The notes under the pieces: generated by a model
What the model saw: only the letters and a program-made list of their open reading frames with translations
What the model was told of the DNA's origin: nothing
Database searches by the model: none
Translations under genes and position numbers: made by a program
In this document: piece after piece, positions 1 through 64,000 of the stretch
How the letters are laid out: each line of letters begins with the position of its first letter
How positions within the stretch are numbered: position 1 is the stretch's first letter
NCBI RefSeq assembly: GCF_963855985.1
Contig: NC_087090.1
Location: 16,490,501 to 16,554,500, forward strand
From: Ostrinia nubilalis
Taxonomy: Eukaryota; Arthropoda; Insecta; Lepidoptera; Crambidae
Direction of reading: 5' to 3'
Length of the DNA: 64,000 bases

Positions 1-967
1 GTATAGTTTCAAATGCGTTAGAAATTTGAATGTTTCAAAAATACTTTCAAAAATAACCCTCTCGCTTAGATTTGATATCGATTGTTCATTGCTTTGGCGC
101 GCAGCCGGCGCGACTATGACGCGACTTGACGTGTCATGACGTTAGGCGAAACCGCTGTCAATCTTTATATGTATAGCTATATGAGCTGTTTTACACCAAT
201 GCCGATACAAGACGTGCAATAAGCAACCAATAGAAGTTCGTTATTTACACATCTCCGCTCAGCTTCAGTAGAAAGAGAAACACATCTCACTCAAGTCGCG
301 CAGCGGTCGTGCCGGCTGTTTAACAAAGCCTCAACTTTTCGTTATTGACTAACTGAATCTTGTTTGTCTAATCAAATATTGTGATATTTTTAAATCCATC
401 CACGCTTGTTGACCGAGCTGTTAATTTGTTAACTTTTTGTAACTTCGTGCTGTGTGAATATAACGACTCATTTTTGTTGTAAACCTATTTTTGTGTGCAA
501 TTTTTTGTAACTCGTATTTCAGTTGTATATTAGAGTTTGTAACTAAATATTGATTTATGTAATTCCTACTTAATAATATCAGATTTTGTATTTTTTTTTG
601 TGTAGATAATGTGTGTAAAAAGGGACCATGGAAATTACAGAATGTAAACGGGTCATTGTGGCGTCGCGTTGACGTCGCGCCGACATCGCGTCGTCACTCT
701 GAACGACGGATGTCGTGATATTATACGGTCTTTTTATTGATTGATATAAAAGGTATTACTACTCCTATGTACAGGATTTTGACCTTTTATAAGCCTATCT
801 GTAGAAATTGAAAATTAATTCTGTGAAAAAAAAACAAAAGTTATGCATATCAAGGGTACCTTTCGTTACTTGCAATAAACTCTTGTGTAGACTTTATTGT
901 TGACATGAAATTTTTAAATGAAAAAGTAAAAAAAAAACTTTGAACTATTTCCCTATTTAATTTCGTA
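1..967. other. No gene seen; upstream flank
   Basis: I see no long reading frame or recognisable repeat here. A CG-rich patch at about 95-345 with repeated TGACG/CGCG words stands out from the AT-rich remainder and contains a TCAGT initiator-like word. That is too little to call a promoter. Confidence 0.3.
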
Positions 968-2150
968 GCGAGTTCAATGACAGTTTAACTTTCCCTGGGA
1001 CAAATTCTGTCTTCACTGGTTAAGTTTTGTTGGTGGTCAAGCTGCAGATCTAGAATACCCACAAGTTGCAGTGGTGGAAATAGTTTCCTACCCTAAAAAG
1101 CACAGAACCACCATTATAATCGGATATTTGGGAAGATTTTTGTGTTGTCTCTGGGAGATGCTCGTATTTATCAAACAAATTGTCCCCGACCTTATTCGAA
1201 CCTAGAATCTTCGTTGGCATTACAGTCCAGTTCGCGAACGATCAGTCCATAAAATTTCCATAACCCAACAAATCATTATCGCTGATACAATTTTATCGAG
1301 CGGATACACCCTGCGTGGCGTAATTAAAACTAGCCATCAAATCTATGGACAAATTACTAAGAACCACCCCTGCTCTATGTCTATGACGTTAAGGTTCAAA
1401 GTCAGTTTCGATCTAGATAGCTAAATTATCAGGGTGGAAACAGAAATAATAATTGTTGATACAATACCGCGATATTTGTTAATGTAAAACAGTTCGTTTG
1501 TCGCTTTCTCCGGCGATTCTCTCTCGAATTTCAGAAAAATATTATAGTCCTTAAGTTTAAATGCTCTTCAAGACTTGCTAATAAAGTCCCTGGATTAGGA
1601 ACTTTTCTACCTACCTCTATTATGGTGAAAACGAGCTATGATATTATTTTTTTATATCCACAACGAGGAAGCTCTTGGCCTGTATCTCACCTGATAGTAA
1701 GTGATGATCAGGCCGAAGGTGGAAGCGAGCTTCACCCGGAATCGTCAACCACGGAGGAACTGGCTATCTTACCTCTAACTGCCGGTACACAACAATGCTG
1801 TTAACATTGTTGTTATGTTGTGTATCACCCTTTCACGAACCAAACTTTGGAAACTGAGCTTTTACCTGTATCGTACACTTCGTAAGAACGTTACATTACA
1901 TAAAAATGCTCTAGTGTATATTGACCTTTATTAAAAACTAGAACTAGGTTCTAGAATCTCTCTGTCGAGATACGGGACTATTCCCACTTTTCGTTCCCAC
2001 CTCTGCAACTCCTGTGTAGCCAGGATCTACAGCTTGACCGCCACAAAAACCTAACCAATGAAGGTCAAGTTTGTCCCAGGGGAAAGTTAAACTGTCATTG
2101 GACCCGCAACGAAATTAATCAGAAGAACATAGGAGGAGTTCGAAATTAAG
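968..2150. repeat. Element with about 115-bp inverted ends
   Basis: The segment at 968-1085 returns as an imperfect inverted copy at 1992-2107. Shared words include AATGACAGTTTAACTTTCCC and the GGTCAAGCTG/CAGCTTGACC pair. A third copy of the right end, in direct orientation, lies at 31085-31250, so this is a dispersed family. The interior has no coding frame and holds a SINE fragment at 1649-1815. It looks like an old foldback or non-autonomous DNA element. The superfamily is unknown. Confidence 0.6.
1649..1815 (-). repeat. tRNA-derived SINE, 5'-truncated copy
   Basis: This matches the tail half of the full SINE at 52226-52553, in reverse orientation. Shared stretches include CACAACGAGGAAGCTCTTGG, GTGATGATCAGGCCGAAGG and AACAATGCTGTTAACATTG. 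The tRNA-like head is missing, as expected for a 5'-truncated retroposed copy. Confidence 0.75.
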
Positions 2151-3830
2151 GTTCGACTTCCCTCCATTGCAAAGCGGATGACAGGTGACAAACAAAGGTT
2201 TAAAACCTTAAAGAAAAGATTATGCACCACAGACAATAAATATCTCTCTGTCGAGATAGTCAAATCTTTAACCACTTTGGCTATCTTATTTGATATTGTA
2301 CTAAAAATTTTAAAGAAAGCTTCTATAGCAAGTAACGAAACCCTCCCTAAGAAAAAAATTCCGATTGAATGTAAATAAAATAGAAGTTTAATATCATACA
2401 ACATATAACTATATCTTGTGTAGTCTCGAAAACTAACTTACATGGCTATAATGTAAAAATGTATAAGTACTTAGCTTATTTTACAATACTGTAGATAAAC
2501 ATTTTATAGTGGATAAGTGATAGAACGTTCTTCCATTTGTCATATTGTGATTCTGATGATATCAGCGTTGTAAATATTCGATAACCTGTAAAATTGTAAC
2601 CTATGACGTCACTTGACGTGTTTGCGGTTAAGGTGCGTAACTGACAAAAAATGGTTGCAAGAAAATTCTGGAAACTCGATCTTTTAGTACCTACTTATTT
2701 CAGAATTGTTCATATGTTCGATAAAAACTATATTTTTAAATTAATGAACTTTCTCGCGCCTTAACTTTATTATTGGTGGCAAATCAGTTAAATCTCTAAC
2801 TTATTTTTTTTAGTCAAAGAAAACCAATACAATGTTATTAAACTTTATTTAACGTTTACTTCAGCCAAAGGACGCCCACTGCTGGACAAAGTCCTTCTCC
2901 AAGGATTTTAATAACATGTTATAAATATCTTTATAGGTATTATTTATTGATCTATTTGTTTAAATAGGCAGACTTGGAAGTTGGTAATCATTAGTTTAAC
3001 TGAAATGCCACCGACGGGATTTGAACGGTGAACTGTTATTATGAGTAGTCTAATTATAAAATACTTATAAAAAGTTTCGTTCTACTAACACAAAATATGT
3101 GTGGACTGTTTATCTAAAACATAAATAAAATGTAGTGAAATAGAAAGAAAATAGAAAACATGCCTAAACACTGTAATTAAAATATAAGAATAATAAACTA
3201 TTATTGTAACTCGTACTTATACAATTTATACGCCTCTATTATCCGTTGTAATTATTTTTTGTATATTGACATTTTATTTAAATCCGTTTGGGTTAGACGA
3301 CATTGATAATTTTATTATATTCTGTTTTACAAGACATATTAAGATAAAGCGCAATTAATTTTATATCTAATACTCCACCTGAAAAATATAATGGCTAATA
3401 TGAATTATACTTAAATACAGTTCCTTATATTTTATTTTCATTTTACATACACTTGTTATACTTGTTATTATACTTCAAAGTTTTCAGGTAGTGATTTAAA
3501 AAATTGACAAATAAGTATCTAGTGCCCACACCATACTTTTAAACACACGCACGAATGCTATGCACATACAGTTTGAGGCACTAAATCATGGTAGAGAACA
3601 TTATAACATGATTGCTTCCAGATAACCTATGTATGTTTTACATTCGAATTAAACCGTTGTTTCGGCACTCATAGTACATAGTAGGTCTTTATAAAAATTG
3701 TTCGCGATAATAAACTGACATTATACACACTTTTATTTTTCATTGATATTCCTGATAATTTAAATGAACGATGAAACTTATAGGAAATAATATTTACGTT
3801 GTTTTAGAGAATGTAAACATTTCGTTGCTG
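2151..3830. other. AT-rich, mostly without features
   Basis: There is no coding signal. Two relics are visible. At 2860-2912 there is an RTE 3'-tail scrap on the minus strand (TTCAGCCAAAGGACGCCCAC type). At about 3003-3030 there is a reversed tRNA B-box-like word (GGGATTTGAAC), probably from a decayed SINE. Confidence 0.35.
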
Positions 3831-3848
3831 CACCACGTTGGGCGCCAA
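3831..3848 (-). other. tRNA-Lys-type primer-binding-site relic 1
   Basis: Read on the minus strand, the sequence is TTGGCGCCCAACGTGGTG. It closely resembles the TGGCGCCCAACGTGG primer-binding site of many gypsy-like LTR elements. No LTR or gag is recognisable beside it. Similar words recur at 5151 and 7082. Confidence 0.35.
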
Positions 3849-3859
3849 TTTTTTGAGTT

Positions 3860-4360
3860 AAAGTTAAAAGTCAAAAAAAATGGTTGTGTGTTGCTGATTG
3901 TAAAACCGTTTCCACTTATTAACTTTTATTTGAATTATTTATCGCTCCCTATTTCTCAGAAAAGATGATCTCATGTCAACACGAGTCATTCCACTTTACA
4001 GAAATCAATCAAATGTTAAGTTTTAATAAGATAATTACATACTACCACAAAATATCGTCCAACCGCTGTGTTTGACTACATGCTTTCCGATAATTGAAAT
4101 GTATACATGTAAACTACGTATACTTTCCAAGAACTTTGTCTTTCAGTTGACTAAACGTATCAATTATCGAAACTGTAACGGATATGAATAAATAAAGTCG
4201 TCCTCCGGCTGTCTGAGTCACTGAAAAATTATTGACCTTAATCGACACTTGAGCTGTTTCTTAATGTGAGCAAATATCCCATCAGTCACCGGTAGGCCCT
4301 TGCAGAGCGCCTTGCATTTTGTACGATAATTACCACTCACACAGTACTTTCATTCAGGGG
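3860..4360. other. No feature seen
   Basis: AT-rich sequence without a coding frame, tRNA-like motif or repeat that I recognise. Confidence 0.3.
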
Positions 4361-4369
4361 GACGTCTCT

Positions 4370-4914
4370 TTAATTATTCAATTGAATTCCGCTCTCGCTT
4401 CAGGGCCGCAGGATTACTTACAAGAGAAAGAGACGGACAGAGTTTTCGGGGCGAGCCGGTGTGAAACCTAGGTGTGAGTGTCAGTTGTGTTTTAGGCGCG
4501 AGGGAGAGCGGTTGGCCCGCGATGCCAACTAGATTCAGACCGCTAGCAGAAATGCTATCACGGAGGCACAACTTTCGAATAACTAGAAAGAAGTCGATTA
4601 GCTAAAAAGTTGAAGTTTTTAAACATGAGATAGATTAATTTGAATTTAACAGTTTTTATGTTTAGTTTGTTTTGAGGTCTGTTTACGAAGGTCGCGTCCT
4701 TCAATCGATAAACTATTAATTGTGACATCGTGTGATTGCCCGTGGCCGGTAGACAACTCGGTTGGACGCGCGTTTTGGATATATTTTTTCTATAAGTGCC
4801 AATTTACTGTAGTTAATATAATATTTTTATCGGACATTGCGTCGTAACTTTGCCGCCGAAGAGATTTGTTTTAAATATTATCTTCATGGAATATGGGCAT
4901 CTGTTTAGACACTG
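4370..4914 (+). promoter_or_regulatory. Candidate promoter and first exon of the adenylate kinase gene
   Basis: The base composition changes here. A purine-rich AGAGAAAGAGACGG block lies near 4423 and is followed by a TCAGTTGTG initiator-like word near 4480. An ATG at 4886 opens nine codons and then meets a good donor (TG|GTAAGT, exon end 4914). The phase does not fit the first clear kinase exon at 6221, because joining the two directly would make a TGA stop. An unseen intermediate exon would be needed, or this ATG is not used. The call rests on composition and the donor only. Confidence 0.22.
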
Positions 4915-4920
4915 GTAAGT

Positions 4921-6220
4921 TACATATGTTTTTATTTATAGCATAATCAATATTGTTTGTTGACTGTTTGTTATTTTGTTTCGACATTTTAATGGAGAAA
5001 CTGCATTCACTTATTGCTTTTAAAATTAGACAAAGCGAGAAGTCTGAAAGCAAAGTACCTATCTACATAAAACAAATTAAAAGACGTAGAATGCAAAAAT
5101 TGTTTCTTAAGTACCAAATACGCGCGAAAAAGTTTTGAAGTTTTGCATTACCCCGCGTTGGGCGCCAAATTTGCCAGATAGTCGTACACAGCCGGCCTTC
5201 ATACATAGATGAAGTTATTCTACGAACATAGTAATTTGTTATAAGATCATTGTTATATTAATTGATTTGGAGGTATTCATTAGCAGCATCTGTTAGGTTA
5301 ATTGAATGTTTTTATTTATTTTATACGTAGATACCTACTTCTTGGACTTGTAAAAACTAAACGACTTATTGATAAAAAAAATTAAAACTGTAGGTATTTT
5401 ATTTAACACTGATTTACTGTTAATTTCACTGAGATGACCAAACAACAACTATATCAAAATACTGTTGTAATTACAACGGTGTAACAGAAATGTTTTTGTT
5501 TTTGTCCTTGGGACTCGCAAAAACAATACACTATTTTTAGTAACTTTTATATTTCCTTAAGCCAAAAGAACATTGAACTTTAAGGCAGGAAGTGGAAATG
5601 ACCCAATAAAAAGCCGCCCCTTGGTTTTTTGTTGCCTCTATAAATCCTGTTTAACAACAACTGATTAATCAGTTAAGACTTTTTCAATTCATACGTTTTC
5701 GTATCTCATATCACATTATGATAGCATTATAATATTTACCTATAAATTAATTAATCCAATAATCAAAATAACTTGTTACTTTTGTTTAAGTACATAGAAG
5801 CTTGCCTCTTGATCTTATTTAGATTTTTTTCTAGGCTTAAATATTTTGGGTTTCCCTCGTTTGCTTCGGTTTTGCGGTGGTGGTTCATGTACCATATTTA
5901 ATTTATCCATTTATTAGCTTGCAACTTGTTTTTACTCACATGTCCAGATGATATGAAAACAAACAATTTATACATACCCATGTATAAGTACACCAACCAC
6001 CAACATCAATAATGAACTACTTCCATCTTAAGAGTATAATCATCATTTATTCGATTTTAATTTGCAATATTGTAGATTACTTACGGTCGGTGGAGATAGA
6101 AGGAGTCCAATATAAAATCTTTAGGAAACCTCTTTCAATTTCTCATTTCTTCAAGTGTGATTTCGAGATCCTCTTTAATTTTTTTTAATTTCGCAATTTA
6201 ATTGAGTTTCCCTCGTCCAG
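4921..6220. other. Probable intron or upstream sequence, no gene seen
   Basis: AT-rich and free of supported reading frames. A second primer-binding-site-like word lies at 5151-5169. The stretch ends in a pyrimidine-rich acceptor (TTTCCCTCGTCCAG) at 6220. Confidence 0.35.
5151..5169 (-). other. tRNA-Lys-type primer-binding-site relic 2
   Basis: On the minus strand this reads TTTGGCGCCCAACGCGGGG, again close to the tRNA-Lys primer-binding site of gypsy-like elements. The flanks differ from those of the other two sites, and no LTR is recognisable. Confidence 0.35.
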
Positions 6221-6379
6221 AACAAAACAACGATGAGTTGGAGACCACAAGCGGCGACCGCAGCCGGCGCGAGAGCGCGTGGGCCGGCCGCGCGACGCCC
6301 CCGGCCGCCTCCTTCCCCATGCAGAACTCCAGCCACGTCAAGTTCGAGCCGCCAAACGTGCCGGTCATATTCGTCCTGG
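6221..6379 (+). CDS. AK5: AK5-like adenylate kinase, exon A (before P-loop 1)
   Basis: This is the first exon I can support in a two-domain adenylate kinase, a family that transfers phosphate between ATP and AMP. It has 159 bases, acceptor CGTCCAG at 6220 and donor CTGG|GTATGT. It begins with the last two bases of a codon and ends with the first base of the glycine codon completed by exon B. The translation is hydrophilic and then ends in the short beta strand NVPVIFVLG, which leads straight into the P-loop in the next exon, exactly as in adenylate kinases. The sequence is GC-rich against AT-rich surroundings. An in-frame ATG lies at 6319, but the preceding frame is also open, so the true start is probably further upstream. 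Partial copies of its 3' third follow at 6501 and about 6945. Confidence 0.75.
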
Positions 6380-6454
6380 GTATGTACTGAATCTTGAAGT
6401 AAATAGTACATAGAGTGACACTACATTTGGTATATTTGACACGAGACGGCGCGC

Positions 6455-6503
6455 GGAAAAAGACGCGACCAGGAGGCGTAGTGCCCTGGTCGCGTCTTTT
6501 TCC
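6455..6503. repeat. Perfect 19-bp inverted repeat (hairpin) at the exon A duplication junction
   Basis: The arms 6455-6473 (GGAAAAAGACGCGACCAGG) and 6485-6503 are exact reverse complements around an 11-base loop. The right arm runs directly into the duplicated exon A piece and supplies the pyrimidine tract of the acceptor-like site there. Confidence 0.9.
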
Positions 6504-6612
6504 TATGCAGAACTTCATCCAGCCACGTCAAGTTCGAGCCGCCAAACGTGCCGGTCATATTCGTCCTGGGTATGTACTGAATCTTGCACTAACTAGTAAT
6601 ATAGAGTGACAA
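6501..6612 (+). repeat. Partial tandem copy of exon A with its donor
   Basis: This repeats the 3' third of exon A plus the start of its intron (source about 6317-6420) almost perfectly, including the GGGTATGTACTGAATCTTG donor region. An extra 4 bases near 6514 break the frame. A strong acceptor-like run (TCTTTTTCCTATGCAG, ending 6510) precedes it, so a 59-base cryptic exon 6511-6569 is conceivable. Its length is not frame-compatible with exon A, so I treat it as a decayed duplication and not as an alternative exon. Confidence 0.8.
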
Positions 6613-6654
6613 TATGTTTAAAGCGAGGAAGCGTAGAGTCTCTCCCAGCCGTAA

Positions 6655-6872
6655 TGTAAGAGCCAAAACACATGATGCGTTGCGGCGCTGCACCGCAAAG
6701 ATTTCCCCGTATCTCGCGCGAAACTCCGCACCGCTCGTGTGCCCATCACGGATATTTTTCTATAAGACGACGCAGACACCGCTCCGGCGTCGCACCGCCG
6801 CTGCAAGGCTGCAATAAGTACTACTATTATTTATTCTGTGACTGCAACGCATCGTATACTTTGGCTCTAACA
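6655..6872. repeat. MITE-like element with about 28-bp inverted ends
   Basis: The left end GTAAGAGCCAAAACACATGA and the right end, reverse-complemented GTTAGAGCCAAAGTATACGA, are imperfect inverted copies, both running into GCGTTGC. There is no coding frame. It lies between the second and third copies of the exon A piece. Confidence 0.55.
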
Positions 6873-6944
6873 CTCCGTCCCTATTTTTGGGAGCAGCAGC
6901 AGCATTAGAAAAGTGGGCTGGCCGTTTGAAGGTACCTACGGGAG

Positions 6945-7012
6945 GTAGCACGTCATTCTCAAATTTGAACCAGCAAACGCCCGTCATATTCAAGCTGGAT
7001 ATTAATATGTTG
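6945..7012 (+). repeat. Third, decayed copy of the exon A 3' piece
   Basis: AAATTTGAACCAGCAAACG followed by CCGTCATATTCAAGCTGG mirrors AAGTTCGAGCCGCCAAACGT followed by CCGGTCATATTCGTCCTGG of exon A. The donor GT is lost (GGATAT in place of GGGTAT), so this copy cannot splice there. Its greater divergence makes it older than the 6501 copy. Confidence 0.6.
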
Positions 7013-7081
7013 CACAACATTGAGATACATTTTCCAATACTGATAGGAGAAAGAAAAAAAAAATAAAGTGAATTTTGAACA

Positions 7082-7099
7082 CACCACGTTGGGCGCCAC
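7082..7099 (-). other. tRNA-Lys-type primer-binding-site relic 3
   Basis: On the minus strand this reads GTGGCGCCCAACGTGGTG, matching the site at 3831 over 16 of 18 bases. No matching LTR is seen. Confidence 0.35.
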
Positions 7100-7499
7100 T
7101 TTACTCTTTAGCGTATATTCTAAACAACATTACATAGAGCGTTAACCTACCTATTAAAACAAAGTCATGCAATAATGACTTTACAGTATGAGTCATGTCA
7201 CAATTGAAGGGTTCTGTCAATTCATTTGTTATTAACAGCTACTAACTCTACTACGAGTATAATTAGTATTACCTACTCAAGCCTATAGCAAACAGCTAGT
7301 CTGTAGAAATGAAGTGTTAGTTTTTAATGTTTGATGAATAATTAGTGCTACAGGCATGATGTAACTGTTGCCGATATTTGATGTATAATAGCTGAATTCC
7401 TATTTTACTCGTACCTTCGTTTAAACATTAAACGCCGTAACTTATAACGAAAAGCGGTGTTTTTGTATGGAGTTTGATAGACTTTTGATGTTTGTTAAA

Positions 7500-7624
7500 G
7501 TAAGAAGGCTGAGTTGCACCACCTAATTTTGTCAGTAACTTTGACGATAACCGGTGGTTATTGTATGGAATTTGACACTTTTGACGTTTGTCACAGTTAA
7601 AGTAAGATGGTGCAACCCAGTCTT
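7500..7624. repeat. 125-bp MITE-like foldback
   Basis: The left end TAAGAAGGCTGAGTTGCACC and the right end, reverse-complemented TAAGACTGGGTTGCACCATC, form terminal inverted repeats of about 23 bp. The size and lack of coding sequence fit a MITE in the intron between exons A and B. Confidence 0.6.
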
Positions 7625-7742
7625 AGTGTAAGCGCATATTTGGCGACACCTTATGGGTGAACATCCTACACTTCGCTTTCCGGTTTTAAAATCTGCTGTA
7701 ATTTCTGGAGTACGGTTTTTGAAAGACAATGATGTACATTCT

Positions 7743-7890
7743 TTGGCTGGTTTTAGTGTCACGCGGACCGTCCGGTGCGGACCCGCTCCGCACGGCCAAT
7801 CTGTATGAACTTATAAGGAGCGTTTTAGAGTAATGCGGTCCGGAGGAACCGCTCCGCTCCCTAGCAGTTCATAGGCTGGTTTTAGTAGTG
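7743..7890. repeat. Short GC-rich repeat flanked by direct GGCTGGTTTTAGT copies
   Basis: GGCTGGTTTTAGT occurs at about 7745 and again at about 7873. Between them are GCGG[A/T]CCG[T/G] words in several orientations. This is probably a small non-autonomous element. I cannot assign a family. Confidence 0.35.
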
Positions 7891-7942
7891 TGTTCCAAAG
7901 AAACAAATACCATTGTGAATTAACAGATGTTTACGTCCGCAG

Positions 7943-8053
7943 GCGGCCCAGGCAGCGGCAAGGTGACCCACTGCGACAACCTTATGCAGGAGCGCCGCGG
8001 GGTGGTCCACATCAACATGACGGATCTGTTGCAGCAGTACGCCATCGGAAACG
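7943..8053 (+). CDS. AK5: AK5-like adenylate kinase, exon B (P-loop 1, NMP-binding region)
   Basis: A 111-base exon, acceptor TCCGCAG at 7942 and donor AACG|GTACAG. With the last base of exon A it completes VLGGPGSGKVTHC, the Walker A P-loop that wraps the ATP phosphates in adenylate kinases (family pattern GGPGSGKGTQC). The invariant lysine is present, and valine replaces the usual glycine after it. The downstream part, RGVVHINMTDLLQQY, corresponds to the segment that leads into the AMP-binding helices. The phase is one base carried to exon C, and the frame is open throughout. The match to the P-loop pattern plus exact phase agreement with both neighbours makes this one of the surest exons. 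Confidence 0.85.
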
Positions 8054-8167
8054 GTACAGCATTTTTTAACTGTCACGGAGACTGGCGATTAGTCGTTAGT
8101 CCTAACGGGAAACCGATGATATGAGAGTCGTTAGCTTTTATTTAATTTAAGAGTGATTAACGTTAAG

Positions 8168-8330
8168 AGTAGGCGCACACCGTTGATTTTTCGTCGGCCG
8201 ATAGTTGAGTCGGGCAGTTGATCAGTATGGGCATGTATGGGAGTGCGCACACTACGCCGATTCGATTTGGCCGATTCTTCATACAATTTAACACAACTAT
8301 CGGCCAACTAAAAATCAATGGTGTGCGCCG
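8168..8330. repeat. Foldback MITE with about 40-bp arms
   Basis: GGCGCACACCGTTGATTTTT on the left and its imperfect reverse complement AAAAATCAATGGTGTGCGCC on the right enclose a 160-bp non-coding element. The arms continue with GGCCGATAGTTG/CAACTATCGGCC. Confidence 0.7.
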
Positions 8331-9550
8331 AGGTACTCTAACAGAATCTGGAAGCGAATCTGTCCAAAACATGCTCATCCTCCTTGCTAACATCTCGTGT
8401 CTTGACAAACGAGTTGTATGAGCAGGATTAGATGTAAAAAGAAACCTCATAAAACTCATTTTGAAAGCATTACAACTTAAGGCTTGTGGCAACAGTTTGC
8501 ATCTTTTGCTCCTGGTATTAAAAGTGTCTGAAGCTTTAAATTGAGTTTGGCGGCTTTCAACATCTCTAGCGTACCTATGTTAGTACTCATTGTATTATTT
8601 ATTAAAGTTACTAATCATAAGTTGTTTTCTGAAATCGCGCATCTTGCACGATGTAGTCAAAATATAATGATGCATCGCGTTTTCACTTTTAAAAAGTCCT
8701 AAATGACTGAAAACAGCCTCTGAAAAACGACTCTACCGCCGCAATGAGCGTATTAAGATTTGTGCAGCGATCTAGTCTCCTATGGACATGTTTAATGTCC
8801 ATTAAAATCACTAAAAAGTTCAAGATTGCCGCAAACCATGACCGCGTACAATGTCGATCAAATTAGACGACTCATTCAACTCCTAAAAACAGCAGCAAAT
8901 AGCTGGTTTCTGATACTGTCGCCTTTTACTGGGACTCAAATCGATCCCATTCCGTATTCAGAGTTCGTGCGCTTGACCGTTTGGTAAACATTGCAATTAC
9001 CCCCATTAAGTACATTTGTATTTGCTCTTCTTCATGCCATATAATTTGTGGACGATTTTCGTGAATTCAGTGAAAAGTTTTGGACTGAATATTCGAGGTA
9101 GAGTTAAAAGGACTTTTCTATTTGTATAATTTGGGTGTGCTTGTGCTGTTATTACATTAAAAGCCCCCCAAAAACATTTATCTGCATACCAACCTACGTC
9201 ATATTTAAGTACCTACCTATATGAAGGACAGTATTTTTGTCTCTCATATCAAAACAAAACCATTTATAATATTTTTTAGTGCAGTACATTACAGTCAAAG
9301 TCAAAGCTTTTTCAGTAACTTAGGCCCTTTACAGTCTTTTCATAAAACTTTTATGAGTTCTAAAAAACCTTCTTGCATCAAGTCAAAATGCTTAAGTATT
9401 ACCTACCTTAATACGGTCACCAAAACGACTGATTTGAGTAGGTACATATTAGATAGGTACCACTAATAAACGCGAAAAACCGCAAAACTTGTTTGTTGTC
9501 ACAAAATTGCTAATCGCCTTTGCTAACCACATTTTTAACATAGGGTTTTA
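8331..9550. other. Intron sequence, nothing recognised
   Basis: Mostly AT-rich without coding frames. Several short open frames have no similarity to anything I recognise and lack supporting splice or start context. Confidence 0.35.
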
Positions 9551-9675
9551 TCATTATCATCATTTCAGCCATAGGACGTCCACTGCTAAACATAAGTTTA
9601 AGTAGGCCTCCCCCAATTATTTCCATAATGACCGGTTGGTCAGCCAGAGCCTTCCTGCTACCTTTATGAGAGATT
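9551..9675 (-). repeat. RTE-type LINE 3' tail fragment
   Basis: ATTATCATCATTTCAGCCAT followed by AGGACGTCCACTGCT is the reversed 3' end of the RTE family whose forward form is seen at 17815-17990. The ATC triplets are its microsatellite tail. Confidence 0.7.
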
Positions 9676-9698
9676 TTTTAGGGACTGGTTTATTAACG

Positions 9699-9916
9699 AC
9701 TAGCTTTCCGCCCGCGGCTTCGCGCGCGTGGACTACATTATCTACATATTTTACGGAACCCTATTTTTTTCCAAAATAAAATTTAGCCTATGTCACTCGT
9801 GGATAATGTAGCTTTCGAATGGTGAAAGAATTTTAAAAAACGGTCCAGTAGTTTTTGAGCCTATTCATTACAACCAAACAAACAAAGTTTTCCTCTTTAT
9901 AATATTAGTGTAGATG
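9699..9916 (+). repeat. Dispersed repeat, ACTAGCTTTCCGCCCGCGG family
   Basis: It opens with ACTAGCTTTCCGCCCGCGG and CTTCGCGCG, and ends with the TTATAATATTAGT signature. Further copies lie at 10933, 12488, 27596, 48889, 56255 and 58693. It is non-coding and SINE-like in size, a kind of repeat common in Lepidoptera. Confidence 0.7.
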
Positions 9917-10230
9917 AAATTAAAGATCCTAAACAAGAGTTGCAGTAATTGGAAGAATCCGTAAGTGCCGAAGCTAAAAATAGTATGGCCTTTATGTGGT
10001 GTAAAATCTTTTAATGAAGAATGTTCACTAATTTTGTTTTTTAGCTTTCTGTATTCTCTGTTAAAAATAAAAAATACGCGTGAAAGAATTATTTCGATAC
10101 GTCAATTAGTTTCCAAGATATTGAATTTTAAAAGTGCGGGCGGCGGCCGGCCCGCCATTGTATGCGCGTGACGTCATATTACAACGACTGGCTCATATTT
10201 GTATGGGTGGAATCTTGCAAACTAAATTAA

Positions 10231-10520
10231 GACCCACTTCCAGGCAACCGATTAAGCTGAAATTTCGCAAACACATGTGATTTGGATGACCATGCAATAT
10301 TATGATGACATGGAGCTGATCTGATGATGGAGCTGGAAGGTGGCCATAGGAACTCTATAATAAAACGACTTAAATGCATCGAGTTTGGGCTCGTTCGTTT
10401 TGTATTGATGAGTATTTTAATTCTATATAGTAATCGGGGTCTAATGATGGAGCTGGAAGGTAATTCGCAATAAAACGACACAATCGCATCAAGTTTGGGT
10501 TTGGTTCAATTTTAATTTCT
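10231..10520 (+). repeat. Imperfect tandem pair with ATGATGGAGCTGGAAGGT
   Basis: ATGATGGAGCTGGAAGGT, AATAAAACGAC and GCATC[A/G]AGTTTGGG occur twice, about 118 bp apart (first near 10325, second near 10443). A looser third version precedes them. No coding sequence. Confidence 0.55.
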
Positions 10521-10932
10521 GTGATGGGTCTGGGTGTTAATATGTATAATAAGTTTGTATTTACAAAAAAAAAAAAAATTAAGTATGTTTATATCCGTTT
10601 TCTAGTGAGCGGACGCTGTGAATGTACGTCACACGGGGTCACGTGACCGTCGGCGGGACTCAATATTTAAGCGAACTTTGAATGCCTATAAAATTATAAC
10701 TACTGGGTATTTTTGAATGAAATAAAAACTAATGTATTTGTAAATGTAAAAGCTTAACTGTAACATAGGTTTCAAGTGATTTTGCATACCTAGTAACATT
10801 CTCAATTGTCCTGTTACAGTACATCAGACCTTGACTATGAACATGAAAGCGCATTATACTGAATTACAGGTTTCAAATTTGCATAATCGTCCGGTGCACG
10901 CCTCATGCAATAAAATAAATGCATATTAAATT

Positions 10933-11160
10933 ACTAGCTTTCCGCCCGCGGCTTCGCACGCGTGGAATTTTGTTTGTCACAGAAAAACTTTATTGCGCGC
11001 GTCCCTGTTTCAAAAATCGGGATAAAAACTATCCTATGTCCTTTCCCGGGACTCAAACTATCTCTATGCCAAATTTCATCAAAATCGCTTCAGTGGTTTA
11101 GGCGTGAAAGCAAGACAGACAGAGTTACTTTCGCATTTATAATAATAGTATATAGAGTAT
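10933..11160 (+). repeat. Dispersed repeat, ACTAGCTTTCCGCCCGCGG family, copy 2
   Basis: It carries the ACTAGCTTTCCGCCCGCGG head, the ATTTTGTTTGTCACAGAAAA and CCCGGGACTCAAACTATCTC internal words and an AATA[A/T]TAGTATA end. It is closest to the copy at 12488-12709. Confidence 0.75.
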
Positions 11161-11400
11161 AGAAGTATAGATTACTGGCCTAGCCGTCATCCACAACTAT
11201 GTACGATGTAATGAAATACACGGTCAAATAGTCAAAGGTGAGGAGTCAGCTTTATTGAATTTGTTTGTAATTTTTTTCAGTGATTTTTTCTCGATCCCAA
11301 TGCCATCTTAGCATGTTGAGTCACATTAAATTAGTCTAATTTATGTAAACAGTCGGCTCAATAACTAATAACACTACAAACGTCGACAGGTTCATCCAGT

Positions 11401-11475
11401 GTCTAAGTAGCTCAGTTGGAAGAGCAGTCGCCCAGCAAGCGAAAGGTCGTGGGTTCGATTCCCGCCTTAAGCTCG
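11401..11475 (+). repeat. tRNA-like SINE head (Ala-like anticodon)
   Basis: A-box TAGCTCAGTTGG and B-box GGTTCGATTCC are spaced as in a tRNA, and loop CCAGCAA would give anticodon AGC. The acceptor stem GTCTAAG/CTTAAGC pairs imperfectly and there is no nearby T-run terminator. I call it a tRNA-derived repeat and not a functional gene. Confidence 0.55.
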
Positions 11476-11693
11476 ATTCACACATATCAGTGAATCCACA
11501 GTTCAGACACAGTACCGGCACAGTGCGAAATATTCTTTCATACAGTTTCTATGAAAGATAAAAACGATATTTTCACCTCAATTTTCTTAACGAATCCTTC
11601 AAGTATCAGAAAATACTTATACACGAATGTCAATTTCTAAAATTACGGAGTCTTTCTCTATATCATTATCTAAGTTAGCCCTCATTCGCCTTA

Positions 11694-11836
11694 GGGTCCT
11701 CGCCCACGCGACAGCATCGCTACTAACGCGCGTTAGTCGCATTTGCAACGCACTACATAAGTGATACCAACGCGCTACTAACGCGCAACAGCAGCGCGAC
11801 TGCATCGCTACAAAAAGTCGCCGTGGGCGAGGGCCC
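11694..11836. repeat. 143-bp MITE with TA duplication
   Basis: Ends GGGTCCTCGCCCACGCGAC and GTCGCCGTGGGCGAGGGCCC are inverted copies, with TA on both sides (11692-11693 and 11837-11838). The interior is rich in CTACTAACGCGC words. This is consistent with a Tc1/mariner-type MITE. Confidence 0.7.
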
Positions 11837-12238
11837 TAATGTCCGTGGGAAACCACAAATGTCGTCTCAAGGATGCCTTAAACACTTACGAAAGAAATTG
11901 AGTTCTGACATGGAAACTTTAAACGTCATAGTGTCGTCCGATTTTTACCTTACATTAGTTATTTACTCGAACCACGTAGATATTAATATTTGAAACGGCG
12001 CGTCATGGTTCTAGGTATTTATGAGAAGGTATTTTCGAGCTAGATATTGTGTAATATTTATAGATGAGACGATAGAACATTATTTAGAGCCGTTTTAGAA
12101 TATGGCCCTAGGTCATGGAGATATTAATGTAATATTTATGTACGTACCTTATACACTTATTTAAAATTGATATCGTTCAACTTTGGGTCCTTTATTCTAT
12201 GATTTCTGCGCTGGTACTAACAAATCCGTCTCTACCAG
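11837..12238. other. Intron end before exon C, nothing recognised
   Basis: AT-rich intron sequence ending in the pyrimidine-rich acceptor CCGTCTCTACCAG of exon C. Confidence 0.35.
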
Positions 12239-12381
12239 ACATGCAAGACTTCGGGACGCTGTCCAGCAAGACGGTGACCGAGGTTCTAATGCTGGAGATG
12301 AAGATGGCGCCTACGGCCAAGACTTACCTTGTGTCCGGCTACCCGCGCTCTATGAGGGACGTGGCTGAGTACTCGGATAAG
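12239..12381 (+). CDS. AK5: AK5-like adenylate kinase, exon C (GYPR motif of domain 1)
   Basis: 143 bases. The first two complete the codon started by exon B, and the exon ends on a codon boundary at GATAAG|GTACGT. The translation includes SSKTVTEVLMLEMKMAP and then TYLVSGYPRSMRDVAEY. The latter fits the adenylate kinase segment with strand, G[FY]PR and the helix that follows, whose arginine contacts AMP. A second in-phase acceptor 9 bases further in (ATGCAAG, 12247) would drop three residues, but the better pyrimidine tract favours 12238. The next exon in frame is 20 kb away because a BEL element and other repeats enlarge the intron. Confidence 0.85.
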
Positions 12382-12487
12382 GTACGTGATCATTAGCATT
12401 TTAAGCTAGTTTTAACCGTGAAAAAATAAAATGTTCCAGATTTTTTCAAACAATCCCATCACATTATCATTTCAGCCCATATTTAGT

Positions 12488-12709
12488 ACTAGATTTCCGC
12501 CCGCGGCTTCGCCGTCGTGGAATTTTGTCTGTCACAGAAAAACTTTATTATTGTTTCAAAAACCGGGATAAAAACTATCCTCTTCCTTTCCCGGGACTCA
12601 AACTATCTCTATGCCAAATTTCATTAAAATCGGTTCAGTGGTTTAGGCGTGAAAGAGAGACAGACAGACCGACAGACAGAGTTACTTTCGCATTTATAAT
12701 ATTAGTATA
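12488..12709 (+). repeat. Dispersed repeat copy 3, interrupted by the BEL element
   Basis: It shares the ACTAG...CCGCCCGCGGCTTCG head and CCCGGGACTCAAACTATCTC with the 10933 copy. The BEL element entered its AATATTAGTATA tail. The duplicated GTATA is repeated at 25510-25514 beyond the far LTR, where GTATAGATT continues the tail. Confidence 0.8.
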
Positions 12710-13295
12710 TGTAGTAGCCTAAATCCTACATCTCTTTTGGTTTGTAATCAGATGGCGGTTAAATTTATAATTCTTGGTTCATACCTATTAGGCTAGGTTT
12801 TCGATGTATTAGTGGACTGTATTTCTGCGGATGCTTAAACAGCTGCCTAAAGAACGCAGTTGTAAGCTTGCAAATAATAACTGGGACGAAGAGACCGAAG
12901 AAAAATGGCGACAGGAAATTTGGAAAGGAAACATGCGCACTTACCAATAATATCTCCGTCGGGCACTCTTCAAGTTTCACAAGCCACACACGATGGTTCC
13001 GAGCCGAACACTTAGCAATTATTGTTCTTTAGAGCTGTCTTGCACAAAATCGATATAAAATATAGGTCACGCACAAATTAATAAAGACACGTCTGTCTCA
13101 GCGTAGGCGCAAATTAGGAAGGGGCGATGTCCACCGTATGCGTTGCACATTCGTAGATCGCGGTGACAGACGAAGACGGCAACAGCAAAAGTGCACATGT
13201 TGGAAAGGGATGGGAGATGATGGGATTTAAAACATTTGCAAGCTTACCCTACAATAATTTTATTTTTACAAACCGCAAAAATACGAAATCCAACA
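12710..13295 (-). repeat. BEL 3' LTR (586 bp)
   Basis: Begins TGTAGTAGCC at 12710 and ends ATCCAACA at 13295. By eye it is identical in length and sequence to 24924-25509. A purine-rich tract of the minus strand abuts it at 13296, marking it as the 3' LTR. Confidence 0.93.
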
Positions 13296-14021
13296 TCCCC
13301 CCGGCCTTGAAGAAACCCTTCAAAACAAAGAGAAAATCGCCCCATGTAATACATAGAGCGTAGCACATAAGGTGCAGAAGTTAATTGATAAGTGAATAAA
13401 CAAAAAAAAATAAAAATAAAACTAAATATAAAGGACATTGTCAGAAACCGCCTAAAAACCGCCCAAAAACATTAACCCATCATAATTATTTTCTATTTTT
13501 TTTAATACATTAAGCACCCTTTCATTCTAATGGACACTTAAGCATTGAAAAATTAAATAAATAAGTCTTTTAACGTTTATTCTATAATACTATTACAACT
13601 TCCGGACGTTTTGGTGCGTGGCATGGTCTAAAACCTATCAAGTTCCATAATTTTTGCCGATAAAATCTGTACGAGGCATTACCGTACTTTATTGCTGGGA
13701 GTCCATGTATAGTGATGTTCCTGCGGCCATCATAGACAATAAAATATCGATTTTGAAAATAAAATAAATCGATTAAACTGCTTTGAAGACTAGATTTGCG
13801 TTAAAAGCTAAAAAGATATTGACACTATGACAAGAAGCTATCTAAAGTGTCCAACTGGTCGAAGGTCGTAAATAAAATAAAAATAATTAGGACCATAAAC
13901 TGATATTCATGGTATCATAACTGTAAAAGTGTCAGAATCCGATGTTGAATCCAATGCCAGTTGAAGTGTGAGAAACATATATCAACCTAGTATAGTTGCC
14001 AGTCTCTCATAATCTATGCCA
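13296..14021. other. BEL 3' internal region, no coding sequence seen
   Basis: After the polypurine tract at the LTR border this is AT-rich non-coding sequence. No envelope-like frame with signal peptide or membrane segments is present on the minus strand. Confidence 0.5.
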
Positions 14022-14200
14022 ATGAGGGTTTTCGCGATTGAAAAATCCGCCAGATGGCAATACGTAGACGTGAGGTCCAAATGCTGCATGATTGGTTATT
14101 TTTGACATGACATTGATAGATATCCACCAATCATGCAGCATTTGGACCTCGCGTCTACGTATTGCCATCTCGCGGATTTTTCAATCGCGAAAACCCTCAT
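14022..14200. repeat. Long foldback element with 75-bp arms, inside the BEL
   Basis: ATGAGGGTTTTCGCGATTG opens the left arm and CAATCGCGAAAACCCTCAT closes the right. The arms pair over about 75 bp with only a few mismatches around a 29-bp centre. Non-coding, a MITE or foldback element. Confidence 0.85.
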
Positions 14201-14991
14201 TCATAGCACATGTATAATAATAGACCAAATGAACTTTTATAGATTGTGAAAGAGAAGATAAAGATTTTATTATTTTATTAAAATCTTGCCACGAGGTAGT
14301 TTTTCAGTAGAAACCAGGATTGGATAATCGCTACAGGCAAGTATCAGAACATTTTATAAATATTTTTAATCGATTATATCCTTGTGAATCGTTTTAATAA
14401 ATTGTCATTTTACTTTTTCAATTAAAACTTTTTCAATCCCTAGTCTTGTCAAACTGTCATAATGTCAACAAATTATAAATGTCACGTCAGTTGACTCAAT
14501 TTCAGTCTTCTGTGCGTTTATTGTATTTTTATTTCAATGAAATAGTGCTAAAGGGTTAGTACTAAAATTGAAAGCCTTTTTTCAGAAAGAAAACCAATGT
14601 GGTGCCCTTATTATTCATACTGTTTGAAAGTTACAAGTCAGTGATACAGAGTTGCCGACATTATAACTCCGTAGTGATACCATACCAAAGAAGAAGTTTT
14701 CCTAAACACTTGTGTTATTTTTATATGTGATCAAATAAAAAGCATTAATTCTACTGCTCAAATGGAATAAATTATCCCAAGAGACCGAATATAAAAAAAA
14801 ACCTCTCCATAGAAATTATCACCATCAAGAGGATGTGATTTTTTTTGAGAATTTGATATTGGTCCTGTAAGAAAAGTAGTTGTATTTCAGTAGTAGAATC
14901 ATCAACCCTTCTTGTTTCATCAGCAAGAGCAAGATTACTATTAAAACGCCCTGTAGGTAGGTAGTGTTAAGCTGAAGAGTTTGTTTAGTGT
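14201..14991. other. Non-coding sequence inside the BEL 3' region
   Basis: AT-rich and without frames. It ends at the nested LTR element, whose GTGT duplication is at 14988-14991. Confidence 0.4.
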
Positions 14992-16922
14992 TGTGCCGGT
15001 ATGCACAATACTTAATCTCTTCATATTTTATCTTGATCACGTTCACAGTGTCAGCACATTTATCACGTATAGTGCTGATGCTGTGACGTCATTTATCTAT
15101 AATCTATATCGTATAAATATACGTGTAGTCCGCGTTAATAAACAGATTAATATCAGAGACTAACTACAACCCGTGTCTCATTCATACGCTCCCCTAAGAT
15201 GGCACAAATTGGTGACCCCGACGACGAACCGGACGAGGAAGACGATCCAAACGAAGATGACACAAATTGGTGACCCCGACGAAGAAGATGATCCCGATGA
15301 AGTTGCCACAAATTGGTGACGACGAAGATAAACGTACCAAGCCGACGTGATGTAAGACGTAACCTCCATCACCCACCACCATCTTCAGCATCAGCCTCCG
15401 CCAGCTTTCATCTGACATGGAATCAAATTGGCTACCCCGATTGAGCAGAGCAAATCCGTGACGTCACTTCAACATCAATCATCGTCATCATGTCAACTCC
15501 GTGCAAGTTGTGCAACTCAACACTACGAGAAGTCGCTGCCAGTACCCCTGTCACATCCGTATTCCCGATTTCTAAAAGGACCAACCTCGTCTGTGTAGCT
15601 GGAATCAGTCTTGGAACTTCAAAAGAATCAAATCGCTAATAAAATATTAGAGAATGCAAAAATAATGAAGTCTCAGCAGTTCAACAGTCAACTACAACAT
15701 TCAAGACCAAACAATGGAAAATGTGCTAACACAGTACAATATGTTCAACTGAAATAATGATTGTGCCATGACCGTGAAAATTTGCGACGCAGCAGTTACA
15801 GGCCAAGGTCGCCTAGTCAAGTAAGAAGATTTTGTTATTATAATATGTATCAACGTATGCAGAAAAATGTGAAAAATCATGTGATTGGAAACAAACGAAC
15901 CAATGAAACTAAAAATCGCACAGCCAGCACGGCTTCTGTGCTATCTACCCGTCTAACCGCCTTATTGTTACCGACTGAAAAAGTGGTATGAGGTTTTTTA
16001 ATCGTTACGGGAGCAATGTAAAAGTGATAAGCAACAATGCTAAATGAGCAATATGTTATATACCACGAATGGTTCAAAGATAAACACTTACGGTGAGAAA
16101 ACTCTGACTCTTAACTTGGGAATTCAATCATTTAGAAAAATGTGTGTCCCTCCAGAGCGAATAATTTCTTAGGTTATCCGATAACGAGCCAAGAAATCGC
16201 CCAACAGAGCAGAAATCAAAGCAACCGATGAATTGAAACACAGTTAAGGAATTGAGAAAATTACGCAGCCGCGTATCGAAGTTGAATACTTTGAATATTT
16301 CAAGAATGATAATTCGCCTATCCTTTGGTCTTCAGAAGCCGATAACGCTTATGAAATGTGCAAGGACACAAGGCATGAACGCTGTGACTACAGCGCACCC
16401 ATCGCGTAAAGCCGAGCTTGCGCGAGGGCAACCCACGACTGTGAAAACGCCAGATAAGGAAGAAGCCAGTGTTTATGTTTTGTTATAATTTCATCTTTAT
16501 GAACATTTCACAATTTTTCACCACATGATTTGTATAACGTAGATAGTTATTGTAATTTGTATTATGTAATTAGCACATTATTTTTATTTCTTGTATGTAA
16601 GTATGTAGAGATTGAACATTGAACCATGTATTAACTTAGATAATTTATGTATGTTATTGTAATTAGCGCATTATTTTTTTTATTTCTTATTTAAAGGGGG
16701 GGAGTACTGTGCCGGTATGCACAATACTTAATCTCTTCATATTTTATCTTGATCACGTTCACAGTGTCAGCACATTTATCACGTATAGTGCTGATGCTGT
16801 GACGTCATTTATCTATAATCTATATCGTATAAATATACGTGTAGTCCGCGTTAATAAACAGATTAATATCAGAGACTAACTACAACCCGTGTCTCATTCA
16901 TACGGTCCCCCAACATGGCACA
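14992..16922 (+). mobile_element. Nested short LTR retrotransposon (TRIM/LARD-like), 1.93 kb
   Basis: 215-bp LTRs at 14992-15206 and 16708-16922 begin TGTGCCGGTATG and end ATGGCACA, so the tips are inverted TGTGCC/GGCACA. GTGT flanks both sides. A primer-binding-site-like TTGGTGACCCCGACGA lies just inside the left LTR, and a polypurine run AAAGGGGGGGAG precedes the right LTR. The 1.5-kb interior has no gag, protease or reverse transcriptase motif, so the element depends on enzymes made elsewhere. The LTRs differ at three positions near their ends, about 1.4 percent. It lies in plus orientation inside the minus-strand BEL. Confidence 0.9.
15200..15325 (+). repeat. Triplicated primer-binding-site region of the nested LTR element
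   Basis: CACAAATTGGTGACCCCGACG occurs at 15203, again at about 15259 in the form CACAAATTGGTGACCCCGAC, and a third time, shortened to CACAAATTGGTGACG, at about 15308. GAC/GAA-rich spacers separate them. Only the first is next to the LTR, where a primer site is functional. Confidence 0.8.
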
Positions 16923-17400
16923 GTGTCAAAGACTGTCACACAGTGTAACTTAAATTGGCATATTATGATAATAAAAAATAAAATAAAAACTTAAATAAAC
17001 ATTTATGTTAATATTTTTTCTATTTATTTATTTTCCCAAAGCTTCACAGTGACAGCTGAAACAGCAATACTGTTGTAAAACTAAACTTGGAACAAACTGT
17101 TACAAATATTTTACAAATTAAAATAAAACCGCATGTTGCTTTACTTTCTCGTATAGGTAATAAATGTAAATAATGGCTAGATTATTAATGTTACTTTGTT
17201 ACCCTCAATAGTGAGGAGATCTTATAAAATGGTAACCCTGATTTTCATTGTCATTCAAGTGCTCTTTCTACGCAAGCTTCTGTGATTTGGCCAAGGGCCA
17301 CACACATTGCGATAACATTATGCGACATTGATTTGACAGCAGCGGAGTGAAGTCTTGCGACTATGCAAAATGATACCCTGTAATCGTAGCGCATATAGAC

Positions 17401-17640
17401 ATAGACGGGGCGGGGCACATAGCTCGTAGAGCTGATGGCCGCTGGGGCAGGAAAGTTCTTGAGTGGCGACCACGAGCCGAAAGACGTAGCGTGGGCAGGC
17501 CTCCCACTAGGTGGACCGACGATCTGGTGAAGGTCGCGGGAGGTGCCTGTATGCGAGCGGTGCAGGATCGGTCTTCGTGGAAATCCTTGGGGGAGGCCTT
17601 TGTCCAGCAGTAGACGTCTTTTCGGCTGAAACGAACGAAC
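17401..17640 (+). repeat. RTE LINE 3' end, coding tail
   Basis: Translation in one frame gives the family tail, with words such as GRPPTRWTDDLVKVAGG and SWKSLGEAFVQQ followed by a stop and TCTTTTCGGCTGAAACGAAC. It lacks any catalytic region. The orientation is opposite to that of the BEL that contains it. Confidence 0.75.
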
Positions 17641-17814
17641 GAACGATACGTATTACCACTATTTACCAGACATTACTATTTATTGCATACTCGCCGGATT
17701 ACACGTAGGAGCACGCGCGTTACAGCTTCGGCCTTGCATTATTATAAGATCTTGTTCCGCCCTTTTACGAACTTCCTCCGTGAGGATATCCCCGCCGAAT
17801 TCTATGATGAACCT

Positions 17815-17990
17815 ATCAAAAGTCATATTCTGCAATGTCAACCCACCACAAGGTGGACCGACGACCTGATAAAGGTAGCGGGAAGGCGCTGGATGCAGGC
17901 CGCTACCAACCGTGCGATGTGGAAGTCATTGGGGGAGGCCTATGTTCAGTAGTGGACGTCCTGTGGCTGAAATGATGATGATGATGATGA
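17815..17990 (+). repeat. RTE LINE 3' end, second copy with (ATG)n tail
   Basis: PTTRWTDDLIKVAGRRWMQA continues to WKSLGEAYVQ and a stop, then GTGGACGTCCTGTGGCTGAA and an ATGATG microsatellite. This is the clearest copy of the RTE tail seen at seven other places in the window. Confidence 0.8.
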
Positions 17991-18422
17991 AATGAATGAA
18001 AATGACAAATCTTCAACGTGTATAATACCGTGCCAAAGTAATCATATAATTTTGGCACTTTAATAACTATTGCCGTTTTTGTTGTACAGATCATGCAGCG
18101 CTACTTGCGGATATTATTGGAAAGAAAACTATGTGGGCTCTAGATCTGAAGCCGCTTTAACGAACACGAAGTGCTCATACAATGCGGCGTATTTTCTTCC
18201 AGTCTTTAGTCAGGACTTTAGTCGAATTAAAACCCCGGTTGAACGTGATATAGCCGCACTAGAATACGATGCTTTTTTGCATAATCGCAAGACTTCGTTC
18301 CGGTGTCGACCGAATGTTGTCATGATGTATGTGGCCCAGGGGTTACCGTAGCCGCTAAGGTTTGAAACTTCTTGCTTAAAATATTGTAGTCTTTGGCATA
18401 GACTACGACGGTAGTCATGGAG

Positions 18423-18740
18423 ATAGGAGTTTGTTATCTCGTGTCAGATGTAAATGGTGAAAAGAAAACTCATGATTCGTGTTATTTTTATGCAATATGT
18501 AGGTATTTTATAAAAGTGGAACCCCGAGTGATCTCCAAAACCCATTCTATTATTATATACGATTCAGCTTCGATATCTATAATACAATAGGAGTTTATTT
18601 CATGTGTCAGATGACAAGGGTGGAAACAACCTACGATTCATGTTGTTTATTTACGTGCAATATGTGGGCATATTATAAAAGTGGAATGCCGAGTTGTATT
18701 TCTAAAACTTGTTCTATTATTTTATACTATTTGGCTGCGA
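18423..18740 (+). repeat. Diverged tandem duplication, period about 164 bp
   Basis: ATAGGAGTTT, GTGTCAGATG, GATTC[A/G]TGTT, GCAATATGT[A/G]GG[T/C]AT and TTATAAAAGTGGAA appear in order twice, from 18423 and from 18587. It lies in the 3' part of the BEL and is non-coding. Confidence 0.7.
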
Positions 18741-19026
18741 CTCGGAGTGACGACAATACAAAACATTTTTCGCGAATCGGTGTTCATACATTCACACAAT
18801 ACATTAGACGCCATGTTGTCATAAACGACATATTATAAAATCGCTGTGATTTAATATTCTTAATCATTAATTTTATGGCAAGTGTCCATCAGGAATCATT
18901 GTTCTTACACACAGAATCGTATTATTTCGCTTTCGGGTAGTAATATGTCAAAATTGTTGGTTTTTAGGCGAACAATGTATGGAGAACGAACATTGTCCTT
19001 TGCTACGTAAACAAAAGTAGAGAAGA

Positions 19027-22000
19027 CTATTGAGTCGGAAGCGGGCATAGCCGCACCACTGGGCGCTTATAAGTGCCAGTTTTTGTTTTTATTTCCGCAA
19101 CGCGCGTTACTCCATCCTTGCCAGGAAAAATACTTGTAATTATTCCTAAAGGCCACTGTAGAGGTGGAGAGTTTTCTACAATTAGTAGAACTACGGTACC
19201 TACTTTTATTGGATTAGAAGGTGTATTCCATTTTTCACGCAATTGCAAATTATGTAAATACTCCGATCTAAATCTTTTTTAGAAGGACTGAACAAGCGAA
19301 TCCATCAATGAGAAACGAGACAGTAAATTAGTTCGTTGTTCAGCCAAATCAGCCGCAGGTAGGCACTCGAGTGGAGCGGTAGATAAAAAATGCGACGGTG
19401 TAAGCGCGAGCGGTTCCGATGGGTCAGAACTTAAAACATAAAGAGGTCGACTATTGAGCACTGCTTCAATCTGAGCAAGAACAGTCGACATCTCCTCAAA
19501 AGTGAGAATTTGATTCCCGATGACGCGGAATAATAGCGATTTAGCGCTCTTAACGTTCGCTTCCCATAGGCCACCAAAATGGCTCGCAGTGGGAGGATTC
19601 ATTCGCCACGTGATGCGATTCTTCGCGAGTTCATGACTAAAAGTTTGATAATAATCGTCAGTTTTTAAAAACTCGTGAAGTTCATTAAAATAAGCTTTAC
19701 TTGCAACAAAATTGGTGCCATTGTCGCTATATAAGAACGTACAAGGGCCACGTCGCGACCAGAAACGCTTAAATGCGTCAATAAAAGAAGCCGAAGTTAA
19801 ATTAGAAACGAGTTCCAAGTGAACTGCTTTAGTCACAAGACAAATAAATAAGCATAAGTATGCTTTTACGCTGCGAACGCCGCGCTTGCGATATGGCGTA
19901 ATATAAAGAGGGCCTGCGTAATCTACGCCCGTGTGTAGAAACGCTTTGCATTGCTCCAATCTACATTTAGGCAAATCAGCCATTGGCGGGAAAGTAGACT
20001 TCGGATGAAGCCGAAAACAAATGTTACATTTATGGATGAGCTGTCTAACAACACGTCTAGCGGAAATAATCCAATATTTAGACTTTAAAAGAGCAATTAA
20101 TAACTGCGGTCCGGCGTGGCAGTTGTCACGGTGATAAGATTCAATTAGAAGTTCGACTATACGTCCCTGTTTAGGCAGTAGTATAGGATGCTTAGATGAA
20201 TAATCTAGTGTCGAGTTCGATAAGCGACCTCCGACGCGTAATATTCCATCACATAAAAACGGATATAATTTTAATAATTTTGATGAACATGGTTGTTTGT
20301 TAGACACCTTTTTAATATCCTCTGAAAAATATACAGATTGCACAGCCTGAATTACTTTTAATTCGGCGGCATTTAAATCGTCAGCGGTAATGACATTATT
20401 TTGCGGTAGCCTCTTCATAAATCTGAGCATATAAACAGTGACGCGTAAAAGCTTGTCCCACGAGGAACAGCGAGATGCAAGAGACAAAATAGGATTTTCA
20501 GCTTCAGTTACCTTTTTAGTAGCAACATGAGAAACTGTTTTTTCTTCAGGCAAAGATAATTTGTTAGGTGCAAATTGTTGTATAGGCCAATTGTCAATAG
20601 GCAGTGAAAGCCAAATCGGTCCTTTAAACCAAAGTTCGTGCTGAATTAACTGCGCGGGCGTAAGTCCGCGAGATACACAATCTGCGGGGTTTTGTACGCC
20701 GGGAATGAAGTATAACTTATCAGGCGAAATATTTGTTTGAATTTGTGAAATGCGGTTGGCAACATAAGTATCAAATCTATGTGGCGAAGCGACCGACCAA
20801 CATAGTGCGACTTCTGAATCTGAGAAAGCGTAAATGTTATCAATTTCATATCTATTTGACATGCTGTCGTAAACGATTTTAAGAAAACGAGACATTAATA
20901 ATATTCCATTGAGCTCTAAGCGCGCGAGCGTGATCTTAGGTTTAGCAGACGCGACGCGCGATTTTGAACATAAAAGCGTGACAATAGGAGGCATATTGCC
21001 ATTTACGACGTGTAAATAAATAACACAACCATATGCGGATTCACTAGCGTCTGAAAAACCAATCAAAGAAACTTTAGAGCCGCATTTAATGCCTACATGG
21101 CGCGGGAACGACAAGCGGGATATTTGCGGTAATTCAAACAAATATTGTTGCCATACATTAATAATGCGGGAGGGGGGCACATCGTCCCAATCAAGATTGA
21201 GAAGCCAAAGCTCTTTAATTAATAATTTAGCGAAAAGAATAATAGGTCCGACGAGTCCTAAAACGTCGTACAGACGAGCGGTGGCGGATAAAATGGCGCG
21301 CTTTGTACAAACTAGTGGCGGACTAGAAGTCTCAAAAACAAAAGTGTCTTGGGCGGGTAACCAGCGCAAGCCTAAAATCTTAAATATATTTCCGTCATCA
21401 AAGGAAATAAATTCAGATTGGCGGTGCGACTCGGGTATTTGCTCGAGTAACTCAAGCGAATTGGAAGTCCACTTGACCAAATCGAAACCACCGGCTTTGA
21501 ACAGCTGAATTAATTCTCTGGCTATCTTAACTGCTTCTGGAAGAGAAGAAGCAGAAGAAGCCAGGTCATCCATATAGATGTCTCTTTCTACGACGGAGGC
21601 TGCGTCTGGCCAATTGTGACGTTCGTCACTAGCAAGTTGGCGCAAAGTGCGGAGTGCCAAGAATGGCGAAGATCTGAGCCCAAATGTGACTCGAGTAAAC
21701 TCAAAAGTTTCTAGCGGGTCTGTATCAGAAAATCTATATAAAATACGTTGATATTTGCGGTGCGGAGGATTAGTATGAATACACAAATACATTTGTTTAA
21801 CATCTGCAAAAAATGCAATACTGAATAAACGAACGTTCAAAAGAATATGAAAAATATCAGCCTGTAGATTGCAGCCGGTGTGTAAGACATCGTTAAGTGA
21901 CAGGCCGGTGTCAGTCTTGGCACTGCCATCCAAAACGGGGCGAACTTTAGTGGTCGACTTGTCGTCGCGAACCACAGGATGATGCGGTAAATAAAAACCC

Positions 22001-24369
22001 GGAGACTCACAGGCCTCGGGTGCGGTGCGGGAAAGAATACCCTTATTTAGGTATTCCTGAAAAATATCGTCATATTTAATTTTTAAAGTAGGATTATTAG
22101 CGAACTTCTTTTCGAGAAGTAAAAAGCGTTTTTTAGCGGTATTATAAGAATTTCCTAATTTCTGAGGGTCATCATTAAAAGGAAGATCAACAGAATAACT
22201 GCCGTCAGAGCAACGAACAGTTGTAGATGTATAAATAGTTTCACAAAGTTGGTCTTCAGGGCTTAAAAAGGTGCGCGAGGGAAGTTCCTCGACAGCCCAA
22301 AATTTTTCAACGACTTGATGAAGCGAGTCAGAAGTAAAAGCACACAGTGTGCGAGTAGCGGGTTGCGGAGAAATAATAGGAGCGTCACCCATAATTAGGT
22401 AACCTAAGGTCGTTTCAAAGGCAGAGGGCATGAAATCATTAGTGTTTTGAATTTTGCTAGCGAGTAAAATTTTACAATAAAGTTTAACTCCTAAAAGCAT
22501 GTCTATAGGTCCAGGTTGTGAAAACTCGTCATCAGCGAGCGGTAAGTTTTTTATAAAAGGTATGGCCGTCACGTCTACGCGCGAGTCGGGAAGCTGGGAC
22601 GTAATTTTTTCAACTATCATGGGCTGTATAGCATATTCATAATTGTTATTGAAACGAGAAGTAAACTTAAGTTTAGTAAAGCCTAGAATTTTTTGTGTGG
22701 CTCCTCCTATGCCTTGAACTTCCGTATAGCGGGTTTGTTTATGTATAGGAAGCGATAAACGCTTGCAGCAATCAGCGGAAATATAATCACTCTGAGAGCC
22801 AGGGTCTACTAGACATCTCAAAAGGTGAGTGCGGTTATTACAATCAATAACTTTTATTTTAGCGGTTCCTAATAAAGTTGTCGTTTGAAAACGTTTACTA
22901 CGATCGCACGAAACTGTACAAACCGATGCATTATTTTCAAACGTGTGCGGTGATTGAATAGCGGGAGAATGAGTCATAATATTGGACTCGGCATGACCGG
23001 CCGCCGTAGTGCGGGCGGGGTCATGAGCGGTAGCGGAAATATTAGCGGGGTCGGACATCGCTGCTGCACCAATATTACAGTTACTAGATTTAACATTTGT
23101 ATTGAAATGCAATAATGAGTGATGTCGCATAGAACAATGAGAACAATTATGTTTTGAAGTACATGAAAAGGTTTTATGTCGTACACTTAAACAGTTGTTA
23201 CAAAAAGAGTTATTTTTAATAAAATTATAACGATCAAATGGCGTTAATTTCATAAAAGAAGGACATGAATACATGTGTTCGTGCGATTTATTATTACACA
23301 AGCTGCACTTCTCGCTTCCGCTTGTGTTGTTTGCACTAGACCCTTCCGTATTCACAAAAGATTTCGTAGGCGTAGGGGTGTGCTTAGCGGATGATTTATT
23401 TTGCGGTTGAGAAAAATTATTAACCGGTTTAATATTAGTTACAGAGCGAGATAAAACTTTACTTTGTTCTTTAATGAACTCAATTAAATTATGATAGGTT
23501 GGTATCTTTTCTTTGCGATATGTTATTTCAAATAATTTAATTGTTTCTGTATCTAACTTTTGAAGTGCCAAATGTAAGAAAATAAAATCAGTTAAATCGC
23601 CAAGTTTTAATTGTTTGAGCGCTTCCACAGAGGAATTAAAAGTGTTTATAAATGAATCTAGTCCGGTTGAACTTGTATTATTTAGCGATTTAAAGTGTAA
23701 CAACTGATTAAAATATGCACATGCGAGTGAACGAGGATCGTCATACTTTTGCACGAGTGCTTCCCAAATAACAATATAATTTTCAGCGGTGGGAGCCAGC
23801 CCTGCGCACACGCACGACGCCTGTCCAGTTAGTTTACCAACCAAGTAAAATACCTTTTCGCTATCGGTAAGAGATGCGTTATCATGAATCATGTTTTTAA
23901 ACTGTTGATAAAACAACGGCCAGTTCTTGACGTCACCGTTGAATGACATCAAATCAATAGGAGGGAGGCGAGGCTTCGAGTTTGTAGGCGTTTGCGGTTG
24001 CGAATAAGAACTACAATGATCTTTCTCGATATCGAGCAAAAGTTGCTTAATATAACAGTACATTTCCTCAAATGAAGTCCACAAATCATAATCTACGTCT
24101 GAGTCGGGATTCAATTGTAAATTCAATATGTTATAAGAATCTAAAACGTCTTGAAAATCACTACGTAGTTTATCTATATTTGTGGCACTTGCACGAAATA
24201 CCTTAAAGTTTTGTATGTTTTGTTCGGTTTTCTGTGCAAGGTCGTAAATATTTTCCATGCGTTTAAAAATAACATCGCGTTTAACAATAAAAATAGTCAG
24301 TTGATTTTTATTAGTATCGCCATTCTCGTCCACGAAAGCATCGCTTCCTCGTTTCTTAGATTTAACCAT
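19027..24369 (-). pseudogene. BEL/Pao gag-pol polyprotein with one in-frame stop
   Basis: An ATG at 24369 opens 1696 codons. A TAA at 19279-19281 interrupts, and the same frame then continues to 19027, so the break is a nonsense codon and not a frameshift. Domain order: gag-like DUF1759 region (about residues 115-310), a cysteine-rich zinc-binding region (355-415), aspartic protease around VDPGSQSDYI (521-530), reverse transcriptase with FFADVKQMYL and YMDD (932-935), RNase H around FSDAS (about 1110), integrase zinc motif HX..H..CXXC (about 1420-1460) and the integrase core with GVDYAGP and SDNGTNF. The part after the stop is the DUF5641-type integrase C-terminus (WPLGIITSIFPGKDG). The order is typical of BEL/Pao. 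All catalytic motifs precede the stop, which removes only the last 80 or so residues. Family assignment is firm; activity is unknown. Confidence 0.93.
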
Positions 24370-24898
24370 TGTAAATAGTTGTAAATATCTTTAGTTATAA
24401 AAGTAAAAGCGGGTAAAAATGTATATAAGAATATTATGCGGTTGCGTAAGTAAAATAATGGCGAGCGGGTGATGTATAGAAAAATAATGGCGGGTAGCGA
24501 ACGCTGAGACGCTGTGTTGTGCGTGATCGAACTTAACTGAACAACGAAATGAATAATGGAATGCAAATACGTTATTATGTAATTATGAAATCTAAATTTC
24601 AATTATTAGAATTGAGAGTGAATTAGCGGTGATGTGATATAACCAAAAGTAACTTGAAGTCACGCAAATGCGGTGCGGAAATAAAATAAACAAAAATAAA
24701 ATAGTTGTCAACGCGGTTAAATAATTATAATGTCGACAATCTACTTTTATCTGCGTGATACAAATACTCATACGTTATATCCAAAATGGCGGGTTAAATA
24801 AAATAAAATTTGCGGGTTAAAGATATGTGTTGTAAAGTTAAATTTAAATAAAAATATGCGGTTAAATAACGTAAAAATCGTATTTTAGATGCGAATAT
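24370..24898 (-). other. BEL 5' leader between primer site and gag start
   Basis: About 530 bases of AT-rich leader with repeated GCGGTTAAAT words and no open frame before the polyprotein ATG. Confidence 0.6.
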
Positions 24899-24914
24899 CC
24901 GGCTCGAAGGACCA
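24899..24914 (-). promoter_or_regulatory. BEL primer-binding site
   Basis: On the minus strand this reads TGGTCCTTCGAGCCGG, starting nine bases inside the 5' LTR. It opens with the TGG expected opposite a tRNA CCA end and is of a kind common in BEL/Pao elements. I do not assign the tRNA. Confidence 0.75.
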
Positions 24915-24923
24915 AAAAAAAGG

Positions 24924-25509
24924 TGTAGTAGCCTAAATCCTACATCTCTTTTGGTTTGTAATCAGATGGCGGTTAAATTTATAATTCTTGGTTCATACCT
25001 ATTAGGCTAGGTTTTCGATGTATTAGTGGACTGTATTTCTGCGGATGCTTAAACAGCTGCCTAAAGAACGCAGTTGTAAGCTTGCAAATAATAACTGGGA
25101 CGAAGAGACCGAAGAAAAATGGCGACAGGAAATTTGGAAAGGAAACATGCGCACTTACCAATAATATCTCCGTCGGGCACTCTTCAAGTTTCACAAGCCA
25201 CACACGATGGTTCCGAGCCGAACACTTAGCAATTATTGTTCTTTAGAGCTGTCTTGCACAAAATCGATATAAAATATAGGTCACGCACAAATTAATAAAG
25301 ACACGTCTGTCTCAGCGTAGGCGCAAATTAGGAAGGGGCGATGTCCACCGTATGCGTTGCACATTCGTAGATCGCGGTGACAGACGAAGACGGCAACAGC
25401 AAAAGTGCACATGTTGGAAAGGGATGGGAGATGATGGGATTTAAAACATTTGCAAGCTTACCCTACAATAATTTTATTTTTACAAACCGCAAAAATACGA
25501 AATCCAACA
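24924..25509 (-). repeat. BEL 5' LTR (586 bp)
   Basis: Same boundaries and sequence as 12710-13295. The primer-binding site lies just inside it, so it is the 5' LTR and should hold the promoter. GTATA follows at 25510. Confidence 0.93.
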
Positions 25510-25529
25510 GTATAGATTACGCAGCTTCA

Positions 25530-26370
25530 CTGGAATAGTAAGTTTGTTTGTACTTAATAAGTCCTCTATACGGAACACTTCTCCTAGGGAGCGTTATAAA
25601 GATCAATAAGTATCCCTCTTATTTCTTCCAGCTCCTGATATGTTTAAATAAAACCGGTTAAAGCGCGATTTTCTGTATTCTAATCTAGTGGTTACGAGTT
25701 GACTTCTTTTGTTGAGCTGGAGATTTTGGGTTAGTTTTTGTATCATGGGCCACTTTGATGTTTTTTGTATGGTTCAGATATTGAAGGCTACAATTAAACT
25801 TCGTCTTTAAGCTTTTCCTTAGCCTGAAATCTGTTTTTCAAAAGCGGCCCGCGGCTTGGCCATGTCAGACACTAATGAATGGCGCTGAATTCTGACACCA
25901 TAGGCTTGGCCCATGTCAGACACCAGACGGTGCTGAAATCTGACACCATAGTTGTGAATTCAGTTGTTACACGCGTGTACACCAATCGTCTGGTACACAT
26001 TACATGTCAAGGGCGACGGAAATAATTTTAAATTTGTCACTTCACGCAGACCGAATCGATTCCCAGCGATTCGGCTGGGTCTATATCAATTGGTCAAACT
26101 CTAACAAACGGTTTTGGACTCTTAGCAAAATGGTACAGAGTACATTTTCAAATGAAAATATACACGCGACTCGCGTAAACAATACCAAACCAACAAAAGA
26201 TTTTGATCAAAATTACTGTCTACTGCGAAAATAGCAAATAAACATAATAGATATTGTGTGAATTCATGGCTACCAAAAATAGTCAGCAAATAGTTTATTT
26301 TCATTTTGAAATGCTTTTCCCGATCAAAACAACTCTATCAACTCGTTCAATTAAAACCTTAATGCAAAGA
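25530..26370. other. Intron sequence with a short tandem pair
   Basis: Non-coding. At 25852-25951 a unit of about 50 bp occurs twice: GGCTTGGC(C)CATGTCAGACAC, then CTGAA(A/T)TCTGACACCATA. Otherwise I see nothing. Confidence 0.5.
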
Positions 26371-26373
26371 CTA

Positions 26374-26810
26374 GTTCAAAGTCAGGAGTTTTCTTTTGAA
26401 TTTTCGCGAACTTATGGGTTGGCCATAGAAACCATCCTTAATATAATTCCCTTTGAGATTTCAAATTCAAATATTTTATTTATCAGACTACTATTGGTCC
26501 ATGGGTTATTTCTTTAAAGTCCCATCTTCTAGATTCAATGTCGGAAAAATTCTTCAAAGTTCTGCGTATAGGCGTTCTCACGTCCGTAGTCCGTACCTAC
26601 TTCATTATAGTACCTAATTTTAATTAACAGAACTATTAAACCCAGTTAGGTTACAAAGTCAGAAGTTATCCTTTGGATTTTCGTGAACTCATGGCTTTCC
26701 CATAGTTACCATCCCTAATATCCCCTTTAAGGTCTCATCTCTCATCTTCTAGATTAAATCTCCATAGGAAAAAACATCTAAGTTCTACATAGGCGTTTTC
26801 ATGCCTTTAA
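26374..26810 (+). repeat. Diverged tandem duplication, period about 280 bp
   Basis: CAAAGTCAG(G/A)AGTT, GGATTTTCGTGAACT-like, CATAG(A/T)(A/T)ACCATCC, TCTTCTAGATT and TAGGCGTT(C/T)TCA occur in the same order from 26374 and again from 26654. No coding sequence. Confidence 0.6.
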
Positions 26811-27595
26811 TGTATTGTAGTAAAAGTTATAACTACAGTTAAGTGTAAAAGATTAACTGCTATCGTCACCACAATCTTGGTAAGAATGAACCACAGATTG
26901 CGATCTACACCACTGTTAACATCTAGACTGCCCAAAGGCACTCCTAGACCTCACGACGCCATTAATTTTCCGCTGACATGGACTTCCGAATGCCTTTCGT
27001 TCTTGGCATCGAACCGCTTTGTTCTACCCACGTGGAACTGGGTCGGAGTGGAGTTCCTTTCATAACTTATGTTTGCCGATTTAATAGCACAGTTCAATGT
27101 TCTGAACTACCTTCTTTCTGCAGCTTTGCCTATTGCCACGGTAATATACTCGTAGTATTACTGTGCTTTTGCATTGTTTCTTAACCTAGGGACCGCGGAC
27201 ACCTGGGACCACCTATTTATGGACCATTTAACAATCATAAATAAATACCACCTAAAGTGTCGTAATCGAAATTTATTGCTGCCTGTTTTATTAAGGGGAT
27301 TGTTAAAACTATGCTTGATTTCCTAAGAGGTCCGTGGGCAAAAAACGTTAAGAAACGCTGGCCTATTGGATTGGATTTTGGACTATATCATTTTACCTCT
27401 ACCCCTACCCCTCTGGTCATATTATTACCAAAGTCAATCTAAAAACATCGGAACAGATTCAGCTGCCTAAATTGAATGTTACAGGCAGACAAGACGATTT
27501 AGTTAGGTACGACGGTAGAGAATGCACCATTTTCAGAATAGAATAAAAAATGAATCCATGAATGCCTTTTTTATCATTATTTTAGACTAGCGGCC
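26811..27595. other. Intron sequence, nothing recognised
   Basis: No reading frame with recognisable features and no repeat boundary seen. Confidence 0.35.
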
Positions 27596-27960
27596 GCCCG
27601 CGACTTCGTACGCGTGGATCCCGTTTTACCCCCTTCATCTATCTTACGCGGTTTAGATTTTTTCATACAAATGTTTTTCCCGCTAACTCCCGTTCCCGTG
27701 GGAATTTTGCAATATCCTGTTGTAACTAAGCTCTAAGTTTACTAAGGTACCTGCATGCCAAATTTCAAGCGTCTAACTTAAGCGGTTTAGATTTTTCATA
27801 CAAAAGGATTTACCCGCTAATTCCCGTTCTCGTGGGAATTCCTAAGTATACTATAACTTGCCCAGGAGTATAAAGAATAATTGTACCAAGTTTCGTTAAA
27901 ATCCGTCGAGTAGTTTTTGTTTCTATAAGGAACATACAGACAGACAGACAGACAGACTAA
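27596..27960 (+). repeat. Dispersed repeat, ACTAGCGGCCGCCCGCG subfamily
   Basis: The head ACTAGCGGCCGCCCGCGACT and GTACGCGTGGATCCCGTTTT match the copies at 56255 and 58693. An internal block with GCGGTTTAGATTTTTT and CTCGTGGGAATT-type words is present twice. It ends in a CAGA microsatellite at about 27928-27957. Confidence 0.75.
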
Positions 27961-28659
27961 AATTTTACTGATTGCATTTTTGGCATCAGTATCGATCACT
28001 AATCACCACCTGATAGTTATTTTGAAAATATATTTCATGTAGGTACACAATTGACCTCTCTACAGATTTATTATAAGTATAGATAACTTCACTGCATTTT
28101 AGAAGGTCGCTTACTTATCTAAATATAGAGAGGAGCATACTATGTGTTTTTTACTTTATTAATGAAACTGAACTCTACCTAAATTGTTTTACTAAATAAA
28201 GCCTTTGATCTAAACTTTATTACTTCCTTATAGTTTTCAAAACTATCTAGTGACAATCTTACAGTTCTTAAAGGTTCAGCTAGCTGAATTTCCCACCTTC
28301 TTACGAACAAGAAAATTATTTCCCACTTACGAATTATCTCTCCACGAGTCACAAGCGCCACAATATCAATTCATTTACCTATGAACTTTGCACGACGGCA
28401 GTGTATTGCATAGGAATTTATGTGATTGTCCGTAACAATTAGCTCGCACGAAAGGTCAATTTGCCATGGTGATTGGTGCTATAACTCCGGGGTAATGCAA
28501 CAGTGTTAATGAAATGGTTTAGTTTACAAACTAGATCGTTTTGCGGTCTCTGAGGAGTTGGGATGTGTGCATTTATTGTGTCTTGAACTGGACGATCCTA
28601 TAGATATTTTATTTCGAAGAATAAGTTTATGTAGTACCTTAAGTGGGGTACGTTCTAAA
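27961..28659. other. Intron sequence, nothing recognised
   Basis: AT-rich, with no supported coding frame or repeat. Confidence 0.3.
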
Positions 28660-28931
28660 CGTGTCCTCTTTAACAGATGGATAGCGATTAATCCCAACTT
28701 AACAGTTTTATATCCATAAAAGTTGGCTCAAGCGTAACTACCTATTTTTTAAGAAGTGACTCTGGATCCTTCTAAAGACACATTTTTGGGGTAAAAACCT
28801 TTCCTTTAATGAAATGAAGTTTACTTTTAAATGGTGCCAATATTTGTGGGAAGTTCGGATGCATACGTTTGAAAGTGCTTGTCGCGGGAGGTGCGATTTA
28901 TTTGATGTCGAGTGTAGTTTTAGCTCTTAAG
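28660..28931 (+). repeat. Unassigned 260-bp repeat, copy 1
   Basis: Closely matches 51612-51880 in the same orientation. Shared runs include CGTGTCCTCTTTAACAGATG, AAAAGTTGGCTCAAGCGTAA and CATACGTTTGAAAGTGCTTG. Non-coding, and no terminal repeat was found. The Tc1-like element follows immediately. Confidence 0.85.
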
Positions 28932-29235
28932 TACACTCAGCGGCACGGAATTTGGCCCAAGCCTAAAACAACCAGATATGAGGCCAAATAGGTGTTGTAT
29001 ATCTAAGTTTCGTGTGACATGTTAACAGAACTTTTTTTTTTAATTTAAGAGGCTAGATTTATTTAAAAAAATGCGTCTGTTTACCTTTTTTGACTCTAGA
29101 AACGCATTTCGTTGTTGGAGCGTAAAGAGTACGGGTAAGTTTAAATTCGATATTAAATGTTGTAAGGGGTTAGCGTTTTGTTTTTTGTTTTTAAATTAAT
29201 ATTAGGGTTATTCTCGTTTCCATAATTTGAGAATA

Positions 29236-29661
29236 ATGCCCATTACTCCAGCTCAAGTTGCTCAAATAATGTTGCTTAGAAGTCAAGAGCGTATGCAGCG
29301 GGAGATGGCTGAAATTTTCAATTTATTGCGTACAAACTTAAGATACACGTTAAAAAGGCATGACCAGACCGCCTTTTACACAAGAAGACCAAGAAGTGGG
29401 GAATTAAGGTGTATGTCAGCTCGCGATGACCCGATTATCGTGCTTGCAATATCAAGAAATCGGGTTTTCACTACGTTTGAGATACGCCAGCGTTTACAAA
29501 CAGCAAGCCCAGTAAATGTCAGTGAGCACACAATAAGAACAAGGACGGAGGATTATAACCTGCATACTCGAAGACCAGCTCGAGGACCAGAACTTCTCCG
29601 ATACCTTCGCGAAGTGCGACTTACGTTTTCTAGAAAACATGCAAATTGGACGTTAGACTAA
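29236..29661 (+). pseudogene. Tc1-like transposase N-terminal half, left arm
   Basis: From the ATG at 29236 the frame gives about 141 residues with the two helix-turn-helix DNA-binding region of Tc1-like transposases (MPITPAQVAQIMLLRSQERM start, then the ARDDPIIVLAISRNR and VSEHTIR segments). It ends at ANWTLD and a stop, just where the catalytic DDE domain should begin. It differs from its partner in the right arm at a handful of residues. It could bind transposon ends but cannot cut. Confidence 0.8.
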
Positions 29662-29792
29662 TGGAGTAAACTCTTTATGAAAACTGTCTGTTTGCGTAGT
29701 AACTCTTCTCCGCACCTTCTCTATACACTTCCACGGCCGTCTGGAGCTCTTAAGGTGACTCTGTAATCATCGATCCATAGAACTTTACTCCA

Positions 29793-30218
29793 TTAGCCTT
29801 GCGTCCAATTTGCATGTTCTCTAGAAAACGTAAGTCGCACTTCGCGAAGGTGTCGGAGAAGTTCTGGTCCTCGAGCTGGTCTTCGAGTATGCAGGTTATG
29901 ATCCTCCATCCTTCTTCTTATTGTGTGCTCACTGACATTCACTGGGCTTGCTGTTTGTAAACGCTGGCGTATCTCAAACGTAGTGAGAACCCGATTTCTT
30001 GATATTGCAAGCACGATAATCGGGTCATCGCGCGCTGACATACACCTTAATTCCCCACTTCTTGGTCTTCTTGTGTAAAAGGCGGTCTGGTCATGCCTTT
30101 TTAACGTGTATCTTAAGTTTGTACGCCATAAATTGAAAATTTCAGCCATCTCCCGCTGCATACGCTCTTGACTTCTAAGTAACATTATTTGAGCAACTTG
30201 AGCTGGAGTAATGGGCAT
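29793..30218 (-). pseudogene. Tc1-like transposase N-terminal half, right arm
   Basis: Inverted counterpart of 29236-29661 with the same start MPITPAQVAQ and stop position. Beyond its stop the minus strand keeps a short remnant of the catalytic region (WIDDYRVTLRAPDGRGSV, then a stop) before the palindrome centre. This arm therefore retains slightly more of the original transposase than the left one. Confidence 0.8.
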
Positions 30219-30520
30219 TATTCTCAAATTATGGAAACGAGAATAACCCTAATATTAATTTAAAAACAAAAAACAAAACGCTAACCCCTTACAACATTTA
30301 ATATCGAATTTAAACTTACTCGTACTCTTTACGCTCCAACAACGAAATGCGTTTCTAGACTCAAAAAAGTTAAACAGACGCATTTTTTAATTAATGTAGC
30401 CTGTTAAATTAACAAAAACAAATGTTCTGTTAACATGTCACACGAAACTTAGACATACAACACCTAGTTGGCCTCATATCTGGGTGTTTAGGCTTGGGCC
30501 AAATTCCGTGCCGCTGAGTG

Positions 30521-31084
30521 TATGTCTACTGGAGCCCAAAATCATATAAAGTGTTTTAATTTTAAGTATGTCCACTAGGAATGAGCCCAAAATCTCTGGC
30601 TCTATTTGATAAATAATGGGTTCCCCATAAAAACTTTTACTCTATTCCCTTTGCCACGATGCAATATAATCTTGTACAAAAACTTTTCAGTAATTTCTGT
30701 TCCGTAGTTTGCTTTCGCATATAGGTTTATTATTGGTATAGTCTTAACGACCTAGATGCTATCACCATAGTGCTAACTAAGCATGCCAGAGCCACCCAGC
30801 TAAATTATTTTTGTCGATATTGTACAGCTCTGTGACGTCACGCCGCTTCAGCACCTGTAGAAACGCGGCGTCATGATCGCGTCATGTTAAGTCGGTGCTG
30901 ACACTAAACTGATTTTTTTCAAGTACAGTCAGAAACATTATGGAGCAGACAAATAGGTATAGCTGTCAAGTATCAAGGCTTTCTTTAATGATTTTAGAAT
31001 TTTTCATGAAGCAGTAACTTTAGTGAAATTCAGACGAAGATTTAAGTCCCCGTGACATCAGCTGATCTCGATTTATTTATTTAT
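30521..31084. other. Intron sequence, nothing recognised
   Basis: No coding frame or clear repeat. Confidence 0.3.
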
Positions 31085-31250
31085 TACGGGACTCTCGTTC
31101 CCACTGCTGCAACTCTTGTGTAGATCTACAAATTGACCGCCAATAAAAACCCAAACAGTGAAAGTCGAGTTTGTCCTGGGGTAAAGTTAAACTGTCATTG
31201 GACCCGCAACGGAATTAATCAGATGAACGTAAGGGGAGTTCGAAGTTATT
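31085..31250 (+). repeat. Third copy of the 968-2150 element end
   Basis: Matches 1972-2150 in direct orientation (TTGACCGCCA, GTAAAGTTAAACTGTCATTG and GACCCGCAACG(A/G)AATTAATC). Only the right end is present. Confidence 0.75.
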
Positions 31251-32330
31251 TATTTATTAAAGTAATATTAAGAAAGCAGAAGTTTGTGAGGATGCTGAAT
31301 GTTTTTATAATATCTACCTTAGTTTTGGCTCTATATTCAATCGAGAGACTTTAACCGTGATAAGTTTTTGATTGATAGTGTACAGAGAATCAAGTTCGAC
31401 GCGTTAATACGCTAAAGACATTTTTACCTACGGTTTACATTAACATGACTGTACCAATGATTCACGATGCCCATGTCGGTAAACTGGCATGATACGTACA
31501 TGCATGACCGACTTTTTATATTTACAAATATTTTGCTTCAGTCACGACAGTAAGGGCATTTGTCGGGATTCTCATTTCAAAGCGAACCAAGGTTCTATTG
31601 GATTGTTGAAACATCTTTTGATTTTCTTTGAGTCAGGTTGAATCACTTGCTTCGCCATTGATTGGGTCTTTTTGCGAAATAGTGACTCACTTTGATGGGT
31701 ACCGTCTTGTTGCAATACGTTTTAGGACTGGGGGGCTATAAAAAGTGCAATGTATCCCAGTATTCTAAAAATCTTTCAGTAGTAGTTATAGAAGCTGCAT
31801 ACCTACTGATTTATGTTTTAAATAACTGCCATTGAATAAGTAACTTAAAGAGAGGAATTCCTCAACTACTTGTAACATTCCTACTAAGTGTCAATAAAAT
31901 ATTTTTCATTTTTTCAGTATAGTAGGTAATACCTTACAACTGTTCTAAATTAAAATAAAATAAAATCTATTTTATTTTAATTGGGGGATAAGTTTTCTTT
32001 TTTGTTCTTTCTATGATGTTTGTGTGTAATCTTGTATTGTGCCTATAATATCATGTATTGTGTATTGTGCCAAATAAACAATATTCTATTCTATTCTAAA
32101 TTGGCAATCCACTTCTTTACCGACTTTAGACGTTCATCGAAGTAAATTGAGATTATGTTTTAGCCCCTTCTAAGTCGAAATAATATTACGATAGAAATGA
32201 TACGAGAATCTTACTGCAAAAATGCTTCTAATACTACATCCAGATAATTTATGTCATCAGATTAAATAAGCAAACCATTTACGAAGACCACCCTTTTCAC
32301 AGACTCCAGCATAATAAATCCTTGTTCCAG
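31251..32330. other. Intron sequence before exon D; LINE-like tail at 31940-32099
   Basis: Mostly featureless. 31940-32099 resembles a LINE 3' end: a TTGTATTGTGCC word, AATAAA and a final TATTC microsatellite (CTATTCTATTCT). It ends with acceptor CCTTGTTCCAG at 32330. Confidence 0.45.
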
Positions 32331-32513
32331 ATTCAGACCATAAGCGGCGTAGTGCTCGTCAGCTGGCGACAGCGAGTCCTGGAGAGACAGATCGAGTACG
32401 GAGCCCGGTTGGGACATGTGGTCCTGAGTCTAGCCAGGATGGAGCTCAACAACTTCTACAAGAACGTCATGCCGGTCGCCGACTACTTCGACCAGTCCAA
32501 TATGCTCATAGCG
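32331..32513 (+). CDS. AK5: AK5-like adenylate kinase, exon D (LID region of domain 1)
   Basis: 183 bases, phase 0 at both ends: acceptor TTGTTCCAG, donor ATAGCG|GTGAGT. It encodes 61 residues, from IQTISGVVLVSW through RQRVLERQIEYGARLG to MPVADYFDQSNMLIA. This corresponds to the latter half of an adenylate kinase domain: the strand after the GYPR helix, the arginine-rich short LID and the helix ending D-Y-F/Y before the last strand. The join from exon C (EYSDK) to this exon and on to exon E (VNGERNPEEVYKDF) reads as one domain. It is followed by a tandem array of its own 3' part. Confidence 0.85.
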
Positions 32514-32905
32514 GTGAGTCACATACTTATTTCTTTTTTTAAAGTTTCGAAAATTAAAAGCGTTCGAAACAAATGAAGTAGGTATTTAGCTCGATTTGTC
32601 CTCGCTATTTCGACCAACCTAGACAACAAGTTGTTAGCGGTGAGTCACAAGGGGGTAAAAAAAATGTAAGCCGCATTGTTTTTCAAGGCATCTCCTAAGT
32701 ATAGCTGCCTCTGATCTGAGGTATAGGCATAATATTGAGTATTACATAGTATAGGCGTCGGCTCGAATCTTCTGAGGTACCTAACGAAGTGCGTGCGAGC
32801 AGCGATCTTCCGTATTCACGCCCTTGGCGACCCGTAGGAGGTTTTAGTGGGAAACAATGCGCATGGGGCCGACTCCCATTCTTAAAAGAGCACCACATAA
32901 TCCTC

Positions 32906-33047
32906 GAGGGTGCTGGAGGGGCAGATCGAGTACGGAGCCCGGTTGGGACATGTCGTGCTGAGTCTGGCCAGGATGGAGCTCAACAACTTCTACAAGAACG
33001 TCATGCCGGTCGCCGACTACTTCGACCAGTCCAACATGCTGATAGCG
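32906..33047 (+). repeat. Partial exon D copy 2
   Basis: Reproduces exon D from RVLERQIEYG to the donor (open frame LEGQIEYGARLG onward to NMLIA|GTGAGT) with few changes, for example arginine to glycine at the start. The first 15 or so codons of exon D are replaced by intron-type sequence, and no pyrimidine-rich acceptor precedes it (TCCTCGAG only). Confidence 0.85.
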
Positions 33048-33413
33048 GTGAGTCACATACTGAATACTTTTTTAAAGTTTCGAAGAAAAAAATTGAAAGA
33101 GTTCGAAACAAATGAAGTAGGTATTTAGCTCGATCTGTCCTCGCTGTTTCTACCAGCCTAGACAACAAGTTGTTAGCGGTGAGTCACAAGGGGGTAAAAA
33201 AAAATGAATGCCGTATTGTTTTACAAGGCAACCCCTAAATATAGACATATTATTATTGAGTATTACATAGTATAGGCGTCAGCTCGAATCTTCTGAGGTG
33301 CGTGCGAGCAGCGATCTTCCGTATTTACGCCTATGGCCACCCGTAGGAGGTTTTAGTGGGAAACAATGCGCATGGGGCCGACTCCCATTCTTCAAAGAGC
33401 CCCACATAATCCT

Positions 33414-33556
33414 CGAGGGTCCTGGAGAGACAGATCGAGTACGGAGCCCGGTTGGGACATGTCGTGCTGAGTCTAGCCAGGATGGAGCTCAACAACTTCT
33501 ACAAGAACGTCATGCCGGTCGCCGACTACTTCGACCAGTCCAATATGCTCATAGCG
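33414..33556 (+). repeat. Partial exon D copy 3
   Basis: Nearly identical to the intact exon D from CTGGAGAGACAGATCGAG to ATAGCG|GTGAGT, closer to the original than copy 2. As in copy 2, the 5' part and the acceptor are missing. Confidence 0.85.
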
Positions 33557-33569
33557 GTGAGTCACATAT

Positions 33570-34964
33570 AGATGACCCACGCTGAACTGTCCCGCCAAAC
33601 TCAATGACAGGGGGGCGCTACCATCGTTCAACTATATGGTTTCCAACATGGCAAAAATCGGAACTAGCGATCCGGTATTGCGCCCCACTGTCAATGTCAT
33701 GCATAGGACAGTTCAGTATTTTGGAACGGGTAGTATTTAAACGAGTGACTGTAAATTTATGTTGTAAGTGTCAAAAATAATTAATGTGGGCTAAAGAATT
33801 ACTAAGTGAGCGACTGAGTGCGAGTGACGAAAAATCAAAAGAACAGCAACTTACAAAAAAAAAATTGAGTTCCTTAAAATACAAAATGAGAAGCTTCATA
33901 ATATTTGAGCGACCTAATATTTGATTGAGTGTCAACGTTAGGTCCTGCATTTTTTTCAATATTTGGCAAATGCTTTTTTTATACTGAGCGGTATTTTTAA
34001 CTTTAATGAAGTGTTTCGAATGCAAAAACTACTTTGAAAAATACTATTATGAGCAGCGTATTATGAGCCCACATTTAAATAAAAAATGATCTTATGAAAT
34101 AAATATTTGACGGAACACTATTCTAGTAGCGAAAAAAATAAATCATTAAAATTATGAAACAATGTATTACGAAAAATGAAATAAATTTGAATTTTCTTAA
34201 ATCGAATCAACAAAAAAAAAACAAAATAAAATAAGTCGCTTCTGTCAACCCAAAAAAAGTAATCTTATTAATAAGGTTCATTGACTGGTACCTATGAGGA
34301 TTGAGGAGCTCTACCTACTCATCGTCACTGTATGATAAGTGCTGGCTTGGACTTAGCGGGCCGGCCTCGTTTTCTTTTTTGTCCAATAGGTATCAGTTTT
34401 GCTTCCAGTGTCGGTGTTGTTAGTTTGAGCCGAATTGCTAGACCCAAAACGTGTTTGCATACATATTTTGTTAAAAATTCGGGACAGTCGCCCCGCCCCC
34501 ATTCGAATTCGCGCGCTGTAACAATCTGTAGTTTTCATTAATAAAGCGTATCAAAATAAAAAACATGAGACCTCAAATATAATATCAGTAACCAATAATC
34601 ATTAATAAAGCAGCTCACAAAACTTTGCTTAGAATTAACTTTTTAGTAGTTCGTTCAGTAAAACCTCAATTAGAAAAATCTAATGTATCTTCATATTAAA
34701 GTTGCCCTCTTTGTATTTCTAGTTGCTCACTTAGTAATTTAGTCGCCCGGATAGTATTTTTATGTCTGAAATGTAATAATTAAAACCCACATTTTGTAAG
34801 CTCGTTCTGGATTTTATTATTGATCAATATTCGTCGTTAGTTTGGTAAATTTTTCGCTTACTCAAATTCATACCGCTCAAGGTATTAAAACAGTATGCCA
34901 TCATCAGTCGCAAAGTTTTTTTTTAGTCGCTCGTTTTATAATTCCCCTTTTGGAACTATACCTA
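33570..34964. repeat. Insertion in the third exon D unit, with a MITE at its left end
   Basis: This 1.4 kb separates GTGAGTCACATA from the rest of the unit. At 33577-33720 a small inverted-repeat element is visible (CTGAACTGTCC against GGACAGTTCAG, with GGGGCGC/GCGCCCC words inside). The remainder is AT-rich with repeated GAGCGAC/GTCGCTC words, lacks coding frames and is otherwise unexplained. I find no clean terminal repeat for the whole. Confidence 0.5.
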
Positions 34965-35719
34965 CTCAATACCTTTTTTAAAGTTCAGAAGAAAAAAATA
35001 GAAAGAGTTCGAAACAAATGAAGTAGGTATTTATTTAGCTCGATCTGTCCTCGCTATTTCTACCAGCCTAGACAACAAGCTGTTAGCGGTGAGTCACAAG
35101 GGGGTAAAAAAAAATGAATGCCGTATTGTTTTCAAGGCATCTCCTAAGTATAGCTGCCTCTGATCTGAGGTATAGGCATAGGCATAATATTGAGTATTAC
35201 ATAGTAGTATAGGCGTCAGCTCGAATCTTCTGAGGTACCTAACGGAGTGCGTGCGAGCAGCGATCTTCCGTATTCACGCATCACGCTTATGGCGACCCGT
35301 AGGCGGTTTTAGTGGGAAACAATGCGCATGGGGCCGACTCCCACTCTTCAATTCGAAACGAATTCGTCCATAGGCACTCCCCACGTTAGAATTAGAGATG
35401 AAACGGATATCCGGTAACTATCCGGTAGGCCGGATATCCGGCCTAAATTTACTATCCGGCCGGATACCGGATAGTAACTCACTATCCGGCCGGATACCGG
35501 ATATTTAAAAACTACGACAATTTCGTATAATAAAATGAAATACATTAATCTTTTATGGTAAATATCAATAAAATGGCTTATAATAATAACGGCTTTTATT
35601 TAAAGTCCAAAAAGCCATATTAAGGCTTCAAAAAACTTATCTCTTATTCACTGTAATGACGAATACATAAATAGTAAATATCTGTTAATGTCGAAATATT
35701 GCCAAATAAAATAGGCGAC

Positions 35720-35905
35720 CTGTTTTTAGGGTTCCGTAGCCAAATGGCAAAAAACGGAACCCTTATAGATTCGTCATAGTCATGTCTGTCCGTCCGTCCG
35801 TCCGTCCGTCTGTCCGTCCGTATATAACAGCCATTTTTTTCCGAAACTATAAGAACTATACTGTTGAAAAACTGAAACTCAAAAATTTTTTTTTCATCAA
35901 ACACA
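35720..35905 (-). repeat. Dispersed repeat with (GTCC)n microsatellite inside the hAT
   Basis: GGGTTCCGTAGCC and AAAAACGGAACCCTTAT are an internal inverted pair, followed by GTCTGTCCGTCCGTCCG. Such blocks are widespread in Lepidoptera. Non-coding. Confidence 0.6.
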
Positions 35906-36173
35906 TACGTGTGGTGTATCTATGGATAGGTCTTCAAAAATGATATCGAGGTTTCTAAAATATTTTTTTTCTAAAACGAATAGTTTGCGTGACAGACGAT
36001 TCCAAAGTGGAAAAAAGTAACTTCTAAAATAAGAAAATGAAAAATCTAAAAAAAAAACATAATATGATGTAGGTACATTACTATAAAAACTACCAACGAA
36101 AATTGTTTTGAACGAGATCTAGTAGGTAAGTAGTTTTTTTTAATACCTCGTAAATCGTAAACCGCTTATTCAA

Positions 36174-39100
36174 GTCAAGTCAAGTCAAGTCAAGTCAAAG
36201 TCAAGTCAAAATTTCTTTATTTGTTTAGACTAATAAATAGTTCTTACAAATCGTCATTTTGCTCTTAAGGAGCCTCTACATGTCTCATAATCTTTTTACC
36301 CTACCAGCGCTTCGAGACCAACATTTGGCAAGTGCTGAGAAGAAGCGCCGCAACAAACTCAGTCACCACTGTCTGCCGGTTAATATAAATAAATAGAAAT
36401 AGCAGTAGTAGGTACATTCGATTCAGGAGCAGTTCACTGAATTTACCATGCATTCTTGTATAGTGTATCTTATAAGAATGGGTATACAAAATTGCGTGGC
36501 ATATTAAACAAGGTAGTGACGTGCTAATATCTAGACTTACAGATTACATACTCAAATACTAGTAGAAATGACTCGCATACATAAGTTGGAATAACTTGGA
36601 TTGACCAGTCCCCGAAAGCAGCGCCTGTTCACAGACATGACGAGTGAACCAGCCATCGCTTCACTCGACCATATTAGAGGGAATGTAACGACCCGCCTCA
36701 CTACGCCACCACCCCAGAGACATTTTAGTGAGAATGACAATACCAAGTTATCTCTTAGAGAAAAAAAAACTAATAATAAAGCTAAGTAACAGTCCAGATT
36801 GAGAAGCATGACACTATAACATTTTAGAAAATTAGATTAGTTTATACATTACTTTTCATAGCACGATTTTAATTCTTTTTAGTGCGAGCATGAGAGGACC
36901 ATAATCCTACTCCCAGGATGACTTATCATTAAGAAAATCTCGAGTTGTATAATAGGCTTTTTTAAGCATGTGATCTTTAACTATACCTTTAAATTTATTG
37001 TACGGTAGCTCTTTATATTTATCAGGGACTTTGTTATAAAAATGGATACCTTGTCCCATAAAGGTGGCAAACACTTTATTAAGTCTAAAAGCGGGTATAG
37101 CCAATTTATTTTTATTTCTAGTATTGATTTGGTGAATATCACTTTTCTTTTTGAATTCATTAATATTTTGTTGAATAAATAGAATACAGTTTAAGATGTA
37201 TTGTGAAGCGGCCGTGAGAATGCCAATTTCTTTAAACAATTCTCTAAGGGACGCTCTTGATTTCATTTTATACAAGTATCTTATGGCACGTTTTTGCAGA
37301 ATAAATATTGTTTCAAAATCTGCAGCTTTGCCCCATAGCATGATTCCATATGACATTAGGCTATGAAAGTAGCTAAAGTAGACTAAGCGAGCTGTTGATA
37401 CATCGGTTAATGACCGTATCCTTTTTATTGCAAAAGCCGCTGAGCTGAGCTTTCCCGCCAGAGTTTCTATATGGGAGCCCCACTGGAGTTTTGAATCCAG
37501 GGTAATTCCCAGAAATACAGTAGATTCTACCAGATCGATTGCATTATTATTAAGTTCTATTTGGGTACTAACTGTTTTTACGTTAGGCAAAGAGAATTTT
37601 ATACATTTTGTTTTCTTTGCATTCAGTTGTAGATTATTTGTAGTGAACCAACTTAAAACTCTTGTTAGTGCATTATTTACATCGTCAAAGTTATTTTTAC
37701 TTCTATCAATATTAAAAATCAAAGATGTGTCATCAGCAAATAACACGATTTCGCAAGAGTCTTTAACAAAATATGGTAGATCATTAATGTATATAAGAAA
37801 CAAGAATGGACCCAGAATGGACCCCTGCGGAACTCCCATTTTCACAGGTGACCCAGAAGACAAAACACCATTTATGTCGACTTTTTGAACTCTAAAGTTT
37901 AAATAGGATTGTATTAAATCCAAAGCCGAGTCCTTTACCCCATAATAGTGCAGTTTGCGAATTAGCGTTTGATGTTCTACGCAGTCAAAAGCTTTTGAGA
38001 GATCACAGAAGACCCCTAGTGCATTTTGAGAATTTTCCCAAGCCTCGAAGATATGTTTAAGTAGTGCAACCCCGGCATCGGTGGTGGAACGACCCTTGGT
38101 AAAACCATATTGTTCACTATGAAATAGTTTATTAGAGCCAAAGTGAATCATAAGTTGCTCCTGTATGATTTTTTCAAAAATCTTGCTCAAAGCGGGCAAG
38201 ATAGAAATGGGTCTATAATTGCCAGGGTCGGTTTTGCTACCAGACTTAAATAATGGCATTAGTCTACTGTGTTTCATGAGGTCGGGGAAGATTCCCTTCT
38301 CTATGCAATTATTGAATATTATCGCTAACTGTGGGGAAATTATATCAATAATGTGTTTGACTATCTTGACAGAGATGCCCCAGATATCAGTTGTACTCTT
38401 TACATTTAAAAGATTAAAAGTTTTAGTGATATCTAATGGAGTAATATGTTTAAAAGAGAAGTGCGAGTCACAGGGTGTCACGTGGGTTTTCAATATTTCT
38501 TCAGCCTCGGAGGGAGATGACTTTAAGTTGGCAGTTGTTGCTGAAGCTATATTAACAAAAAATTTGTTAAAAGCTTCTGCTACATCTTTATCTGCAGATA
38601 TCAAATTATCGTGAACTTTGAGAGAAAAGTCATTATCTCTTGGTTTTAGTTTACCAGTCTCTCGGTTGATAACATTCCAAGTTTCTTTTATTTTATTACT
38701 GGCGTTTCCTATCTTGTCCCGAATATAAAAAGACTTAGCCATGAAGCAAACTTTCTTAAAAATTTTTGAATACTTTTTCACATGCTCAAGAAAAGATATA
38801 CTATTATTATACTTTTTCATGCCATAAAGCTCATATAACGTATTTCGACTTTTGTATATTCCCTTAGTAGCCCAGTCACTAAACTTAGATTTGGTATTTG
38901 GTTTTAATGGCTTTACAGTAAAAACTTTGTCATGTTCGGTTTTAATACATTCGAAAAGGTTATTGTAAAGAGCATCTGGGTCTCCCTGCACGTACGGCAC
39001 TAAATGCAATTTATTTCCAAGATTATTCTTAAAACGTTCTAGACGACTAATGGTTACAGGTCTACATACGGCATTTTTGTTACTTGTATTATTAGAATTA

Positions 39101-39830
39101 TTAAAAATAAATTCTACTTTAATACCACAGTGATCTGACGTAAGATTGTGTATGACAGTTTTTTTGTCAGGGACACAGCTAGAGAAAATATTATCTAGAC
39201 AAGTAGCTGTGGTTTCCGTAATTCTAGTTGGCTCCTTAAATTGACTAAACAAATTAAATGACTTAAAAAGGGAAAGTAGTCTTACAGAATATGATGATGA
39301 GCTATCTAGTAAATTGACGTTAAAATCTCCACAAACTAAGACCTTTTTGTTGCTGTTACAAGTTTTATTAAGAGCATCCTCAATAGCCGCTTCAAAAATA
39401 CCAAAGTCCCCAGAAGGGGGTCTATACACACATACAATGATGTAACTCTCAAGCTCGACACAGGAAATTTCGATAACACGCTCAACTGATAGCCCTACTA
39501 CATCTTTGCGTTCTTTACATTTAATATTATTATTGACAAATATTAAGGAGCCTCCGTGAATGGCAGACTTCCTGTAAAACGCGCTACATAACTGATAATT
39601 ATCTATGTAAAGAGAGCTTTCATATTTCTTAAGCCAGTGTTCAGTAATACACATTACATTAATGTCAAAACTTTTTAAGAAAAGCTCTAATTCTAAAACT
39701 TTGCTGGTCAAGCCTTGAATATTTTGATGAACAATCTTGAATGTTCCAGACTTGGCCTTTGTCGAGTGCCTCAGTTTAAACAACTAGTAGTAGGTACAGT
39801 CTTACAAATAACTTAAATTAAAAAGAATAT
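36174..39830 (-). mobile_element. CR1/Jockey-group LINE inside the hAT element
   Basis: The minus-strand element runs from about 39830 to a (TTGAC)n tail at 36174-36215, with the ORF at 39783-36907. The 700-bp 3' untranslated region includes a GAGTTTGTTGCGGCGCTTCT segment, as in many lepidopteran CR1-like elements. No ORF1 (gag-like) is present before the ORF, so the copy is probably 5'-truncated. The limits are approximate. Confidence 0.8.
36907..39783 (-). CDS. LINE endonuclease-reverse transcriptase (ORF2)
   Basis: An open frame of 958 codons. The N-terminal 225 residues form an AP-type endonuclease: HQNIQG (19-24), TEHW (47-50), YRPPSGDF (120-127), GDFN (152-155) and SDHCG (216-220). The reverse transcriptase follows with NYRPISILP (522-530), DLSKAFD (594-600), GVPQGSILGP (650-659) and the catalytic FADD (682-685). 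The C-terminus holds the usual helical and cysteine-poor tail. The frame begins directly after a stop with TTG, not ATG. The first in-frame ATG would cut into the endonuclease, so either the start lies in lost sequence or the copy is truncated. No internal stop exists, which suggests a young insertion. Confidence 0.9.
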   Translation of the reverse strand: MFKLRHSTKAKSGTFKIVHQNIQGLTSKVLELELFLKSFDINVMCITEHWLKKYESSLYIDNYQLCSAFYRKSAIHGGSLIFVNNNIKCKERKDVVGLSVERVIEISCVELESYIIVCVYRPPSGDFGIFEAAIEDALNKTCNSNKKVLVCGDFNVNLLDSSSSYSVRLLSLFKSFNLFSQFKEPTRITETTATCLDNIFSSCVPDKKTVIHNLTSDHCGIKVEFIFNNSNNTSNKNAVCRPVTISRLERFKNNLGNKLHLVPYVQGDPDALYNNLFECIKTEHDKVFTVKPLKPNTKSKFSDWATKGIYKSRNTLYELYGMKKYNNSISFLEHVKKYSKIFKKVCFMAKSFYIRDKIGNASNKIKETWNVINRETGKLKPRDNDFSLKVHDNLISADKDVAEAFNKFFVNIASATTANLKSSPSEAEEILKTHVTPCDSHFSFKHITPLDITKTFNLLNVKSTTDIWGISVKIVKHIIDIISPQLAIIFNNCIEKGIFPDLMKHSRLMPLFKSGSKTDPGNYRPISILPALSKIFEKIIQEQLMIHFGSNKLFHSEQYGFTKGRSTTDAGVALLKHIFEAWENSQNALGVFCDLSKAFDCVEHQTLIRKLHYYGVKDSALDLIQSYLNFRVQKVDINGVLSSGSPVKMGVPQGSILGPFLFLIYINDLPYFVKDSCEIVLFADDTSLIFNIDRSKNNFDDVNNALTRVLSWFTTNNLQLNAKKTKCIKFSLPNVKTVSTQIELNNNAIDLVESTVFLGITLDSKLQWGSHIETLAGKLSSAAFAIKRIRSLTDVSTARLVYFSYFHSLMSYGIMLWGKAADFETIFILQKRAIRYLYKMKSRASLRELFKEIGILTAASQYILNCILFIQQNINEFKKKSDIHQINTRNKNKLAIPAFRLNKVFATFMGQGIHFYNKVPDKYKELPYNKFKGIVKDHMLKKAYYTTRDFLNDKSSWE

Positions 39831-40169
39831 ATTTTTTAATTTCATAAATCAATGGTACGGAACCGTTCAATCACACACTCACGATGGCAACCGAAATCGC
39901 CCAATTTCATCAGCTCCCTAGACACGTAGCAAAATCTGACATTCTATTCGGACGGATTCGATTTTCGAAAAGTGTGACATCTCTAGTCTACTAGACCCAC
40001 TGATCGCGTTCGAAGCTCCTGTGCGGCGCTAAACTCATCACGACATGCAACGTGACAATGGGCCAACTATCCGGCCGCCGGATATCCGGCTATCCGGCCT
40101 AGCAGCTCGCCGGATATCCGGTATCCGGTATCCGGCCAAACAACTATCCGTTTCATCTCTAGTTAGAAT

Positions 40170-40547
40170 CACTAGAATTAATCATTAGAACATTAGTCTC
40201 TTCTGCAGCACAACCCTCTCTGATTTACCTGACTTACCCCCAAGGTGGGGTTGAAGAAGCATGATGTTCGCAAAATCGCCTTTTACGGCAATAATGCATA
40301 AGGCATAACTACCTTTAATGTTACAAATACCAAAACGTGTTACAAACTGATACACTTTTTCTTGACAATGCGGTTTTTGCGAAAATATTACGTAGTAAGG
40401 ACAATAACTCGTAATTATCTCTATTGTGTTATCAACGCATTATTGTTATCAAGATTAATTTATTGTATTGTAATATTGTTGATATTATTATGATTGATCC
40501 ACTTGTGAGTATAAAAAAAGATATTTAATTTCAGTCTTATTGTCAAC
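40170..40547. other. Intron sequence upstream of the tRNA gene
   Basis: AT-rich, nothing recognised. The tRNA promoter elements are internal to the gene. Confidence 0.4.
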
Positions 40548-40621
40548 GGCCCATTAGCTCAGTTGGTTAGAGCGTCGTGCTAATAACGCGAAGGTCGCGG
40601 GTTCGATCCCCTCATGGGCCA
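40548..40621 (+). tRNA. tRNA-Ile (anticodon AAT)
   Basis: A complete cloverleaf. The acceptor stem GGCCCAT/ATGGGCC pairs perfectly, the D arm is TAGCTCAGTTGGTTAGAGC, the anticodon loop CTAATAA carries AAT, and the T arm holds GGGTTCGATCCCC. The discriminator is A. A T-run (GATTTTTTTCT) starting about five bases downstream serves as RNA polymerase III terminator. The A and B boxes are intact. Intact stems and terminator set it apart from the SINE heads elsewhere. It lies in the intron between exons D and E on the same strand. Confidence 0.95.
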
Positions 40622-40639
40622 CAAGATTTTTTTCTTTGT

Positions 40640-41515
40640 CTATTTATTTTAATTACATTTTGTAAACTAAAAATTTAATATCGTATTAATTGTGTACAGG
40701 GTGGCAAATAATGGCCAAACACTCTACCAATTAAATTCGGTCTATGCTTCTATGTTAAAAGACCAGTAAGTTATTTTATTTTTGTAAAACAAATTATTTT
40801 CCCATAAATCATTTTCTTTCGGTTTCGTAGTTTAAAAATACATTACTTCTTAGAATCTAAGTATTTATTCTAATGCATCAAAAACATCAGACACCACGTT
40901 TACAAAAAATACAAAACAAAAAAATAAAAACATTTTTTTTTTTATTCTGCAACATAAATAAACGAACCAATTACCACAAAAATAAACAAATCCATCAATC
41001 GGACGTTATGATTGTGACTTCCAAACAAAGCGAAGCCTAAGTGGCGGGTAGTAGAACAAATTAGCGGTTGCGCGCATTATTGAAGCTACAGCTGCAAACT
41101 TTCTTAGAAACACTTTAATTCTAGACTCGCTGACTATTGACATGTGTTAACATAGATAGAGTAAACGAAGAATTTATCGATAAAAGTTGCGAATAAATTG
41201 TAGATTAAAAAGATAGCCGTGGTTCCAACAGAGTAAAACAGGATCAACCCCACTCTTCCCTTGGATCTTGTGATCGTGAAAAAATTATTAGTAAAATTAG
41301 TAGTAGTTTCGCGGCGCGCATTCTAGACCCACAGTTCTCTTGTGGATAACGGTGTTGGTTGTATAATTACTTGCTGTTTACATAAGGGTTGGATTGTAAT
41401 TTTTAGTATACAACTGTTTGTTTTCCTTAATAAAATAAAATAAAAATAGCGCTTTAAGGGAGAAGTCAGCATAGGTAATACTTACTCGTAAATGAAATAA
41501 AAAATTGATACAACA
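40640..41515. other. Intron sequence, nothing recognised
   Basis: AT-rich without frames or clear repeats. Confidence 0.3.
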
Positions 41516-42104
41516 TATAGCCTGACCAGGAACATAAAAACCCTGGCATAGAGGCGCTTCAATTGCATTTGATAGTGCAACACTGAGTACAGTCGTACAT
41601 GTGTTAAATTAATAGGCTAAATTTATGTATCAGGATTCAGGATTACGGGCTAATTTGATATTTTCATAAATTAACGAAAAATATTATTAAAGGTAACCTG
41701 GTTTAAATAAATTAAATGAAACCATCAATCGAGCTAGTAGGATTTATTTTATTATTCATCAATAATCAAATTCAGAACTTGAATATTCAACTGCAATGTC
41801 TGCTCATGAACGCTTCAAACTCGGTACTTCTTTCCCAATTCCATAAAATTCAAAACTTAGAAAGTGACAAAAAACTTTAAAATAGGTAGTTGAAACAGAC
41901 TACAGCTAATTTTCATAGTGGACTGTACTATACGATAAACATGTCAGTCAATTTGACAACCTTTGTCGGAAACATTATTCAATGAAAATATTGTCCGAAC
42001 CCTTAGTATTTCTCTTCGACAAATACATTAACACATCGTGAACCACTTTTCTTTCACGACTATAAAAATATTTTAGCAATTTAATTCACAAAATCAATTG
42101 CAAA

Positions 42105-42705
42105 TGTTGAGAGGGGCTATGTGTGGTCAATTAAAGGCTGACTCCAAATTACAATGAACATTTATTTCGAAAACGGACGGTCTTATATAGGAAAATATTT
42201 ACAAAATGAGACAAGGACAAAACATATACCTATTTCACAGAGAACGATTACAAACATTTTAGGGTAAGACAATAAAACGATTACCTACAAACATTATAAT
42301 AAACGGTCAGAGCGAGACAGAAGGAGAACAGTATATCTATTTCACACTACACAAATATAAATAAGATGGAGGGTACACAAATTATTGATACTGAATTTAG
42401 AATGAGATAGCCTGAACTTACAAATACATCTGTTTCATACAACATGGAAATAACACTTAAAAGACGGTACACGAATATTAATTAATAAGCAAGATAGATA
42501 AGGACAGCAAGAAGTTAGTATAGGTTTGTTTCACACAACAAAAATATTACACAAAAACAAGGGTACTTCAATAAATAAATAAAAACAGATTACCGACATC
42601 TTAAAATAAAAAATCTAGTAGTAGTCTAGGGCAAAGCAGCTCTCATCGTCCAGTGCGGCGGTGCTGCCGGTATGATGCGGACGTATGTCATGTGGTGTCG
42701 CCACA
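42105..42705 (-). repeat. Gypsy 3' LTR (601 bp)
   Basis: Matches 46178-46778 without a difference that I can see. It adjoins the polypurine tract and so is the 3' LTR. Confidence 0.93.
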
Positions 42706-42715
42706 TAGCTCCCCC

Positions 42716-45700
42716 TCAAGCGAAGCGTACAACTGGTTTCACTATTCTTCCGGATCGTGTTCTCGTCGCGGTTGTAGTGGTCGCGGGCGTCTTCGTAGTG
42801 ATGTCGGTAGTGATGTTGTGATCGTTAATGTCTTCGTTGAGTGTGTAAGCAGGCTTTAGTCGATCGATCGAGACGTTGACTTCGCGGTCGGGTAGTTTTA
42901 TGCGAAATACTTTGTCATCTCGCCGTAGCACAGGATACGGGCCTTCATACGGCGCTTGCAGTGATCTTCGGCCGGAGTCGATGCGCAGAAATACACTTTC
43001 GCAGGATTGGAGATCTTTGTGCACGAAAGTTTTAGTGTTGTGTCTTACTGGTTCAGCGGCTTTGAATTCGTTGATAGTGTGACGTAATCGTTCCACGTAG
43101 GTGTAGTCCATATTTTGTAGTGACGTCATCGGGGTGTTATTGAAGAAATCTCCCGGTAATCTTATATTAGTTCCGTAGGTCAGTTGTGCGGCGCTTACTC
43201 CGGTGTCTTGTCTTGTTGCAGCTCGTAGTCCCAGCAGAACGGTAGGTAAAGCGTCAAGCCATTTAGTGTTACGGCTGTTTAGGCTCGCAGTAAGGGCGGT
43301 CTTGAGAGTTCGGTGCCACCGTTCTACAATCCCATTGGACTGCGGATGATATGCGGTAGTTCTTGTCTTCTCTATGCCAAGTAGTTTAGTGAGTGATGTG
43401 AAAAGTTGGCTCTCGAACTGGCGTCCTTGGTCACTCGTCAGTGTCGAGGGACACCCAAATCGTGAGATCCATCCTTCGTAGACGTGTCTGGCTACTGTCT
43501 CGGCGGTTATCTCGTGCAGAGGTATGGCTTCTGGCCAACGGGTTGTGCGGTCTATCATTGTGAGTAGATATCTATGGCCATGCTGTGAAGGCGGTAGTGG
43601 CCCGACGATATCGACGTGTAGGTGTTGAAATCTCTCAGTTGGTGGAAATGAGGTATAGTTGCTGCTGGTATGTCGGTTTATCTTGGCCTTTTGACATGGT
43701 ATGCACGCTTTGGTCCAGTTGCTGATGTCGGCGTTCATCGATGGCCAAAAGTATCTTTCAGTGAGCATTTTTCGGGTTGTGCGAATGCCAGGATGACTTA
43801 AGTTGTGTATTGCGTTGTATGCTATACGTCGAAAGTCTTGAGGTAGATACGGCCTTACGTTTGCGGTAGATGTCTCACAGTAGATACTTGCACTATTAGA
43901 CATCGCAATTTTTTTGAAGTGTAGATTGTCTTGCTTCATAAGTGTTGTTAAATTGCTGTCTTTTTCTTGTGCCAATGCAAGTTGATCGTAGTCAATAGTA
44001 CTCGGGCATGTTATGTCTTCTATGCGAGAGAGCGAGTCGGCAACAATGTTCTCTTTCCCACTTATGTGACGAATATCACTTGTGAACTCACTGATAAATA
44101 GTAGCTGGCGGGTACGACGTGGAGTTTCAGTGTCAGATGTTTTCTTCAGCAGGGCGTAAGTGATTGGCTTGTGGTCGGTGAATATAGTGAGCTGCCTGCC
44201 TTCAAACATTTTGCGAAAATGTTTTACTGCCATGTAAATTGACAGTAGTTCTCGGTCGTACGTCGAGTATCGTTGTTGCGTATCGGATAATTTCTTTGAA
44301 AAGTAGCCCAGTGGTTGCCACTTGTCATGCTGGTATTGTTGTAGCACAGCTCCGGCGCAGGTGTTAGATGCGTCACACATAAGTGCTATTGGTGCGTCGT
44401 ATGCGGGATGCGCGAGTAAAGCTGCGTTTTGAAGGCTAACTTTACACGCTTCGAATGCTTGTGTAGCTTCATCAGTCCATACAATCTTTGTTTTATCGTT
44501 TTTCTTGCTATTATGTAGGTACGCGTTCAGTGGAGCTTGTATAGATGCGGCTTGTGGTATGGCGTCTCTGTAGAAGTTGACAGTGCCGAGGAATCTTCTC
44601 AGTTCTTCGATAGTATTAGGGCGAGGGAATGCACTGATTGCACTCACTTGCTCATCAGGTGGTTTAATGCCGTGCTGTGACACCATGTAGCCCAGAAACT
44701 TGACTTCTTCCTGGCCCAGTGTACATTTCGATGGATTGATAGTGATTCCGTATTCGTTCAGCTTACTCAACACGGTGCGCAGGTGGAGAATGTGGGCTTC
44801 TTCAGTTTCAGAACTGATCAAGACGTCATCAATGAATGGGAAAACGTAATCGAGCCCTTGTAGCACTTCATTTATAAACCGTTGAAAGGTTTGTCCGGCG
44901 TTCTTCAAACCTGGGCACATTCTCGGGAACTCAAACAGGCCGAAGGGAGTAATTATTGCTGTCTTCTCGATGTGAGCGCTGAATACTGGCAGTTGCTGGT
45001 AGGCTCTGTTGAGGTCTATGGTGGAGAATATCTTCTTTCCGTTGAGTTGATAGGTGAAGTCTTTAAGACGTGGCACAGGGTAGCGGTCAGGTTTAGTGGC
45101 AGCGTTAAGTCTTCTATAATCGCCGCATACCCTGATGTCACCGTTCTTCTTGGGCACTACGTGCAGTGCACTTGCCCACGGGCTTTTGCTCGGTCGGCAT
45201 AGGCCCTGTTCCACCATGACCTCAAATTCTTTCTTAACAGCTGCGTAGCGATGAGGCGGAATGGGTCTTGCTTTGCAGTATACTGGTGGTCCGGTTGTTT
45301 CTATATAATGCTCGACGCAGTGTTTCGGTGTTTCTTTCATTGTTGATATTCGAGTTATTTCAGGAAATTCAGCTAATATATCGTGATATTTCTGACTGCT
45401 GTCGATGCTTCGAATTGTTGGTGTAGGGTAGTTTGAAATCTTTGTCTTCACTGATAAGTTTGTGACTTCATCTCTGAGGCTTCTACCCGCAATATCTACG
45501 AGTATCTTGTGATATTCTAAGAAATCAGCTCCAATTATCGGTTTGCTGACGGCGGCTATGATGAATTTCCATCTGAATGGACGACGTAGGCCAAGGTCCA
45601 ACTCGAGCGTCTTCTCACCGTAGGTAGGTATTATAGTGTTGTTAGCTGCATACAAATTGAACGTTGTAGGCTTCATTTGCTGGCTACTTCTCTTGGGAAT

Positions 45701-45865
45701 GACGGAGATGTTCGCACCGGTGTCGATCAAAAACATCAGTTTTGTTTTCTTGTCGGTAACGAAAAGACGGTGTGATTGAACTCTAGCGCTGGTGCCCGTC
45801 TCTGCCAACGCTAATGCTAGTTTTCCGGCACATTTTTCTTCATGAATGTACAATTGTCTGCACAT
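42716..45865 (-). CDS. Gypsy pol polyprotein (protease, RT, RNase H, integrase)
   Basis: 1049 codons from an ATG at 45865, uninterrupted. Aspartic protease LIDTGANISVIP (46-57); reverse transcriptase with YRRLNAATKPDRYPVPR (250-266), FSTIDLNRAYQQ (280-291) and FIDD (344-347) in the YXDD position; RNase H with CDASN (about 490), YDREL and FTDHKP; integrase zinc motif HPGIRTTRKML...CIPCQKAK (about 675-715); core with VDIVGP, TSDQGRQF and HPQSNGIVERWH. The C-terminus is short with no chromodomain, and it stops 10 bp before the 3' LTR. The frame lies at -1 relative to the upstream gag frame, which it overlaps by 49 bp, so expression by -1 frameshifting is likely. All key residues are present. Confidence 0.95.
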   Translation of the reverse strand: MCRQLYIHEEKCAGKLALALAETGTSARVQSHRLFVTDKKTKLMFLIDTGANISVIPKRSSQQMKPTTFNLYAANNTIIPTYGEKTLELDLGLRRPFRWKFIIAAVSKPIIGADFLEYHKILVDIAGRSLRDEVTNLSVKTKISNYPTPTIRSIDSSQKYHDILAEFPEITRISTMKETPKHCVEHYIETTGPPVYCKARPIPPHRYAAVKKEFEVMVEQGLCRPSKSPWASALHVVPKKNGDIRVCGDYRRLNAATKPDRYPVPRLKDFTYQLNGKKIFSTIDLNRAYQQLPVFSAHIEKTAIITPFGLFEFPRMCPGLKNAGQTFQRFINEVLQGLDYVFPFIDDVLISSETEEAHILHLRTVLSKLNEYGITINPSKCTLGQEEVKFLGYMVSQHGIKPPDEQVSAISAFPRPNTIEELRRFLGTVNFYRDAIPQAASIQAPLNAYLHNSKKNDKTKIVWTDEATQAFEACKVSLQNAALLAHPAYDAPIALMCDASNTCAGAVLQQYQHDKWQPLGYFSKKLSDTQQRYSTYDRELLSIYMAVKHFRKMFEGRQLTIFTDHKPITYALLKKTSDTETPRRTRQLLFISEFTSDIRHISGKENIVADSLSRIEDITCPSTIDYDQLALAQEKDSNLTTLMKQDNLHFKKIAMSNSASIYCETSTANVRPYLPQDFRRIAYNAIHNLSHPGIRTTRKMLTERYFWPSMNADISNWTKACIPCQKAKINRHTSSNYTSFPPTERFQHLHVDIVGPLPPSQHGHRYLLTMIDRTTRWPEAIPLHEITAETVARHVYEGWISRFGCPSTLTSDQGRQFESQLFTSLTKLLGIEKTRTTAYHPQSNGIVERWHRTLKTALTASLNSRNTKWLDALPTVLLGLRAATRQDTGVSAAQLTYGTNIRLPGDFFNNTPMTSLQNMDYTYVERLRHTINEFKAAEPVRHNTKTFVHKDLQSCESVFLRIDSGRRSLQAPYEGPYPVLRRDDKVFRIKLPDREVNVSIDRLKPAYTLNEDINDHNITTDITTKTPATTTTATRTRSGRIVKPVVRFA

Positions 45866-46143
45866 TTTCTTGCGTTGTGGCCAAACTTGCGATGATAGTA
45901 GCAGTACGGCGAGTTGCTGGGCGTCTGGCTTCGGTTGCGGCTATTCGATCGAGATGATTGCCGATTCTGTCTCCAGTTTCGATAGGGTGAACGTCCTCGT
46001 TGGTTATTGTGCGTCACTAGTTGCGTAATAGCTTCTGTCAGCTTGTCGATCTTGTCTTCTAACGTGTTGTATCTTGACATGACAGTAGGTGGTACAGCAG
46101 GTGCAGGATCTTGTGGCAGCCGTCCCTCAGGGTTTGTGTTCAT
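45817..46143 (-). CDS. Gypsy gag remnant, nucleocapsid end only
   Basis: 108 codons from ATG at 46143, only 35 bp from the 5' LTR. It contains VPPTVMSRYNTLEDKIDKL, typical of the end of a gypsy gag after the capsid, then an arginine/serine-rich stretch and a single zinc-knuckle-like CYYHRKFGHNARKC. A normal gag is about 300 or more residues. Here the matrix and capsid parts are missing while the start codon and frame are kept, as if by an in-frame deletion. Particle assembly would need gag from another copy. Confidence 0.8.
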   Translation of the reverse strand: MNTNPEGRLPQDPAPAVPPTVMSRYNTLEDKIDKLTEAITQLVTHNNQRGRSPYRNWRQNRQSSRSNSRNRSQTPSNSPYCYYHRKFGHNARKCADNCTFMKKNVPEN

Positions 46144-46177
46144 TTTGATGTATGATGTGTTCGGTAGGGGTCACCAC

Positions 46178-46778
46178 TGTTGAGAGGGGCTATGTGTGGT
46201 CAATTAAAGGCTGACTCCAAATTACAATGAACATTTATTTCGAAAACGGACGGTCTTATATAGGAAAATATTTACAAAATGAGACAAGGACAAAACATAT
46301 ACCTATTTCACAGAGAACGATTACAAACATTTTAGGGTAAGACAATAAAACGATTACCTACAAACATTATAATAAACGGTCAGAGCGAGACAGAAGGAGA
46401 ACAGTATATCTATTTCACACTACACAAATATAAATAAGATGGAGGGTACACAAATTATTGATACTGAATTTAGAATGAGATAGCCTGAACTTACAAATAC
46501 ATCTGTTTCATACAACATGGAAATAACACTTAAAAGACGGTACACGAATATTAATTAATAAGCAAGATAGATAAGGACAGCAAGAAGTTAGTATAGGTTT
46601 GTTTCACACAACAAAAATATTACACAAAAACAAGGGTACTTCAATAAATAAATAAAAACAGATTACCGACATCTTAAAATAAAAAATCTAGTAGTAGTCT
46701 AGGGCAAAGCAGCTCTCATCGTCCAGTGCGGCGGTGCTGCCGGTATGATGCGGACGTATGTCATGTGGTGTCGCCACA
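46178..46778 (-). repeat. Gypsy 5' LTR (601 bp)
   Basis: Identical by eye to 42105-42705. The gag start and primer site are adjacent on its inner side, and GCAAA follows outside. Confidence 0.93.
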
Positions 46779-46940
46779 GCAAACATTTAAAATAAAGTTT
46801 GTTTACACTTTGACAACAATAGACTGACATGCAAGGTGACATGTCAATGAAGTTTTCAGTTACTGTTGCCATTAAAAGAAATTAGTACCATTAGTTTTCC
46901 GCAACATGGCGAGGGTTTTTATGTTCCTGGTCAGGCTATA

Positions 46941-48270
46941 ATTAATCATTACATTCATCAAACGCTGGAAGGTCACGTACTGGCCATCAGCTGGTAAAAA
47001 AAACACAAATTAACTTCTTCTCTAATTATTTGGAAAAGTAGAATAAAATTTAAAAACAATTGACGGCCATTATCTTGCAACCTAACTTCTGTTTTCAAAA
47101 TCTGTACCTCGCCAGTGTTGCCAACATGAAACATCATAATCCTCGAATTATCGCCGAACAAACATGTCCAATTGAATTACGCGCGTGTTGACAAATCGAT
47201 GGGCATCAATAATCCAGCGTGGCCGTGGATGTCGCGGCAATCGATCACGGTCAACGTACAATGTCACACACGGACAACGGCACATTGAGATATAGGCATC
47301 TTGTGTAGAGGGAATACGAGCTATTTCTGATGTGCACAGTACAGGGTACCATTGTCCAGTGTATACGGGGACATTTTCTGCTCGGAGGACGAACCCCGAA
47401 AAATAGTCGTCGCAGTTTTGAGTTTTCCAGTGACATGGCCCACTTTAGCATGGTCCACGGGCCAAGTCACCGGCTTGTATTTTTAAATATGTTTTCTTCC
47501 GGCAACTGGTCCCACATTCAATGTTTTTGTAATAAATTTAATACGAAATCAACAAAAATCGATCTTAGAATGGGCCCAGTTGCTGGAAGAAAAAAAAAAT
47601 CAATCCAGCCACTTGGCCCGTAGACCAAGCTAAAAGTGAGCCAAATCGCTGGAAAACTACATAATAAATTTAAAATGTCCAGTGGCTCACACCACACTGA
47701 CTCTACCTTGCTGTACTTTACCCACTCACACCGTAGTGCGACAATGAAGGTGGTGTAAGTTGATATTCTTTGAATAAAGTTTGAGAGTTTGAGTAAGGTG
47801 AGTCTTTCTTTTAGGAACTACTAGTAAGTAGAACAGTAAACAGATTAGTTAATCAAGGATTCGGAACTAAAGTGATATAAGGTTCTGTAAAGAGGTCAAA
47901 AGTTGGCATGAATCATTTCCTTTCAGTAGTAAGTAGCTACTATATGTTATTTTATTTTATGTTTAATGCCATATTTAACTGGTACATAAGGCAAACTTAA
48001 TGCCATAAGGTGAATACCTTTTTTTTACCTACCAGTTTATTTTGAAATAGGTCAATGCCCTATAAAAAGCTTTTCGTTATTACCAAAAACATACTAATCT
48101 AATCTAATACGACGATCTTAGCAAACACATTTTTTTATTAGAAAAGACAATAATGTGCTTACAGTAAAGTACTTAACAAAACTAGAAACTACGTGAGTAG
48201 CTTTTTTATTACCTAGGTAAAGACTTCAACAAACAGATTAAGAACAACTTTATAGATACGATTAGACTGA
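46941..48270. other. Intron sequence, nothing recognised
   Basis: No supported frames. The open frames at about 47250-47620 lack similarity and overlap on both strands. Some palindromic words such as TGGCCCA/TGGGCCA occur near 47435-47620 without a clear element boundary. Confidence 0.3.
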
Positions 48271-48272
48271 TA

Positions 48273-48421
48273 CCCGTACCTATTCACAAACGATGCTTGC
48301 TTAAGTAAAGCAGCAAATCGAACGCACAGCGTTGAATAGAGCTCTGTGATTGGTTCGTGTGTCACCCTGTACGTCCACGCGCATTGCGAGGAGGCCTCAT
48401 AGTAATCCTTGTGAATACGGG
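48273..48421. repeat. MITE, CCCGTATTCACAAACG family, copy 1
   Basis: 149 bp between CCCGTACCTATTCACAAACG and TTGTGAATACGGG, with TA on both sides. About 80 percent similar to 55639-55780, with shared AGCAAATCG(A/G)ACGCACAGCG. Confidence 0.8.
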
Positions 48422-48888
48422 TATGATAGACGTACAAATAATATACTGGTCATCACAAAAATCGGCCCACCTACGTTTTACAGGAAAACTCATTTCTACT
48501 GACACAATCATGGTGCCCCAACAATATTGGTGTTATTTGAAAGCCCAATAAATATCATTAAAGAACTATAAATATCATTTGGGTATTTCTCCGGACAGTG
48601 GCGGGGCAAGACCTAAATTTGATGTGGGCAAGACAGATTTCGCGAGGCCTTGTTCTGTGGCGACCTGAAGACGGATTTTATGAAATAATAAAAAAAAACG
48701 GGTCAATGGTCTATACATTGACAGTTTCTGATTTCTTGATTCAGTGATTATTTTTAAAGGAATTTTGCGCCAAAGAATAATGTTTGTCACTTAAAACCGT
48801 GTTGTTGCTTAATTTTGTGTCTGATTATGGCTGAATTGGTTTGGATAAAAAAATTTTTTAACTACATTGTTTAGCTATCAATAATTTA

Positions 48889-49099
48889 TCCTACTAATAT
48901 TATAAATGCGAAAGTTTGGATGTCTGGATGTCTGGATGTTTGTTACTTTTTCACGCAAAAACTACTGAACGGATTTTGTTGAAACTTTACAGTATTACGG
49001 TTTATAACCCAGATTAACATATTATAGGCTATAATTTATGACGATTTGTGTCATACCTACTAAATTTCACGCGGGTGAAACCGCGGGCAAAAGCTAGTA
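48889..49099 (-). repeat. Dispersed repeat family, inverted copy
   Basis: ACTAATATTATAAATGCGAA at the left and GGGTGAAACCGCGGGCAAAA GCTAGT at the right mark a reversed member of the ACTAGCTTT(T/C)GCCCGCGG family, with AAAAACTACTGAACGGATTT inside. Confidence 0.75.
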
Positions 49100-49100
49100 T

Positions 49101-49609
49101 TTAATAGTATTTAAAAGTTGAATTTGACATGTGAGCAAAATTTTTGATGCGCGAGGCCCCTTGTACCGCGAGGCCGTAGGCGGTGGCCCACGTCGCCTAC
49201 GCCTTACGCCGCCTCTGTCTCCGGATCTGGATTATTTAGTTGATTACCCCGACCTTTTTTATTTTTGAATTTAGAGTAAGTTTAGGTAAAACATTTCAAA
49301 ATAGACATTGTTACGTGCATATTTTTTATATTGGCCCATCTGTAGCAAGCAGGAATAAAAAGTTATGTGACATCAAAATTTTCATGGTCGGGGTAATCAA
49401 AGTTGGGAGTCAGAGTAATCAAAAATAAAACAAAATATTTTATTTTCTAAGGTTTTTTTAAGTTATGGTGAAATAAATGTTATAAAAACTAGCCATTTGT
49501 TATTCTGATGTATAAACGACAATATTGTAAAGTTTCAACAATATCTGTTAAGTAGTTGTTGCGTAAAAGAGTAAAACACTTTCGCTTATACATATAATAT
49601 TAGTGACTC
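49101..49609. other. Non-coding; repeated GGGGTAATCAAA words
   Basis: GTCGGGGTAATCAA-type words are scattered at about 49388, 50730, 50933 and 51092. No element boundary or gene seen. Confidence 0.35.
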
Positions 49610-50620
49610 AATGTCCTATGTCTCCTATATGGGACAGAAGGCGTCCACAACTCAACAGTCCTCCATCGCATTCGGTCTTGAGCTTCGCGTTTGATCTCGC
49701 TCCAAGTCTTGCCGATCTTCTTCGCCTCGTCTGCTACAGTGCGCCGCTATGTTTTTTTGGCGCGACCACGTTTGCATTTTCCCTGGGGGTTCCAATCTAG
49801 AGCCTGCTTGGGGATATTATCGGGGTCCCTGAGTGTGGCCGATCCAGTTCCACTTGCAGCGTTTGATCTGCTGGCCGATTGGTATTTCGTAGCAGCGTTC
49901 CAAGAGATTGTCGTTTGGAGATTTTGGAGAATTCGGCGAATACAGCGGCTGAAGAAGATCTGCAGCTGATGCGAGATAACCTTAGTGGCCTTCCACGTTT
50001 CACACCCATAGAGCAGAACTGATTTGACGTTGGACCCGAATATTTTGATCTTGCGTGGGTCAATTTCCGTAATTGCCATACGGCTCGAAGTTGTGCGAAG
50101 GTAGCTCTGGCCTTGGCAATGCGCGAAATGATCTCCTTTTCGGTACCTCCAGGCTCTGACACGATGTTCCCGAGGTAAGTGAAATTGTGGACTCGTTCCA
50201 CAGCCTCTGCACCAACGGTGTGCAATTCCTCACACCAGATCGCATCTCTTGGGTCTTCCGATACTGATACCCTTGCTTTACTCTTTTTTCGGCACAATAA
50301 TTAGAAGCCCCTTATGCCAGTCATCTGGGAGTTCCTCTTCCATCCAGATGTTTTCGGCGACAGGTGTCAGGACGTCGACGGCGGAGTTTACATCGGCTTT
50401 CAGCATTTCTGCGGTGATAAAGTCGAGTCCAGGGGTCTTGCCAATTTTGAGAGACAGGATAGCCTTGGTCACTTCGTCGCGGGTTGGTGGGTTAACGTTG
50501 ACGTCGAGCAGCCTAGGTGGAGTAGAGTGTCTCAGGTCCCACAGAGGCTCAGGCGTGGTGGTGGCGACTGTTACACCGGTAGGGCGGAAGATAGGATAAG
50601 ATATTATTATCATTAATAAT
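49610..50620 (-). pseudogene. RTE-type LINE reverse transcriptase, broken fragment
   Basis: The minus strand encodes, in shifting frames, an N-terminal RT piece (TRDEVTKAILSLKIGKTPG, then WHKGLLIIVPKKE, 50613-50278). It jumps directly to the C-terminal part (VERVHNFTYLGNIVSEPGG, ISRIAKARATFAQL, then VLLYGCETWK, 50297-49747). The central fingers and palm with the catalytic aspartates are deleted. Frameshifts occur near 50080. A dead relic. Confidence 0.8.
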
Positions 50621-51611
50621 ATGTATTAACAGGATTTCATATTAGTAAATGGTTATTTTTGCTTATTAAACGTTATTTAGTTAATCATTCATTAGTAAAA
50701 TTACAGTTCTATTGATTACCCGGTGACAAAAGTCGGGGTAATCAAGTTCGGGGTAGTCAAAAAATTAAGGTTTATCCTGAGCCCTGCCCAATCTGTAAGT
50801 TGAATCCCAAATGTTTTAATACACAAAAATGCGGTTGCATGGACCATTATTCCTGTACATTCTCAAAAACTTTCCATGTAAAGAAACCTAAATAAACAGG
50901 ATAGAGTAATCAACCGTGCACTGAACCAAGGTCTGGGTAATCATATTCTTATCTCGATAACTCCGAAATCTTGCGACGAGTCGCATTACCGGACACCTCG
51001 GCACGGAGGCCACCACTAAAGGTTCACGGGGGAGGATAGAGCTCGTTTCTAAATTGCGTAGCTAGGGACGTAGGCGCACATTAGCGACGTGTCGGGGTAA
51101 TCACGGTTAACGCCCGGACACAACTTCTAATAGTTATTTTACAAAACCTTTTAGTGATATAGTTATATCGTATTTAATTTATCAATGTTTATTTAATCAG
51201 TAATCGATTACATAAGCATTGAAAGCGGTAATAATAACGGATTAATTTATACGAGCAAATTTGTTCTGAAATCGGGAGCGCGGACACGCCGTGGTAATCA
51301 ATTTTTGACGACTTACGATTTTTTTAAATTACTTAATTAACTATTATTAACTATCTCTGTGGTTTAACAACAAGAACCAAAGTTATACTATTAGATAAAA
51401 ATATTTGTTACTAAAATATTATGATATTCGGGTACTTTTTGGCCCCGGACACGTCATTTTCTTGGCCGGTAGAATGACCCATTTAATTTCTTAATAAACG
51501 ATTAACATAAACGCGGTATACAATAAATGTGACTTGAAAAAAGACCTCACTTTGGGCTCACCTCTGGGATCAATTAGACCAATTTTTATGGTTATAAAAC
51601 CAAATAATGAT
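50621..51611. other. Intron sequence, nothing recognised
   Basis: Several short words (GGGGTAATCA) recur, otherwise featureless and AT-rich. Confidence 0.3.
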
Positions 51612-51880
51612 CTCACGTGTCCTCTTTAACAGATGGATAGCGGTTAATCCCAACTTAACAGTTTTATAGCCATAAAAGTTGGCTCAAGCGTAACTACCTA
51701 ATTTTTGTAAAAGTGACTCTGGATTCTTCTACAGACACATTTTTGGGGTAAAAATCTTTCCTTTAATGAAATGAAGTTTAGAACTAGGCTTTTAAATGGT
51801 GCCAATATTGGTGGGAAGTGGGGATGCATACGTTTGAAAGTGCTTGTCGCGGGAGGGTCGATTTTTATGATGACCAGTGT
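51612..51880 (+). repeat. Unassigned 260-bp repeat, copy 2
   Basis: Direct-orientation match to 28660-28931 with scattered substitutions and a small insertion near 51782. Neither copy has a reading frame of note. Confidence 0.85.
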
Positions 51881-52225
51881 ATTATCTTCTGTCAACCCTT
51901 ACCCATGTGACATGCAATAAAATAATTATTTCAATATCAATTGGACTAAAATGCTACAAGCTTTGCTTACGGCTTTACCACGAAATTAAATGACATGAGT
52001 CATCAAAAAATTGTCGAAACGAAAATTACTACAATCACGAACTGACTCTTAATTCGAATGTCCAAACCAATATTGGTCAAATTGCCTACAGCGGTGGAGT
52101 AAAATGTCCATGTGAATAATTTAGATTCTTGAAAGTTGAATAAACAAGTAGCATAGGGTCGTATTAGGAAACAATACTCAATTATATGAATATGAATCTA
52201 TCAATAGGTACAGTCTTGGTTTAAC

Positions 52226-52553
52226 CGCCTTTGTGGTCTAGTGGTAAGACCACCTGCTTCAGACGCAGAGGTCCCGGGTTCGATTCCCAGTGCGGGCAGA
52301 TTTTTCTGTTCGGTTTGGTTGGTGTTAGGGCTTGTATTAAGTCCGCCTGGCTAGCTACCACCATCTTACCTAAGTCTGTCGCCATAATAACAATGTTAAC
52401 AGCATTGTTGTGTTCCGGCATTTAGAGGTAAGATAGCCAGTTCCTCTGTGATTGAGGATTCCGGGTGAAGCTCGATTCCACCTTCGGCCTGATCATCACT
52501 TACCATCAGGTTAGATACAGGCCAAGAGCTTCCTCATTATGGATTAAAAAAAA
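52226..52553 (+). repeat. Full-length tRNA-derived SINE
   Basis: The head is a tRNA-like sequence: A-box TGGTCTAGTGG, loop TTCAGAC and B-box GGTTCGATTCC. The body carries TAAGTCTGTCGCC, AATGTTAACAGCATTGTTGT and CCTTCGGCCTGATCATCACT, with an A-rich end (GGATTAAAAAAAAG). The anticodon-like CAG would mean leucine, but the long variable arm of tRNA-Leu is missing, so it is not a working tRNA gene. Other copies lie at 53993-54287 and 1649-1815. Confidence 0.85.
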
Positions 52554-52673
52554 GTCAGCGTCAAATAGTCCGTGACAACTAAAGTTGATAACACAACCTC
52601 AATAACAACAAAGACGTATAGGTACGTCTTGCAAACTGCATTGCAACTGCAAACTTTTTGGTTACTTTGAGTC

Positions 52674-52825
52674 ATCATCATCATCATCATCTCAGCCATA
52701 GGACGTCCACTGCTGAACATAGGCCTCCCCCAATGCTTTCCATGTTACCCGGTTGGTAGCGGCCTGCGTCCAGCGCTTTCCTGCTACCTTTATGATGTCG
52801 TCGGTCCACCTTGGTGGGTGTACCT
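52674..52825 (-). repeat. RTE LINE 3' tail, inverted copy
   Basis: ATCATCATCATCATCTCAGC, ATAGGACGTCCACTGCTGAA and GTCGGTCCACCTTGGTGGGT are the reverse of the 17815-17990 copy, including the region encoding its terminal tryptophan-rich peptide. Confidence 0.8.
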
Positions 52826-53012
52826 ACTTTGAGTGTCACGACCTATTTGACGCTGACTGTAGTCAAGGATAGATCAAAGCCTTTCATTGCTACAAATATG
52901 GTTGATTTGATTGCTACTCTATGGTTCATCTTACTCCTAAAAACCCTGAAATTCTCAATTTAATCTCTAGCTATTGTGTTGGGTAATTTATGATCAAGAA
53001 CTAATCGTTAAT

Positions 53013-53055
53013 CAATTACGTGACGTCATAAATAAGTGATGACGTCACGTAATTG
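53013..53055. repeat. Perfect 17-bp inverted repeat with two TGACGTCA sites
   Basis: CAATTACGTGACGTCAT at 53013-53029 and its exact reverse complement at 53039-53055 flank a 9-base spacer. Each arm contains the palindrome TGACGTCA, the binding word of CREB/ATF-type factors. It could be a regulatory site or the core of a tiny inverted-repeat element. Confidence 0.85.
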
Positions 53056-53504
53056 TCCTACGTCCTATGGCTATATTTTTTAACATTGCAACTAAACAAA
53101 ATAGCCACCGTCGTATCTACCTTCAGGTGATTACAGAATTCATGCATAATTTAAAGCTCTCGGAAAAGCGGTGACAAACCGACGATGACGTCTGCATCTA
53201 ATGATTAGCCATACTATTTTGCCATTGGTTTACTTATCGAAGACGACAACATTATAAAATCTTAATTAATTTTAAACTTTCGCGTTGCATAATTGAATTA
53301 ATATTAAACAAGTTTTAACCCGATACGCAAATATGAAATCTTATTTAAGCTACAAGTTTAACATGGAGCTCTAATGCATTTTCAGGAGTAAAATAATTCG
53401 TTCCTGAAAAATTACCAAAAAAGTTTGAACTTTCCATTTTTGTTGCATATGATTGACATTTCAAATAATATCAATAGTCAATACGTATATCGATCACGTC
53501 TCCG
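53056..53504. other. Intron sequence, nothing recognised
   Basis: AT-rich, without frames or repeats that I recognise. Confidence 0.3.
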
Positions 53505-53587
53505 GGATATGAATCCACGACCCTTGTGGGACTTGAACCCTCAAGGGCCTCAACTTAACCACTCTGCTATCGTTATCGTAACGGAGC
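53505..53587 (-). repeat. tRNA-like relic with Ser/Leu-like features
   Basis: On the minus strand GCAGAGTGGTTAAGTTGAGG resembles a class II tRNA D arm, and GGGTTCAAGTCCC a T arm. The stems and acceptor are poor, and no terminator follows. Probably a SINE or tRNA pseudogene. Confidence 0.45.
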
Positions 53588-53992
53588 CATTCTTCAAATT
53601 TTCCCATTGTTTTGTTTACGCGTCTGCTAATGTCTGTTGATATCGAAAACTAGCCTCTAGATGTTTCTGTTGTTTTCAGTCGCAAGGCCACGTCAGGCCC
53701 AAGGCACGTGTTACTGACAAAATTACACACCGCAGCAGTGTCTTCTGGCTGTTACATTATGCACGATAGACGTGAGAAACACCAGCTGACTATAGTCGAT
53801 GAAACTTTAATGGACACCAACGCTCTACACTTTACTGTTTTAACGTTCAAACAATTGCCGGTTGTAAGTATGTGATTGGCACATGTCGATCATGTTGAAA
53901 TGTAGGTATCGATAACATTCAATTTGAAAGATAGGGTAAGTATGTTATGTTTGCGAACTTTCTTTGAACTGTTGACGAAGATGTATTGGAAC

Positions 53993-54287
53993 GATTTTTT
54001 TTCCACAACGAGGAAGCTCTTGGCCTGTATCTCACCTGATGGTAAGTGATGATCAGGCCGAAGGTGGAAGCGAGCTTCATCCGGAATCCTCAACCACGGA
54101 GGAACTGGCTATCTTAACTCTAACTGCCGGAACACAACAATGCTGTTAACATTGTTGTTATGGCGACAGACTTAGGTAAGATGGTGGTAGCTATCCAGGC
54201 GGACTTAGAACAAGCCCTACCACCAACCAAACCGAACAGAAAAATCTGCTCCCACTGGGAATCGAACCCGGGACCACAGAAGCGGAT
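53993..54287 (-). repeat. tRNA-derived SINE, inverted copy
   Basis: The reverse of 52226-52553, including GGGAATCGAACCCGGGACCA (reversed B-box) at the right. The extreme head with the A-box is missing or mutated. Confidence 0.85.
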
Positions 54288-54882
54288 TTGTTGTGAAATA
54301 AAAGTGAAGCATGTTATAAGATCATTAATTTAATTTGGGACGCCTCTATGTTAGGCTCTCTGAACTCATAGTTACTAGATTCGATTTCCAGATAGGACAC
54401 CTAATAGTGTACACACGGCCACACTGTTAACTATCCATTTCCGTTTTTGCTCTCGCTCTAATCAAATGGTGATTCTTTGCGATAGAACGAGATGACATGA
54501 CTGGCAATGGGCAGTTAACAATGTTGCCGATAGTACCTTTCTTAACTGTCTGAAAAGAAACATTAAACGCTTTTAAACCTAAACAGCCAAAAACCTTGTC
54601 GTAGCTCCTCCAATTTAGGCTGAGTGGAGTCTATCAATAAGATAAATCTATCTAGGTTCTTCCCTAGTAGATTACATAATATAATTTATCGAACAATCTA
54701 TTGAAAATTATTCTGCATGAAAAAACCAATATCCTTGAAAATTATACCCTATAATTCAAGGGACATGTGTCCACACCCTATTATTTGCTTACTCTACTTA
54801 ATGACACACAAAAGCCTTATGGCTCATTATAAATGCATGACTGCAGTTTATATGATAGTAGGGAATACAGTGAAAAGTATTC
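54288..54882. other. Intron sequence; possible small MITE at 54431-54530
   Basis: CTGTTAACTATCCATTTCCG and GGCAATGGGCAGTTAACAATG form a weak inverted pair of about 18 bp. Otherwise nothing. Confidence 0.4.
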
Positions 54883-54885
54883 TAA

Positions 54886-55244
54886 AGGTGCTGATAGACT
54901 TGAGCATTCACTTGTAATGAGCATTTGTGCGAATGTTACATCAAAGAAAAATACGAGAACCTTTTAGCGAGCGTTCTGGCGAGTATTCTAGCGAGCATTG
55001 CTTCGAGCTATTTGGCGAGCCAAGCTTCGGTCATCGTTCCGCGCCGACCTCTGCGACGACCCTCCCCTCAACCCTGTTGCTCTCCAGCTCCAGTGTGTTG
55101 TAAAATAATTAGTTATTATTATTTTACGTTCATAGCAATGTTTGGCTCTATCCTTGGCTCGGCTCGTTGTTCAGTTTGATAAATATAAAAACGGTGAATG
55201 CTCGATGTTCTGTTACGAGTGAATACTCAAGTCTATCAGCACCT
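54886..55244. repeat. 359-bp MITE with TAA duplication
   Basis: AGGTGCTGATAGACTTGAG at the left is exactly inverted at the right (CTCAAGTCTATCAGCACCT), and similarity extends over GTATTCAC. TAA flanks both ends, as for PIF/Harbinger-like elements. Inside, GCGAGC and similar words repeat with a 12-base step at about 54967-55026. Confidence 0.75.
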
Positions 55245-55373
55245 TAAAACAAACGAAGCTCTAGTGAGGTCAAGCATACGGGCTCGTTCCCACGGTATCC
55301 AGTTTTGCAGAATCCAGTAATGTAAGATCTCGCAAAACTCAAATATCGTGTGAATAGGTACGCTATTCGATTG

Positions 55374-55500
55374 TTTCAGCCAAATGACGTCCACCTGGAC
55401 AAAGGCCTCCCTCAAGGATTTCCATAACGACCGGTCCTGTGCTGCCCGCATCCAGGTTCTACCCGCAACCTTCACCAGACCTCACCCCTGGTGAGGTACA
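55374..55500 (-). repeat. RTE LINE 3' tail, inverted copy
   Basis: TTTCAGCCAAATGACGTCCA, AAAGGCCTCCCTCAAGGATT and CATCCAGGTTCTACCCGCAA match the reversed RTE end. Its sense strand reads KVAGRTWMRAAQDRSLWKSL before a stop. Confidence 0.75.
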
Positions 55501-55638
55501 CTAAATGTATTTGAAATTGAAATTACAAATTCGAATTGATTAGTTTTTTGTGTGTCTTTATACACGTATATTTATTACAAATCTTGCAAAAACAGTTCTT
55601 GCAAAAAACAGGATATCTCCGTGGGATCATGCCTTACG

Positions 55639-55780
55639 CCCGTATTCACAAACGATTCTAGCTTAAGTGAAGCAGCAAATCGGACGCACAGCGTTGAATA
55701 GACCTCTGTGATTGGTTTGTGTGTCACTCTGTGCGTCCACTCGCACTGTGAGACCTCATAGTAATGTTTGTGAATACGGG
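55639..55780. repeat. MITE, CCCGTATTCACAAACG family, copy 2
   Basis: CCCGTATTCACAAACGATTC to GTTTGTGAATACGGG, 142 bp. The inverted ends extend slightly (TTACG/CGTTAA). See 48273-48421. Confidence 0.8.
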
Positions 55781-56254
55781 CGTTAATCTGTTCCTTCCTA
55801 TCTCTAAGCTGACGTGGTGCCTAAACCCTCTGACCCTATGGAGAAGAGAATACTCTACATTTTACCTTGGAGGTATTTCCCGAATAACCTGAATTCTACC
55901 TAATTAAGAATCACCTTTTTCCAAAGTGGGTTACCTAAATATTGAAAGATTACCTTCTGATGAAGATTAACGGGTTTCCAACTACCACTTCCTTAGTCCA
56001 TTTCTGAATAAATAACCTGGCCATTGCCAGTATCGGCTGGTAACAAAGAAACAGTTATGAATTTTTAGTGAGCAAATGTGTGGTCGACCCAATTATTGAT
56101 ATGCTTTAGGTTGAATTGACACACATAGCGGCTCATATTTGGCTGATTAAACGTCGCGATTTTAAATAAAAGCTTGTTTTATGAAGTCTCGGTTTGTTAA
56201 GCAGGAACCTTTCAAGACAGAAACAAATATTTATATTCCCGTGTTTATAAAGAG
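55781..56254. other. Intron sequence, nothing recognised
   Basis: No frame or repeat identified. Confidence 0.3.
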
Positions 56255-56465
56255 ACTAGCGGCCGCCCGCGGCTTCGTACGCGTGGATCCCGTTTTACCC
56301 CCTTTGGGGTTGAATTTTACAAAATCCCGTCCTTAGTGAGCACCTACGTTCTAAAAGAACCCCCATGCAAAATTTGAGCCTCCTAGCACTTGTAGTTTCT
56401 GAGATTTCGTGATGAGTGAATGAGTCAGTCAGTCAGTCAATACCAAACGTTTTCTAAGAAGCGAA
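56255..56465 (+). repeat. Dispersed repeat, ACTAGCGGCCGCCCGCG subfamily
   Basis: Head ACTAGCGGCCGCCCGCGGCT, then GTGGATCCCGTTTTACCCCC, and a CAGT microsatellite near 56424. Confidence 0.75.
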
Positions 56466-57268
56466 TGAGATTATCCTGCAAATACTTGTGACCATAACTG
56501 GCAAATTCTATAAAAAAAGTCACGTCACACTTAATTTATTGATTGTTCCAATTTAAAACTTACATTGATGCTCTAGAAAACTTTTTCAGCGTTCACGCTC
56601 CAAAACCAACCCCGTATGTTCGCGTTCTCACCCAAGAAAACGCCGTTACCCTGTTCATTTATGATGTATGACTCTGTGACCCAAGTATCTGTGTCAGTCA
56701 GTGGCGAACCATAATTACCCGTAATTAGCTAGCGAGGGTGCACAGCCAATAATTACTGAAATAATGGCTGAAGAAATTACAGCGTGGCTGAAAAAGGCGC
56801 AGGCGTTGATTGAATTTGCACTGTAATTCGAACTGATGTCTGTAATTTTGTTGAAGCGTCAGCTTGAAGGACAGGTATTGGTTTTGCAGACTGCTGAATT
56901 GTTAATGGAAATGACTAGTTATTTGTCTTACGTTGCAGCAGCGTCATAATTATACTGAAATAGCAAGGAAATGTTTTTGTTTACTTCTTTACGAGTAGAC
57001 ATCGACGTAACTTTTACTATACTTTGTAAAATGATAAGGCTCATTTTCTATAATTTTACTTCTGTTCTGTCTGTTCTATATAAAGCTATTAAGAAATGAA
57101 GGTTACTGCTGAGGTCTTTCTCTGCCAGATAGCTCGATCTCTGTAACCAAATACTGTAGCTCTACATAATCTAAGAAATAGTGGTTGCTGGATAACTGAT
57201 TACTTGATCTCTGTGAAACCGCAAGTTGTGACTCTTACAATAATTTACAACTTAATTCTATCTTCCAG
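56466..57268. other. Intron sequence before exon E, nothing recognised
   Basis: No coding frame. It ends with acceptor ATTCTATCTTCCAG at 57268. Confidence 0.35.
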
Positions 57269-57547
57269 GTAAACGGCGAACGAAACCCAGAAGAAGTGTA
57301 CAAGGACTTCAGGGCTGCTGTTCTCCAGATCCTGGGCACGCATGAGGACCAAGCAGCCCTCAACGGGGTTGGGACCGGGGGCATCCCTGGGGAAATTGTG
57401 GGGGTGGAACCCGCCCCTACTGCGAGGAGGCCTAGTACACCAGTGAGGGTAGAAGACACGGAGGAGGAGGCGTCTGCTCTGCCCATAGCAGCGCCGGTGG
57501 TCACGCCACCCAGAGAGAACGGACGCGCTGAAATTATCATGCCGAAG
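57269..57547 (+). CDS. AK5: AK5-like adenylate kinase, exon E (end of domain 1 and linker)
   Basis: 279 bases, phase 0 at both ends: acceptor CTATCTTCCAG, donor CCGAAG|GTAAAA. The first 25 residues, VNGERNPEEVYKDFRAAVLQIL, match the final strand and helix of an adenylate kinase domain (family pattern: a G.P..V...F...V..IL ending), completing domain 1 begun in exon A. The rest, about 65 residues rich in Pro, Ala, Glu and Val (VGVEPAPTARRPSTPVRVED and on), has no fold pattern and looks like a flexible linker to domain 2. Part of this linker (57366-57463) is copied three times downstream, fused to exon F sequence. Confidence 0.8.
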
Positions 57548-58692
57548 GTAAAAACTGCAAGCCACCACGGTGTCTTTGACTTTTTCTTTTTCACTGCGGT
57601 CAACCGCAGCCTGTAGTCGCAGTACACTGCGGTTGCAGTCTGCAGCCCATCTTGGACTTATACTTTTATGATGGGTACTGCGCTACCCGCATCCAGGTTC
57701 TCCCAGCGACCTTCTCCAGATCGTCGGTCCACCTAGTGGGCGGCCTGCCCTCGCTACGTCTTCCGGCCTGTGGGTCTAGACAAAGTGCAAATTATAATCG
57801 CAAACCAGTCGAAAAGCCTCTTTTTTGTATGGAGTTTTGACGGATTCGATTTTCGATTCGATCAAAAAGTGCGTTTTGTCTAGGAGGGCTGTGCACATCA
57901 TGTCAAAAAGTCATCAAATGTCATTTTCTGCAAATAGGCTTTTAAAATGCGTATTTACACGTCCCAGTATCGCTTATGTTTTCTTTTCCGTAAAATATAA
58001 GTTATTTCCCGTAAAAATAGATGTTATTTGTATGTCAAATGTCAAATGTAGGGTAATCTTCGGGACTGCTGGCTGATATAATCTTATAATAATTGCTGTG
58101 GTTGAAATAACATTGTATTTATGTCTCATAATATTTGTTATGGATAGCTCTATGATAAACAACAGTGCACGAGGGAAATGGTATTGGAATAGTTTTTGAC
58201 AAACCGAAATATTCGTGCACTCGCAGAAGGCATTAAAACAGTAATAACTTTTATTTAGGGCTTAGGTAAAGAATGATAAGTTACCTACTTAGATAACTGC
58301 CAAGGGATTATTAAAAAAGTTAAACGGCCGTTGAACGCTTGTTAAAATTGACATTTACAAGTAGTATGGTCATTTTTAACACTGTTTAACAGTTTTTTGT
58401 ATTTTTAAAGTAATTTTCGTATCAAATGCTTTTATGTTCTCACATGGTCGGCGGCTTCTTTTCACGATCTTTCCAACAATGTGGCATTTGCCTCCGTCCT
58501 TCGCACTTTACCCATAATGAAAGCTCTTCACAACGTACTGGTAGACACATTAACAGTGATGACTATCGTAAAACGTAAAAGCCGAGGGCACTGGAGTATA
58601 GAAAGGTCGACAGACGCCTTGACCTATTCTCTTTAATCCTCTGTTTACCTTTTGTTAAGTTACATGCGTAACATTGGCTTACATATTGGTAG
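57548..58692. other. Intron sequence; RTE scrap at 57661-57775
   Basis: GCATCCAGGTTCTCCCAGCG and GATCGTCGGTCCACCTAGTG at 57661-57775 are a reversed RTE tail fragment. The remainder is AT-rich and unassigned. Confidence 0.45.
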
Positions 58693-58910
58693 ACTAGCGG
58701 CCACCCGCGACTTCGTACGCGTGGATCCCGTTTTACCCCCTTAGGGGTGGAGTTTCGTAAAATCCTTTCTTAGCGGATGCCTACGCATAACTTAAACCTG
58801 TATGCCAAATTTCAGCCCGATCCGTTCAGTGGTTTGAGCTGTGCGTTGATAGATCACTATGTCAGTCAGTCAGTCTCCTTTGAGTTATACAAGGTGTTAG
58901 GTAAATGGAT
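58693..58910 (+). repeat. Dispersed repeat, ACTAGCGGCCACCCGCG subfamily
   Basis: ACTAGCGGCCACCCGCGACT and GTACGCGTGGATCCCGTTTT, with TCAGTCAGTCAGT near 58863. Same subfamily as 27596 and 56255. Confidence 0.75.
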
Positions 58911-59916
58911 TCAAAATCATATTCAAATCGGATTTTATAAATATTATTTTGTATGAACATTAAAAAAATTAAAATGATGATATCCGAGCAATTCGAGCGT
59001 TATTGTAGTGTGAGTGTGAACTCATAGATATTTAGCGTGTACCGACTGGACTGAACTGAATTGCCGTAGAAACAAGCCTTTACAGTGACGTAGTAGAGAA
59101 AAGTGCTCCCATTTATTTTTCACTGTTTAAAATCTTGAAAACATACGTTTTACATCTACTTCAAATACGGAAGTATCAAAAGAGGCGTAGTAGTTTATAA
59201 CTTCATGTCGTTGAACCCCTGAATATTCGGAAAAGTATCATTTTCAATTACTCACTTCCTACTCAATAAATCGGTTACGATGAACCGAATGAATCATACG
59301 CGAGTACGCGACCCTACCTTATTATTTACAAAGGGAAGTGAACAAGTTGTTAGTTGTTTTGTTTTATAGATCAAAGACTAGTTTTAGTTTATATTCGTAC
59401 CTATATGCTCTAGTTTTGTTCCATTCAAATTACAATAATAATTGCCTGTTTTAATTAATGTCGTTATTGGTACGACTATAGGTACCTAGGTATATTTGTT
59501 ACGCTTAATACAGTGCGGTGAATCCAACGGATTTCGATAATCAGAAGTCATTCATAAACTATAAAATGCGTGCTGAAAGATAACGAAAAAAGCTATTGCA
59601 GGTAATTTTTAAAATTACCTATGTGCAGTTAACCTATGTTCAGCAGTGGTCGTCCTGTGGCTGAAATGATGATGATGATGATAAACCTACATAAGTAAAG
59701 GCTTATTTATGTTACGTGATAATAATATTGTAAAGCTCCACACACACTTGAAATTCTTGTTTTAGCAATCAATCAATCAATTGTTCAAAACAACCGCGAC
59801 ACGCGGCTTCATTTTTTCATAAAAATCCATGACGATCACTATCCTCTGAGCACTATTCGTTGGTGTACTACCTGAGTGTACTACATACATCTTATCCAAC
59901 AATTTGTTCTTTCCAG
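58911..59916. other. Intron sequence; RTE tail with (ATG)n at 59632-59683
   Basis: CCTATGTTCAGCAGTGG through GATGATGATGATGAT at 59632-59683 is a forward RTE tail. Otherwise nothing is recognised up to the acceptor GTTCTTTCCAG of exon F. Confidence 0.45.
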
Positions 59917-60077
59917 TCCCAACTGATCACCGTTCAGGGTTTTCTGAACAGCCACCAGCCGCAGCCTCCGGTGGGCGCCCCTCCGCCCGTGCTGTGGGTG
60001 GTGGGCGGCCCCGGCAGCAACAAGGCCACGCTGTGCCAACGAGTCGTTGCTAGGAGGCAGGGCTGGACGCATTTCAG
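59917..60077 (+). CDS. AK5: AK5-like adenylate kinase, exon F (P-loop 2)
   Basis: 161 bases, acceptor GTTCTTTCCAG and donor TTTCAG|GTGAGA. Phase 0 at start, two bases carried to exon G. After a proline-rich lead (HQPQPPVGAPPP) comes strand VLWVVG and P-loop GGPGSNKATLC, then RRQGWTHFS with the serine completed in exon G. In family terms this is the start of a second adenylate kinase domain. The P-loop is unusual: asparagine stands where the glycine before the catalytic lysine is normally found, and alanine follows the lysine. The lysine and following threonine are kept. Whether this domain is catalytic cannot be told from sequence. Three chimeric partial copies follow. Confidence 0.82.
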
Positions 60078-60823
60078 GTGAGATTAACTTGGGTTGGGAC
60101 TGGGGTATCCGAGAGGAGATCGTGGGGATGGAACTCGCCTCTACTGCGAGGAGGCCTAGTACACCGGTGAGGGTAGACGACACGGAGGTAACAAGGGGTG
60201 GTTTTCTGATCAACCACCCGCAGCCTCCCATGTACGGTCCCGGCAGCAACAAGGCGACGCTGTGCCAACGAGTCGTTGCTAGGAGGCAGGGCTGGATGCA
60301 TTTCAGGTGAGAAGACAATAGGGTTAGGACTAGGGGTTTTCCAAGGGAGATCGTGGGGGTGGAACCCGCCCCTACTGCGAGGAGGCCTAGTAAACCAGTG
60401 AGGGTAGAAGACACGGAGGTAATAAGGGGTAGTTTTCTCAAAAGCCACCAGCCGCAGCCTCCGGTGGGCGCCCCTCCGCCCGTGCTGTGGGTGGTGGGCG
60501 CCCCTCCGCCCGTGCTGTGTGGTGTGGTGTGGTGGTGGGCGGCCCCGGCAGCAACAAGGCGATGAAATTAGGGCTGGGATTGGGGGTATCCCAGGGGAGA
60601 TCGTAGAAGTGAAACCCACCCCTACTGCGAGGAGGCAAAAGTACACCAGTGAAGTTAGACGACACGGAGGTAACAAGTGGTGGTTTTCTGAACAACCACC
60701 AGCCGCAGCCTCCGGTGGGCGCCCCTCCGCCCTTGCTGTGGGTGGTGGGCGGCCCTGGCAGCAACAAGGCCACGCTGTGCCAGCGAGTCGTTGCTAGGAG
60801 GCAGGGCTGGACGCATTTCAGGT
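60078..60823 (+). repeat. Three tandem chimeric units: exon E piece fused to exon F
   Basis: Each unit starts with a copy of exon E 57366-57463 (GGGTTGGGAC...GACACGGAG; for example CTACTGCGAGGAGGC in all three) and passes without an intron into exon F from about GGTTTTCTG onward. Units run at about 60093-60307, 60313-60560 and 60569-60821. The first lacks the GAPPPVLWVVG part. The second has it doubled and breaks off inside the P-loop codons. The third keeps exon F to TTTCAG|GTGAGC. Frame is kept across the E/F junction (VRVEDTE then V(I/T)RG(G/S)FL). No acceptor-like pyrimidine tract precedes any unit. Confidence 0.85.
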
Positions 60824-60942
60824 GAGCTTCGAGTGAAGTAAACGTACCTGTGTATGTTGTCTAATATGGATGATTTCGTAGCCGACTGCACGCATCAGCA
60901 GCAGACGACGTGTCACACTCACCGCACCACTATTAGTTTCTG

Positions 60943-61152
60943 AAGCCTGGTCCGTGAGCACGTAGAATTTTGGCCAATGACCCCAAGCTACCCATCCTTA
61001 TCGCTCGCGCGTAATTATGTTGCTGTCGCGCTCGCACACTCACTGCAAGCGCCCGTCGCACAGTCGCGACAGCAATATGATTACGCGCGAGCGATAAGGA
61101 TGGGTAGCTTGGGGTCATTGGCCAAAATTCTACGTGCTCACGGACCAGGCTT
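60943..61152. repeat. Foldback element with about 88-bp arms
   Basis: AAGCCTGGTCCGTGAGCACG and its reverse complement CGTGCTCACGGACCAGGCTT close the ends. The arms pair through GCTACCCATCCTTATCGCTC and CGCGCGTAAT with very few mismatches. A non-coding MITE in the intron between exons F and G. Confidence 0.88.
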
Positions 61153-61619
61153 TATGTATTTCTAAGAAATAGCATTCGTTGCTAGCGACACGTCGTCTGA
61201 AAGTATTAAAATACGTAGATACCAGTAGTGTCGCGACGACACGTCTGCTGCGTTCAGTCGGCTACGAAATCATACTTTTAGTCGTGTGGGTCCAGCAAGG
61301 TTGAACAGGACCACTTTTTCTGTGCCCGTAGAAAGCAGGCGTGTTGTAAAAGACGACCAAGGGAAAATGTTATCTCTCCAACCCGTCTGTTCTGAGTGGG
61401 AGTAAGGGTCAAATCCTTCATACGTGCTCCTGCAAGGAGCCTCCTGGAAGAAGGCTGCATAACCTCATGATGATGATTGTTTTAATTTGAGTGTTTGAGC
61501 TTCATTCAAACCCTCAAATTAAATCAATAAATAAAATATAAATATTGATGTTGGACTGATGGATGGATAATAATAACCGATATAATGTTCAATCTAAAAA
61601 TAACCTTTCTCTCCCCCAG
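61153..61619. other. Intron end before exon G, nothing recognised
   Basis: No feature seen other than the strong acceptor CTTTCTCTCCCCCAG at 61619. Confidence 0.4.
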
Positions 61620-61839
61620 TCTCGGCCAACACTTGCGTGCGTTAGCCGACGCAGGCGGAGGCCCGGCTTCTGATGGAGCCCTAGCCCGGGCCTCCCTTAG
61701 CGGAGGCGAGCTGGTCCCTGAGGAGCTGGTCAACAAGGTCGTGAGGGGCGCCATGAACGAAGCCTCAAGGAACGACCAAGGGCTCGTGTTGGAGGGGTAC
61801 CCGAGGGACATGGAGCAGGTGGAACATTTCCAGAAAGAG
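61620..61839 (+). CDS. AK5: AK5-like adenylate kinase, exon G (GYPR motif of domain 2)
   Basis: 220 bases. The first base completes the serine started in exon F, and the exon ends on a codon boundary at CAGAAAGAG|GTGCGT. The translation runs SLGQHLRALADAGGG, through ELVPEELVNKVVRGAMNEAS, to GLVLEGYPRDMEQVEHF. That is the order expected after a P-loop: first AMP-binding helices, an L(V/I)P turn, the long helix, strand and GYPR whose arginine binds AMP. The remaining LID and C-terminal part of domain 2 must lie beyond the window, because the rest of the window is a tandem array of this exon's 3' 132 bases. Confidence 0.85.
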
Positions 61840-64000
61840 GTGCGTAATTTGGTGTCTTATAAGTATACGATTTAGTTCCGGAGGAGCTGGTCAACAAGGT
61901 CGTGAGGGGCGCCGTGAGCGAGGCGTCAAGGAACGACCTGGGGCTCGTGTTGGAGGGATACCCGAGGGACATGGAGCAGGTGGACCATTTCCAGAAAGAG
62001 GCGAGTCAAAATCATGATTGGGTCAGTTTTATTCTAAGAACAGCTCGATTACTGAGGCGAGCTGGTCCCTGAGGAGCTGGTCAAGAGGGTCGTGAGGGGC
62101 GCCATGAACGAAGCGTCAAGGAACGACCAGGGGCTCGTGTTGGAGGGATACCCGAGGGATATGGAGCAGGTGGACCATTCACAGAAAGAGGTGCGTAGAA
62201 ATAATCTTGATTTTGTCAATTTTATCCTTAGAAAAGCTCGTCTCCTTATGGGAGCTGGTCCCTGAGGAGCTGGTCAACAAGGTCGTGAGGGGCGCCATGA
62301 ACGAAGCGTCAAGGAACGACCAGGGGCTCGTGTTGGAGGGATACCCGAGGGACATGGAGCAGGTGGAACATTTCCAGAAAGAGGTGCGTAGTCATAATTA
62401 TGATTGGGACAGTTTTATTCTTAGAAAAACTAGCCTCCTTAGGCGAGCTGGTCCCTGAGGAGCTGGTCAACAAGGTCGTGAGGGGCGCCGTGAGCGAGGC
62501 CTCGAGGAACGACCAGGGGCTCGTGTTGGAGGGGTACCCGAGGGATATGGAGCAGCTGGAACATTTCCAGAAAGAGGTGAGTCAAAATCATGTTTGGGTC
62601 AGTTTTATTCTCGATTACTAAGGTGAGCTGGTGCCTGAGGAGCTGGTCAACAAGGTCGTGAGGGGTGCCGTGAACGAAGCCTCGAGGAACGACCAGGGGC
62701 TCGTGTTGGAGGGGTACCCGAGAGACATGGAGCAGGTGGACCATTTCCAGAAAGAGGTGCGTAGAAATAATCTTGATTTTGTCAGTTTTATTTAACCTTA
62801 GAAAAGCTCGTCTCCTTATGCGAATCAGTTTTATTCTTAGAACAGCTCGATTACTAAGGTGAGCTGGTCTCTGAGGAGCTGGTCAACAAGGTCGTAAGGG
62901 GCGCCGTGAGCGAGGCGTCAAGAAACGACCAGGGGCTCGTGTTAGAGGGATACCCGAGGGACATGGAGCAGGTGGAACATTTCCAGAAAGAGGTGCGTAG
63001 TTTGGTGTCTTAAGTATACGAGTTAGTTCCGGAGGAGCTGGTCAACAAGGTCGTGAAGGGTGCCGTGAGCGAGGCGTCGAGGAACGACCACGAGCGCGTG
63101 ATAGGTGGACCATTTTCAGAAAGAGGTGCGTGGTCAAGATCATGGTTTATTTAGTTTTGTATGTAGGCGAGCTGCTCCCTGAGGAACTGGTCAAATAAGG
63201 TCTTGAGGGACGCCGTCAGCGAGGCCTCGAGGAACGACCAAGGGCTCGTGTTAGAGGGGTACCCGAGGGACATGGAGTAGGTGGACCATTTCCAGAAAGA
63301 GGTGCGTAGAAATAATCTTGATTTTGTCAATTTTATCCTTAGAAAAGCTCGTCTCCTTATGCGATCTGGTCCCTGAGGAGCTGGTCAACAAGATCGTGAG
63401 GGGCGCCGTGAACGAAGCGTCAAGGAACGACCAGGGGCTCGTGTTGGAGGGGTACCCGAGGGATATGGAGCAGGTGGAACATTTCCAGAAAGAGGTGCGT
63501 AATTTGGTGTCTTATAAGTATACGAATTAGTTCCGGAGGAGCTGGTCAACAAGGTCTTGAGGGGCGCCGTGAGCGAGGCGTCAAGGAACGACCTGGGGCT
63601 CGTGTTGGAGGGATACCCGAGGGACATGGAGCAGGTGGACCATTTCCAGAAAGAGGTGCGTAGTCATAATTATGATTGGGACAGTTTTATTCTTAGAAAA
63701 GCTCGTCTCCTTATGCGAGCTGGTCCCTGAGGAGCTGGTCAATAAGGTCGTGAGGGGCGCCGTGAGCGAAGCGTCAAGGAACGACCTGGGGCTCGTGTTG
63801 GAGGGATACCCGAGGGTCATGGAGCAGGTGGACCATTTCCAGAAAGAGGTGCGTGTCAAAATCATGATTGGGTCAGTTTTATCCTTAGAACACCTCGATT
63901 ACTTAGGTGAGCTGGTGCCTGAGGAGCTGGTCAACAAGGTCGTGAGGGGTGCCATGAACGAAGCGTCAAGAAACGACCAGGGGCTCGTGTTGGAAGGGTA
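61840..64000 (+). repeat. Array of at least 12 further copies of the exon G 3' segment
   Basis: A 132-bp (44-codon) segment from ELVPEELV to HFQKE, first present at 61708-61839 inside exon G, recurs at 61869, 62059, 62252, 62445, 62625, 62861, 63020, 63169, 63363, 63524, 63717 and 63909; the last is cut by the window end. Most copies are followed by GTGCGT or GTGAGT (GCGAGT once). Spacers are 29 to 104 bp, usually 29 or about 60, and of a few recurring types. Copy 63020 has lost 26 bp and copy 63169 has a frameshift and a stop. The others keep the frame, varying at M/V, N/S, Q/L and E/D positions. No in-phase acceptor is evident. Confidence 0.92.

What the first reader, a model, noticed from the sequence alone, without database searches (positions are those of the whole stretch)
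61620..64000. Thirteen-copy array of a 44-codon kinase segment carrying the GYPR motif
The sequence shows the 3' 132 bp of exon G plus a splice donor repeated with a period of 161-236 bp to the end of the window. About ten copies keep an open frame and the GYPR motif, and they differ mainly by conservative changes. Pure intronic satellite would not be expected to keep frame so well unless it is very recent or homogenised. Yet splicing from the GAG|GT donor to the AG sites I can see in the spacers (for example TTTTATCCTTAG) puts the next copy out of frame, and 29-bp spacers are too short to be introns. It may be a young coding-derived minisatellite, a source of decoy donors, or an unrecognised alternative-exon system.
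Basis: partly seen in the sequence, partly recalled or inferred. Interest (0 to 1): 0.87.

Follow-up and report, generated by a model that had tools for sequence, protein, structure and literature searches.

The report
Exon-end repeats filling moth introns
In a moth's adenylate kinase gene, and in several unrelated genes of the same genome, pieces of exons that carry one splice site are repeated inside the neighbouring intron and still look protein-coding, although they apparently cannot be normal exons; this gives many ready-made tests of how cells choose splice sites and how exons exchange sequence with their copies.

Summary
The array is real. It lies in the intron after exon G of a moth adenylate kinase isoenzyme 5 (AK5) gene: 13 copies inside the window (exon included, last one cut), about 320 bp more beyond it, 14 donor sites in all. 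It does not look like an alternative-exon system: each copy lacks the exon's 5' part and acceptor.

The larger finding lies outside the coordinates. The same intron ends in a mirror array: six copies of acceptor plus the first 101 bp of exon H. Six of the 11 AK5 exons mapped have intronic copies. So do a neighbouring AK1-like gene, one unidentified gene and five of eight multi-match chaperonin (PF00118) genes on other contigs. Twelve exon families copy the 3' end, one the 5' end. Six other Lepidoptera have AK5 models with repeated exon pieces (6 of 53 models; 0 of 70 non-lepidopteran).

In eight families tested, nonsynonymous differences (about 1%) are far rarer than differences in the intron part of the same units (about 7.5%). 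I infer tandem duplication across exon edges, filtered by splicing, with continuing exchange with the live exon. Filter and exchange are inferred, not shown. No RNA was available.

The parts
6220..6380 (+). AK5 exon B (coding, reads EQNNDELETT...)
6484..6570 (+). copy of exon B 3' end (nt 80-161) with donor, 87% identical
32334..32513 (+). AK5 exon D
32910..33047 (+). copy of exon D 3' end (nt 43-180) with donor GTGAGT, 94%
33419..33556 (+). copy of exon D 3' end with donor GTGAGT, 98.6%
57269..57547 (+). AK5 exon E
59917..60077 (+). AK5 exon F (P-loop of the second kinase domain)
60091..60188 (+). internal piece of exon E (nt 98-196) inside the F array
60235..60306 (+). copy of exon F 3' end (nt 90-161) with donor
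60316..60419 (+). internal piece of exon E (nt 93-196)
60432..60504 (+). internal piece of exon F (nt 23-95), no exon edge
60493..60560 (+). internal piece of exon F (nt 54-110), no exon edge
60571..60670 (+). internal piece of exon E (nt 98-196)
60682..60821 (+). copy of exon F 3' end (nt 22-161) with donor
61620..61839 (+). AK5 exon G (full; contains array copy 1)
61868..62000 (+). G 3'-end copy 2 (donor GCGAGT)
62044..62190 (+). G 3'-end copy 3, donor GTGCGT
62252..62383 (+). G 3'-end copy 4, donor GTGCGT
62441..62576 (+). G 3'-end copy 5, donor GTGAGT
62621..62756 (+). G 3'-end copy 6, donor GTGCGT
62857..62992 (+). G 3'-end copy 7, donor GTGCGT
63019..63125 (+). G 3'-end copy 8, deleted (no GYPR), donor kept
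63165..63301 (+). G 3'-end copy 9, frameshifted, donor kept
63361..63494 (+). G 3'-end copy 10, donor GTGCGT
63523..63655 (+). G 3'-end copy 11, donor GTGCGT
63715..63848 (+). G 3'-end copy 12, donor GTGCGT
63893..64000 (+). G 3'-end copy 13, cut by the window end (runs to 64040 in the genome; two more pieces at 64098-64233 and 64277-64322, then the mirror array of exon H 5' ends at 64568-66180 and full exon H at 66293-66457)

Best explanation
The array is a tandem duplication across the 3' edge of AK5 exon G (exon end, donor, start of intron), amplified in the downstream intron. It is one case of a class that recurs in this genome: intronic copies of partial exons that keep at most one of the exon's two splice sites, usually the donor, downstream of their exon; in one case the acceptor, upstream of it. 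SHOWN: anatomy; recurrence in AK5, an AK1-like gene, one unidentified gene and five chaperonin genes; protein-like conservation in most of the families measured. INFERRED: (1) mainly duplications that leave one complete acceptor-exon-donor unit survive, because splicing pairs the exon's acceptor with the nearest donor and passes over half-exons; (2) the 12:1 excess of downstream donors over upstream acceptors arises because a decoy acceptor is transcribed before the real one and can capture splicing, whereas a decoy donor comes after the real one; (3) copies and the live exon keep exchanging sequence by unequal crossing-over or gene conversion, so copies with damaging codons are purged when they enter the live exon. 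This would keep copies protein-like without their being translated.
For:: G copies begin inside the exon and run through the donor; mirror array of six H 5' ends, each preceded by AG, in the same intron; 6 of the 11 AK5 exons mapped have copies (C, C2, I, J, K have none); exons overlap local duplications 4 of 7 (P 0.003-0.007) to 5 of 7 (P 0.0004-0.007). AK1-like exons; unidentified exon; chaperonin genes; 42 copies in nine exon families, 187 synonymous and 82 nonsynonymous differences from the parent, 77.6 synonymous expected, one stop; over eight families (my sums of its rows) pN about 0.010, pS about 0.13, intron part of the same units about 0.075; 22 of 36 site pairs fail the four-gamete test in the G array; in the H array synonymous divergence 0.218 versus 0.019 in the spacers beside it, so exon parts and spacers have different histories, as exchange would give; exon G of P0001 differs from exon G here at one residue (D for E) that is itself variable in the array.
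Against: No RNA, no second individual and no conversion event was observed; P0001 may be another species. If exchange with the live exon were frequent, synonymous differences should also be erased, yet they are large (pS up to 0.29), and no pool that holds so many synonymous variants is identified. In the H array nonsynonymous divergence (0.012) is not clearly below that of the spacers (0.019): there the oddity is an excess of synonymous change, not a lack of nonsynonymous change. B (3 synonymous, 3 nonsynonymous), F (5, 5) and E (19, 20) show little codon bias; private variants of G are neutral; the C30 copy compares 3 synonymous to 6 nonsynonymous codons, though its exon end was not fixed. 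Frame-compatible AG sites exist before some copies, so inclusion as cassettes is not excluded. The 12:1 count is small, and eight of the 13 families lie in one 303-kb region.
Confidence: 0.5

Rival explanations
1. Plain neutral exon-derived minisatellites: tandem duplication by replication slippage or unequal crossing-over, no exchange with the exon, no function; the preserved frame only reflects recent origin.
For: Private variants in the G array are at the neutral expectation (6 of 21 synonymous, 6.8 expected). Two of 12 complete G copies are broken. B, E and F show little codon bias. In the H array nonsynonymous divergence (0.012) is close to that of the spacers (0.019).
Against: In eight families nonsynonymous differences are about 1.0% while the intron part of the same units differs by about 7.5%; a neutral copy against a constrained exon should show about half the intron value. 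H copies against exon H: 41 synonymous and 2 nonsynonymous. Non-exonic local duplications in the same 303 kb have 60% or more of their differences in one phase in 3 of 36 pairs; exonic pairs of at most 170 bp in 7 of 14 (only the exonic set had the length limit).
Confidence: 0.2
2. The copies are used: rare or tissue-specific transcripts include them as in-frame cassettes or alternative ends, and selection acts on them directly.
For: A database model of Cydia fagiglandana AK5 (P0121, LOC134663393) contains the exon D segment eight times in frame. In-frame AG sites precede some G copies. Copies in eight families have low pN.
Against: H copies have an acceptor but no donor directly after the exon piece. 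Copies 2-13 of G lack the exon's acceptor and first 71-88 bases. P0001 joins G to H directly. In several copies the AG nearest to the copy start gives a length not divisible by three. Direct selection would not make synonymous divergence 11 times that of the adjacent spacer. For three of the six other species with repeats (Choristoneura, Chilo, Pararge) another listed model lacks them. The Cydia model may be a prediction without RNA support; I could not check.
Confidence: 0.15
3. Assembly artefact: collapsed or expanded repeats, or haplotype mixing.
For: The species, read type and coverage are unknown to me; arrays are hard to assemble.
Against: G copies beside the same spacer type differ by 1 to 18 bases over 80 to 120 aligned, with several spacer types; equivalent arrays lie at many loci; repeated exon pieces also appear in AK5 models of six other Lepidoptera from other assemblies.
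Confidence: 0.05

Closest known systems
[quoted passage not shown] Drosophila near intron pairs, PMC2891723; abstracts and section lists seen)
   Same: Duplication of exonic sequence, in the potato case across an intron-exon edge, with splice signals inherited from the parent.
   Different: There a duplication creates a new intron. Here many copies pile up inside an existing intron, no new intron is seen, and the pattern recurs across exons and genes.
Mutually exclusive exon clusters such as Dscam (recalled; related titles seen in search listings)
   Same: Tandem arrays of similar coding segments inside one gene region.
   Different: Dscam exons are complete with acceptor and donor (recalled). 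These copies keep at most one of the two, and the near-identical gene model uses one copy.
Coding-derived minisatellites and satellite DNA (recalled)
   Same: Tandem units, variable spacing, mixed unit variants.
   Different: Copies run up to a splice site, and in eight families nonsynonymous sites are conserved relative to the intron part of the same unit.
Tandem exon duplication (recalled)
   Same: Exon sequence duplicated beside its source in the intron.
   Different: The usual cases (recalled) duplicate whole exons that can be spliced; here no whole-exon copy was found for the AK5 exons, the two AK1 exons or the DNA-checked chaperonin exons. For the unidentified exon, whose start I do not know, and for the last exon of the C12 chaperonin gene, which matched twice (DNA not checked), it is not excluded.

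Membership tests
Adenylate kinase isoenzyme 5 gene (AK5) | Two tandem adenylate kinase domains with P-loops and best similarity to annotated AK5 | tested here: met
   P0001: two stretches of PF00406; its exons map to the locus; the E-F-G query is 82% identical to an adenylate kinase of Loxostege sticticalis and about 53-60% to lepidopteran proteins named AK5
Mutually exclusive exon cluster | Each array member is a complete exon with its own acceptor and donor | tested here: not met
   G copies start at exon nt 72-89 without the exon's acceptor; H copies end at nt 101 without a donor there. Other AG sites lie before some G copies
Mutually exclusive exon cluster | Different members appear in different mRNAs | not testable with these tools
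   no RNA data; only one gene model (P0001) from another assembly
Tandem-duplication intron gain | A new intron forms between two copies of an exonic segment | tested here: not met
   the copies lie inside one intron between G and H; P0001 joins G to H
Neutral minisatellite | Copies evolve without codon constraint | tested here: inconclusive
   against: pN about 0.010 versus about 0.075 in the intron part of the same units over eight families; for: G private variants, B, E and F, and H nonsynonymous divergence close to its spacers
Neutral minisatellite | Head-to-tail tandem units with recombination between units | tested here: met
   four-gamete failures 22 of 36 in the G array

The most novel reading that the evidence does not exclude
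In this moth, and perhaps in Lepidoptera at large, exon ends are current occupants of one position in rotating intronic arrays. Splicing allows half-exon copies to pile up beside a gene's exons; unequal exchange repeatedly moves copies in and out of the live position. Selection on the live exon therefore filters whole arrays of untranslated copies, and the arrays in turn feed synonymous (and some amino acid) variants into the exon much faster than point mutation.
Probability: 0.3. Interest if true: 0.9.

Novelty: new variant of a known kind. Interest (0 to 1): 0.76.

Why it matters
Intron G-H offers the spliceosome 14 near-identical donor sites (13 GT, one GC), then seven acceptors, counting the real ones, across one 4.45-kb intron: a natural test of first-donor and last-acceptor choice, of exon definition and of co-transcriptional timing. 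The same genome repeats the test in several genes. Protein-like conservation of half-exons that keep only one splice site challenges the usual step from codon constraint to translation, and such copies could mislead gene finders: database models of six other moths and butterflies contain such repeats. If exchange with the live exon is real, it is a way for untranslated intronic DNA to shape coding sequence.

Tried and rejected
Alternative exons from the F donor: rejected, because copies lack the first part of exon G. Read-through of consecutive copies: rejected as a rule, because only 3 of 12 spacings (180, 159, 192) are multiples of three. A seamless switch from an internal donor of the parent to an acceptor before the copies: looked for by eye at the unit starts and not found. 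The idea that unit starts prefer AG came from the same listing; I chose it after seeing the data and do not claim it. Simple shedding of copies from an evolving exon: hard to square with synonymous changes on the copies themselves. Name of the unidentified gene: the peptide recalled METTL13-type methyltransferases to me, but Pfam and PDB searches gave nothing useful, so I leave it unnamed. The first repeat test by blastp self-comparison reported nothing, because only the full self hit is returned; I replaced it with windowed local alignments. One search counted the shared P-loop of the two kinase domains as repeats in 57 of 70 other models; one search leaves P-loop matches out. More gene families for an unbiased genome-wide rate (PF00227, PF00270, PF00579) did not complete. 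Ten paper searches listed, judged by titles and starts of abstracts, no paper on intronic half-exon arrays in Lepidoptera; the library holds only open-licence papers, so this is weak evidence of novelty. Two papers were opened (abstract and section list only).
Full report
THE OBSERVATION. Exon G of the gene runs from 61620 to 61839. Its last 120 bases recur at 12 further starts up to 63921, where the window cuts the last copy. Periods are 149 to 236 bp. Ten of the 12 complete copies, exon included, keep the 120-bp core open with GYPR; copy 8 has a deletion and copy 9 a frameshift. The window lies on contig C3 (16490501-16554500) of a 495-Mb assembly in 52 contigs, and the array stops about 320 bp beyond the window. 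In all there are 14 donor sites: 11 GTGCGT, one GTGAGT, one GTGCGC and one GCGAGT.

THE GENE. Protein P0001, nearly identical to the window's exons, is a 630-residue two-domain adenylate kinase; the next hit is an adenylate kinase of the moth Loxostege sticticalis (82% over the E-F-G query). P0001 comes from a 506,891-bp contig, so not from this 18.8-Mb contig; whether it is the same species I cannot tell. It differs from the sequence here in exon E, at one residue in exon J, and in exon G by one residue (D for E) that is itself variable among the array copies. It joins G directly to H. The whole-genome search with P0001 gave 37 matches: 36 on C3, one of which is the neighbouring AK1-like gene, and one on C17 at 28% identity. 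I mapped 11 exons; the first exon (MGICLDT) was not looked for.

MORE ARRAYS IN THE SAME GENE. With 40 kb fetched to extend the window downstream I mapped copies of the 11 exons. Copies of 3' ends lie downstream of exons B (1), D (2), F (2 reaching the donor, two internal pieces; three internal pieces of exon E lie in the same intron) and G (14 pieces beyond the exon: 12 align to the exon's last base, copy 8 keeps its donor behind a deletion, and the last, at 64277, is internal). Upstream of exon H there are six copies of its first 101 bases, each preceded by AG (the first aligns from nt 5). Thus intron G-H (4,453 bp) begins with an array of donors and ends with an array of acceptors. Exons C, C2, I, J and K have no copies at this sensitivity. 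Within the window alone, exons overlap local direct duplications more than random intervals do: 4 of 7 within 1 kb (P 0.0066 circular, 0.0027 independent), 5 of 7 within 3.5 kb (P 0.0068 and 0.0004).

OTHER GENES. In 303.5 kb of contiguous sequence (36 groups of local duplications) an AK1-like gene next door has its P-loop exon's 3' part copied five times and a later exon's 3' part three times. An unidentified minus-strand exon ending in AAG|GTTAGT is present eight times; its true start, and which of the eight is the exon, I do not know. A search for the chaperonin family PF00118 gave 68 matches on ten contigs. Eight contigs have more than one match (C6, C7, C11, C12, C16, C21, C27, C30; on C11 three matches share one 600-residue frame, so it may hold few introns). 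Five of the eight (C7, C12, C16, C27, C30) show extra matches that share the exon's 3' end and are cut at the 5' side. I checked DNA for one exon in each of those five. A second exon of C27 and the last exon of C12 also appear twice; their DNA was not checked. Counting families with DNA checked, 12 are of the 3'-end type (B, D, F, G, two AK1, the unidentified exon, C7, C12, C16, C27, C30) and one is of the 5'-end type (H); two-sided binomial P 0.0034. Donors were read directly for copies of B, D, F, G, both AK1 exons, C7, C16 and C27; my pattern missed the C12 donors and one AK1 copy, where the printed letters show GTTAG and GTGCG at the place; C30's exon end was not fixed, though its duplication runs well past the match. 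No whole-exon copy was seen for AK5, AK1 or the checked chaperonin exons.

OTHER SPECIES. Six hold repeated exon pieces: Operophtera brumata, Pararge aegeria, Choristoneura fumiferana (the weakest, 24 residues at 71%), Chilo suppressalis, Phthorimaea operculella and Cydia fagiglandana. None of 70 other models did; Fisher P 0.005 without P0001. For Pararge, Choristoneura and Chilo another listed model lacks the repeat (P0036, P0022, P0004). Of 17 models P0122-P0138, three of them already among the 70, one crayfish protein was flagged, for a short linker repeat. Only the best 120 of 212 hits were listed. Annotation methods differ between groups, and related species are not independent. The Cydia model holds the exon D segment eight times in frame; copies of the same exon segment lie in the window's D intron.

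CODON SIGNATURE. Among the ten full-length G copies, diversity per site at codon positions 1, 2 and 3 is 0.027, 0.041 and 0.117; 15 of 24 variable columns, with copy 13 included, are third positions (P 0.003). Over nine exon families and 42 copies there are 187 synonymous and 82 nonsynonymous differences from the parent exon, against 77.6 synonymous expected if the same base changes fell at random; there is one stop and nine indel positions. The bias is strongest in H (41 to 2), AK1 P-loop (20 to 2), the unidentified exon (11 to 2) and D (9 to 1). The second AK1 exon has 14 to 6 and G 65 to 41. It is weak or absent in B (3 to 3), E (19 to 20) and F (5 to 5). In G, shared variants are 14 of 19 synonymous (6.3 expected) and private ones 6 of 21 (6.8 expected).

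IS IT CONSTRAINT? One search splits duplicated units of eight families (D, C7, C12, two AK1, the unidentified exon, C27, C16; B, E, F, G, H and C30 are not in it) into exon and intron parts; C16 has no intron part to compare. My sums of its rounded rows (pairs share parents and are not independent) are 102 synonymous differences in about 770 sites, 23 nonsynonymous in about 2,326 and 250 intronic in 3,329. So nonsynonymous sites differ by about 1.0% and intron parts by about 7.5%. A neutral copy compared with a constrained exon should show about half the intron value. As a control, 3 of 36 non-exonic local duplicate pairs in the same 303 kb have 60% or more of their differences in one phase, against 7 of 14 exonic pairs (the exonic set was limited to 170 bp, the other was not). 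In the H array, for three unit pairs with the same spacer type, synonymous divergence is 37 of 170 sites while the spacers differ at 10 of 523 (Fisher P 6e-16) and nonsynonymous sites at 5 of 424. So in H nonsynonymous divergence (0.012) is close to the spacer value (0.019), and what is odd is the excess of synonymous change. Two H units share a 319-bp spacer (7 differences) but their flanking exon parts differ at 4 and 7 synonymous and 2 and 1 nonsynonymous sites. Exon parts and spacers therefore seem to have different histories.

MECHANISM. Established knowledge (recalled): splicing of short exons in animals tends to pair an acceptor with the nearest downstream donor, and introns are often removed during transcription. 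A tandem duplication that starts inside an exon and ends in the next intron leaves the original acceptor-donor pair intact; the extra donors lie behind it. The mirror duplication leaves extra acceptors in front of the real one, where they are transcribed first. A whole-exon duplication adds a complete exon. The observed order, 12 families with extra 3' ends, one with extra 5' ends, no whole exon among those that could be judged, is what such a filter predicts. This filter is inferred. For the codon signature I favour exchange between copies and the live exon: site patterns among G copies require recombination or repeated mutation (22 of 36 pairs fail the four-gamete test), and the P0001 exon carries a residue found in the array. 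Exchange with the live exon itself is not shown, and the large synonymous divergence remains unexplained. Direct use of copies as exons is the main functional rival; missing splice sites speak against it for H and for a normal reading of G, but in-frame AG sites before some copies keep it open.

WHAT IS NEW. Tandem duplication at exon-intron edges is known from intron-gain studies (PMC4974935 and PMC2891723; abstracts seen). Multi-copy arrays of half-exons with one splice site, recurrent across genes of one genome and conserved at the protein level, did not show up in the listings of ten searches of an open-licence library.

Noticed in passing
64568-66393 in window-based coordinates, outside the window: Synonymous divergence among H copies (0.218) is 11 times that of the spacers between them (0.019); the source of these synonymous variants is unknown.
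   Followed up: partly
61720-61839 and its copies: The motif reads LEGYPR in exon G and its intact copies, whereas many other lepidopteran AK5 proteins that I read have LDGYPR at this place.
   Followed up: no
42105-46778: Two 601-bp stretches 4,073 bp apart are 100% identical and flank a 1,074-residue minus-strand reverse-transcriptase-like frame: looks like a recent LTR retroelement insertion (type recalled).
   Followed up: no
60950-61160: A long inverted repeat in the F-G intron, seen by eye; pieces of similar text appear after exon I and in the unidentified gene.
   Followed up: no
66458-66472 in window-based coordinates, outside the window: P0001 uses a donor 15 bases downstream of the exon H end that I took, adding residues VSRQS before VDGD.
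   Followed up: no
104330-104572 of the joined region (L011:830-1072, minus): A third adenylate-kinase-like frame with an altered P-loop lies next to the AK1-like gene (PF00406 E 0.0007, below the curated cut-off).
   Followed up: no
19279-24390 and 36907-39783: Long open minus-strand frames of 1,703 and 958 residues that look like retroelement proteins, in AK5 introns (identity recalled).
   Followed up: no
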